Shown piece by piece: positions 1 to 64,000 of a stretch of 64,000 nucleotides of DNA (positions are counted from its first letter, which is position 1; each line of letters begins with the position of its first letter). A program made the translations under genes and the position numbers. This DNA comes from Apostichopus japonicus (Eukaryota; Echinodermata; Holothuroidea; Aspidochirotida; Stichopodidae): assembly GCF_037975245.1 (NCBI RefSeq), contig NC_092569.1, forward strand, positions 22,348,168 to 22,412,167, written 5' to 3'. The notes beneath the pieces are model-generated. The model worked only from the letters and a program-made list of their open reading frames with translations, was not told the origin of the DNA and made no database searches.

Positions 1-859
1 ATGGGATGGGATGGGGTGTAGGAGTTGGCTCCTCATACGTATGATTAGACTTGTTTGCATCGTTGACCGTTAACAGTTGGCGTTATTAGTTAAAATATTC
101 AAATTGCCACATATTTATGCGCATTCGAGTGTCGCAGCAGTCTGACCTAGCGCATTAGGGGAGATATTTTCCTTCTTATATAGGGAAAGGAGGAAGAGAT
201 TAAATTGATTGGGTTCGAGTAGTATAGCCGATGAGTTGCAAAGAAGATAGACGGTGTAATGAACAAATTGACCGAAGTATAATAATATACCTTACTCATC
301 CATCATTACAGTTTCTGAAGGGATTGGCTGATTCGTTTGCCGGTGGCTTCACATGTGCGGTATTTATGAGAACGCAAACGTACTCTGTAAATTCCACGAT
401 TCAATGATTCGTTTTTTGGTTAAATGTTGCTTTCTTCTATGAGCCCCTTGATGTACAAACAACAGCCTGTGAACACCAGCTAATAAAATTGTATAATAAT
501 ATATATATATACAGTATCGATGTTATTAATATATTTTGGTATTGGTGCCATTGCAATAGCATTAAGTAGTTGGTTTGTTTATCCTTCCTAGATCTACTTT
601 ACGTTCTTGTTTATATTCCTTCTTGTTTTATATGCATGTCAGTGAAATGGGATACGAACGGAAGTTTTCTTTAAGCTGTCAATATAATCATAATTCATGA
701 ACATGTTTTTGTCAGAAAGATTTTAAGAATCTTATTAATTTCCGTGTATATATGGAGTGTTTACACTATATAGATAAACATCTCAACTCTTTGTCCATGG
801 TGACATCTCACAATCTCTTGCTGTCATATTCGTTTATTCTACTCTAGTGGAATAAAGGT
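1..859. other. Intergenic, no gene recognised
   Basis: AT-rich non-coding DNA starting with a short GGGAT-type simple repeat. I see no conserved coding segment, RNA gene or clear repeat boundary here. Confidence 0.5.
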
Positions 860-1590
860 AATAATAATATAAATAATATGTGCTATTTATAAAGCGCTTT
901 CCAATAAAATATCAAAGCGCTGTACAGAAATAAATACCTAAAAGATATCTAACAATACAACAAATTGCACCAGGTATCTAAAAATAGCAATACAAATAAT
1001 AAAAAAAGGAATAATTAAAACATAGTAGCAAATATTTACATTACATTACAAGTATAAAGTGTTCATATTAAACATTTAAATATATGTGTTTTCAAATCCC
1101 TCTTAAAATGATTAAGATTAGTTAAAGAACAGATATTTTCCGGAAGACTTTTCCAAATCTTGGGGCAGCTGCTGTGAAAGATCTCTCTCCGTAGAAGTTG
1201 GTCTTGGATTTAGAAGGATGGAAAAGAAAGAGTTGCGATGAGGAGCGTAAACTACGACTCGGTTCATATTTGGTGATGAGTTCCGAAATGTAGACAGAAG
1301 CCATATTATTTAGAGATTTGAAAGTGAGCAGTGTTATCTCATAATTGATACGTTGTTGTATTGGTAGCCAATGCAGTTCACGGAGGATGGGGGGTTATAT
1401 GCTCATTCCTCTTGGAACGCGTTACTAATCTGGCGGCAGAATTTTGTACTCGCTGCAACTTCGATATTTCACTTGACGGAATGCCATAAAGGAGACTGTT
1501 ACAGTAGTAAGCATTTTGTTTTTGTAACAGTGATCTGTGAACCTTCGGATTACTCTTTAACAGAGGCAACAAGACAAATATGCCAGCTAC
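860..1590 (-). mobile_element. Degenerate LINE 3' fragment (L2/CR1/Rex1-like reverse transcriptase C-terminus)
   Basis: The minus strand reads the end of a non-LTR retrotransposon ORF2. A first frame gives YYCNSLLYGIP and LQRVQNSAARLV. After a one-base shift near 1378 a second frame gives ELHWLPIQQRINYEI, then SLRSSSQLFLFHPSKSKT, then AAAPRFGKVFRK. These are hallmarks of L2/CR1/Rex1-group reverse transcriptase tails. The DNA at 880-925 (TTTATAAAGCGCTTT, then TCAAAGCGCTG) looks like the usual LINE 3' untranslated tail. The copy is 5' truncated and frameshifted, so it is not active. The exact clade is uncertain. Confidence 0.85.
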
Positions 1591-2399
1591 GTTCGACTTT
1601 CATAATCTCTGTTATTGCTGGTGATTAACCTCTCTCTGTATATATGAATTAATTAAATTTATACCAGTATACGATCTCGCATCCTGTCGCTTCAATGATA
1701 TTATATGAAGTTTGTCTTTACATTTAAACATAAATTACGGAGGGTGGTTGGCCACTATCTCATTACATTTTCAGTTTTAACTATACCAATTACGAACGAG
1801 CAAGCATAAATCATATTCTGCATCTCGTGTGAGATATAAGTTAAAGGATTTTTTTGCAAATTGATATTTTCACCTAGTTTTTCCTATTAAACAACAAATC
1901 AAGGTTAAATATAATTCTTATTTACTTTCGATACACATTAAAGTGATTTATATGATAACGTTCAAAGAAATTAAAACAAAAAGAAGATGGAAAGATGCCC
2001 ATTATCTTTGAGTCCATTATCAGTTTGAACCGGCGAGTAAATTAGTGGCTGTGATGAATATGTAATGATTGTATAATTGGAATCTATAACTACTTGTGAG
2101 CTGTAGCGTATTGCCATAAAGCTTTATGTTTCTAGCACGAACATATTATGTTGAAGAGAATTTTCATATGTAAAATAGAATCATAAATACATATATATCA
2201 ATTATACAATTGTGGGAATATTTCTTTTCGTAAAAAGACAATCTAAAAGACAACCAGGGAGTGGTTGGGAAACCGGGATATTTAAAGGGAGGCAACTAAT
2301 TGCCAGGCAGTCACATAGCTAACCTTCTGTGCATGAACTACTTTCTAAAAGATCGTTGTTATAGCCTATATAGCGAGTTAGATTGTTACCTTACTTCGC
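1591..2399. other. Intergenic, no gene recognised
   Basis: AT-rich sequence with only short chance reading frames. Nothing identifiable. Confidence 0.45.
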
Positions 2400-3240
2400 A
2401 ATCACAATTTGATATGAATTGTCACTAAATGAACTTAATAAGTTAAAATGAATTAGTTGAAATGAATGAGGTTGACATTCATAATGTTTTATCTTTTTAT
2501 CTTTGAATGCTTTACATAATTTAAACGACTTACAATGGAACAAACCTTAGCAAAGAAAATATTTAGAAATATGATTACCTAGTACAATAAGCTTTATATT
2601 GATAAGGAGATTATTATGAAGTATTTGTGATCATACCCGAATTTCACAATTATTTTATTACTAGTTTATATCCAAATTTCAATTATTCTCTAAACTTAGA
2701 AAGTTTCTGTAATCACCTGATTTTTCTGTCCTGTTTTTTGTTTTTGGTATTCTGTTAATTTGATCGACACTTTTAATTGTGATTCAGTAGAACATTTATA
2801 TATTGTTTTGATTATATTATACACAATAATGTTACCGGATTTTATTGGGAATTGATGTATTAGGTAATCTTATCTTATGCCTGGCCGAGTAATATGTCAC
2901 AAAATTCGACCAAGATAACCTGACGTCAGTTCAGACGACGACAATTAGCCTAATATAGAAAAGAAATCATTTAAGTATATAATTTCGGCTATGATCACAA
3001 AATGCTTTCTGCTTTTTCATATTACGATAAATATAATATAGATTATCGTGTTTCTTAACATACCACATTCTCTACTTAATCTTTTCGTTCTTAGACTATT
3101 AAATTATGTTAGCCTTCCAAAACAAAACTGCTATGAATATTAACCTCAGTATTTTTCATCGTTAAATTGATTAAGTTCATTTAGTGGCAATACGTTTAAA
3201 GTGAGGAAAATAAGCAAATTGGAACAGCTTGAAGGAATAT
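2400..3240. repeat. Large imperfect inverted repeat (foldback-type element)
   Basis: The left arm (about 2400-2650) and the reverse complement of the right arm (about 2985-3210) share diverged blocks: CACTAAATGAACTTAAT with flanks (2423-2440 against 3168-3190), TGAGGTTnAnATTCATA, ACATAATTTAA, and GTGATCATAnCCGAA. The spacing is similar in both arms. This fits an old element with long terminal inverted repeats. No coding capacity is visible between the arms. Confidence 0.5.
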
Positions 3241-4295
3241 GTCTGTGCAATATCTTCGTTTATGTGTAACTGAACATTATGAAAAATGATACATAAAAAG
3301 TTTTCAACTGACATATCCTATACCCATCACATGATAGCTGAGGGCTTGATCTACAGTACCACTTGCACCAGTTAGACTTATAGTTAGAACAGCTACACGT
3401 GTAACATATTTAACCCAAACCATTCCAACTACTTACTAGGAGTAATATCTACATTATGATTTCTAGAATGCTTTAAATCACCTTCAAACTTATTAATTTG
3501 ACACCATCTGTTCTGTGATTTATGACAATTTCATATAGAGGCGTACATTGTTTTCATTCATCACTTTAGTTTTTTTTTAATGGATAACATTTCCGAGCAA
3601 ATGTTTATTGTTATAATTATGGAATAATACTTGAAGGGCAGAAAATGACTTGTTTTGTGTTCGTGCAAGGTGCTCACATTACACGACTTAGCAATTAATA
3701 GATCATGATGAAAAAACAGAAAATATAAAGCATTCAGTCTCGCTGCGTGAAGATGGCGTCGACCCACTTACGTATAGGTATATGTAAATTTGATTATAAA
3801 CTGCTTATTTGATCTACATACAATATTTATACAATGGTGTGTGGGTGGTCTTTTTGTTACAAGTCAAAAATAGGTAACTATAAAATAGCTCTATAGTTAG
3901 GTCAAACTGCAAGGTTGTGAGTTAGGTTGGATAGGATGGAGTGAGAAGACGGAGAGGTGGGTGGGGGGGGGGGGGCAGGGAGTGGGTGATGTGACCCCGC
4001 ACCACTGGATCATCGCTTGCTAACTGAATGCGTCAAATTATGAGAATAAGCAGCACATCAGAAGTGTTTCAATCCAAGCAATCAGAAACTTGACCTTTGT
4101 TTAATATAGCTATCCAGCACAGTTAAAGAGATTGGATTATTGAAGATGTACAATTGAAAGGGATTGTCCCACATACTCATCAATATAGGCAGACACATGC
4201 CTAGACTATATAAAACGTAGCATGAAATCATGTACTTTAAATTAACCGAATTATCTATCGTCACATTTTACCAAATTTAAAAACGTTTGAACATA
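3241..4295. other. 3' flank of the SRCR receptor gene
   Basis: Non-coding. Read on the minus strand it is downstream of the receptor stop codon. Candidate polyadenylation signals are ATTAAA (4100-4105) and AATAAA (3604-3609). A G-tract lies at about 3961-3975. I cannot choose the real cleavage site from sequence alone. Confidence 0.4.
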
Positions 4296-11450
<7,155 letters not shown>

Positions 11451-11984
11451 ACTTCGTACAGATTTGATGCCGTACTATACAGTGAAACGAGGATTTGATC
11501 TCGACATGAAATGTAAGAGTGAAATCCTATCCAGTCTTACTGGTACGCCAATGTAAAGAGTAGATGCATCGACCTTCGTGCTTCGTTAAAACATCTAATA
11601 AAGTACTTACTTATTTGTATTCTATTGTGTAGCAGAATATAATTTTTAGGCAATGATAAATAATACATGTTCCAAAACGAGACGTTTGTCGCTGCATAAT
11701 ACCATGCGTTGGTTACTTTACTGTGTACAAAGGGCTAACCTTCAGGTTTGAACGCAATCGCATAGACCGTATAGTGTTGCTGTCAGGACTGAACAGCAAT
11801 AAAGTAAGGTACGAAAAGCTTACAGAATATGCACGGTGAGCCAAAACAAGAAGATAGATATAGGGAGCATCAATACATTTGATCTCGGACAAATATTATC
11901 TTCTAGCTTAATATTATATGTGGCAAATACCTACAGTGGAATTACGACCTTCCTAACCGGTTAGGAACGTTTGCATATTGAATC
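11451..11984 (-). promoter_or_regulatory. 5' flank of the SRCR receptor gene
   Basis: Sequence upstream of the receptor ATG on the minus strand. It must contain the promoter or a 5' untranslated exon, but I see no convincing TATA box or other core element close to the start codon. Placement rests on position only. Confidence 0.35.
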
Positions 11985-12148
11985 AGCGTTCATAGCCTAG
12001 TTAGTTAGGATGTCCGCGGGAGGCCCGGGTTTAATCCCGGTGAGAGGCTGGAAGTTCTTTTTTTACTGTCCTGGATTTTCCAACCCACTACAATTTCAAA
12101 TATTTACACATTCATTTGTCTTAGTCGTTTATCTCCATTTTCATTTAA

Positions 12149-12150
<2 letters not shown>
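11985..12150 (+). mobile_element. tRNA-derived SINE
   Basis: The head looks like a tRNA: an A-box-like TAGCCTAGTTAGTTAGGA (11994-12011) and a B-box-like GGTTTAATCCC (about 12028-12038). A non-tRNA T-rich body follows and runs into an AT microsatellite. No full cloverleaf or CCA-proximal stem is visible, so a SINE head is more likely than a working tRNA gene. Confidence 0.6.

Positions 12151-12151
<1 letters not shown>

Positions 12152-12217
<66 letters not shown>
12152..12217. repeat. (AT)n microsatellite
   Basis: About 65 bp of pure AT dinucleotide directly after the SINE body; it may be the element's simple-repeat tail. Confidence 0.95.
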
Positions 12218-12218
<1 letters not shown>

Positions 12219-13349
12219 AGTATTGATAGAAAATGATGTGATTCACCAAATATTTATAAAACTGAAAGGACATCAGAAGATCTCCATACTGACAAACTGA
12301 AGTAACATATTACTAGTCGCTAAACTATGTAAAGATACATATTTGTGAGACCAAAATAGAATTTCTTGAAGGGTTTGCACACGTTATTCCTATTTTTTTC
12401 CATCCCAGTTCATACACCATCGGTCTGCTAAAACTGTCCCGTATACCTTTGTATGAAGGATTGAATACGAAATGGTAAACCGTTCTACTATTAGCATAAA
12501 GTGCTATCTTGTAGCATAGGCGAATTGGAAGTATTTGCACCAACTATACTCGATGTTTATAACCCGTATTTGAATATTTTTCTAGACTACAATGATTGAT
12601 TAATTATGAGCACATGACAGAAGAACAATAATTAAAGAAAATCAAATTACGTAATTATTAAGGATTTTTCTCGATTGATAAATTGCTTGTTCTCTCAGCT
12701 CGTCATCACTGGTTACTCTTTGGCTTGAATGTCTAAGGATACAATTTATGGATTGAATTTTGTAAAATGACATTGCCCTTACTTGAATAACCTTCATCTC
12801 TTTCGGCTGCAACGCCCCCCCCCCGCTCCCCTACACAAGCACATCATCGCAATCCCTACATACACCTATTTGACAGTTATTACGTAATTTCAGTATCAGG
12901 ATGAACGAAGAAAGTATTACTAAGTGAGACGGCTTTTATGGAAATATGAATAAAATTCTTATATGAAAAAATGAGTCATAAACAGCTCTTTAATCTATAT
13001 TTGGTCATGAAATCTTGCAAAATTACGTTATTATACTCTCCACTTATTTATTAAAATTAAAATAAGTTAATCTCCACCATTAATTCTACACTCTAGACAA
13101 GTCATGATATCCTGTTTCCTTAATGTGTGCAAATGATGTTAGGTATTTTATCCTTTTTCTATTCTTATGCTTGACGTGGATCAGATCTATTGCAATTCGA
13201 ATAAATATTTTGAAAATAGTTTCCTGTATCCTATATGCTTCAAGCAAATGTCAACATATAGAAGAGAAGTAGATCTTTACCTTTCATATATAACGTGATA
13301 TGTGAATGAGAGCAAAACCTCAGAAATATCTGATTATAAAAGTGGAACA
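12218..13349. other. Intergenic, no gene recognised
   Basis: AT-rich non-coding stretch between the divergent receptor and FReD genes. It contains a C-tract at about 12815. No exon or named repeat recognised. Confidence 0.45.
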
Positions 13350-13915
13350 ATATATTATTGGGCACGGGCTCCCCTTAGGACAATATAATATCCCTTGAAA
13401 TCATTGCTCACTAATTGTGTTTCTTATTTTCTTAATATATCACATTTAATTACATTTGAAAAGGATATTAGTGCGTAATCACGACAGTCATACCTCGCTT
13501 ACGTTCTGAACTGACAGTGTTCCTTTACTCCTTGCCTACACTTGCACCTCCATTTCCCATAGTTAAATTTCTTGCTTGTCTTTTTGCAGCAAGGCATTTT
13601 AAACTGACTTAAGTTTTGGCTGCCAAATATGCATCGGTTTCTTATCGAAATTTATACAACCATATTCGACACATTCTGACTGAAATTCGTCTTAATTTAC
13701 ATTAATCATTTGAAATCACCGTTGCGTCTGTTTTAGATTACCCATACCCATCATCGAAACAATGACAGACTATGTTCTGTGATCAATCTGGTTCCACTAC
13801 GAGATCCGATGTCACATAATATGGAAACAAATATTTTATTATATATATATTATATTATCTTTTAAATCAATATATGTTGTAATGTATCAGACAACGTAAA
13901 GAAAGCTAAGCCTCT
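13350..13915. repeat. Duplicated non-coding block (partner at about 46.9-47.9 kb)
   Basis: Shares ordered similarity with 46900-47880: GCTCACTAATTGTGT against GTTCACTAATTGTGT, CATACCTCGCTTACGTTCTGA against CACACCTCACTTACGTCCTGA, and CTACGAGATCCGATGTCACATAAT-type sequence near 13797 and 47849. The partner is interrupted by a foldback element that is missing here. It marks the upstream edge of an old duplication of gene A's 5' region. Confidence 0.65.
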
Positions 13916-13920
13916 GTAGT

Positions 13921-16215
13921 GAACCAGTCTCTAATACAGGGTACATGGTGTGTACACTATAGGGAGATACCACAACCAATGCAGTGTAAAATTATAATCC
14001 CCTATAATTAACCAGTATCTAAAACAGGGTACATGGTATGTACACTATAGAGAATATACCGCAACCAATGCAGTGTAAAATTATAACACCCTATAATTAA
14101 CCAGTATCTAAGACATAGTACATGGTATGTACACTATAGAGAATATACCGCAACCAATGTAGTGTAAAATTATAATCCCCTATAATTAACCAGTATCTAA
14201 AACAGGGTACATGGTATGTACACTATAGAGAATATACCGCAACCAATGTAGTGTAAAATTATAATCCCCTATAATTAACCAGTATCTAAAACAGGGTACA
14301 TGGTATGTACACTATAGAGAATATACCACAACCAATGTAGTGTAAAATTATAATCCCCTATAATTAACCAGTATCTAAGACGTGGTACACTGTATGTACA
14401 CTATAGAGAATATACCACAACCAATGAAGTGTAAAATTATAATCCCCTATAATTAACCAGTATCTAAGACGTGGTACACTGTATGTACACTATAGAGAAT
14501 ATACCACAACCAATGTAGTGTAAAATTATAATCCCCTATAATTAACCAGTATCTAAAACAGGGTACATGGCATGTACACTATAGAGAATATACCACAACC
14601 AATGTAGTGTAAAATTATAATCTCCTATAATTAACCAGTATCTAAGACATACTACATGGTATGTACACTATAGAGAATATACCGCAACCAATGAAGTGTA
14701 AAATTATAATCCCCTATAATTAACCAGTATCTAAGACGTGGTACACTGTATGTACACTATAGAGAATATACCACAACCAATGAAGTGTAAAATTATAATC
14801 CCCTATAATTAACCAGTATCTAAAACAGGGTACATGGTATGTACACTATAGAGAATATACCACAACCAATGTAGTGTAAAATTATAATCCCCTATAATTA
14901 ACCAGTATCTAAAACAGGGTACATGGTGTGTACACTATAGGGAGATACCACAACCAATGCAGTGTAAAATTATAATCCCCTATAATTAACCAGTATCTAA
15001 AACAGGGTACATGGTATGTACACTATAAAGAATATACCGCAACCAATGCAGTGTAAAATTATAACACCCTATAATTAACCAGTATCTAAGACATAGTACA
15101 TGGTATGTACACTATAGAGAATATACCGCAACCAATGTAGTGTAAAATTATAATCCCCTATAATTAACCAGTATCTAAAACAGGGTACATGGTATGTACA
15201 CTATAGAGAATATACCGCAACCAATGTAGTGTAAAATTATAATCCCCTATAATTAACCAGTATCTAAAACAGGGTACATGGTATGTACACTATAGAGAAT
15301 ATACCACAACCAATGTAGTGTAAAATTATAATCCCCTATAATTAACCAGTATCTAAGACGTGGTACACTGTATGTACACTATAGAGAATATACCACAACC
15401 AATGAAGTGTAAAATTATAATCCCCTATAATTAACCAGTATCTAAGACGTGGTACACTGTATGTACACTATAGAGAATATACCACAACCAATGTAGTGTA
15501 AAATTATAATCCCCTATAATTAACCAGTATCTAAAACAGGGTACATGGCATGTACACTATAGAGAATATACCACAACCAATGTAGTGTAAAATTATAATC
15601 TCCTATAATTAACCAGTATCTAAGACATACTACATGGTATGTACACTATAGAGAATATACCGCAACCAATGTAGTGTAAAATTATAATCCCCTATAATTA
15701 ACCAGTATCTAAGACGTGGTACACTGTATGTACACTATAGAGAATATACCGCAACCAATGTAGTGTAAAATTATAACACCCTATAATTAACCAGTATCTA
15801 AAACAGGGTACATGGTATGTACACTATAGAGAATATACCACAACCAATGTAGTGTAAAATTATAATCCCCTATAATTAACCAGTATCTAAAACAGGGTAC
15901 ATGGTATGTACACTATAGAGAATATACCGCAACCAATGTAGTGTAAAATTATAATCCCCTATAATTAACCAGTATCTAAAACAGGGTACATGGTATGTAC
16001 ACTATAGAGAATATACCACAACCAATGTAGTGTAAAATTATAATCCCCTATAATTAACCAGTATCTAACACGTGGTACACTGTATGTACACTATAGAGAA
16101 TATACCACAACCAATGTAGTGTAAAATTATAATCCTCTATAGTTAACTAGTGTTCTAAGACATGGGCATGGCATGTACAGTATCGAAAAAATACTGCAAC
16201 CGATGTAGTGTAAAA
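13921..16215. repeat. 89-bp satellite array, 26 monomers, with 11-monomer higher-order repeat
   Basis: GTAC..GTAC landmarks recur at 13941, 14029, then every 89 bp to 16164. The monomers at 13941 and 14919 are 88 bp because of the GGGAGATACC variant. Variants (ACATAGTAC, GACGTGGTACACTG, GGCATGTAC, ACATACTAC) recur in the same order 978 bp apart, so 11 monomers form a higher-order unit present twice plus a partial third. The last monomer is degenerate. Each monomer carries CAACCAATG (a CCAAT box) and TATAAT-like segments. There are no spacers, so this is not CRISPR. The array ends 470 bp before the gene A start codon. Confidence 0.97.
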
Positions 16216-16684
16216 TTGACGTCAAAAGTGGCCACCACGACTACCATATTTACTATCATTTCGTTTCATATAGAATCAAATCAATAAGATGATTGGTTTA
16301 TAATAGTTCAATGAAGATACCGTAGTATTTAATACAAGAAAGACTCATTAGTCATAATATTTGTTATGATTTTAGCTTCAATTTTTTTCACGTCCATATC
16401 CGTGTCCAAGGTTTCAGACTTCCTTGTTCTGTTATCTACGGACGCTGTTAAGTAGCAGTTCTCATGGAAGTCTTACATGTGATGTAAGTATTTATCACGT
16501 AATGAAATTAACCAATCAATTTAGTGAATAATTTGTAGTACCAAAGATGGACACAATGATTTACTGTACGTTATAAATTCCCCGAGGCAGCATCTGTAGC
16601 TACCCGTTAGTAGGTGAAAGTCATTGTCAACTTGTCATTCAGACAACAGCAGGTCTCTGTAGAAGACGAGACACCATCATCAAG
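16216..16684 (+). promoter_or_regulatory. Proximal promoter and 5' leader of FReD gene A
   Basis: This region is conserved at the dead copy (49380-49847) and partly in front of genes B and C. A shared block around 16402-16445 (CCGTGTCCAAGG, then GACTTCCTTGTTCTGT and CTACGGAC) lies 240-280 bp before the start codon in all four copies. A TATA-like TTATAAATT sits at about 16570, roughly 110 bp before the ATG, so transcription probably starts near 16600. Confidence 0.55.
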
Positions 16685-16765
16685 ATGTACTGTTATAAAC
16701 TTTATTCGTTACTTCGAGTTTCATTTTGCCTTTGGACAGCCGGCTTCCTCGATTCAAGTAGAACG
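16685..16765 (+). CDS. Gene A exon 1 (signal peptide)
   Basis: 81 nt from ATG to GTAAGT, phase 0. It encodes [20 protein letters not shown], a short polar start and a hydrophobic core. The same exon, damaged, is at 49848. Genes B and C share the FFLWT-type core. Confidence 0.85.
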
Positions 16766-19700
16766 GTAAGTGTATAAAATTTGATATATTCTTTAACGTT
16801 TCCATCATGTTTCATTGAAAATGTTAGATACTAATTCTCATCAATACAGCGCATTTTATTTATTCTACTGACAGACTGTTAATACTTTGTAGTTGCTAAT
16901 TGTCACTTCTTGTTAAATTTAGAGAAAGTTTAAAATAACTATTGAAGTATAATATTCTCAAAATGGTTTAACAATAATTCACACTGAATTAAAATAGAAC
17001 ATTTTTTTTAAATGGATGCTTCGTAAGAAAAGAAATCATCATATGGTGTGCAAATATCTGACATCTTCAAAACCATAAAAACTCACTAATCAGTATTCCC
17101 TTAGTGCAAAGCATATCAATACACATTGAGAGCTAATGAAATGAAATATTTTTTTTTTAAATATTGCTAACAGCACCAGGCGTGTGCTGTAACAGTTGGA
17201 ATATATATATGAAATATCTAACAAGTTAGTGCAGCGTTCAAGTAGACTGAGCACAGAAAATAATTTTATTTGTAAAGATTTGGAACTTTTAAATCCAGAG
17301 GTTGTATTCCTTCACCAGATTTAGTTTCCATATTTAAATGCACAACTAATCTATATGCAATTTATTTCCATTGTCAAAGAAAACAAAAAGTGATTTTGGT
17401 TTTCGGATGAATCACAAAATTGAGTTAAAAAAATATCAACAAAAACTTGAACTGAGCGTTTTCATAACTTTCACTTATTCAAAAATTTAAATTATTATTT
17501 TATTTTAATACGAATGAAATTACGAATTAAATGTAATACTGAACTTAGCAATGAATTTAAAGAAAGTTTACATACTAACTATTCAAGTATGATATTATCA
17601 AAAGGGTTTAACAATAATTTACACTGCATTAAAAAAAATTAAATTAGCAATAAATTTAGAAAAAGTTTAAATAATAACTATTTAGGTATAATATTCTCAA
17701 AAGGGTTTAGCAATTATTCACACTGAATTAAAATAAAACTTATTTTTAAATAGATGCTTCGTAAGTAAAGAAATTATCACATGGTGTGCAAATATCTGAC
17801 ATCTTCATAACCATAAAAACTCACTAATCAGTATTCCCCTAGTTCAAAGCATATCAATACACATTGACATGTAAAGATTTTGAACTTTTAAATCCAGAGG
17901 TTGTATTCCTTCTCCAGATTTAGTATCTATATTTAAATGCACAACCAATCTGAACTCAATTTATTTCCATTGTCAAAGTAAACGAAAAGCGATTTTGTTT
18001 TCATAACTTTCACTTATTCATACCTTTAAATTATTTTTTTATTTTATTTTAATACGAATGAAATTAAAAATTCACAATTGAGTTGTTTACTCCCAGTTTT
18101 AACGATTGCTTAGATTAGTACCGGGCTTTTGAAGTTTCAATGTGATTTAATTTTTGTTTTCAAAAGATTGAAACAACTTATTTTTGAAGAAAAAAATGAT
18201 AGGTAAAGTTTTGGTACATATGAGCAAATAATATAAATGTGGAGAGTTTTTTTTCTATTAAAGCTATACTATATTAATATACAGACCCGCACTCTGTTCA
18301 GATTCCCTGTTTCATGATTTAATTAATCAAAAATAATATCTCAATAGTTTATACACGTATAACTCTTCTCAAACAAAGATATCGTCACATCAAATGAGAT
18401 TTTTCCGAAAAGCTCAAATCAAAAGCAGTTGATCTAGTTGAACGAATAACCTTAAAACTTTCAAATCAGATATCAGATATATTCACATCGGATAGGATCT
18501 TATATCTTATCGAATAACCTTAAAATTTTGAAATCAGTGCTCATTCTTTGTTTGATGCAAAATATATGATATATTTACATCAGATATTACCTATATTGCC
18601 TAAGAACATATTTTTTTCTAACATTTAGCATTTTAAGGTATACTATTAAAATTGGACAGCAAATAAACATTCTTATTAACTATTGTCATCGGCAATCATA
18701 TATTATTCGAAGCCCGACAATTATATTGAACTTTTCATTTTCTCAAAATAAGAACCTCGAAGATTGCGAAAAGTGATCATATGCACTAAAGTGTTATTTG
18801 GAGCTGTTTTTGTCATATTGAATAAACAGTGAGATTTCATTAAAGCAGATTGTTTATAATAGGTTAACACTAGGATATGGTCGTACTTTTCAAGAAGTAT
18901 TCGTCGTTGGAGAACAAAGTGATCCCTTGTAAAACAAGCGCACTGCATTAAGCTCGTTTTATTTCTGTAAACAGAACTACGTTCAGTAGACGAACCTGTA
19001 CTGACTAAAGATATATGAATGTTTTAAACAAAAGTTTTGAAAGAACCATTGTTTTGTTCCATAGTTAATTGCTCGGTGGAAAAAAAAATGTTTAATGTTA
19101 CTCCACACGCTGTAGGGTCACTAGGGTAAAATCAATTGCAAATATTCATATTGTCTTCAAAGTATTATTTAATAAAGTTGAATCGAACTTTTCGGAAATA
19201 GTTATTTGTTAAAGCTTTTCATCGTTCTGCCCAGATCCATGTCAATCTATCCACTTTTACCGCTTACACGCTATCTAAAACATATTTGTTTTCAATTTCT
19301 TGTTAGTCAGTAGAGAGCTGTGACATCTGCTTCATAAACAACGTAATCAATTTAGAATACCTTAAAATAAACTTTTTTCCCCTTACATAAATGATTTTGT
19401 CATTTCGCACGGTATCGGTCGACTAAACAATTTTTATTTTCAAACCTTGAATTTATGGAAAAAGTACCTGCAAATTTGATATCCAAATAAACCATTTACT
19501 TCTCAAGGATTGTTTCATTGATTGGCCATAAAATGTCCAGGTAAACTTTTTTTGATAAATCATCTGTGCATCATAGTAATATTATAGTAAATCATAGTGA
19601 TAAACGAAAATTACATTACAATTGGTAAACCAGGACGTTAAAATAAAATTAGGAACGACGTATGGAAAATACATCACCAAAAATTGCTATACATATATTG

Positions 19701-22700
19701 CTTGATTTTCAAAAGAAAAAAAAAATCACTTTCGTAGTTTGTGTTTAAATAGCAAATATTTTCCTAAATAACATAACTGTATCTATATTTAATAGTTAGT
19801 ACTGGGGTCAGTCTGTCATTCTCCTTTAAATAACACAATAATTTTGTCTTCTTGTGTCAAATAAGCTGCTGAATAAATTTACAATTAATAGTAACTTTTA
19901 ATTTAATAAGTCTTAATGTGCAATTTCACCTAGAGAAGTGTAAAATGGTTACTTTTTTTTTACAACTTTACCTTTGTATTTTGTGCTGATTGTTGTAACT
20001 AATTTTTTAAACACTATTTAAAAGATAGACTGTCCTTTAGGAGAAACAGAAGGATGCAGCGTATATTATATAAATTCATTAAAATGTGTTACCAGACAAC
20101 TCAGTAATAAATAAAGAATCTGAGGAGTCTTCATAAAGTGAACGATTAACGTGTTTAAAGATACTGTGTACCATCGTAGATCGAACCGAAATCAACCCCA
20201 TTCTACATAATGATAGTTGACGGTAAAAAATATACAATATTTATAGTAGTTACATTCTGGTGAGTTAAAGCAAACTATGTCAGTTAATGTTAAATTATTA
20301 GAATAATCACTTTTTCACTAAATTTGTTGATGGTGCTAACTAGCACCAAAATATATATATGACTTATTTTAGGATTAAGTGAAAGCAAAAAGTAGAATGA
20401 TTTATGGGACTGTAAATTGCCAAGATCCTTCGTTTTATAATGTCCAGATCAAAATTTAGGCAAAATATCTTGCTACTGAATATATTGTTCCGAATATGGT
20501 TCAAACAAAATGTTGCATCAAGTTTAGAACTTAGATTGTTCTATCTCGATGAGCTATACATTTCTTGGCAGATATTTTGTATCCGGCAATGTCTATGCCT
20601 GTCTCTTCGAACTGATGTTGTCAAACTCTAAATCTCTAAAAATTAACTGAAAGAAACGGTAAGTCACCGATTAGAAATGATTGAATTCAACTACAATTAA
20701 AATATTCAGCTGCTTAAACAATATACCTAGCATACTCGATCCATTTAATCGTTGTAACATTTGTTTTTCTTGAGTCATAGATATCATTTTGATATCCATT
20801 TATCTAACTCAAACAAAAAGTGTACCAATTTATGTTGACTGTCTTTATACATAAAACAAGTACACACGTATAGCCAAGAACTTTAGCTATTATATGGACG
20901 TTTGGATATTGATAATATTTGTTTTACTAACACGGCCGAACTAATAATTTGACAGGTTGCTTCATGAAACCGAGTGTGTTATAGTAAATAGTTTGTATGA
21001 AACTACAATGAAGAATTGCAGCTTCAGCTTCATCAACTTTGCCAAACAGGAAGGGTCTGGTTTTGGCATGTGTGCTTATTTAGATCCGTTAAATTATTAT
21101 TACAGTGTTGAGGATATTTGTTTTTACAGGGAAGTTGAATCGTCGGATGCAAAGTGGATACACGGTTTGACGTATGTTTGGTGTAGTCTTGTTAATCAAT
21201 TGTTAGACAATGATACCGAAAATAACACACAGCACACCATTGTAATATATCTAGAAATGAGCATATAACAGTATTCGCCGCATATATATAGTTGGCTTAA
21301 TTTGAGTAAATATTGAGTATTTAAGGAAGTTGTAATCTGAGCTATATTTAATTTAAAATGATAAATTAACAATCATTTCACTTCATTCTATCCCTATTCA
21401 AAGTAAACGCAATTTGACAAACCGGGGCGATAACATGCCATTTGTCCGATTGCCTATCTGTTTTATGTTGAAGAATCATTCCTTTCAATTTGATAAAACT
21501 GATCTATTTCTATTATTACAAGGGTTTATTTGCTCTTAAAATTACAAGGCGTCCAATTCCTGAGGGGTGATGCCGTTAGAAATATCGCTTGTTTGAATTA
21601 TTGTATTGTATATTTGTTTGGTAGACTGCGGAAGCTGGAACAAGTGATGCCGCAAACAGTGAAGATGGGCCAAGTGAGTGATTTATACCTTAACTCCTTA
21701 CCATCGAAGCTTATTATAACATGTAGACTTTGTTTCATTCATTCATTTCCCATGCTTATTGTAGAATTAGTGAGGAAACCATGAGTAATATTTCCACAAC
21801 AAGCAAAACTTAGGTATGACCTTTTTCGATTGAAACAAAGTATTACACTGACACCATGTTTTGGCATAACGTTAAAGCATTTAAAACATAGCTAGGAAAA
21901 CGAAATGTTTGTATTAGGATTTATCTCTTACTAAGATTCTTTAAGCATATGTGATTGGTACATGTCTTTGAGAGAATGACAAATAGTTACAAAATACAGC
22001 CTTTGAACGTCAGAGTTTCACAAACTTCTCTTTTCTCTCACTCCCTTGTATATAAAAAACCTTCATAAACTACTGATTTGGAATTTGTTTCAGCCATGCA
22101 GAGCTCAGGTTTCTCATGCCATTAATGTAAATAGATACGTTTTTCAAAGTCACCATATTTGTGTTTTAATTGCTTCTTGGAAGTACGTCAACTAATATTG
22201 AAGATATTGATCACATTAGTTCGATATGTAGTATTATTATTATTTTTTATTAAGTGTATCATAACAGTAAAATATGGTATTTATTCCCTCTTAAACAAGG
22301 CTCTTCAGCATTTTTCTTCTATCAACAATCGACTTATCCGAGAGATTGCAAGGAAGTCCAGGAGCAATGTTCATCTCATAACTCTACCGGTGTCTTCATG
22401 ATCAAACCAGATGGCTATTTAGAACCTTTTGAGGTTTACTGTGATGGTACAGATACATCTGGTGGATGGACGGTAGGTGTATCTTTCATTAGCACTGCTT
22501 CCATTCCATGTTACACTCAATATGTCTGGAGAAACAGTGACCTCACACTTTTTAACTATGTTTCTATTGGTGCGGGTGTGTATAGTCAATTAATGACTCA
22601 GCTACTCTGTAACCATAAGCAGATATTATAACCTTACAGAATAAACCTATTTTGTTTTGTTTCATAATACTTCTTTAGCCTATTCGTATGTAAAGCTATT

Positions 22701-25700
22701 TTATTTGTTTCATAATACTCTTTTTGCCTATTCCTTTGTTAAATCATCCTCTTGGTCCTTCATTTTTAAACTTAGAATAAAAATAGTCAAGAAATTTTCA
22801 ATGTTACAGATTCCTGTTTGGTCAAACTTATCTACAGTTACTGGTAAACCTTTATAATATCAAAAGCTTACTTTCAGTGTGATTGTAAACAGTTTCCAAT
22901 CAATCCGTCTAATTATTGATCAGGTTATTCAACGACGTATTGACGGGTCCATCGACTTTGGTCGTGACTGGGATAGCTACAAGACTGGCTTCGGGTTTTT
23001 ATCTCGGGAATTTTGGCTCGGTAACGAGAAGCTATCTTTCTTGACCAATCAGAAGAAGTATCAACTGGTTATTGACATGACAACATCAAATGGTTCCCTA
23101 ATTCGTGTTTCTTACGATCATTTTCGAATCAGTGACGCCTTCAGCTACTTCAAGTTAGTAAACCTCGGACTGTATTCTGGAGAGACCGGTGAGTATTATG
23201 TTATTGTTAACGCTTGAAAATAACTTAATATGTAAAGAGTTAGACATAATGTTTAAAAATGGCCAGTGTATTCCAATTAAGAATGTAAGTAGATTAGTGT
23301 ATGTACCTGAGACAGCTTTTGCAAGCTCTTGGAAAAATATTTTCCGTAATTTAATGTTCAAGCTTGTACGACCATTGCTCATCAACATCTCCATAAAACT
23401 TATTTCAGTGTTTTCAATCACTTCACTTTATTCACACAGATGTTGTCACATTGTGTCCAACAAACATGGTGTATACAAACTGCAGTACCGCTTGTCAACG
23501 AACTTGTGAAGCTCCAGGGATATGTCAGGATGACGTCTGTACGGAAGTTGAAGCCTGTGTTTGTCGCGATGGATACTTTTTGTTGGGATCAGACTGTGTA
23601 CCTCGTGAACAATGTGGATGTTACGAATCAGAAGGGCAAACAATTGTACCAGTAAGTCGTCTGAGAGTATTTTCCCGAACGCCAATGGCTTTTTCTACAT
23701 TTGCAGAGTCATATCATCATACTTCAATAATTCCAGCGAGTTTTACTCATTGGGTGACATTCATATATCAGTGGCATTGCGTTTTAAATACACAACAATT
23801 GAATTGTTGTCTATTTTTTCCGAATTTATTGTTGTGTTTACTTTTTAGAATGTTATTTTATGTTAAACTCTTTGAGTGTTTATTCATGATATCCAATGTT
23901 AGGATCTATCTGTCTTTGAACAGTTAGAAAAATGCAACATCCTACACACTAAGGTGATTTAAATTATGTCACGGTGTGTTCCAATCAAAGCGTCAACATA
24001 AATTAATGATAGGGAGGGGAAGTGGTAAATACTAGGTATTGCATAGTTTGTGCTAAATGAAAGGCATTGATAAATCTTTGTGTACATATTTTGATCTTCA
24101 GGAAGGCGAGTTCAATGTGAATCCTAGATGTACAAGAAAGGGTGTTTGTACCGACGGACAAATCAGCTGGGATGAAACTTACGCTTGTAGTCCTAATGCG
24201 GTTTGTGACGTTAGGAACGACATAAGACGATGTTATTGTACTGGAGGCTACAGAGGTGATGGTGAAGTATGCGAGAGACCTCCTAAAGATTGTCAGGAAA
24301 TTTATGAGGATGGAACCAGTGACAACGGTATTTACAGAATCGAACCAACCGGCTGGACCGGAGAGGCATTTGAGGTCTACTGTAACATGACTGACGGAGG
24401 AGGATGGACGGTAAGAGAAATAAAGCTTTATTGAATGCGACAATATCCCAGTGGTGTAAATGATATGATTTTATTTTCTGCTGTTCAAGTCACTTCGGTT
24501 ACTACAAAAGTACATTCAAAGTTACGATTGATGTAACGTGTGACACCTCCTTACTTAATTGCAGTTCGTAAAATACATATAAATTATCAAAAAAGCGACT
24601 CATGTTAACTTGTGCTTTGACAATTGTACATATAGTTCTAATTATTTGCTGACATATGTTGTCAGAAGTCAATTATTGCACTCTTTAATTTGTACATTCA
24701 GGTCTTCCAACGCCGTGTGGATGGGACTGAGGATTTCTACCTAGAATGGAACAGCTACAAGCGAGGCTTTGGACATATTGATCACGAGTTTTGGCTAGGA
24801 AATGATAAGCTGTTTTACTTGACCAATCAAAAGAGATATGAAATCAGGATTGATCTTGTGAATAAAGAAGGTGCTCCGTACTACGCAAAATTTGACTTTT
24901 TCAGGATAAATGACGAAAGCGACAACTATCGATTATCCGGTGTTGGAACCTACAGTGGAACCGCAGGTTTGTCAACCTCGATTTCATTCAGTTATTTTCA
25001 AGTCTGGTTTGTTTTGCAATATTTTATAAAAAAAACCAAACAAATGTAACACATTACACGCGCACATTATCAATGAAGAATTCTTTTACAGTGACTCACA
25101 CTTTTTTTTTTATCAATTGACCTGTGGAGCTACTTATAAAATGGTGACAGAGAGGAACTCAAATAAGCCAGACTGCAATTAACAGCTAAAAAAATATCAA
25201 AAATAAGGATGGGACATTAAAATACTTTCACAATAATCTATAGTACCCTGGGAGAAACCTACACAGACTGAAGTAGTTACCTCTACCCTAACGCCCAAGT
25301 TATATGAATTGGTATCGGTTTAGGCCTGTACAATTAAGATTTACTTCTATAAGTTATGTAATACTTCTCGCACTTTTGTATCTCTTCTTGTAGCTAACTG
25401 TGGTCACCAAATATAAACTAAATAAACAAAATATTGTTCAGATTATGTAAGGCAAGTTTAGGTATCATAATGTCGCAATGATAGTTGTGAGTCTGACCGA
25501 TTCTCCGAGCCCATTGATGAAATTACCCAACCATGAGTCATATTCCATAAAATATACAATGTGTTAACGACTATATAATTCACTGTAGTTCCTTCAAGAG
25601 CTCAAAATCATGTTTATCTGCCCTGCTCCTAGAATCCTTGGAAGTTATATTAAATCTCTTGATCTCTTCGTGTAGTATCAATGTCAGTTATTAGTTCACC

Positions 25701-26892
25701 CAATGAGCTGTGCTCTACCTCTTTGGATCACCCAGCTTAAAGTGAAATAGCGAGCTTACTAATGTTGTTCATGTTTTGCACGTTTGCAATTCACATTTAA
25801 ATGACTAGGACGACCATCAACTTATTTGACATTCATCTGCATAAAATGGTTGGGCTTTACATATGAAAAACACCATCATTATCTTATTGTTATGGGTTGG
25901 TCAGAGTGTGTGTTATAAAAATATTTTCTTTGGCATTTGATAAGTCAATCTTCAGAATTGGGTCAACCTGTAAAGACGATAATAAGTAATTAAATTACCT
26001 TGTTAGAAACAAGACAAAAAATGTTGGCTTAACAGTGCCGAACTCAACTTATACAAACACTTTAGTCGTTTTCAGGGGAGGAATAAAAGGATAAATTTTT
26101 TTCTATGATACCGACATTCCTTTCGATGAACCAACAACAGATGAAAACAAATGAAAACAGTAAAATTATTTCTGGCCATATGTATTTTAAGCCAGATATA
26201 AGAGAAAAAATGCCCCAATTCGGTGTTAATAAATGAAATATGGTGGAGAGAAACGTTTTAGCAAGTGACTGACATAATGTTTAGTATGAAGGATAAAATA
26301 ACCAAAAAATAAAAGTATGTGACCTATCTCATAAAGAAATTCATGAATTTTCATAAAATACTAGCCTCCCCACCTTTAACCCAAATTCAGAAATAATAAA
26401 AGCAGGCACTACATATGTAGTGACGGGAAAGACATTATTTAATCCATGTAAACTATTTTATATACTTACCCTAGCATAATAATATAAGTATCAACATAAA
26501 AAGCAACAACACGGGTAACTTTCAATTATATGTAGTGACTAAACTAATATTATCTTTAAAACCAAATTTAAATAATGCTGCCAATTTACTGCTCTCTAAT
26601 TGTTAAGGTAACTAATTTAGATTTTGGGATTTTTTCCTTTACAGATCAACGGAGCAATCCCGATGGTTATGCTCTAACTTATCACAGGAACTATCAGTTC
26701 TCAACAAAGGACCGAGACAATGATGCTTATAGTGGTAACTGTGCGACTTATTATCTTGGTGCCTGGTGGTACAATAATTGCTATTATTCTAACCTGAACG
26801 GTCGCTACGGGCATAGTTACTTTTATTGGTATTACCTCCCAGGAAGCGATAATTACCTCCAATTTGTAGAGATGAAAATTCGTCCAGTCTAA
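16685..26892 (+). CDS. FReD gene A: secreted FReD(partial) - TIL - EGF - FReD protein, intact
   Basis: Eight exons total 1602 nt, encoding 533 residues. Order: signal peptide (1-27), short acidic Ser/Ala linker (28-43), first fibrinogen-related domain missing its C-terminal third (44-189), trypsin-inhibitor-like cysteine-rich TIL domain (190-260), TIL-associated segment plus EGF-like domain (261-about 318), complete FReD (about 319-533). FReD2 has the calcium-loop sequence [12 protein letters not shown] and matches the fibrinogen C-domain signature ([13 protein letters not shown]); it ends EMKIRPV. All junctions are GT-AG and keep the frame. No membrane helix follows the signal peptide, so it should be secreted. 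FReD proteins of invertebrates commonly act as lectin-like recognition molecules; that role is inferred here. Genes B and C are tandem paralogues downstream. Confidence 0.92.
16766..21624 (+). other. Gene A intron 1
   Basis: 4.9-kb intron. It contains a local duplication: about 17010-17340 is repeated at about 17750-17940 (ATGCTTCGTAAG, GGTGTGCAAATATCTGACAT and AAATCCAGAGGTTGTATTCC occur in both). No further exon is recognised. Small open frames such as 18721-18948 and 20957-21268 look like chance. Confidence 0.6.
21625..21673 (+). CDS. Gene A exon 2 (linker)
   Basis: 49 nt, phase 0 to phase 1, donor GTGAGT. It encodes [16 protein letters not shown], a polar linker. It corresponds to the 46-nt exon 2 of genes B and C (SAQQTSDGS), which supports the call despite its short length. 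Confidence 0.75.
22300..22472 (+). CDS. Gene A exon 3 (FReD1, N-terminal part)
   Basis: 173 nt, phase 1 to phase 0. It reads [20 protein letters not shown], then [20 protein letters not shown] and SGGWT: the standard start of a fibrinogen-related domain. The acceptor TTAAACAAG is poor in pyrimidines but conserved in frame. Confidence 0.93.
22924..23188 (+). CDS. Gene A exon 4 (FReD1, middle part)
   Basis: 265 nt, phase 0 to phase 1, donor GTGAGT. It reads [36 protein letters not shown], then [11 protein letters not shown] and YSGET. A typical FReD would continue into the calcium-loop exon from here. Instead the next exon encodes TIL. Confidence 0.95.
23440..23651 (+). CDS. Gene A exon 5 (TIL domain)
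   Basis: 212 nt, phase 1 to phase 0. It reads [35 protein letters not shown] and REQCGC. Its ten cysteines fit the trypsin-inhibitor-like fold. TIL domains occur as protease inhibitors and inside large mucin-like proteins; inhibitory activity cannot be judged here. Confidence 0.9.
24102..24410 (+). CDS. Gene A exon 6 (TIL-linked segment, EGF-like domain, FReD2 N-terminal part)
   Basis: 309 nt, phase 0 to phase 0. It begins [16 protein letters not shown], as often follows TIL domains. An EGF-like module follows ([23 protein letters not shown]), then [20 protein letters not shown] and [13 protein letters not shown], the start of FReD2. One exon therefore carries two domain types. Confidence 0.92.
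24702..24966 (+). CDS. Gene A exon 7 (FReD2, middle part)
   Basis: 265 nt, phase 0 to phase 1, donor GTTTGT. It reads [48 protein letters not shown] and TYSGTA. It is parallel to exon 4 in length and phase, showing that the two FReDs share an exon plan. Confidence 0.95.
24967..26644 (+). other. Gene A intron 7
   Basis: 1.7-kb AT-rich intron. No repeat, exon or alternative terminal exon recognised. Confidence 0.55.
26645..26892 (+). CDS. Gene A exon 8 (FReD2 C-terminal part and stop)
   Basis: 248 nt, phase 1, ending TAA. It contains [14 protein letters not shown] (calcium loop), [18 protein letters not shown] (fibrinogen signature) and EMKIRPV. Relative to gene B it has about seven extra residues (QRSNPDG) at its start; the dead exon at 45.77 kb shares this insert. 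Confidence 0.94.
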
Positions 26893-27266
26893 AAAAAGAT
26901 GAATCGCGATCAACATAATTACCCTTAACTCTGGACAAGTGGATTCCCTTTTGAGACTCTGAAAGATGGAACTTTTTTGTTTGACAAAAAAAGGATATTA
27001 ATCTATTAGATCAAAAATATCTTTGGAATGTTCTGCATTCCAGCAACTTGAGCATGACTGTCATGCTTTCATGTTTTTCATGAAATTCATAAAATCCATT
27101 CATTTTAATATATTCTGGTTATTTCACGATTGCTTCATTTCAAGATACATTTACAAAACCGTTGATATTAAGATAATCGTCATTGTTATTCTTACCATTT
27201 TAGCAAAGATATGCTACATTACCTGTAATTTAACTTGACGTATATCAGTATAAAAAGTCAGAGAGA

Positions 27267-27276
27267 AATAAATAAA
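27267..27276 (+). terminator. Gene A polyadenylation signal
   Basis: Two overlapping AATAAA hexamers about 375 bp after the gene A stop codon, followed by a GT-rich stretch. Plausible 3' end of the transcript. Confidence 0.55.
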
Positions 27277-27289
27277 TGTTGATTCGTGT

Positions 27290-28150
27290 GTGTTAAAAAT
27301 TACTTTGGCGTCCTTCCCAAGTTAATTAACGTTCTTATTGCCTCACTTTTTTTGAAAGGTGAAGGTGTAATGAGGGTGTAGGGGGACGCAATTGATTTAC
27401 AGCAAAGGAGTGATGGGGTAAACCTGTTCGCCCTATCGACGATTCGAGCTGCCGTGTTTTGGATCCTTTGCAATCTCGATAGTTGGGATGTAGCTACACC
27501 AAATACAAGATAATTGCCATAATCCAGCCTACTCGAGATGACAGCATGAATAAGTTTTTCAGTAGCAGGCCTATCGAGATATTTCCTAAGTTGCCCCACC
27601 TGCCTAATATGAAACATTGTCGACTTACATGTGTGGTTTACTTGCTGATCCATAGCAAGGTGAGTGTCCATATATACAACGAGATTGCGGACTACCGGAA
27701 CAGAGTTTACGATCTTGGCACCAATTCTTAAAGGAACCTAATTTGATCCCAAAACATCACCGCACCCACTTTTCTTCATCCCTTAACTTAAGATAGTTAT
27801 TGGACATCCATAGCATGACTTCCTGAATGCATGAATCTATCTTAGGTACAGCTAACTTGAGATGTTTGGATCAAAGGCAACGTAAAGTTGTGTGTCATCA
27901 TATTACAACATATAGTAAATATCACAAGAACTTATAATGTTTCATTGCGAAGAGGTTTATAGAGTAAAGAGAAGAGGACCGGGAATTGACCCTTGAGGTA
28001 CCCCATGGTGGAGATCATGAGTATCAGACCTATTGCGTGACACTTGGATAAATTGTGATCGACTTTCCAGGTAGCATCTAAACCAACTCAAAGCGACTCT
28101 GGAGAAGCCGAAATAAACCCCTATATATATTATATTCAACAACAATAGAT
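27290..28150 (-). mobile_element. Degenerate LINE fragment (CR1/L2/Rex1-like reverse transcriptase)
   Basis: Minus-strand pieces of one reverse transcriptase: FSRVALSWFRCYLESRSQF and HHGVPQGSIPGPLLF (28145-27957), DDTQLYVAFDPN near 27890, then VGQLRKYLDRPATEKLIHA, SRLDYGNYLVFG and LQRIQNTAARIV (27671-27300). Frameshifts and missing pieces show it is dead. Its last 100 bp also occur near 51.9-52.0 kb at the edge of the segmental duplication. Confidence 0.88.
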
Positions 28151-31100
28151 TACTTGAAATTTAAAGTGTAAAATACTACAACTTCAGTATCTTTCCATTT
28201 TGAACGATTACTAGGCAACAACTCAAACCGCCGTCCTTTTTTCTTCTGCAAATTTGTAAAGAAAACTGATGTATTACATGTTCGAAACAAGATTTCGCCA
28301 ATTTGAATGCGTATGTCGAGATAGTACTAAAGGTAAAAAAATCCCACATTTAACCGTTTTCACCGACATAATTTATTATTGAGAGTTTTATTTCAAATTA
28401 TTGACGTTTTGAATGGGAATACCGAGAATAAACATTTTCAAGACTAGAGTTTCTCACCAACCGATATTGAAAATTGTGCAAAAAAGCATATACCGTTTTA
28501 ACGCAGCTTTGCTCCATGTTTTACTCTCCAAGGAAAGGAGCTTTCTAAGCTTCCGTCCTTAAGGCATTACAGTCTCAATATGTGTTTGCCAAATATTTAC
28601 TTCGACCTTTCCAGCTTACTGCCTTAAGAGCTCAGTGAAAATAATTTGCAAGCCCTGCCCAATTGTTGTTGTTGTTGATTTTTTCTCTTTAGCTATTATG
28701 TTCAGCCTTAAAATATGTTAAATCCGTGGAAGCTCCTTCAATTCTAAATTGAAGATCACCCGACTATCTAGGACATTCGCCTATGTTTATGTTAATCCTT
28801 TGTCTACAAATATTTGTAAACCCAAGTAAAACAAAGTCTTATAACTTCATCTGAAGCACAGAGCACTCTTGGGTAATATGCAACGCTATTAGTCGGTGAT
28901 AAATTTATAATGCATTGTAGAAATATTATCTAGCCCATGCAAGTATTGTTTTCCCATTTGGGATTTGTGTTTCATATGGGACAATGAGCTAACGGTCTGT
29001 GTAAGACTTAGTAGTCCGGACGCATTTACTTCATGGGTCTGAGTTACTTAAAGAAATATTTTTCAAAATGTAAAGAAGATATAGAAATTCAAGTTGAGGA
29101 CACTGTTGTTTAGCATCTTAAACATCAAATTTGATTTTGTGCATTCGGTCACCCGTTAATACTATGTTTGGTGGGCACGACGAGAAATTAAAAAAGGAAG
29201 CCCATCTGGATATTCTAGATGAATTAGCGATGATACAAGAAGAAGTACATGGTGTCTATTTGGTTTACTGTCTTCACGTTTAACATCAATATTAGTCGTT
29301 TCACGGGTCTCCTGCCCGCGGCCGGCTTCAGTCGATGAGTGAGTCCCGCATGAATGAGAACATAAACATTATGTTTACAGAAACTATTTTCTTACGAATG
29401 CGTGGCGGCGGGAAGTAAGTTCATTCAAAGAGCCAAACCCTTTACACGGAAAGCAGCAACTTCCTTGGGTAGTTGGCCTGAACTAGGAAAGCAGAACAAT
29501 GCTAGCAAAAGAAATATCATAAACATATAAGCAGAATAATGGGGGGCGACATATTTTGCTTTCTGAATAAGACGTTAACTCATTACAGACTTAGACACAG
29601 TTTGGCGAACTGCGCCGTATTATTGGATAACATTTGCTTATTACACTGAAATACCATCCACTGTTTCGATGAGTAATACGTTAGTAGTATCGGTGAGCAC
29701 GTCACATGCCTCCCAATGCGTGGTACTTTATTAATATGTAATTCGACGTTCAGTTTATTTCAGTCGAAACGTTCGTGAGCGAATAACAAATGATTGACCA
29801 ACTTTAACCATGGGTAATCTACACCTGTTGGTCTCGTATATCTCTTCGCGAGAGTTTGTATTGTAATCCAAACGGGCTTAATGCAAAGAAATAAAACTGA
29901 AGCCAATGAAATAATAATTAATCCTTAATATCAAAAATACAACTCTAATATTTGTTTTGTAAATGAACATTTTTGACACGTTATCAGCAGAGAGTGGGGA
30001 CGTGGAACTTCCCTCCCCGCTCGAATGAGCAACACATACCAACACAATCAATTATACAGGTGAGACTATGTGCAAATACTTTGACTATTATAACGACAAT
30101 TATGAACGAACATGCAAATGAGGGTGCAGTTAACACAACATCATAGGGTCTTAATATTTTCAGGAATATTTCGTGTTTGGGTTATTGACACAGGATATAT
30201 AAAGACAGCAAGTCAAATAGATAAACAAATAGGACCTTGATTTCATTCAAGGATTTGCTTCAGGCAAACACACGATTTTATATATTTCTTATCAGTGATG
30301 ATTAACTATCAAAATAAATTTGTCTCAAATCCAAATATTTCTTCGCTCACGAACGTTAATAACACATACATAATATTGGAATACTTCAATTGAAAGTTCA
30401 TTATTTGAAATTTAACTCTAACGTGGCAATGTGTTAAGCAACGTGGTACTAACATTAAATTCAACTGCAAACAGTGCTTTTAGAAAAAAAATGAGATCAC
30501 ATGTCGTTTAAAAAACTGTAAAAAAGATCTGTAGGTAATTAGTGCAGATTCTCCAAGATCATCTTCAATATCCAATTTGAAGATATCTATTTTTTCCATT
30601 AAAACGATTTAAATGTCTGTAATACTGATTTAGGTAGGTTTGATCATGTAGTCCGTGCCTCTGTTAGACATAAATTGTCAAGATCATTGCAAAGTTAAGG
30701 CATTTTAGTCACCCTTTCTAAAGGGTATTCCTTTTGTTAGCGTGAAAGAATCAAAGAATGAGATGAAGAATACAATATCATCTTCCAGGAAATAAATATA
30801 TAAGCAAAATGTTTATCAGTAAGTCGTTTGAATCCATTAAAGTCAGGTGGTTTCCATTTGATTAGTGAGTCGCTTTGAAGACTTGACTAGGCTAATATTT
30901 TGTAGGACATGGAATTACACTGGTTTGTTTCGCGACCACTGTAGAAGTATTGAGTACTACATAAAATTATTTTAAAAAATTATAAGAATAATTGTTATTA
31001 AACTTCGAACCTACTTCATTTTGGAATAGGTACTACGTTTGTCAAATATAACTCGCACATCCGTTCACTTTGACAAATAGCTCAAACATCGGCAAATTCT

Positions 31101-31430
31101 TACATCTCCACATATCTTTATCCGAAAATCCAGTTCTATAATTTTTCTATCTTTAGATACAATTTGCATCCCGCTTATTTCTTTGGAACATGAAAAGGTA
31201 ATAGTTCTTTGAATAATGATACGAACATATTTTTCCCTATTCTCTGTAAGTCTTCAGACCAGTGTATGTATATACAATTAATAAAGTAACAATTCCCACA
31301 CGAAACACTACAGACTTTGATGTAGATGTTTTCAAGTGGATTTTACTGTTAATCGTTTGCGTCCCTTTCTCATTCATTTATGTCTGATAATGGCTCGTTA
31401 TACTTCTCCATCAGTATAGCCGTACTTGTA
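28151..31430. other. Intergenic, segmental-duplication sequence without genes
   Basis: Non-coding DNA between gene A and gene B. From about 28690 it is matched at 52.2-54.6 kb. No exon or RNA gene recognised. Confidence 0.5.
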
Positions 31431-31439
31431 ATACATAGC

Positions 31440-32056
31440 TACGGTGATTTACTGCCTTCAGTTTACTGTCAGCGCATATCTTAGTTCTTTCATCGTTTCG
31501 TCAGGGCGTTAAAGAGAAGTGCATAGTTTGACGGAAAATAAGAACCTCGATAAGTCCTAGATTGGCTTCCTATATATAGTCTTCTTTCAACCCTTTTACT
31601 ACAATTTAGTTTTCTTCTGAATACAGAAATATTTAATTAAATTTAATTTAAGTAATATTCATTGAAACCACGGCAATTTTTTCTTAACGTTATGGACTTG
31701 ACAGAAAATCCCAGTTGTATTTCCCGAAAGAGATCACGAGGGGAAGAATCATATCAAGATGGCCGACTCATAGTTTGTACTGCACGATTTCGGTAGTCTC
31801 GATTTCCTTGTCCACAGGGGTTTGACTTCCTTGTTCTTCTGTCTACCGATGCGCGTAAGAGACAACATTTAGTAGAAACTACCATTTTACTAAAATGAAT
31901 TTTTTAAATGAGGTTAACTGTGTTCTGTATTTTCTACCGTACCTACTAAAGTACTCAATGTAAGGTAGGTTCTGTCGTCGAAAGAGGTGATAGACAGTAT
32001 CAACTTGAATTCAGAGAAGGGCGAGCCACCAGAAAAGATTTCACTCTTTCGTCAAA
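31440..32056 (+). promoter_or_regulatory. Promoter and 5' leader of FReD gene B
   Basis: Nearly identical to 54610-55224 before gene C, far more so than the introns. It contains CTATATATAG at about 31570 and the shared block TTCCTTGTCCACAGG, GACTTCCTTGTTCTTCTG (31804-31840), at about the same distance from the ATG as in gene A. The core start site cannot be fixed by eye. Confidence 0.5.
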
Positions 32057-32134
32057 ATGATCAGCAAGTTTGATTCAATCTTCCAATTTTTATTTTTCCT
32101 TTGGACAACTAGCTGCCTCGTTTTTCGTGAATCG
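32057..32134 (+). CDS. Gene B exon 1 (signal peptide)
   Basis: 78 nt from ATG to GTAAGT, phase 0. It encodes MISKFDSIFQFLFFLWTTSC, a clear hydrophobic secretion signal. Confidence 0.88.
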
Positions 32135-35100
32135 GTAAGTTCTAGTACTTTTATCATTTTTAATTAAATCCAGCATAAAAATCAAAGTCAATTTTGTTTT
32201 AGTGCCTTCCAATGTAGCACAGAGTAAATATAGAAAAAAACTTAAACGCATTTCATTATTAACCTTCCTCGGTCATATGTCGTAGTATATATTTCAATGT
32301 ACTTGCTCGGTAACAGAATATGAAACTAAAGTTTTGATTGTTCAAAAGATGATATAAGATATTGGAAATGGAGACATCATAATTCCTCAAATTCAGTACA
32401 ATTTTCATAGTTGGTATATTGTAGTGATCTGAAACACGATTGTCTGTAACGCTTCAATGTCCGTAACAAATAGTTCAACAACAAAAATAAACGCAAAGGA
32501 TATTAAAGTGTTTGGAGTAAACGTTCAAGTAGATGAAGATATACTTCTTTCAGATTAATGAAATACTTAAAATTAATGTTAATCTCCCACAAAAGAGTCC
32601 AAATTTAAAGCAAAGTAAAAAAAAAATTCAAATCTTGAATAGCAATTCTCCTTTTGACTTTATTTTAAAGTAAAGTTTTGATTGTTCAAAAGAGACATTC
32701 ATAATTCCTCAAATTCAGTACAATGTTCATCTTTTGGAATCCTGTATTTGTCTGTATCAAAGTTAAAATTATGGTCTGTGTCGCTTCAAAAGTGCGTGAC
32801 AAATAATTCAACAAAATAATAATAAACGCAAAGGATCTTTCAGTAATTGGAGTCAACGTTGGAGTAGATTCAGGTATACCTTTTTCAGATTAAATTAAGT
32901 ACTTTCAGGGTTATTTTAAACTCCCCACAAAAGAGTCTCGAAATTGAAACAGAAGGCAAGCAATCAAATCTTGAACTGCAAGTCTCCTTTTGACTATATT
33001 TTAACGAATCAAGAAAAAAAAGAGAGATTCGAAAATCATTAAATATTATATTTTTGGCAAAGATATTGAAATTAGATTTAAATTAAATTAAATCTAATGC
33101 TTTCAAGTTTTTTATGTTTTCCATTTATCTCAGAAATGAAAAGTGTTAACTTTTAAACTTTCTGCAATGTGTTGAAGAAGTCACTAGTTGTATGTAAAGT
33201 AAAGGTGTAAGATGTAAGATCGAATAAGAGGTATGGGATTTTTCTACTTTTTTAAATGCCTTTAGCCTCTGAGGAAGAGCCTGCTAGGATCGAAACGTCA
33301 GGCAAACTTACTTTTACACATTCGATTACACAGGCTCTCTAGTGGATAAGCAGTTTGCTAACAGTTGTATTATATTTTGAAGATAGTTTATTGTAATATT
33401 AATAGTCACTTAGTAACGCTCTCGAATCATTTAGGACACAAACATGTAGTAAAACATTCAAAGTTCCATAAATATCATAGGTATAAAAGATGTATAAAAT
33501 ATTAAGCTCTTGTTAAGTTAGTAATTCATAATCCTGTATTCCTCACCTATAACTTTACAACTGCAAATTAACCTGTTAATGGTATATCTTCCTCACTGGC
33601 ACAAATTCAGAACTTTCATGTGTTAATAAAAGACGTGCTAAACTTGTTAATATGATTTTAATATTAATGATAGCAGACACAATACAGACTGTCATAAATG
33701 CAAGTTTTACCGATAGTATAAATCAAATACGGTTCTTTCAATTATATTAATAGAAACGTAATAGCTAAAATAAACATGCCCATTCTTTGAATGGATATCT
33801 TTAGTTTCTTAGCTTTATCATAATTAAGGACAAAAGAATGTTTTTACTTTATATTACTTAAAGTTTTCATCATGTTACTTCAATTCACATTGAAACCTTT
33901 GATTTATTATAATGCACCAAATTTTGTATTCCGATGCTAAAATATTAGATCTTCTTTAGTTAAAAGCAATCTATGAATTTCAATGAAGCAATGAACACAT
34001 AACAAAGTTAAATTTTAATTGGGTAACCAATTCAGCGTAAAATCTACATGATTTACCGAGGATAAAGAAAAATAAGTTAATGCCAGACGTAAAAATCTCT
34101 GGACTTTTGTCCAATTTGCCAAATTTAAATGAGAGAAGGCAAATAAACATGAAATATATATCGTTTCAATATGCAAAGACCTTTTTGCAAAGCCTAACAT
34201 GAAATTTCAAGCAACGTATTAAATATTTCTTAAGATTTGCAGAATCTGTCGAGCATTTGTAGTTAACCCATAGATGCATTTTTATATCCTTCAAAGATTG
34301 CGAAAAAAAAGCAAATCAGTCATAATGCACTTCGATTTGGCGAGATAATGAGTCAAATAATTCCACCTTCTAAACTTTGAAAGCCATTGGCATATCGTTC
34401 TTCTCAATTGCTTCCTCATTTAATGTGTTGCAGTCTTCCAAAAGCTATACAACTCTTTTAAGATAATACACGGATAAGAGAAATCGAAAAGTAAATAAAA
34501 CATGTCTGAATTGAAAATAAAATAATAGACCAGCATACCTATTTTTACATCTTCGTCATATGATATATTAAATCTTATTTTGTGTGTAGCTTCAAGAATG
34601 TTCAAGAAAGATTTTCCTATAATAACTCAAACGAAACAAATTGCAAAAACCGAAATCAATGTTTTGTAAAAAGGACCCTTTCTTTGTCACTTAAAATTAA
34701 GGTTAGGTGACTAAAAATTGTTTTTTTATTAAAACATTTTTCGGCACCAATAGTTTGTCAAACATAGAACATTCTCGTCAATATGAGTTTTTTTGGAGGA
34801 AATAATCAATTCCTAGTTAGTCGTGGTAATGCTCGGTATCGCCTCATAACGTTATAACGTCATTATATTTTCAACTATTAAGTGCCTGTGAGACTCGCTT
34901 CACCAGTGCAAAGCTATGTCAATCGTAGGTAAACTGCATATTACGACCTTCGTTTCAGGACAAAAAATTAAGAAACGGACGAAATGTGTACTGTCAAATT
35001 AATTACTAAGAGTAATACCTTCCACTATATACTTGTAAGATAAAGTATTCCGCAACGTAATATGCAACTATGTTGATGTAGGCCTATATACTTATTAATA

Positions 35101-37552
35101 TTTGTTCTTACTTTCATTTATCTACAACAGTATGTGGTCTGTGGTTATTTTCGCGTATTGTACCACAATTCCCTACACTGTTAAGATTTTTTTTATTTAC
35201 AAACAAAAATCAGGAGATCCTAAGTAAATGTAAAACATTGGTTTGTACTCGAAAATAAAGAAAACACATATTTTGCTTAATTAAAATGAAATTTGAAAAT
35301 CATTACTTTATGAGTATTGATTATAGCTCATACAAAGTAATATGATTCGCGATCAATATATATTCTTGGTTTAACAGATGGTAGCCGATTCCATCAAATG
35401 TCTTATAAAAGTGTTAAGTCCTAATTCCTTGCGGTTTCGCAAAATATAACTTCCGATAGCTTTTCTCGACTACTTACTTAAAGTAAAAGTTTCCGGGATA
35501 CAGGATACATTTGGAAAGACCTTATATCCAACTAAATAGGCTGGGACTTTTTTAAATTTCGAAAATTCAACATTGTTGATTTGATCTTCTTTTTGTTTAT
35601 GTCAGACTCTTAATAATTAAGATCACAGCGACGAGATGTCTGTAATTTAACACTGAAAGTGTATTGCTGAACATTGATACTTAATATATTGACGATACGT
35701 TTGTACATATAGCTACCTCTGTTTATTCTTGTTAAGATTCGCTCGGCGATATTATTAGTTATATGTATACGTTTCTTAAGCGAGTAAGTTATAGTAACTT
35801 TAAAAAGGCACCATGTTACTTAAAATTCATCACATCTTACAGATACACCAATCCCATACTCGTAGATAAATAACTTTTATGTCATTAGCTATTATTTAAA
35901 TAACAACACAAATAAAGTGCTACTTAGAAAAAATATCGAACAACCGTAAGATAAAAAAATCAAGGAAAGTCTAATGCCATTTCTTGTTGATTTTGCTATT
36001 TTCATAAAAATATCTTACCTAAATTTTCCTCTAAAATTTAATACGCCATTTTCGATTGTAAAAAAGTATTTCCTTTTCAAAATAGACCGAAATTCCGGAG
36101 CAATGTTCTGTTTTTTTGTTGAAAAATACAATGATAACAATTCATTTAAAGGGAATATCACGTAAAGAATTTTCTTTAAAAAATGTCGTAATTTATTTAT
36201 TCTGTAATCATTAGCTAAAAAAATCTATACTTGAATTTGCTCTTTCTGGTTCCGTTGTCACTTTTTCAATAAAAGTGTTGATATGTTTGTACAACAAAAC
36301 CTGAAACTACGTGTGCATTGTTCAATCTTCTTCACTTTATTGATTTCGTCATGTTTAACAAAGCTGGTACGACAATGTTAAATCCTCTCCCTCCCAACAC
36401 CTCCACCCCTTCCCAAAAAATATTTTAGTTAAGTTTTCGAAAGTAAATTAAAAACCTTATTAGAAATGATCAGGATTTAACTATAGTTACTATAATGATC
36501 TTGTTGCATCGTAGATATAAAACTTTTACCGTGTTTTAACGAAATAAATGTATTTTCGCTTTAAATGTCTCGTCAATTTGTTTCTCTTTAATATAAAATT
36601 TCGAATGAAAAAAGATTGAGATTACTCTTTGTTTGGAAAGAACGACAATGCCTCGATCAATAATTGTATTGTCAAGCAGAAAGGTTTTAAGATTGGGAAA
36701 TGCAAGTTAGACTTGTAGAAGGAAGAGTTATCGTTGTAAAAACGTAAACACAACTGAGTAGAATCATTTTGATTCTAGTCTACACATGTAATGTGCTTTT
36801 TGATTCATGATCATTCGAGTGTTGTAGGATGAGCCCTCGTCGGATTTATGAGTATTTATTATTTGTAGTGGAGTTAGGCTGTTTAACTGAACTCTGTTTA
36901 GTGTTAACCTATAGCATGTTTCTTATAACGGTATATTACCAATATCTGTATTAACACCTCTAAATAGATTCAAACACCCCATGCCTTGGCGATACATATT
37001 TTCACTCTCCCCCTCCCGTTTGTTTGAGAGAGGAATGTGTGAGATTGTTAGCGAAAATATTTTGAAATGGACAACTTGAGGATAGATTAAAGCGAGGCGA
37101 GTGATATGTGTCCATCATCCGTCCCCCTCTCGTTCCTCTTATTTCAATTGGAACACATTTTCTTTCTCATTTTAAATGAACCAATTTCAATAATTTCAAT
37201 TTTCAAGAAAAAGATTGTAGCACCCATATAGTAACCGACATCTTCGCCACCCCCAAATCTATCCAACCGGCAATCACTACTTGTTTTGTTAATTGATCTA
37301 TTCAAGTACACCCAATAAGTATTCCCAGTAATACTTCTCAACGTAAATGGGACACATATTTCACATTGACTCGGAAATATAATGAGAACTTGTTTTCAAA
37401 AAAGTTTGAAATCTTTTTCAGAGCTTGATATCCAGAGGTCACTGATTCGAATCATGTTTTATCCATAAACTTCTTTGCTCTATCCCATTGTTTAAAACAA
37501 CAAAGTCACATTCCTGTTATTTATTTACATATATGAATTTTTCTTCGGTTAG
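32135..37552 (+). other. Gene B intron 1
   Basis: 5.4-kb intron matched by the gene C intron. It includes a two-copy tandem repeat of about 335 bp (32325-32660 and 32665-33005) sharing AAAGTTTTGATTGTTCAAAA, TTCCTCAAATTCAGTACAAT and AATAAACGCAAAGGAT; gene C has the same pair (55490-56150). No coding exon is visible. Confidence 0.65.
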
Positions 37553-37598
37553 AGTGCCCAACAGACAAGTGATGGATCTTCTAATGAAAAGATATTAG
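37553..37598 (+). CDS. Gene B exon 2 (linker)
   Basis: 46 nt, phase 0 to phase 1, donor GTGAGT. It encodes SAQQTSDGSSNEKIL, a polar linker. It is conserved at 60452-60497. Confidence 0.82.
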
Positions 37599-38039
37599 GT
37601 GAGTGATGCTTACCCCTCTTGATTCCAAACATGTAATTTAAATAAAATTTAAACTCTTGTTACAATATACTAATCATGTAAACAATGCCTGGAATATATA
37701 CACAGGCAATAGGGCGTGATTTGCGGGGGTTTGTCTGAAGTATTAGTGGACGAGAATGATAGAGGAGTTAAGGTGTTTTTTGGCATTCAAATAGAAATCT
37801 ATCCTCACAGTTAAACAAAACAGTCGATATAATTCATGTCAGAATTGAAAGTATAGTGTAAAGTACGCAGTGATCGGTTGTGCTATTAAAGTAACATTTT
37901 CTACAAAACTACCCGTGTGAGGCCTTTCGAATAGTTGAAATTAAGAACGTGTTGTATGTTATATATATAAACCAACATAAAAAATGCAAACTTAAAAAAA
38001 AATGTAGACAAGTTTTTTTTTCATTCAATTGCTTCATAG

Positions 38040-38212
38040 GTTCATCATCATTTTTCTTCTATCAACCATCGACTTATCCGAGAGATTGCAGAGAAGTTCA
38101 GGGGCAATGTTCATCCCATAACTCTTCCGGTGTCTTCGTGATCAAACCAGATGGTTATCTGGATCCATTTGAGGTTTACTGTGATAACACCGACAGTTCC
38201 GGTGTATGGACG
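38040..38212 (+). CDS. Gene B exon 3 (FReD1, N-terminal part)
   Basis: 173 nt, phase 1 to phase 0. It reads STYPRDCREVQGQC, GVFVIKPDGYLDPFEVYC and DSSGVWT. The highly conserved GGWT motif is changed to GVWT. Confidence 0.93.
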
Positions 38213-38472
38213 GTATGTCTTTGGTTTTTGCTCTTATATCAACAATTTTCATACTGAAACAATAATGTTCACATCAGCTGGAAGAGTAGTAACGATGTTA
38301 GTTACTTCGGTGACCATGTTATATATTTGTAAGTTACAAGATGGTGGTAAGAAAAAATACGTTCTCTTTTCATTGAGTAAAGATCAAGACGGATATGCTG
38401 GATGCCAAAATTTAAAGCATCGAATGAAGATCAGTGACTCACAAACCATTTCGGTAACGACTCTGTCCATAG

Positions 38473-38740
38473 GTAATACAAAGGCGTACCGACGGGTCCA
38501 TCGATTTCCGGCGCGGCTGGGACAGCTACAAGTCTGGCTTCGGGTTTCTCTCTCATGAATTCTGGCTCGGCAACGAGAAGTTGTCTTTCTTGACCAACCA
38601 GAAGAAATACCAACTGGTGATTGAGATAACCACATCAAACGGTACTTTAATCCGGGTTTCTTACGATCATTTCCGTATAAGTGACGCATTCAGTCACTTC
38701 AAGCTGGGCAACCTCGGCAATTATTCTGGAGAGAATACTG
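38473..38740 (+). CDS. Gene B exon 4 (FReD1, middle part)
   Basis: 268 nt, phase 0 to phase 1. It reads [50 protein letters not shown] and YSGENTG. The first 100 bp were easy to miss because the frame has no ATG there. Confidence 0.95.
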
Positions 38741-39058
38741 GTGAGTTATCACGAATAAATTAGATATAAACGCAATATTATACCCACATTTCTTAAAAGG
38801 CTTTAATATATGTGAAGATGTATCGTTTCGTGACGTCGTCAAACATTTCATAAGATAACAGATATGCAGGGTCATCGGGGGAATATCACTGATAAACCTC
38901 TCTGGACCCATTTGGTACATCCCTCTATATTCAACCATCGTTTCGATAAAATAATATATCTGAACTTCACTTATCAAACACTTAGTTTACTTCATTAGGT
39001 TACATACATTCCTAGTAACATTAATGTAATAATAATTCCGATTAATTTTATCTTACAG

Positions 39059-39270
39059 ATGCTATAACATTCTGTCCCGGCAATATGGACATTGATGACT
39101 GCAGTACCGCGTGTCAACGAACTTGTGAAGCTCCAGGAATCTGTCAGGATGAGGTCTGTACTGATGGTGAAGTCTGTTTTTGTCCCGATGGATTCTTCAT
39201 GAAGGAATCTGACTGTGTAACTCGTGAACAATGTGGATGTTACGTATCAGAAGGACGGACGATCGTAGCA
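39059..39270 (+). CDS. Gene B exon 5 (TIL domain)
   Basis: 212 nt, phase 1 to phase 0. It reads [36 protein letters not shown] and REQCGC. Same length and cysteine pattern as gene A exon 5. Confidence 0.92.
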
Positions 39271-39442
39271 GTAAGTACAGGAGCCATCCATTAAAGAAAT
39301 ACAAAACGACTCTTTACTTTAATGTACAAATTGTGCGTTACTACTTTGTTATATATAACTTTAATCTCAATGTAAATAATTGCTACAAACTGGAGTAAGA
39401 GATGACTGCATATTGTGATATCAACAACCATTTTTCTGACAG

Positions 39443-39757
39443 GAAGGTGACTTTTTCGTGAATGCTGGATGTACCAGAAAGGGTGTTTGTACTAACGGTG
39501 AGGTCATCTGGGATGAAGGTTACGCATGCAGCCCTAACGCAAACTGTGAAGAAAGAAATAACATAAGACAATGTTATTGTGATGATGGCTACGGAGAAGA
39601 CGGTGAAACTTGTACTTCAGTGACTCCAAAAGATTGTCAGGAAATTTATGATGATGATAGTACCAGAAACAACGGTATATACAGAATCAAGCCGACCGGA
39701 TGGACAGGGTCAGCATTTGAGGTATACTGTAACATGACCGACGGAGGAGGATGGACC
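39443..39757 (+). CDS. Gene B exon 6 (TIL-linked segment, EGF-like, FReD2 N-terminal part)
   Basis: 315 nt, phase 0 to phase 0. It reads EGDFFVNAGCTRKGVC, YACSPNANC, CYCDDGYGEDGETC, then KDCQEIYDDD, GIYRIKPTGW and [13 protein letters not shown]. Two codons longer than in gene A. Confidence 0.93.
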
Positions 39758-40205
39758 GTAAGTGTTATAGCCTACGATAGGCACGGAGATTACATTATGA
39801 ACTATATAGTTCATTAGTAGATATTGCACTGGAATGCATTTTTCTTTAATGTAAGACTTACTTTCATCGTAACTATTCGTTTCACAGATCTATGTCCTAT
39901 GTCGGATTGTTGGATATTTTCTTTGTCATTGTTTTTAAAGATATTCGTGTTTATATACAAGAACATTTGACGTTGTACCACAGTCTATTGACATTGGTAT
40001 TCTTTACCTCCATGATTGAGAAAGTTTTGTTTATTCTACTTATTAACTCATTATATTGCCAGGTTGAAATTTTTTACGTATTAAATTACCTTAAAAGGTA
40101 GTTCATTTTGAGAAAAAGATATTTCAGATTTCACACCCGGGAGGCCACTAATATTATTCATTTTTGTGTTATTAACTACATTTTTTTCATTTTGAAATCT
40201 TTAAG

Positions 40206-40470
40206 GTGTTCCAACGACGTGTCGATGGTAGTCAGGACTTCTACCTTCGATGGAACAGCTACAAGCAAGGATTTGGAAATTTAAGTATTAATTTTTGGCT
40301 CGGAAATGATAAACTTTATTACTTGACCAACCAAAGGAGATATGAAATCAGAATCGACTTAGTGAACAGATACGGAGCTCCATACTACGCCAAGTTTGAC
40401 TTTTTTAGGACAAACGACGAAAGCGACAACTATCGGTTATCCGGTGTTGGGACCTACAGTGGAACATCAG
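40206..40470 (+). CDS. Gene B exon 7 (FReD2, middle part)
   Basis: 265 nt, phase 0 to phase 1, donor GTTTGT as in gene A. It reads [45 protein letters not shown] and TYSGTS. Confidence 0.95.
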
Positions 40471-41881
40471 GTTTGTAGTCCACACATCTCCTTTAATACT
40501 AAATGTGGTATTTCTGCATAACTAGATAATGAGACACAACCAGGTTATCGTTTCATCGATACTACCTCTCTCTCTAGAAATAGATTATTACTTCAGTTAA
40601 GTATAGTATATATTGACATCATCTTAAGGATAAAGAAATAAATAACAAGGTAAGAAGGCCAAGCAGATGAAAGATAGATTATATTTGTAATTAATAGCCT
40701 GAGAATGGAAATTGTATCAAAATAGGAAACTACCTACATTTGTCTGTTATAGTTCTACAGTCCTGTCATAATTGTTTAATACCTTCAAAATTGCACTGGC
40801 TGGAAACTAATTATAAGCATCGTTCAACCATTAGTTAGAATCAACGACTAACTGATAAATACAGGCAGGAAGATAATGCTGTCTGTACCACCTATTAGGA
40901 TAAGGCAAAAGTCAGTCCAAAGAGGAAACAATACACACATTTGAACTTAAAATTCATAGTATTCAAGTTATCAATATACAGACGAGCGTTAGTGTTGTCT
41001 TCGTTCGTCTTTAAAAGTAGTAAATAACTGACTGACATACTCAGAACATTTAGAAATACTCCACATACCTTTACATTTGTTAATTTCTCTGAGACGAATT
41101 CTGGGAGTGGTAGAGGGAGCTTTGAACGGTAAGATATATTGCGCAAAACTTTTTTTTTTACCAAAGTCAATAATATAAGTAGAAAATAAAACATGCAGTA
41201 TTGACATTTCACATAACGCTAACAATACATATGCCACAATTATGTGAATTTATTTCATCACAATGCATACGTGTAATTACACCTCTTATACATTGGTGTT
41301 CAATAACAAACCACGAACGAATGTAGACACCAATTCTAGTGTGATTATTTAATAGAGCAATTACAAAACAACTGAATCTTACTATGGAAACAAATATAAG
41401 CATTGTGTACATAGTTTATTAAGGTCTATATAAAATGACGATGTTCGTATTTGTGATCAGCTAGATATATATTTAACAGCTTGATGGTGATCCTCGGTGA
41501 TCAGATGTCTCTTAGAGATAAACACTGTAATGTAATTTTATAGTATGGTGTTCAATAACAGTAAGAAGTATGGTCATAGCCTATGTGTAAATCTGACTAC
41601 AATAAAATATATATCAACAACGTATACCATTTATATATTACCCAGAATACAACGACCCAATAACAAAGAAAAAGCACTGCAACATTTTGTTTACCCTGAA
41701 ACTAGATTTACAAATGTGCATATCACAATTTAAGTTTAAATATTTCAGCAACCAGACTGAGTATATGTTAGTGCGATTTAATTACAGAAAATGGAATATA
41801 CAAGGTTAGTCATGTAGCAAACTTACAACAGTTATTTATATGATTGTTGTGTTTCTTTTAATTTGATTCTTTTTTTTCCAG
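40471..41881 (+). other. Gene B intron 7
   Basis: 1.4-kb intron. No alternative terminal exon with FReD similarity was found that could bypass the stop in exon 8. Confidence 0.55.
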
Positions 41882-42111
41882 GAGATGCTCTAAGTTATCA
41901 CCTGAACCAGCAGTTTACAACAAAGGACCGAGACAATGACCCTTTTAGTTAAAACTGTGCTCTTCGTGAATTTGGTGCATGGTGGTACCATAATTATTGT
42001 TCTGAATCTAACCTGAATTGTTTCTACGGGTATAAGTACCTTCATTGGCTTCACCTTCCCGGAGATTATTTTTATGTTAAATTTACAGAGATGAAGATCC
42101 GCCCTATCTAG
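41882..42111 (+). pseudogene. Gene B exon 8 (FReD2 C-terminal exon, interrupted)
   Basis: The acceptor TTTTTTTTCCAG is good. The frame reads GDALSYHLNQQFTTKDRDND, PFS, then TAA (41950-41952). The rest still aligns (FGAWWYHNYCSESNLNCFYG, EMKIRPI, TAG at 42109-42111). Three base changes separate this TAA from the gene A GGT codon, so the order of events is unclear. Confidence 0.88.
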
Positions 42112-42214
42112 AGATTGACGCAGATGAAGGAAGAAAACTGTTGCATCGCTGGTCAACAACAACAAAATACTTTATAGATTCATTTAAAGAACAATGGCTT
42201 GTTTTTTATTTGAA

Positions 42215-42220
42215 AATAAA
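42215..42220 (+). terminator. Gene B polyadenylation signal
   Basis: AATAAA about 100 bp after the ancestral stop codon of gene B. Confidence 0.5.
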
Positions 42221-43890
42221 AATGACTACTTGTCCATATTTTAATGGCACTACTCGCATTTTTTTCCAAGTTATCTAACTTATATAATATATTTTCCCAT
42301 TCAACGTACGATTGAATATAGTGAAATGAAAAGGAGTTTGATACGATTTGTGCAATATTCCAAATGAAATAGATTAAATTCAAAAGGAAATATGCTAATG
42401 CACAGTGGATCAACAATAGGTGCAAGTGCCCCCCCCCCCACCCCACTTCAAATACTTTTTTGGAAAAAAACACATGGACGTTCAAGAAAGATAAGGAAAT
42501 GTTAATTATATAGATAGGATAAGCTAATTCTTTTAACAGTTAGGATGCAATATGGAATTCAAGGAGCGCGCCTCCTATTGGTTGTCGAATAGGCTATTTT
42601 TATTTAAATGATAAAACAGTTTAAAACAAAATGAGACAACCACCCTTATATTAAACAAGATTTCCTTAATAGAAACAGAAAACCCCCTCCGTAGGAATGC
42701 CCCTCCCCCCATTCAGGCTCGGACCCAGTATGTTGTTGGTATTGTACCAAACCCCTCTCGCACACCTTTAAAGCTCAGACAAACTTTCAGAATAAGTGGT
42801 AGGGATTAGACCTAATTATAGGCATAATTTAAAGTCTAAATATCATTCGGAATGCACTACTTGTCCTATAACACCACATAGATTATACATATCTGCTTGA
42901 CCAACCACCATGTAGTTGGTGTGGGGGTTTTTTTCCGGATGGAAGGCAAAAATAAACCAAATTTGCGCCAGAAAACAGCTTCTGGGAATCTTCAGGAAAC
43001 GTATAACTCTAGAAGAGACGGTTTACGACGCCGTTTTATGAATCTATTCCCATTATTTCTGTATGCGTGTTTTGTCTCATCAGTGGCGGCGCCAAGGCAG
43101 GTGGGACTCCCATCAAATCAACATGTTATCCAAGTTCCCCTCACCCAGCCCCCCCCCTCCGCTTGGTCGCTGCGGTAAAGGAAACGAAACATTCTCTTGG
43201 ACGTCCAAAATGAATTTGTTTGGGTAGTAGTAGGCTAACAAACGATATAACTTCCTGGGCCTCGCTCCCTGGATACCTACAGGCTCAAATAAATTGACAC
43301 CTCTAAAGTGTTTTTCTGCTCACGTTAAACAGCTACAAGTAAGATGTCTGAGACCACTGCCGCTTCCGGGCTTAGAATACCTCCCACAGAAATTAAATTC
43401 AACTTTCTAATACGTGCGTTTGTTCTTAAAGTCGCTAAAAGAGAATAAGAGATATCTCAAATTCCAACTATTTCCGGGGACTTTGAACTTAATACTGCTT
43501 TTTTGTACTTTCAAAATGTTCCAATTTCACCCCTTTTCCAGTTACCCCTCCCCACCCCCAAATTGGCCGTCACTGTCACGCATTTTAAAAAGAAACAATT
43601 CTAAGTGTCCTTTCAAATATATAACAAAATCCTTCTTTTTTGCCATTTCAATTATATTAAGGTTATTTATAAATTGTCTTAACAACGTTGCAATGCTCCA
43701 TTCGATTATTTTACTTGATTCCCGATACAGAATACAGTTTCAACACCCATTTCTAAGTTACTGTATTATGTATTGCAAGGTGAATATGTCTTAAACCGAC
43801 TGCAACCGACCACAACTCGTCTCGCGTGACTGCCTAAGTGTGACAAATTCAATTGAATCTTTATGACGACGTCATCGGCTTCTTCTTTTC
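42221..43890. other. Repeat-rich intergenic sequence
   Basis: C-tracts (near 42430 and 43150) and fragments that look like mobile-element debris (for example GTGGCGGCGCCAAGGCAGG near 43085). Open frames 42897-43178 and 43414-43794 show no recognisable domain. Confidence 0.4.
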
Positions 43891-43896
43891 GAACGC

Positions 43897-44160
43897 CGAG
43901 TTTTATCGAATTAGAACCAGTAGGGTGTGTGAAGGAGACTGTATTGAGAAAGTCATCATGCAAGGTCGAGTTGAAGGGAGCAGAAAACCTGGAAGACCCA
44001 GGACCAGATGGTTTGACCAAATAAAATCTTTGGTCGGATCGAGTTCTCTTCAAGATCTTTATTCTCTTGCCAAAGATCGTCAGAAATGGCGTGCCATTGT
44101 TGACGTCACGAGCTGTCAGTCATGACGGGATCGAACCAACCAGGGTGTGTGTGTTTATTT
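43897..44160 (+). mobile_element. LINE endonuclease-reverse transcriptase C-terminal fragment
   Basis: One plus-strand frame reads CIEKVIMQGRVEGSRKPGRP, RTRWFDQIKSLVG, SLQDLYSLAKDRQKWRAIV. This is the very common C-terminal tail of invertebrate endonuclease-reverse transcriptase retrotransposons (RTE-like or a related clade). Only the last 75 or so codons remain. It sits directly upstream of the FReD exon remnant at 44.29 kb. Confidence 0.85.
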
Positions 44161-44289
44161 TCGGTTATAGTGATTTATCATTGTTTAAATAGAACGATTA
44201 AACTGAAGTGTAAATGAGAGAAACACACACACAACCACGAGACTGAAAAAGTGACCTTAACGAATAAAACGTGTAAATAATAATAAAAA

Positions 44290-44359
44290 TAATTCTCAGC
44301 TATAATGAGAGTGACAAAATACCGCCTGTAGGGACTTGGGACTTACAGTGGAGCAGTAG
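44290..44359 (+). pseudogene. FReD middle-exon remnant
   Basis: The end of a FReD2-type middle exon. DNA aligns with NDESDNYRL and GTYSGTAG of genes A and B (AATGAGAGTGACAAA, then GGGACTTACAGTGGAGCAG), with small indels, followed by GTGGGT at the donor position. The upstream part of the exon is missing. Confidence 0.7.
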
Positions 44360-45764
44360 GTGGGTAACATACTACATATAAATGATTTAACTGCTTCTGA
44401 GTTGCAAAAATATTTTCTTTCCTTAAGTAACTTTAGGCTTGGTTACACTATCGGATTACAACATCTAAAAAAATATATATGATATGCATATCTCACACTG
44501 AGCTTATCGAGATTTCGAGAGATTTATGTAGCAAGCTGTTTGATATATAAAATTTGTAGCAGTATTTTTTCTTTAGCATTATAACTTACAATGTCAGCAA
44601 AATAAAATAGAAAGACAAAATAATAACAAGCTAGACTAGCGGTTATTTTCGTGAATAACAATAACCTGGTAATATGTGGATCCCAGCAAGAAAGAGGATT
44701 GAAATTTATAAAGTTATTAACCAAATTCATGGATTGAAACTAAATAAGCAATACCTCCTCTCTATTACTTACAATACCTAGAAGAAAGGTTGGGTTACTA
44801 TAATGATTTGATTTAAAAAAGAAATACAATAATGAAATGGTTTTGAACTTTGTTCATATATTAACAGTAAACAATAGTTCATAATAGCATTGAAAGGAAA
44901 TTCATAGTGAAAACTGCATTATTACAATTCACAGGAAAATATATCAAGGGGTGACTTCCTAAACACCGACAAACGAGAATTTAAAAAAAAATCCGAACGT
45001 ACAACTTGTTATATTAATAAATTACAGACACATTAGTAAAGATAACACGTTTGTGACTCTCCGACCTTCGTCCCACGGATAAATTGGTAGTAAAAATCAT
45101 CCAAACTACCAATAAATGCTGAACAGAAGGGATTTGCGCTATTGCATGTATATTCCCAATGCACAGTAACGCCATATTGTATTTAACTGTAATCGTATCA
45201 AGCGGTTAATTGAATTTCTATTTATAAAATGCTATAAAGTTAAGAGAAAAAAACCTTCCCGGCAAGCACTTGATGCGTTCAACAGTTTATTTGGCATTCT
45301 GTTACCAATTCAAAAGCTGGTCATTTCTTACCAATGTCAGTTGCTTACAAATATAACAAAAATTTTGAACAACTGCGGTAATTATTTCATAGCTATATGC
45401 TACATGCTTCTGAAACTGTATTAAATAACGAGGCAAGTAAAAGTACGGTAAATATAATAATTGGAAGTTTTTTAAGCTCAATTCTTAGTAGTAATTATTA
45501 TTTTATGGGTATTGATACCAGTTTAGGAATGCAAATATCACCAAACTGAAGATCAATACCAGAAATGGTGAATAAGAATAAGTAAAATATAGAAATTCTG
45601 CAAACCCAAAACATTATTCAGCTTTATTATTGTAAGAAAGCAAGCCATACTCCTGCCCTCTCTCTCCCTATGAACTCCTTTGTCAGCTGGTATACACACA
45701 ACCGTAAGTACGTTGAACCGACTAACTTATATGTTTCCCTATATCACGTGCTATGTTTCATTCC
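44360..45764 (+). other. Sequence between dead FReD exons
   Basis: Former intron of a dead FReD gene. AT-rich, nothing else recognised. Confidence 0.45.
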
Positions 45765-46015
45765 ATTCAACAACAAAAAAGAAGCAACGGAGATGGTAAT
45801 TTCTTGCGTTATTACCTAAATCACGAGTTCAGTACCAAACAAAGGGACAACGATGTTTATAGTGATAACTGTACGTTTAGCCTTCATGGTGGTACGATAA
45901 CTGTTACTATTCTAACCACTACCACGTCAGTTTAGAAAGTGATTCTAGCATATATTGTTATTATATCCCAGCATCGAATTGTAAATCAAATATACTGAAA
46001 TGAAGAATCGTCACG
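45765..46015 (+). pseudogene. FReD C-terminal exon remnant (frameshifted)
   Basis: Reads KRSNGDGNFLRYYLNHEFST, KQRDNDVYSDNC, then after a shift near 45885 WWYDNCYYSN, and after another shift EMKNR. It shares with gene A the RSNxDG insert missing from gene B, so this dead gene was closer to A. Confidence 0.85.
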
Positions 46016-46899
46016 TTAAACCTGAGTAAGGGACAGCACTACCGCAAAGGTTGTAGAAGAAGCCACAAAGTATGAAATGTCCGATCATTACATATAACTT
46101 TATGTATTTATGAAGATCTGTGTGTTTGTTGGATACTAATGAATCTCATTGGATATTACATCTTCCACTTATTATATGATTAATTTACGTGTTAACTTCA
46201 AAAGCATTTTAAACACCAAGATGATATTCCAGAATGTATCTTTTCTCCCTTCTTCAAGCGACAATTTTCTTACTTCTTAGAGCAAGTAAAATATAAAACT
46301 CAAATAATAAATGTGATAAACAACAACAAGGGTTGGTTCTTTATGTTTGGTCACCTGCATAACGCTTTAATATAAAGGGCAGAGTCGCATCAAAGAATTT
46401 TTTAAGTAACAGCAGTCAATGTAAGCGATACTAATATACTATTAACTCCTATACGGAAGACATATATATAAGTACTTACAACTGACCAGTTCTGAAGTGG
46501 CTGAAGCGGTTCAATAAAAAACGCTGTTATAATTCACGAGTAAAATCACATGAAAACATCTATACAAGTAGTAAACGTAAGCTAGAGAAGCATATTGGTG
46601 CCACAACATATTTGAAATGATGAAAAAAACATTTCGAATTTACGAAAAACACTTTATTGGAATTACATAAAGATGTTTTGTTTTCGTGGCAACATTACCC
46701 TTCTGTATTAAACGATATTATAATTTAACAAAAATTAATACATAAACAAATTATTAGGGCACAACCTTATATTAAATAACATTGATAAACACAAAATATA
46801 ACATAATTTAGCCCTCATAGGTGCGCGGTTTAAGAAAAAGACTGCAGTGGGTTACTATGAAACACGGTTACAAAAACTGCACTATCTTTACAAACTTAC
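46016..46899. other. Intergenic, no gene recognised
   Basis: AT-rich, no recognised feature. Confidence 0.45.
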
Positions 46900-47880
46900 G
46901 ATAGCACAGAGCATTTTATTGTATTATTGTATTTAATTTAATAAGTATTTTCTTTTTCTCTGCTTTATATATTGTTTGAATACAATATTATCGTGTCTTT
47001 TTTTTAGTTTCATACGTATTAAATGTTAAATAAGAAGGCAATGTATCATAGGACACGGGGAATCAGTAGGCTAATGAAATATCCCAGGAATTTATTGTTC
47101 ACTAATTGTGTGTATCACAGCTCCGAAGAAATCACAACTACGTTTGATAAAAAAAGGAGTCGTATAGGAAGAATTTCGGTTTATTGATTAAACACGATTG
47201 TCACACCTCACTTACGTCCTGAAGTGACAGTTTTCCTTAACTGCTTGTTAAACTCTTGTACCACATCACACGATACACACGTAACACAGTTACTACTGTA
47301 AATCTTAAAGTTTGTGACTAGGTAAAAACTGGATCGTGCTATGAATCGGTAGCATGTGCTATTTTGATTACAGTAAGAACTGAGGAAATGTTTAATATAA
47401 ACAAATCCAGTCGTGGGCATTTGTTGGTATTACACATATCCTCAGTTCTTACTGTAAATCTACTAGCACATGTTACCGATTTATCAGCACGATCCAGTAT
47501 TCACTGTGCTACAAAACTTAAAGATTAACAGTAGTTACTGTTATCTCTGTGTGAATCAGCTGACCGCAGACTTCAAGTTTAATTCTAAAAAAGTAAAAGC
47601 GAAATTGAATACAAGACCGTGAACTTATTGCTTGACTTATACAGCAAGGAATTTTAATCTGAATTAATTTCGGCGGTCAAATATAAATCAGTTTCTTGTA
47701 GAAATTTAGACAACCATAGTCGACATATTCTCATTGCAATTAGTTCTTAATTAACATATATCACTTGACATCACTGTTCCATATGTTTTAAATTACTATA
47801 ATTTAAATAATGACATACTATTCTCTCTGATAAGTCTTGTTTTTCTCGCTACGAGATCCGATGTCACATAATGTGGGAAG
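46900..47880. repeat. Duplicated non-coding block (partner of 13350-13915)
   Basis: Matches the sequence upstream of the gene A satellite array in the same orientation, with a foldback element inserted inside it. It marks the upstream part of a dead second copy of the gene A 5' region. Confidence 0.65.
47265..47565. mobile_element. Foldback/MITE-like element, copy 2
   Basis: Same family as 8791-9095. Arms share AAACTGGATCGTGCT, CGGTAGCATGTGCTA and ACAGTAAGAACTGAGGA with their complements. The corresponding block at 13.5 kb has no element, giving an apparent empty site. Confidence 0.85.
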
Positions 47881-49299
47881 CAAGCATTTTGATTTTTGCT
47901 TTAAAGTCAACCAATCCGTTCATGCGGTAATGTTTTGTAACGCGTAAAGACATGAGCGTCAATGCCAATTGAAAAGTGGGGCGGTATATAAAAGAATGAA
48001 TACGGATAAAACTGAAGGAGTCTGCTTGTAGCGAGCGCCTTGGGGCAAAATATTTTTCGGGTGGGGTCAAAGGGCCCGCCTTAGGGCCCTGACGGGGTCC
48101 AGGGTAAAAGTCCCGGCGAGAGCCGAAGTGTTACAGTTTGTTACTGTTTGGTTACTGCATTTTTACCAAAAGTCAGTCCTGGCAAGTTATTAGACATACG
48201 AAAGACTTATATATGTAATATCCGGGTGAAACTTAGGGCCTTTATCATGATTGATAAAATCGTATCCTGAACCCAAACGGAAACATTCTCAATGTTTGGT
48301 TTCTCAAATACAATAATCTTGTTATACAGATGTCTACAATATGCACACATAAGGTACCTTAAGTACAATAAAAAAAATCACCATTGGGTATCTGGGCACA
48401 TTCACTTTATCGGAAAATAAAAATACTTCAGTTCCCAAGCCAAGGTAGAATCTCTACGGGTAGTTGAGTGATATCGAGAACAATTATGTATCGTCTAAAT
48501 GATGTGGGTATATACTAGGGCCTATTACGAAATTGTTAGTCGGTGGGCCACCTCCCAAACTGGACCATTATGACACTATCGAAACGTAGCGCCAGCATCG
48601 GTTGGAGCGTAGCTCAGCAAGATTTTTTTTGCGAAAAATGCCCGCCCCAGATTGCCAGAAATGGTACATTGCGAGCCATGTAAGTTGCATATGAACATTC
48701 TAAAATATGAGATCTCATGTTGTAGAAAATTTTACTCTCCACAAAAAAAAAATATATGAGAAAAATTCTTTGCGGGATAAAATCACTTCGTAAGGGAGAA
48801 ATAGGTCTTGACGTTACTTCAGAAGCTATAATATTTGTTTTACATACCAAAGAAGGACCTACTAGAGGGTGGGGGGGGGGGGAAGTGAACTGAGTGGATC
48901 GGCCGTGTAACTGACTGAGCCTCAATATTGTTAGTTAAATCAACGGGTCACTGATTAAGGGGCTAACAATTTAACTGATACCCTTTATGAAACACAAAGA
49001 CGTAATAAGTATATAGTCCAGGCGTTCACATAATCATAGGCCTACTTCCATCTAGGAAGTTGAACTCTTAGGGGCGCAGCTGCCCCCCCTCCATGCAGGT
49101 TAAAAATAATATGCTGGAAAGGGGATTAGCGAATGCTGTTGACTTTCATGATCTGCTGGCTCATTATATAGCCTGAGAGTTATATGGGCGTTGTTCCTCA
49201 TTTAATTTACGCTACAAATAAAATCATTTATTCTTAAGTATCAGCCTGCCCCCCCCCCCATTCCTTCTCATGATTGATGACCTTTAGCCAAGTCAAGGT
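47881..49299. other. Repeat-debris region replacing the satellite array
   Basis: GC-richer patches (48030-48115, with GGGCCCGCCTTAGGGCCC and GGGGTCCAGGG), poly-G and poly-C tracts (48868, 49251) and no FReD exons. These look like fragments of mobile elements that I cannot name. At this position gene A has the 2.3-kb satellite. Confidence 0.45.
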
Positions 49300-50090
49300 A
49301 AACATAGTCAACCCTCTACTGCAGCCAAGTATTTAAGACATGGTAGACTGTATCCAACAGAAAGGACACCACAACCAGATCAAATTAGAATTTGCTCTAT
49401 TGACGTCAATTAAAGATCATTTCGATTCAGAGAGAATCAAATCGATAACATGATTGGTTTCAAAAAGTCCAATGAAGATACCGTAGTATTCAATACAAGA
49501 AAGACTCATGAGTCATAATATTTGTTATGATTTTAGCTTCACTTTTATTTCAAGCACAAATCCGTGTCCAAGGTTTCAGACTTCCTTCTTCTGTTTTCTA
49601 CGGACGCTGTTGAGTAGCAGTTCTCATGCAAGGTCTTCCATATGTTGTGTGTATTTATCACGTAATGAATTGAACCAATACATTTAGTGAATTATTTGTA
49701 GTAACAAAGATGGAAACAATGTTTTACTGTACGTTATAAATTCCCCCAGGCAGTATCTGTAGCAACCTGTTAGTAGGTGAAAGTCATTGTCAACTTGTAA
49801 TTCAGACAAGAGCAGGTCTCTGTAGAAGACGATACGCCACCATCAAGATGTACTGTAATAAACTTTATTCGTTAGTTCGAGATTCATTTTTCCTTTGGAC
49901 AGGCGTCTTCCTCAATTGAAGTAAAATTGTTGGTGTCTAAAATACATCTCTTTAAATAGATGCTTCACAGGGGAAAAAATATCATACGGAGTGCAAATAT
50001 GTGACATCATCATAACCATTAAAAGTCACCAATCATTATCCGCTTATTTCAAAGCATATCAATACATATTGATAGCTGTTGAAAGAAAAT
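49300..50090 (+). pseudogene. Dead 5' end of a gene-A-like FReD gene (promoter, exon 1, start of intron 1)
   Basis: 49318-49385 resembles one degenerate satellite monomer. 49390-49847 matches the gene A promoter, including CAAGATGTACTGT at the start. Exon 1 begins at ATG 49848 and reads MYCNKLYSLVRDSFFLWTG, then stops at TGA 49917-49919, and the GTAAGT donor is lost. 49940-50090 matches gene A intron 1 near 17000-17130. A LINE follows. No other exons of this gene are found directly downstream. Confidence 0.88.
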
Positions 50091-50619
50091 AACATATACA
50101 TTTTATTACATTTTTTTAACTCCATATATTGATATCTTTCGTTTCCAATGAACAATCAATTTTCAACTGTAATTCGATTTGCTAAAAATTATATAAACGA
50201 TTACATTAACGACCAACAAAGTAACACTTAAACTCATAAGCAATTATAAATAAACAAACAGAATTAATAGAAAAGAAACTCACATAGCACAACCCCCCCC
50301 CCCAAAAAAAAAAATTAATAATAATAAATAAATATTGTCATTGTTACTTAGAAAGTAATTAATACATTCATTTATTGAACATGTCATTTTTAAGGGTGTA
50401 CTACGGCATTCCTTACTTGCTTTGTTAAGTATGTAATATTCTACCTGTAAATAATATTTGAGTTTGGAGTAAAATGCAATAGCATCTGACAGCTTATCAC
50501 TTAATTTGCAACTGAGGACATAATACTTTGCATGTAAAAGATAAACAGTTGATCGGATGTTTAGCTTCTTCGATATAACCAAACTAAGCGTGATCATGGT
50601 TAATACCAACGTTTCTCTC

Positions 50620-51860
50620 CAGGCAGAGGTTATCAGACTCTAACCAGAAGGTTTTACCAAAATCACATTCTCAAACCAAATGCTTTAGTGTTTTATTTTC
50701 TTTCTGACAAAATTTACAAAACGAGCTATCATTTACATTGATCTTGAATAAAAACATGTTGGTTCTAAGTATTCTATGCAAGAAACGGAACTGAAAGTAA
50801 TGTGTTTTGGTATCTCTAACAGCCAGATAAGGTAACGTAAACATGATTTCCAGTCATACGTCTTGCTATCAATTTCATGCCATTTCTGGATTGCTGTTGG
50901 TTGTTGTGATTTATTCTCTATTAGATACTTGTAAAAATACTTCGTTACTTTGGGTGACGTCATAGCTTTTACAAGGCGTTGCTTAATACCATTGTGTTGT
51001 GAGCGTTATTTACACTTTTCTTTCAAGGTTTTGGAACTGCCGACCAAATTTCGAAATAAAAAGTAAAAGTGAAATGATCCAGATCGAGCTTAGTACAAAA
51101 ACCATCATAACCAATAAACATTGTTGTCAAAAAAGTCACGCAATCGAAAAGCACCTTTTTGTTTGAGAATATTTGAAAAAAAAAGGATCTTATTATCAAT
51201 ATTGATGAATTCATTATTCAAAACAAACTGGTTACAATACGAATCTGGGGGTCTGTAGTAAAAATCCGACCATGAATAACTCACGTCACGAATACAATTA
51301 TTTGAGATATTAATGTCATTTTCATAAAAGTTGCATTTGAATACAAATCCTTTTCCATATCTCTTAAGTTCTTTATCTAATAAAACTTTCCATACACCTT
51401 TAATTTCATCAAGATACAGTTTAACCCACTTACACTTTAAACTTGTTACGAAAGACATTAAGTCAATTATATTCAGGCCTCCTTTACATTTCTCTTTAAC
51501 GAAAACGTTTTACTTTACTTTCTTGGGTTTACTGCACCAAATGAATTCAAACAGAAGACTTTCATTTTCTTTAAAAACAATTGTACTCGGATTTGGTAAA
51601 ACGGTAAATAAATAGACAAGTTGTGAAATAAGGAACGTTTTAATGAGAACAATTTTTCCAAGGGGCGTAAGATCTCCGGAAGACCAGAGATTATTGATAA
51701 TACTTTTATTACGCGACCGTTTGGAACATAGTTTAACTTATAAAAGTCTTCTTGGTGATTAGTGAAAGAAATACCTATAATTTACAGGATCGTCGCTTAT
51801 AACCAACTTTAAATTTCGAAAATAACGTGGTGGGGTCGAGGACAAAGTTAATATAGTTAA
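50620..51860 (-). mobile_element. L1/Tx1-like LINE ORF2 C-terminal fragment
   Basis: Minus-strand frames read GDLTPLGKIVLIKT, LLFEFIWCSKPKK, GGLNIIDLMSFVTSLKCKWV, then KGAFRLRDF, and finally LRTNMFLFKINVNDSSFCKF. This order (LTPLGK, IW, SLK-WVK, CxFC) is typical of the region after the reverse transcriptase in L1/Tx1 elements. Stops and frameshifts show it is dead. Confidence 0.8.
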
Positions 51861-52134
51861 ATAAATAAATGTGAATTCCTGTTTATTAAAACGTACTTTG
51901 TCGTCCTTCACAAATTAATTTCATAAAATTCAAAAAAATAACCGTTCTTATTGCTTCACTCTTTTGGAAGGTGACGGGGGGGGGGGGGAGAGGTCGGATT
52001 TTGCAGGGGACGCAATTGATTTACATGTACATTGTACTTTGTACTAAATGTCTTTCTTTCGATTGCGACAGCTTTTCTTTTTTAAACATATCTGGTCGGA
52101 ATGCATTCATAATTTCGGTGACATTTAAAGCAAT

Positions 52135-52180
52135 GAAATATAGTATTTAGGAGGCCATGGGTTCGATCCCTGACCGGCAA
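52135..52180 (+). mobile_element. Possible tRNA-SINE fragment (B box only)
   Basis: GGTTCGATCCCTGACC near 52161 is a good pol III B box, but no A box is visible upstream. Could be a truncated SINE head or chance. Confidence 0.3.
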
Positions 52181-54599
52181 AGTTACGGTGGATTCTCATT
52201 GTTGCTTTTGTTTCTTTAGCTATTCCGGTTTTCTCAATTTCAGTCTTAAAATATTTTAAATCCGTGGAAGCGCCTTTCATTCTAAATTGAAGATTACCCC
52301 GACTACCTAGGACAGGCCATGTTTATGTTAATCTATTGTCTATAAATATGAATAAACTCAACTAAAACAAAGTCTTATAACTTCATATGAAGAAAAGGGT
52401 AGTGTTGGGTAATATGCAACGTTATTTGTCGGTCATACATTTGTAATGCATTATAGAAATATTATCTTTGGACTTAAAAGTCTTGTTTTCCCATTGAGAT
52501 TTGTGTTTCATCTGGGACAATGACGTAACGGTCTGTGTTAGACTTGGTAGTCCCGACGCTCTACTTGATGGGCGTGAGATACTTAAAGAAACATTTCTCA
52601 AAGTATAAAATAGCATAGAAATACAAGTTGACTGAGGACACTTGGTTTACTGTTTGCAAGTTTAACTTCAATATTAGTCGTTTCGTGGGTCTCCTGCCTG
52701 CGGCCGGCTTAGGTTGGTGGTCGAGTCTCGCATGAATGAGAACATGAACGTTATGTTCACAGAAACTACTTTCTTGAGAATGCGTGGCGGCGGGAAGTAA
52801 GCTCATCTAAAGAGCCAACTCCTTCACACGGAAAGCAGCAACTTCCATGGGTCGTTGCCCTGAACAAGAAAAGCAGAAAGATGTTAGCAAAAGAAATATC
52901 ATAAACATATAAGCAGAATAATAGGGGCGAAACTTTCGTGAGCGAATAACAAACGATTGACCAACTTTAACCATGGCTTTTCTACACTTATTGTTGTCTA
53001 CGCAAGAATTTCTATTGAATGCAAAACGGGCTTAATACGAAGAAATAAAACTGAAGCTAAGGAAATATTAATCAATCTTTAATATTAAATATACAACTAA
53101 AATATTTATTTTTTTCAAATGAAAAATGTTGACAGGTTATCAGCAGAGAGTGTGGACCTGGAAGTTCCATCCCCGCTCGAATAAACACCAGATACAACAA
53201 AAACAATTATATTGGTACGACTGTTTGCAAATTCTTTTACTTTGATAACGACGATTATGAACGAACATGCCACTGAGGTAGCAGGTAACAACAACACATA
53301 TATGAATAAATCCGCGAAACAGGCTTTACTATTTTAGGTGAAAATTGCTTTGTTTGGGTTAGTAACACAGAGTATATACAGACAGCAAGACAAATAGATA
53401 AACACATGCTCTCGATTACATTCAAGGACTTGCTTCCGGTGAACACACGATCTTACATATTTCTTCTTAGCGAAGGTTGATGATTAACTATTAATATATT
53501 TTTTTCTCAAATCCCAATATTTCTTCACTCATGAACATTCATATCCCAAACATGATATTGGAATACTTAAATAAAAAGTTCATTACTTATTTAACTCTAA
53601 TGTAGAAATATGTTAAGCTACTTGGTGATAGCATCAAACTGGACAGCAAACAGTGATTTTAGAAAACTTGAGGTAGAGTTTCTAATGGTCCGTGCCTCTG
53701 TTAAACATAAATTACCATGATCATTGCAAAGTTTACACATTTTACTAACGCTACCTAAAAGGTTATTCCTTTTGTTAGCGTGAAAGAATCAAAGAATGAG
53801 ATTGAGAGAGCTAATGCAATATCATCTTCTATGAAATAAATAGATAAGCAAAGAGTTTATAGGTGTGTTGTTTGAGTCGAAGTAAGCCATGTGGTTTCCA
53901 TTTGATTAGTGAGTCGCTTTTGAGGAATTTACTAGGCTACTATTTTGTGGGACATTGAATTGTATTAGTTTGTTTCGTGACCACTGTAGGAGTATTGAGC
54001 ACCATATAAGATAAAGAACCCGGTAGCAACTATAATAATTATTGTTTATAAACTTAGAGCCTACTTCATTTTCGGAATAGGTACTACATTTGTCATATAT
54101 ACCCACTCACAGCACCAATTCAACAGGCTCGCACATCCGTTCACTTTGACAACATAAACAGCTGCTCAGACATCGTCACATCTTCACATATCTTTATCCG
54201 AAAATCCAGCTCTATAATTTTTTACCTTTAACTACAGCATGCTCTTCCGATTATTTCTTTTAAACCTGAAAAAGTAATGATTCTTTGAATAGCAATACGA
54301 ATTTCATTTTCCATGATTCAATTTTACTCACCTTTTAATCACAAAACATAAGCTCTAGCAAAGAAAAAAAATTGAAATTCAACAAATATTTCGAACTATC
54401 CTTGTCAGATATCTTTAAGTCTTCAAACCAGTGTAATAATGTACAGTTGATAAAGTAACGATTCCCACACGAAACATTACAGACTTTGATGTAGATGTTT
54501 TCAAGTGGATTTTACTGTTAATCGATTGCGTCACTTTCTCATTCATTTATATATGATAATGATAGTTTGACTTCTCCATCAGAAAAGCCCTACTTGTAA
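52181..54599. other. Intergenic segmental-duplication sequence
   Basis: Copy-2 equivalent of 28.69-31.43 kb. No exon recognised. Confidence 0.5.
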
Positions 54600-55224
54600 T
54601 ATATAGCTACGGTGATGTACTGCCTTCAGTTTACTGTCAGCGCATATCTTAGTTCTTTCGTCGTTTCGTCAGGGCGTTAAAGAGAAGTGCATGGTTTGAC
54701 GGAAAATAAGAACCTCGATAAGTCCTAGATTAGCTTCCTATATATAGTCTTCTTTCAACCCTTTTACTACAATTTAGTTTTCTTCTGAATACAGAAATAT
54801 TTAATTAAATTTAATTTAAGTAATATTCATTGAAACCACGGCTATTTTTCTTAACGTTATGGACTTGACCGAAAATCCCAGTTGTATTTCCCGAAAGAGA
54901 TCACGAGGGGAAGAATCATATCAAGATGGCCGACTCATAGTTTGTACTGCACGATTTCAGTAGTCTCGATTTCCTTGTCCACAGGGGTTTGACTTCCTTG
55001 TTCTTTTGTCTACCGATGCGCGTAAGAGACAACATTTAGTAGAAACTACCATTTTACTAAAATGAATGTTTTAAATGAGGTTAACTATGTTCTGTATTTT
55101 CTACCGTACCTACTAAAGTACTCAATGTAAGGTAGGTTCTGTCGTCGAAAGAGGTGATAGACATTATCAACTTGAATTCAGAGAAGGGCGAGCCACCAGA
55201 AAAGATTCCACTCTTTCGTCAAAA
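54600..55224 (+). promoter_or_regulatory. Promoter and 5' leader of FReD gene C
   Basis: Nearly identical to the gene B promoter, differing at only scattered bases over roughly 600 bp, and including TATATATAG near 54740 and the shared GACTTCCTTGTTCTTTTG block near 54990. Confidence 0.5.
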
Positions 55225-55301
55225 TGATCAGCAAGTTTGATTCAATCTTCCAATTTTTATTTTTCCTTTGGACAACTAGCTGCCTCGTTTTTCGTGAATC
55301 G
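55225..55301 (+). CDS. Gene C exon 1 (signal peptide, possibly frameshifted)
   Basis: ATG followed by MISKFDSIFQF-type sequence, almost identical to gene B exon 1, then GTAAGT. By my coordinate count the T-rich stretch near 55255-55265 lacks one T, leaving 77 nt and putting exon 2 out of frame. A sequence or counting error is possible. Confidence 0.6.
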
Positions 55302-58300
55302 GTAAGTTCTAGTACTTTTATCATTTTTAATTTAATCCAGCATAAAAGTCAAAGTCAATTCATTTTTGGTGCCTTCTAATGTAGCACACAGAAAATACAG
55401 AAAAGAATTTTAAACGCATTTCATTATAAACCTTCTTCAGTCATCTGTCGTAGTATATATATTTTAATGTACTTGCGCGATAACAGAATTTGAAACTAAA
55501 GTTTTGATTGTTCAAAAGATGATATCCGATATTGGAAATGGAGATATGATAACTCCTCAAATTCAGTACAATGTTAATATTTGGTATATTGTAGTGATCT
55601 GTATTGAAATAAACATCATTGTCTGTAACGCTTCAAAAGTCCGTAACAAATAATTCAAAAAATAAACGCAAAGGATATTGAAGTGTGTAGAGTAAACGTT
55701 CGAGTAGATTAAGATATACTTTTTTCAGAGTAATGAAATACTTAAAATTAATTTTAAGCCACCTACAAAAAGAGTCCCAAATTAAAACAAAGTAAAAACG
55801 TTCAAATCTTGAATAGCAATTCTCGTTTTGACTATATTTTAAAGTAAAGTTTTGATAGTTCAAAAGATTGTATATGATATTGGAAATGGAGACATAATAA
55901 TTCCTCAAATTCAATACAATGTTCATCATTTGGAATCCTGTATTTGTCTGTATCGAAATAAAAATGATGGTCTGTATCGCTTCAAAAGTGTGTGACAAAT
56001 AATTCAACAAAATAATAATAAACGCAAAGTATATTTCAGTAATTGGAGTTAACGTTGAAGTTGATTCAGTTACACCTTTTTCAGATTAAATTAAGTACTT
56101 AAATTATTTTAAACTCCCCACGAACCACAAAAGAGTCTCGAAATTGAAGCAAAAGACAAGCAATCAAATCTTGAACAGAAAGTCTCCTTTTGACTATATT
56201 TTAACAAATCAAGAAATAATAATCTAATGCTTTCAAGTTTGTTTATGTTTTACATTTATATCAGAAATTAAAAGCGTTAACCTTTAGAATTTCTGCAATG
56301 TGGTAAAGAAGGCTGTTGTATGTAAAGTAAAGGTGTTAGATAAAAGATCGGATAATAAGGATGGATTTTTTTTTGTGCAAATTCGATAAATAATTGTAAT
56401 ATTACTAGTAACTTAGTAACGTTCTGGAACCTTTTAAGACACAAACATCTAGTTAAACATTCAAAGTTCTTTAAATAAAAACGATATAAAAGTTGTATAA
56501 AATATTGAGCTCTTGTTGTGTTAGTAATTCATAAACCTGTATTCCTACCTTTCACTTTAAAAGTGAACATTAACCTGTTAATAGTATATCTCTCATAGGT
56601 ACAATTTCAGAACTATCCTGTGTTTAAAAAAGACGTGCTAAAATTTGCAATAGGATTTTATCATTAATGAAATCAGACATAATGCAGACTGTCATAAATG
56701 CAAGTTTTACCGATAGTGTAATTCAAATACGGTAGTTTTAAATATTAATAGAAACGTTATAGCTAAGATTTACATACCCACACTTTGAATATCTCGCTTC
56801 AGTTTCTTAACTTTATAATAATTAACGAGAAAAGAATTTTTTACTTGATATTAATTACAGTTTTCATCCGTCTAATTCAATTCACATTAAAACTTATGAT
56901 TTACTATAATGCCACCTATTTTGTATTCCGATGTGGATCTTCTTTATTTAACAGAAATCTATCAATTTCAATGAAGCAATGGACAAATAACAAAGTTAAA
57001 TTTTAATTGAGTAACCAATTTAGCGCAAAATTCTACATGATTTACTGAGGATAAAGAAAATTAAAGTTAATGCAAGACGTAAAAATGTCTGGACTTACAG
57101 TTTTGTCCAATTTGCCAAATTTAAATGAGAAAAGGCAAATATACATGAAATATATATCATTTAAATATACAAAGACCTTTTCGCAAAGTCTATAATAAAA
57201 CTTAAAGCAACTTAATAAATATTTCTTAATATTTGTAGAATCTGTAGAGCCTTTGTAGTTAACCCATAGATACATTTTTACATCCGTCAAAGATTTAGAA
57301 AAAAGGCAAATAAGTCATATTGCACATCGATTTGGCGAAAGAATGAATCAATATGATTTCACCTTCTAAACTTTGAGAACCATTGGCATATCATTCTTGT
57401 CAACTGCTTCTTCATTTAATGTATTGTAGTCTTACAAACGTTATACAACTCGTTTAAGATTATACAAGGATGAGAGAATTCAGAAAGTAAATAGAGCATG
57501 TTCTGAATTTCAAATAAAAGAATATACCAGCATACGTAAATTGTCATAATGTGATCTATTAAATCATATTTTGTGTGTAGCTTCAAGAAAGTAGACAATT
57601 CTATAATAACTCAAACAAGACAAATTGAAAAAAAATCGAAATCAATATTTTGTTAAAAGGACCCCTTCTTTGTCACTTAAAGTTAAAGGTTCGGTTATGA
57701 CTAAAACATTTTTTTTTAAAAACATTTTTGGGCACAATAATTTTTCAAACATAGAACAGTATCGTCAATATGAGTTTTTTTAGTACTGGTAAAGTTCCTG
57801 TGAGACTTGCTTCACCAGTGCGAAGCTATGTCAATCGTAAGTAAGCTGCATATTACGACCTTCGTTTCAGGTCAAAAAAAAAATTAAGAAACGGACGTAA
57901 TGTGTACTGTCAAATTAATTACTAAGAGAAATACGTTCAACTAAATACATGTAAGATAAAGTATTCTGCAACGTTATTGGCAACCATGTTGATGTTTTCT
58001 TATATTTGTAACTGTTTGTTCTTACGTTCGACTATCTACAAAAGTATGTGGATTTACAAACTAAAATCAGAAGATAGTAAGTAAATGTAAAACATTAATT
58101 TGTACTGTAAACATAAAGAAAACACATATTTTGCTTAATTCCAATGAAATTTGAAAATCGCTATTCGTCTAATACTTTTATTGCTCATAACTCCTACAAA
58201 GTAGTATGATTCGCGATCAATATAAATTCTTGGTTCAACAGATCGTAACCCATTCCAGCAAATATCTTATAAAAAATGTTAAGTCTCAATTTATTGCCGT

Positions 58301-61300
58301 TTCGAACAATATAAGTTCCGATAACTTTTCTCGACTACTTACTTAGAGTAAAAGATTCCGGGATACAGGATACATTGGAAAGACCTTACATCCAACTAAA
58401 TAGGCTGATAATTTTTTGAATATTCGAAAATTCAACATTTGTTGATTTGATCTTCTTTTTCTTTATGTCAGACTCTTAATAATTAAGATCACAGCGACTG
58501 TATGTTTGTATTTTAACACTGACAGTTTATTGCTGAACATTGATACTTAATATATTGACGATACGTTTGTACCTAAGGGCTACCTCTGTGTATTATTGTT
58601 ATGTTAGCTGAGCGATACAATTAGTTATTGGTATACATTTCTTAACCGAGTATGTCATAATAGCTTTAAAAAGGCACCTCATTTTACTTAAATTTGATCA
58701 CAACTAACAGTTACATCAATCCCATACTCGTAGATACATAACTTTTACGTCATTAATTATTATTTATAACAACACAAATAAAGTGTTACTTAGAAAGAAA
58801 AAAAAAACAACCGTAAGATAACAAAAAAGGGAGGAAGTTTTAATGCCATAACTTGTTGTCAGCCAGCAGAAGATTTTGCATTTTTCATTAACTATCTTTT
58901 TATCTATATTTTCCTCTGAAGTTTAATACACCATTTTCGATTGTAAAAAAAAAAGTATTTCCTTCTCAAAATAAACTGATATTCCGGAGCAATGTCTGTG
59001 TCTGTTTTTGTTTTAATGAAAAATACAATAGTAACAATTCATTTAAAGGGAATGCCACTTATAAGTTTTTCTAAAAAATATATGTCGTAATTTATTTATT
59101 CTGTATCATTAGCTAACAAATCTATACTTGAATTTGCTATTTCTGGTTCGGTTGTCACTTTAAAAAAAAAGGGGGTGTTGATATGTGTTTACAACATAAC
59201 CTGAAATTACATGTGCATTGTGCAATATTTGTCACTTCATTGATTTCGTTATGTTTTACACAGCTGGTACGAACATTTTAAATCTTCCCACTCCCTAACA
59301 CCTCAAAAATAGTAATATATTAAGTTTTCAATGTCAACATAAAAACCGTATAGGAAATTATCAGGATTTAATTCAGTAAGGTTATAATTATATTGTTTCC
59401 TGGTAGATATAAAGCTCTTACAGCATGTAAACGAAATAAGTGCATTTTCGCTTTAACTGTCTCGTCAATTTCTTTCTCTTCAGTGTAAAATTTCAAATGC
59501 AAAGATTGAGATTGATCTCTGTTTAGAAAGAACGACAATGCCTATATCAATTATTTTTTTGTCAACCAGGAAGGTTTAAGATTGGGGAATGCAAGTTAGA
59601 ATTGTAGAAGGAAGAGTTATTGTTGTAAAAACGTAAACACAACAGAGTACAATCATTTTCATCTGCTAGTCTAGTCTACACATTTAATTTGCATCTTAAT
59701 TCATTATCATTCGAGCGTTGTCTAATGAGCCCTCGAAGGATTTATGAGTACTGATTATTTATAGTGGTGCTAGGCTGTTTATCTGAATTCTGTTTAGTGT
59801 TAACCTATACCATGTCTCTTTTAACGGTACATTACAAATATCTGTATTAACACTTCTAATAGATTCAAACACTCCATGCCTTGGCGATACATGTTTTCAT
59901 CCTCCCACTCCCGTTGTTTGAGAGAGGAATGTGTGAACTTGTTAGCTTAATGTTTGAAATGGACAACTCGAGTAAAGATAAAAGCGAGTCGAGTGATTTG
60001 TGTTCATCATCGGTCCCCCTCTCTGTCTTCTCATTTCAATTGGAATACATTTTTCTTTCTAATTTCAAATGAACCAATTTCAATAATTTCAATTTCAATA
60101 GCAATATTGTTGCACCCATAGAGTAACTGACATCTTCGCTATCCCCAAATCTATCCAACCGGCAATCACTACTTGTTTTTTTAGTTGATGTATTCAAGTA
60201 GGCCCAGTAAGTATTTCCAGTAATACTTCTCAACGTAAATGGGACACACATTTCACATTTACTCCGTAATATAATGAAAACCTGTTTTCAAAAAAGTTTG
60301 AAATCTTTTTTCAGAGCTTGATATCCAGAGGTCACTGATTCGAATCATGTTCTATCCAAAAGCTCTTTGCTCTATTCCATTGTTTAAAACAACAAAGTCA
60401 CTTTCCTGTTATTCATTTACATATATATATATATCTTTTTTCTTCGGTTAGAGTGCCCAACAGACAAGTGATGGATCTACTAATGGAAAGATATTAGGTG
60501 AGTGATGCTTACCCCTCTTGATTCCAAATATGTAATTTAAATATAGTAAACCCTTGTTACATTATATTTATCATGTAAACAACACATGCATTAGGGCATG
60601 ATTTTTTTTTTTTGGGGTGGGTGTGGTTCGTCTGAAGTATTAGTGGACGAGAATGGAAGAGGAGGTAAGGTGTTTTGGAGCATTCAAATAGAAATCTATC
60701 TTAACAGTTAAACAAAACAGTCGATATAACTCATGTTAGATTTGTATGTATAGTGTAAAGTACGCAGTGTTAGGTTGTGCTGTTAGAGTAACTTTTTTCT
60801 GCAAAACTACAAGTGTGAGACCTTTCGGATAGTTGAAATTAAGAACGTGTTGTATGCAATATATGTAAACCAATATCAAACATGCAAAGTAAAAAAAATA
60901 ATGTAGACAATTTTTTATTTATTTCTTTGCTTTTTAGGTTCATCATCATTTTTCTTCTATCAACAATCGACTTATCCGAGAGATTGCAGAGAAGTTCAGG
61001 GGCAATGTTCATCCAATAACTCTTCCGGTGTCTTCATGATCAAACCAGATGGTTATCTGGATCCATTTGAGGTTTACTGTGATAACACCGACAGTTCCGG
61101 TGGATGGACGGTATGTCTTTGGTTTCTTGATCTTCTATCAACAATTGTCAGACTGAAACAATCATGTTCACAGCAGCTAGAAGAGTATTAACGATGTTAC
61201 TAACATAGGCGTTGGAGGCGGGGGGGGGGGGGGGGCTGGGGTGGCTGCAGCCCCACAACCAATTTTTTTTGTGAAACTTCGGGCAATATGCTGAGAATTT

Positions 61301-63696
61301 TTCGGGCACCAACTGAAAGAAGAAAAAATTGCAGTGTGTTTTTCAATATTTTTGGTGAAAATTCGGTCTATATGCTGAGAATTTTTCGGGCACCTACTGA
61401 AAAAAGAATAATTTGCAATGTGTTTTTCATTTTTTTTTTGGTGAAAATTCGGGCAATATGCTGAGAATTTTTCGGGCACCAACTGAAAGAAGAAAAATTT
61501 GCAGTGTGTTTTTCATTTTTTTTTTTGGTGAAAATTCGGGCAATATGCTGAGAATTTTTCGGGCATCTACTGAAAAAGAATAATTTGCAATGTGTTTTTC
61601 ATTTTTGGGGGGGGGGTGAAAATTCGGTCTATATGCTGAGAATTTTTCGGGCACCTACTGAAAAAGAATAATTTGCAATGTGTTTTTCATTTTTTGGGGG
61701 GCGAAAATTCGGGCAATATGCTGAGAATTTTTCGGGCACCTACTGAAAGAAGAATAATTTGCAATGTGTTTTCATTTTTTGGGGGGTGAAAATTCGGGAA
61801 ATATGCTGAGAATTTTTCGGGCATCTACTGAAAAAAGAATAATTTGCAATGCGTTTTTCAATGGTTAAACTGATATTATTATTATCGTTATTATTGTAAC
61901 GACTTCCCAAATAATTCTAACCAATATGGAAGGGTAATAACACGGAATATATAACCAAAATTTTTCGCGCTCTCCGCGCGCGTTCAACATCTTAATGTGC
62001 ATGTCAAATAGGCTTTCATCGGTTATCGGCATGTGATGTAAAACCGATGAATGCCTATTTGATAGCACATTAACATGTTGAACGCGCGCGGAGCGAACAA
62101 AAGTTTTGGTTATATTTTTCGGGCAAGTCGTTACAGCCCCCCCCCCCCCCCCCCCCCAATCAAATTAGGCTCCTACGCCTATGGTTACTAATATCGGTAA
62201 CAATGTTATATATGTTTAAGTTACATTGTGCTATTCATTTATTTTTTAATTACCTAAAGACAGAGACGGCTGTGCTGGATGCCAAATATTACGCATTGAG
62301 TGAAAGATCAGTAACTCTCAAATCATTTCGGTAACGACTCTGTCCATAGGTAATACAAAGGCGCACCGACGGGTCCATCGATTTCAGGCGCGACTGGGAC
62401 AGCTACAAGTCTGGCTTCGGGTTTCTCTCTCATGAATTCTGGCTTGGCAACGAGAAGTTGTCTTTCTTGACCAACCAGAAGAAATACCAATTGGTGATTG
62501 AGATAACCACATCAAGCGGTTACTTAATTCGGGTTTCTTACGATCATTTCCGTATAAGTGACGCCTTTAGTCACTTCAAGCTGGTCAACCTCGGAAACTA
62601 TTCTGGAGAGAATACTGGTGAGTTATCACGGAAAAAATTAGATATAAACGCAATATTATACCCACATTTCTTAAAAGGCTTTAATATATGTGAAGATTAC
62701 TTGTTTCGTGACGTCGTCAAACATTTCATTAGATGACAGATATGCAGGGTCATCAGGGGAGATTCACTGACAAACCTCTCTGGCCCATTTGGTACATCCA
62801 TCTATGGTCAACCATCGCTTTGATAAAAGAATACATCTGAACTTTATTTATCAAACACTTCATTCACTTCATTAGTTTCCTAGTAACATTAATGTAATAA
62901 TAATTCAAATTAATTTTGTCTTACAGATGCCATAACATTCACTTCATTGACACCAGCAAAAGATTGTCAGGAAATTTATGATGATGGTTCTAGAAACAAC
63001 GGTATATACAGCATCAAACCAACCGGATGGACGGGGTCAGCATTTGAGGTCTACTGTAACATGACTGACGGAGGAGGATGGACGGTAAGTGTTATAGCCT
63101 ACGATAAGCACGGAGATTACATTATGTAAAACCGATGAATGCCTATTTGATAGCACATTAACATGTTGAACGCGCGCGGAGCGAACAAAAATTTTGGTTA
63201 TATTTTTCGGGCAAGTCGTTACAGCCCCCCCCCCCCAATCAAATTAGGCTCCTACGCCTATGGTTACTAATATCGGTAACAATGTTATATATGTTTAAGT
63301 TACATTGTGCTATTCATTTATTTTTTAATTACCTAAAGACAGAGACGGCTGTGCTGGATGCCAAATATTACGCATTGAATGAAAGATCAGTAACTCTCAA
63401 ATCATTTCGGTAACGACTCTCTCCATAGGTAATACAAAGGCGTATCGACGGGTCCATCGATTTCAGGCGCGACTGGGACAGCTACAAGTCTGGCTTCGGG
63501 TTTTTCTATCATGAATTTTGGCTTGGCAACGAGAAGTTGTCTTTCTTGACCAACCAGAAGAAATACCAATTGGTGATTGAGATAACCACATCAAGCGGTT
63601 ACTTAATTCGGGTTTCTTACGATCATTTCCGTATAAGTGACGCCTTTAGTCACTTCAAGCTGGTCAACCTCGGAAACTATTCTGGAGAGAATACTG
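55225..63696 (+). CDS. FReD gene C: partial, rearranged paralogue (continues past window end)
   Basis: Exons found: signal peptide (55225), linker (60452), FReD N-terminal part (60938), FReD middle part (62350), fused TIL-start/FReD2 N-terminal exon (62927), second FReD middle part (63429). TIL and EGF are gone. The duplicated middle exon follows the FReD2 N-terminal part in the correct phase, so the predicted product alternates N and middle FReD segments and has no calcium-loop exon within the window. Exon 1 appears one base short in a T-run compared with gene B (77 against 78 nt), which would break the frame if real. Splice sites are otherwise sound. Whether a complete 3' end exists lies outside the window. 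Confidence 0.72.
55302..60451 (+). other. Gene C intron 1
   Basis: 5.1-kb intron homologous to gene B intron 1, with numerous substitutions and indels. It includes the same two-copy internal repeat. No extra exon. Confidence 0.6.
60452..60497 (+). CDS. Gene C exon 2 (linker)
   Basis: 46 nt, phase 0 to phase 1. It encodes SAQQTSDGSTNGKIL in the frame used by gene B. Confidence 0.8.
60938..61110 (+). CDS. Gene C exon 3 (FReD1, N-terminal part)
   Basis: 173 nt, phase 1 to phase 0. It reads [38 protein letters not shown] and DSSGGWT. Unlike gene B it keeps GGWT. Confidence 0.93.
61265..61860. repeat. Seven-copy tandem repeat of about 86 bp inside the transposon-like element
   Basis: ATATGCTGAGAATTTTTCGG recurs at spacings of 84-88 bp (near 61287, 61371, 61457, 61544, 61632, 61717, 61802), with variable poly-T/poly-G tracts between. 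Minus-strand frames such as RKILSILPEFSPKKK are products of the repeat and not genes. Confidence 0.92.
61890..62140. repeat. Palindrome (inverted repeat) inside the transposon-like element
   Basis: GTAACGACTT at 61896 pairs with AAGTCGTTAC at 62126. Inside, GCGCGCGTTCAACAT, AATGTGC, AAATAGGC and ATCGGTT pair with their complements around 62030-62040. It is partly repeated at 63124-63225. Confidence 0.85.
62350..62617 (+). CDS. Gene C exon 4 (FReD1, middle part)
   Basis: 268 nt, phase 0 to phase 1. It reads [50 protein letters not shown] and YSGENTG, close to gene B exon 4. Confidence 0.93.
62927..63084 (+). CDS. Gene C exon 5 (fused remnant of TIL exon and FReD2 N-terminal exon)
   Basis: 158 nt, phase 1 to phase 0. 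It starts DAITF, as gene B's TIL exon does, then jumps to TSLTPAKDCQEIYDDG, the part of gene B exon 6 after the EGF module, and ends [13 protein letters not shown]. One deletion of about 540 bp relative to gene B removed nearly all of TIL, the intron and EGF, and kept the frame. Confidence 0.93.
63429..63696 (+). CDS. Gene C exon 6 (duplicated FReD middle part)
   Basis: 268 nt, phase 0 to phase 1, copy of exon 4. It reads [20 protein letters not shown], then [13 protein letters not shown] (FLSHEF in the first copy). Frame and splice sites are intact, and it can follow exon 5 directly. The next exon would begin just past the window end. Confidence 0.9.
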
Positions 63697-64000
63697 GTGA
63701 GTTATCACGGAAAAAATTAGATATAAACGCAATATTATACCTACATTTCTTAAAAGGCTTTAATATATGTGAAGATTACTTGTTTCGTGACGTCGTCAAA
63801 CATTTCATTAGATGACAGATATGCAGGGTCATCAGGGGAGATTCACTGACAAGCCTCTCTGGCCCATTTGGTACATCCATCTATGGTCAACCATCGCTTT
63901 GATAAAAGAATACATCTGAACTTTATTTATCAAACACTTCATTCACTTCATTAGTTTCCTAGTAACATTAATGTAATAATAATTCAAATTAATTTTATCT
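63697..64000 (+). other. Gene C intron, truncated by window end
   Basis: Copy of the intron at 62618-62926. The window stops 6-7 bases before the expected acceptor (TTACAG). Confidence 0.85.

What the first reader, a model, noticed from the sequence alone, without database searches (positions are those of the whole stretch)
16685..26892. A FReD - TIL - EGF - FReD protein whose first FReD lacks its C-terminal third
The sequence shows FReD1 encoded by two exons (N and middle parts) and then, at the phase-1 boundary where the calcium-loop exon normally follows, a TIL exon instead. FReD2 has all three parts. The same plan is in gene B, so it is stable. I know of no standard family with this order. 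FReD1 lacks the calcium loop and the usual ligand pocket, so it may serve as a structural or multimerising unit while FReD2 binds ligand.
Basis: partly seen in the sequence, partly recalled or inferred. Interest (0 to 1): 0.72.

Follow-up and report, generated by a model that had tools for sequence, protein, structure and literature searches.

The report
FREP with a shortened first fibrinogen domain
An animal gene encodes a fibrinogen-related protein in which the first of two fibrinogen domains lacks the third that normally grips a target, and its sequence has been closely guarded since this gene and its neighbours split, so it is probably a working part and not a leftover.

Summary
Gene A is real: eight GT-AG exons, one 533-residue frame. 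Pfam reads its pieces as Fibrinogen_C 2-130 of 221, TIL with weak TILa/EGF_3, then Fibrinogen_C 2-220. No third FReD exon was found in intron 4 of gene A, B or C. FReD1 ends near the border of the central and the ligand-binding (P) subdomain.

Corrections to the finding. Gene B has the same exon order, but its last exon has an in-frame stop, so it does not prove the plan stable. Gene C has lost TIL and EGF by an in-frame deletion and carries a second FReD1 middle exon. The middle resembles the TIL-TILa unit of FCGBP.

FReD1 is constrained: A/B dN/dS 0.09, like FReD2 (0.12), below TIL-EGF (0.34). Genes A, B and C share an odd third cysteine there. I favour a pocket-less structural or oligomerising module; exon 4-to-8 splicing is the main rival. 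Multi-FReD proteins with incomplete FReDs are printed for Anopheles: a new variant of a known kind. Species, RNA, structure and the rest of the genome are untested.

The parts
16685..16765 (+). gene A exon 1: start codon and hydrophobic leader (signal peptide inferred)
   Evidence: no signal-peptide predictor was run
21625..21673 (+). gene A exon 2: short linker, 49 bp
   Evidence: 46-bp exon at the same place in B and C
22300..22472 (+). gene A exon 3: FFFYQQSTY tail and FReD1 N part (A subdomain), with the extra Cys
22924..23188 (+). gene A exon 4: FReD1 middle part (B subdomain); last coding part of FReD1
23189..23439 (+). gene A intron 4, 251 bp: no calcium-loop/P-subdomain exon found
23440..23651 (+). 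gene A exon 5: TIL domain (phase 1 in, phase 0 out)
24102..24410 (+). gene A exon 6: TILa/EGF-like stretch followed by FReD2 N part
24702..24966 (+). gene A exon 7: FReD2 middle part
26645..26892 (+). gene A exon 8: FReD2 third part (DRDND loop, Cys pair, EMKIRPV end) and stop
32057..42111 (+). gene B: exons 32057-32134, 37553-37598, 38040-38212, 38473-38740, 39059-39270, 39443-39757, 40206-40470, 41882-42111; same order, stop in the last exon
41950..41952 (+). in-frame stop TAA in gene B last exon
55224..63696 (+). gene C, open to the window end: exons 55224-55301, 60452-60497, 60938-61110, 62350-62617, 62927-63084, 63429-63696
62927..63084 (+). gene C fused exon: first five codons of the TIL exon joined in frame to FReD2 N part; about 541 bp (B 39073-39613) missing
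63429..63696 (+). gene C second copy of the FReD1 middle exon, in a direct duplication with an offset of about 1.08 kb, 97.7% identical over the 886 bp aligned before the window ends
44320..45979 (+). remains of another FReD copy: weak exon-7 tail (44320-44352, E 0.10, with a stop) and an exon-8-like piece that changes frame (45777-45872, 45884-45979)
49416..49943 (+). orphan copy of gene A upstream region and exon 1 (89% over 528 bp), with an in-frame stop; donor GT kept but its context changed (GTTGGT for GTAAGT)

Best explanation
Gene A encodes a probably secreted, cysteine-rich fibrinogen-related protein. FReD2, the complete domain at the C-terminus, is the binding head: it has the calcium loop and P subdomain. 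FReD1 keeps only the A and B subdomains and acts as a pocket-less structural unit. Because the P exon is missing, FReD1 also lacks the last strand that in other FReDs is inserted in the B-subdomain sheet. It therefore should have an open strand slot and, in all three genes, an odd third cysteine. The most likely role is to hold chains together, by accepting a strand from another chain (or from its own FFFYQQSTY tail) and by an interchain disulphide. The TIL-TILa/EGF unit is the spacer between the two. Shown: exon order, no P exon found, constraint on FReD1, cysteine count, calcium-loop letters in FReD2. Inferred: secretion, open slot, oligomerisation, ligand binding.
For: Single open 533-residue frame with GT-AG borders. 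FReD1 matches Pfam profile 2-130/221 at 135.8 bits, near the 148.5 bits of the same part of FReD2. A/B dN/dS: FReD1 0.09 (bootstrap 0.05-0.17), FReD2 N+M 0.12 (0.06-0.22), TIL-EGF 0.34 (0.20-0.57), e8 0.54 (0.23-1.28); A/C FReD1 0.08. Full-length fibrinogen gamma (3ghg_C) aligns with FReD1 residues 14-135 at 151-276; ten more residues bring the end to about 286, which is 312 in precursor numbering (offset of 26 recalled), where PMC7659954 (passages) puts the border of the central and C-terminal subdomains. The same passages say that the central strand of the central sheet comes from the C-terminal subdomain and can be pulled out without compromising the structure; the authors propose this for polymerisation in fibrinogen storage disease. 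PMC5928061 (passages) says the C-terminal strand of Angptl3 packs between strands 3 and 4. Cysteines: FReD1 three at positions 16, 23 and 47 in A, B and C; TIL-EGF eighteen in A and B; FReD2 of A four. FReD2 keeps DRDND and the Cys pair.
Against: No RNA or protein evidence. Gene B, the only other gene of this plan in the window, has a stop in its last exon, and gene C has lost TIL-EGF, so the exact plan is intact once in the window. The dN/dS values rest on few genes; dS is about 1.3 in the FReD1 middle exon (A/B, A/C). Other pairs are less extreme: B/C FReD1 0.23, C first against second middle exon 0.38, and B/C FReD1 N has four nonsynonymous and no synonymous changes. Low values would also follow if FReD1 were used in an isoform with exon 8. 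FReD2's pocket differs from FIBCD1: His415 is Tyr and Tyr431 aligns with Phe (alignment, residues named, numbering counted by me), so a ligand is not predicted.
Confidence: 0.45

Rival explanations
1. Alternative splicing. Exon 4 and exon 7 both end in phase 1 with the same base of the split codon, so exon 4 can join exon 8 and skip the TIL, EGF-FReD2N and FReD2M exons, giving an ordinary single, complete FReD. The long form would be one of two isoforms, and FReD1 would be conserved because it is the body of the short form.
For: Exons 5-7 together are 786 bp, a multiple of three. The joined exons 3-4-8 score as a full Fibrinogen_C, 211.1 bits, 2-220/221, close to FReD2 itself (222.1 bits). Exon 3 to exon 7 would also stay in frame. 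Low dN/dS of FReD1 is explained equally well.
Against: By blastn the introns flanking exons 5 to 7 show no alignable sequence between A and B beyond 2-6 bp, whereas regulated exons often have conserved flanks (general knowledge). Frame compatibility alone is weak evidence.
Confidence: 0.25
2. Cassette insertion without new function. A canonical FReD gene (exons 3-4-8) received a phase 1-1 cassette (TIL, EGF-FReD2N, FReD2M) between its middle and last exons, so the last exon now completes FReD2 and leaves FReD1 short. FReD1 is tolerated and does little.
For: The phase 1-1 symmetry of exons 5-7. Gene C shows such units being copied: its fused exon (158 bp) plus the second FReD1 middle exon (268 bp), 426 bp, is again a 1-1 unit next to a direct duplication.
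Against: A passive remnant should not hold dN/dS at 0.09 in A/B and 0.08 in A/C. The insertion may well be the origin; it is the 'does little' part that the selection result speaks against.
Confidence: 0.15
3. Annotation or assembly artefact: a missing P exon, or two genes read as one.
For: The paper on Anopheles FREPs suspected misannotation for some truncated FBG domains because the missing part lay nearby (PMC1242226, passages). Genes B and C contain duplications and damage.
Against: Here the DNA was searched directly: intron 4 is 251, 318 and 309 bp in A, B and C and no P exon was found. The exon 4-TIL neighbourhood is the same in A and B although their introns no longer align by blastn. 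Exon 1 as query gave no match between exons 4 and 5.
Confidence: 0.05

Closest known systems
Anopheles gambiae multi-FBG FREPs with truncated FBG domains (PMC1242226, passages)
   Same: Several FBG domains in one chain, most of them not full, many cut at the C-terminus; clustered genes
   Different: No TIL or EGF spacer is mentioned in the passages seen; the authors suspected misannotation for some truncations
FReM, EGF-like plus partial FBG, Biomphalaria glabrata (PMC7588048, passages)
   Same: EGF-like region with an FBG domain lacking the C-terminal EMKIRE-like motif
   Different: One FBG and no TIL in the passages seen
Sea cucumber FREPs: tandem cluster of 21 in Apostichopus japonicus (PMC5638244, passages); FREP-A of Parastichopus parvimensis (named in PMC2702171, passages)
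   Same: Clustered FREP genes
   Different: Domain orders are not given in the passages seen; the species of this window is unknown to me
Tenascin-R and FIBCD1 FReDs
   Same: Among the best solved-structure relatives of FReD2 (Tenascin-R 2.5e-54, FIBCD1 3.5e-49)
   Different: No fn3 match in gene A; gene A has seven residues (QRSNPDG region) that Tenascin-R and FIBCD1 lack after the middle part
TIL-TILa (E) units of FCGBP and von Willebrand factor
   Same: Middle region aligns over residues 5-117 with FCGBP (whole-chain E 3.9e-27) and over 6-77 with VWF (1.2e-4)
   Different: No VWD or C8 match accompanies it at E 0.1

Membership tests
Fibrinogen_C / FReD, FReD2 | A, B and P subdomains over the whole profile | tested here: met
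   2-220/221, 222.1 bits
Fibrinogen_C / FReD, FReD2 | calcium-loop letters DxD and the P-subdomain Cys pair | tested here: met
   DRDND and NCA...NNC aligned with Tenascin-R and FIBCD1; binding itself not tested
Fibrinogen_C / FReD, FReD2 | acetyl pocket as in FIBCD1 (Cys414-His415 backbone, Tyr431) | tested here: inconclusive
   Cys kept, His to Tyr, Tyr431 aligns with Phe beside a Tyr
Fibrinogen_C / FReD, FReD1 | A and B subdomains | tested here: met
   2-130/221, 135.8 bits
Fibrinogen_C / FReD, FReD1 | P subdomain and C-terminal inserted strand | tested here: not met
   profile match ends at 130; no such exon found in intron 4
TIL domain | Pfam TIL at or above its cut-off | tested here: met
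   32.2 bits, cut-off 24.5, in the whole protein
TILa / EGF_3 | Pfam score at or above cut-off | tested here: inconclusive
   middle piece alone: TILa 23.2 of 27, EGF_3 27.4 of 28.5, overlapping; in gene B EGF_3 22.1 and no TILa row
Tenascin | FN3 repeats | tested here: not met
   no fn3 row for gene A at E 0.1; gene C gave fn3_2 at E 0.016, 15.8 of 27 bits, with no stretch passing
Ficolin | collagen-like stretch before the FReD | tested here: not met
   no collagen-repeat row at E 0.1 (COLFI, the fibrillar collagen C-terminal domain, appears weakly on FReD2); no Gly-X-Y run by eye
Mollusc-type FREP (IgSF + FBG) | IgSF domain | tested here: not met
   no Ig row for gene A at E 0.1
Oligomeric FREP by FReD1 | interchain bonding through FReD1 | not testable with these tools
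   only the odd cysteine count is seen

The most novel reading that the evidence does not exclude
FReD1 is a natural strand-acceptor version of the fibrinogen domain: by dropping the P exon a gene family made an A-B module whose sheet has a vacant central slot, which polymerises chains by donor-strand exchange and a free cysteine, while one terminal FReD binds the target. Gene C, where FReD N and middle exons follow one another in frame with no P exon up to the window end, would be a growing chain of such acceptors. This would be a physiological use of the strand pull-out proposed for human fibrinogen storage disease.
Probability: 0.12. Interest if true: 0.68.

Novelty: new variant of a known kind. 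Interest (0 to 1): 0.42.

Why it matters
FReDs are common recognition domains of animal immunity and matrix. A P-less FReD under constraint as strong as a complete one suggests that the A-B body has a use of its own apart from ligand binding. It makes two things testable: whether the inserted C-terminal strand is dispensable for folding in nature, and whether FREP families diversify by adding or losing phase 1-1 exon cassettes, as genes A, B and C of one 64-kb stretch suggest. If the exon 4-8 splice is real, one gene makes a plain and a compound FREP from the same exons.

Tried and rejected
Searched the window's own genome for other Fibrinogen_C genes: all 14 requests to the genome search were unanswered because the machine was busy, so copy number, the continuation of gene C past 64000 and the species are open. 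A scan of viral contigs with the TIL-EGF-FReD2 part found no relative. Structure prediction of the spliced protein was not tried, because the tool states that it takes only proteins that the DNA gives letter for letter, and a spliced product is not one stretch.

Rejected: two separate genes; FReD1 as a decaying relic; a hidden P exon in intron 4; tenascin, ficolin and IgSF-FREP membership. Corrected while checking: I first took gene B's last exon to have lost seven codons, but Tenascin-R and FIBCD1 lack the same seven residues, so gene A is the longer one there and this is no damage; and I first noted the orphan exon 1 as having a dead donor (note), but its GT is kept in a changed context. Nine paper searches; PMC11452194 and PMC13228809 (passages) gave nothing on this domain order.
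Full report
What is there. Gene A was rebuilt from the DNA: eight exons with GT and AG borders, phases 0, 0, 1, 0, 1, 0, 0, 1 at entry, 1602 bases including the stop, 533 residues. Pfam finds two Fibrinogen_C stretches, TIL, and weak overlapping EGF_3 and TILa matches in the whole protein; given as pieces, FReD1 covers profile 2-130 of 221 and FReD2 2-220. The 'EGF' is better called a TILa/EGF-like stretch: exon 5 and the first part of exon 6 together align with the TIL-TILa units of FCGBP (whole-chain E 3.9e-27, residues 5-117 of 131) and, over residues 6-77, of VWF (E 1.2e-4), while the last part reads as EGF_3 just below its cut-off.

Is the missing third real? The e8 protein finds three places in the window at E below 0.05: 26644 (gene A), 41881 (gene B) and 45777-45979 (two pieces in different frames). 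In intron 4 of gene A it finds nothing at E 10; in intron 4 of B and C the best hits are E 0.15 and 0.63, short and unconvincing. By blastn genes A and B align only over exons; five of the six larger exons are bracketed to within 2-6 bp, and the e8 block begins 24 bp inside the exon. tblastx adds two short pairings in intron 1. This comparison of diverged copies is good evidence for the exon borders without RNA.

Where FReD1 stops. Against full-length fibrinogen gamma (3ghg_C), FReD1 residues 14-135 match 151-276, and ten residues remain, so the end lies near 286 (an extrapolation). PMC7659954 (passages) gives the subdomains as 169-217, 218-312 and 313-437; 312 is 286 if the 26-residue signal is subtracted (recalled). 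FReD1 is thus about the A and B subdomains without P. The same passages state that the central strand of the five-stranded central sheet is supplied by residues 407-416 of the C-terminal subdomain and that this strand can be pulled out without compromising the structure. PMC5928061 (passages) describes the C-terminal strand of Angptl3 packing between strands 3 and 4. FReD1 lacks that strand.

Is FReD1 a relic? It does not look like one. By pairwise Nei-Gojobori counts, A against B, FReD1 has dN/dS 0.09 (143 codons, bootstrap 0.05-0.17), FReD2 N and middle 0.12 (131 codons, 0.06-0.22), TIL-EGF 0.34 (130 codons, 0.20-0.57), exon 8 0.54 (73 codons, 0.23-1.28). A against C gives 0.08 for FReD1 and 0.23 for FReD2 N. 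Against: B/C FReD1 is 0.23, the two middle exons of C 0.38, and the FReD1 N exon of B and C differs by four nonsynonymous and no synonymous changes. Few genes are compared, dS in the middle exon is about 1.3 for A/B and A/C, and B and C are near copies of each other. FReD1's Pfam score over its part is 135.8 bits and that of the same part of FReD2 148.5.

Gene B. It has the same eight exons, but its last exon has TAA at 41950-41952, one P-subdomain cysteine shifted by a residue and one cysteine added. The exon is seven codons shorter than A's at its start, but so are Tenascin-R and FIBCD1, so this is not damage. Its dN/dS of 0.54, with an interval that includes 1, fits loss of constraint in that exon. 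As the DNA stands gene B cannot make a complete FReD2, so it does not show that the plan is stable, though it shows that the order is older than the A/B split.

Gene C. Start exon, linker, FReD1 N and FReD1 middle are as in B. Then about 541 bp (B 39073-39613) are missing: the first five codons of the TIL exon run in frame into the FReD2 N part, so TIL and EGF are gone. A direct duplication with an offset of about 1.08 kb, 97.7% identical over 886 bp before the window ends, places a second FReD1 middle exon after FReD2 N. The frame is open to the window end, 330 residues, with two Fibrinogen_C stretches and no TIL or EGF row at E 0.1. The duplication could be an assembly or haplotype effect; the copies differ by 11 mismatches and one gap.

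How it most likely works. FReD2 has the calcium-loop letters and the P subdomain and is the likely binding head; the ligand is not predicted, since pocket letters differ from FIBCD1. FReD1, without a pocket and without the inserted strand, is most likely structural. Its odd third cysteine, at the same place in A, B and C and without a counterpart in FReD2, and its expected vacant strand slot point to chain-chain contact. The FFFYQ tail just before FReD1, kept in A, B and C while exon 2 differs between A and B, might instead fill the slot in cis. These last steps are inference. The chief rival is splicing of exon 4 to exon 8, which is in frame and would make a full FReD (211.1 bits); without RNA it cannot be excluded and it would explain the constraint too.

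Comparison with what is known. In Anopheles, 25 of 53 FREP genes (24 in another sentence of the paper) were reported with truncated FBG domains, and some proteins hold two or three FBG domains, mostly not full (PMC1242226, passages); the authors thought some were misannotations. Biomphalaria has a partial EGF-FBG protein (PMC7588048, passages). Apostichopus japonicus has a tandem cluster of 21 FREP genes, and its FREPs rise in visceral regeneration (PMC5638244, passages). The sea star footprint paper shows TIL/TILa with VWD and C8, and the word fibrinogen does not occur in its main text (PMC9382459, passages). The tenascin paper reports many FReD proteins but no tenascin-like protein in two sea urchins (PMC11401434, passages). 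The order FReD(short)-TIL-EGF-FReD was not seen in the listings of searches (listed 20 of 44, 5 of 7, 20 of 70, 5 of 5, 11 of 13, 15 of 19 and 15 of 72 papers) nor in the passages read; subscription papers and protein-architecture databases were not searched.

Verdict. A real, functional-looking gene, a new variant of a known kind, with a constraint result that makes the shortened FReD worth study. Interest 0.42.

Noticed in passing
60938-64000 (gene C): FREP gene with TIL-EGF deleted in frame and a second copy of a FReD middle exon, running off the window end
   Followed up: partly
44320-45979: Remains of another FReD copy: weak exon-7 tail with a stop and an exon-8-like piece that changes frame
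   Followed up: partly
49416-49943: Orphan exon 1 with its upstream region, 89% like gene A over 528 bp, with an in-frame stop and a changed donor context
   Followed up: partly
26645-26670 (gene A exon 8): Gene A has seven residues after the FReD2 middle part that gene B, Tenascin-R and FIBCD1 lack; the broken copy at 45777 has a similar start
   Followed up: no
7944-10634, minus strand: SRCR (49.2 bits) and WSC (32.7 bits) open stretches, perhaps exons of a receptor-like gene next to the FREP cluster
   Followed up: no
13922-16217: Tandem array, period 89, 25.8 copies, 93% matches, just upstream of gene A
   Followed up: no
61263-61860: Tandem array, period 85, 7 copies, inside intron 3 of gene C, beside inverted repeat arms of about 80 bp near 61943-62121
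   Followed up: no
43844-44122, plus strand: Open stretch that looks by eye like the C-terminus of a LINE reverse transcriptase; no Pfam match at E 0.01
   Followed up: no
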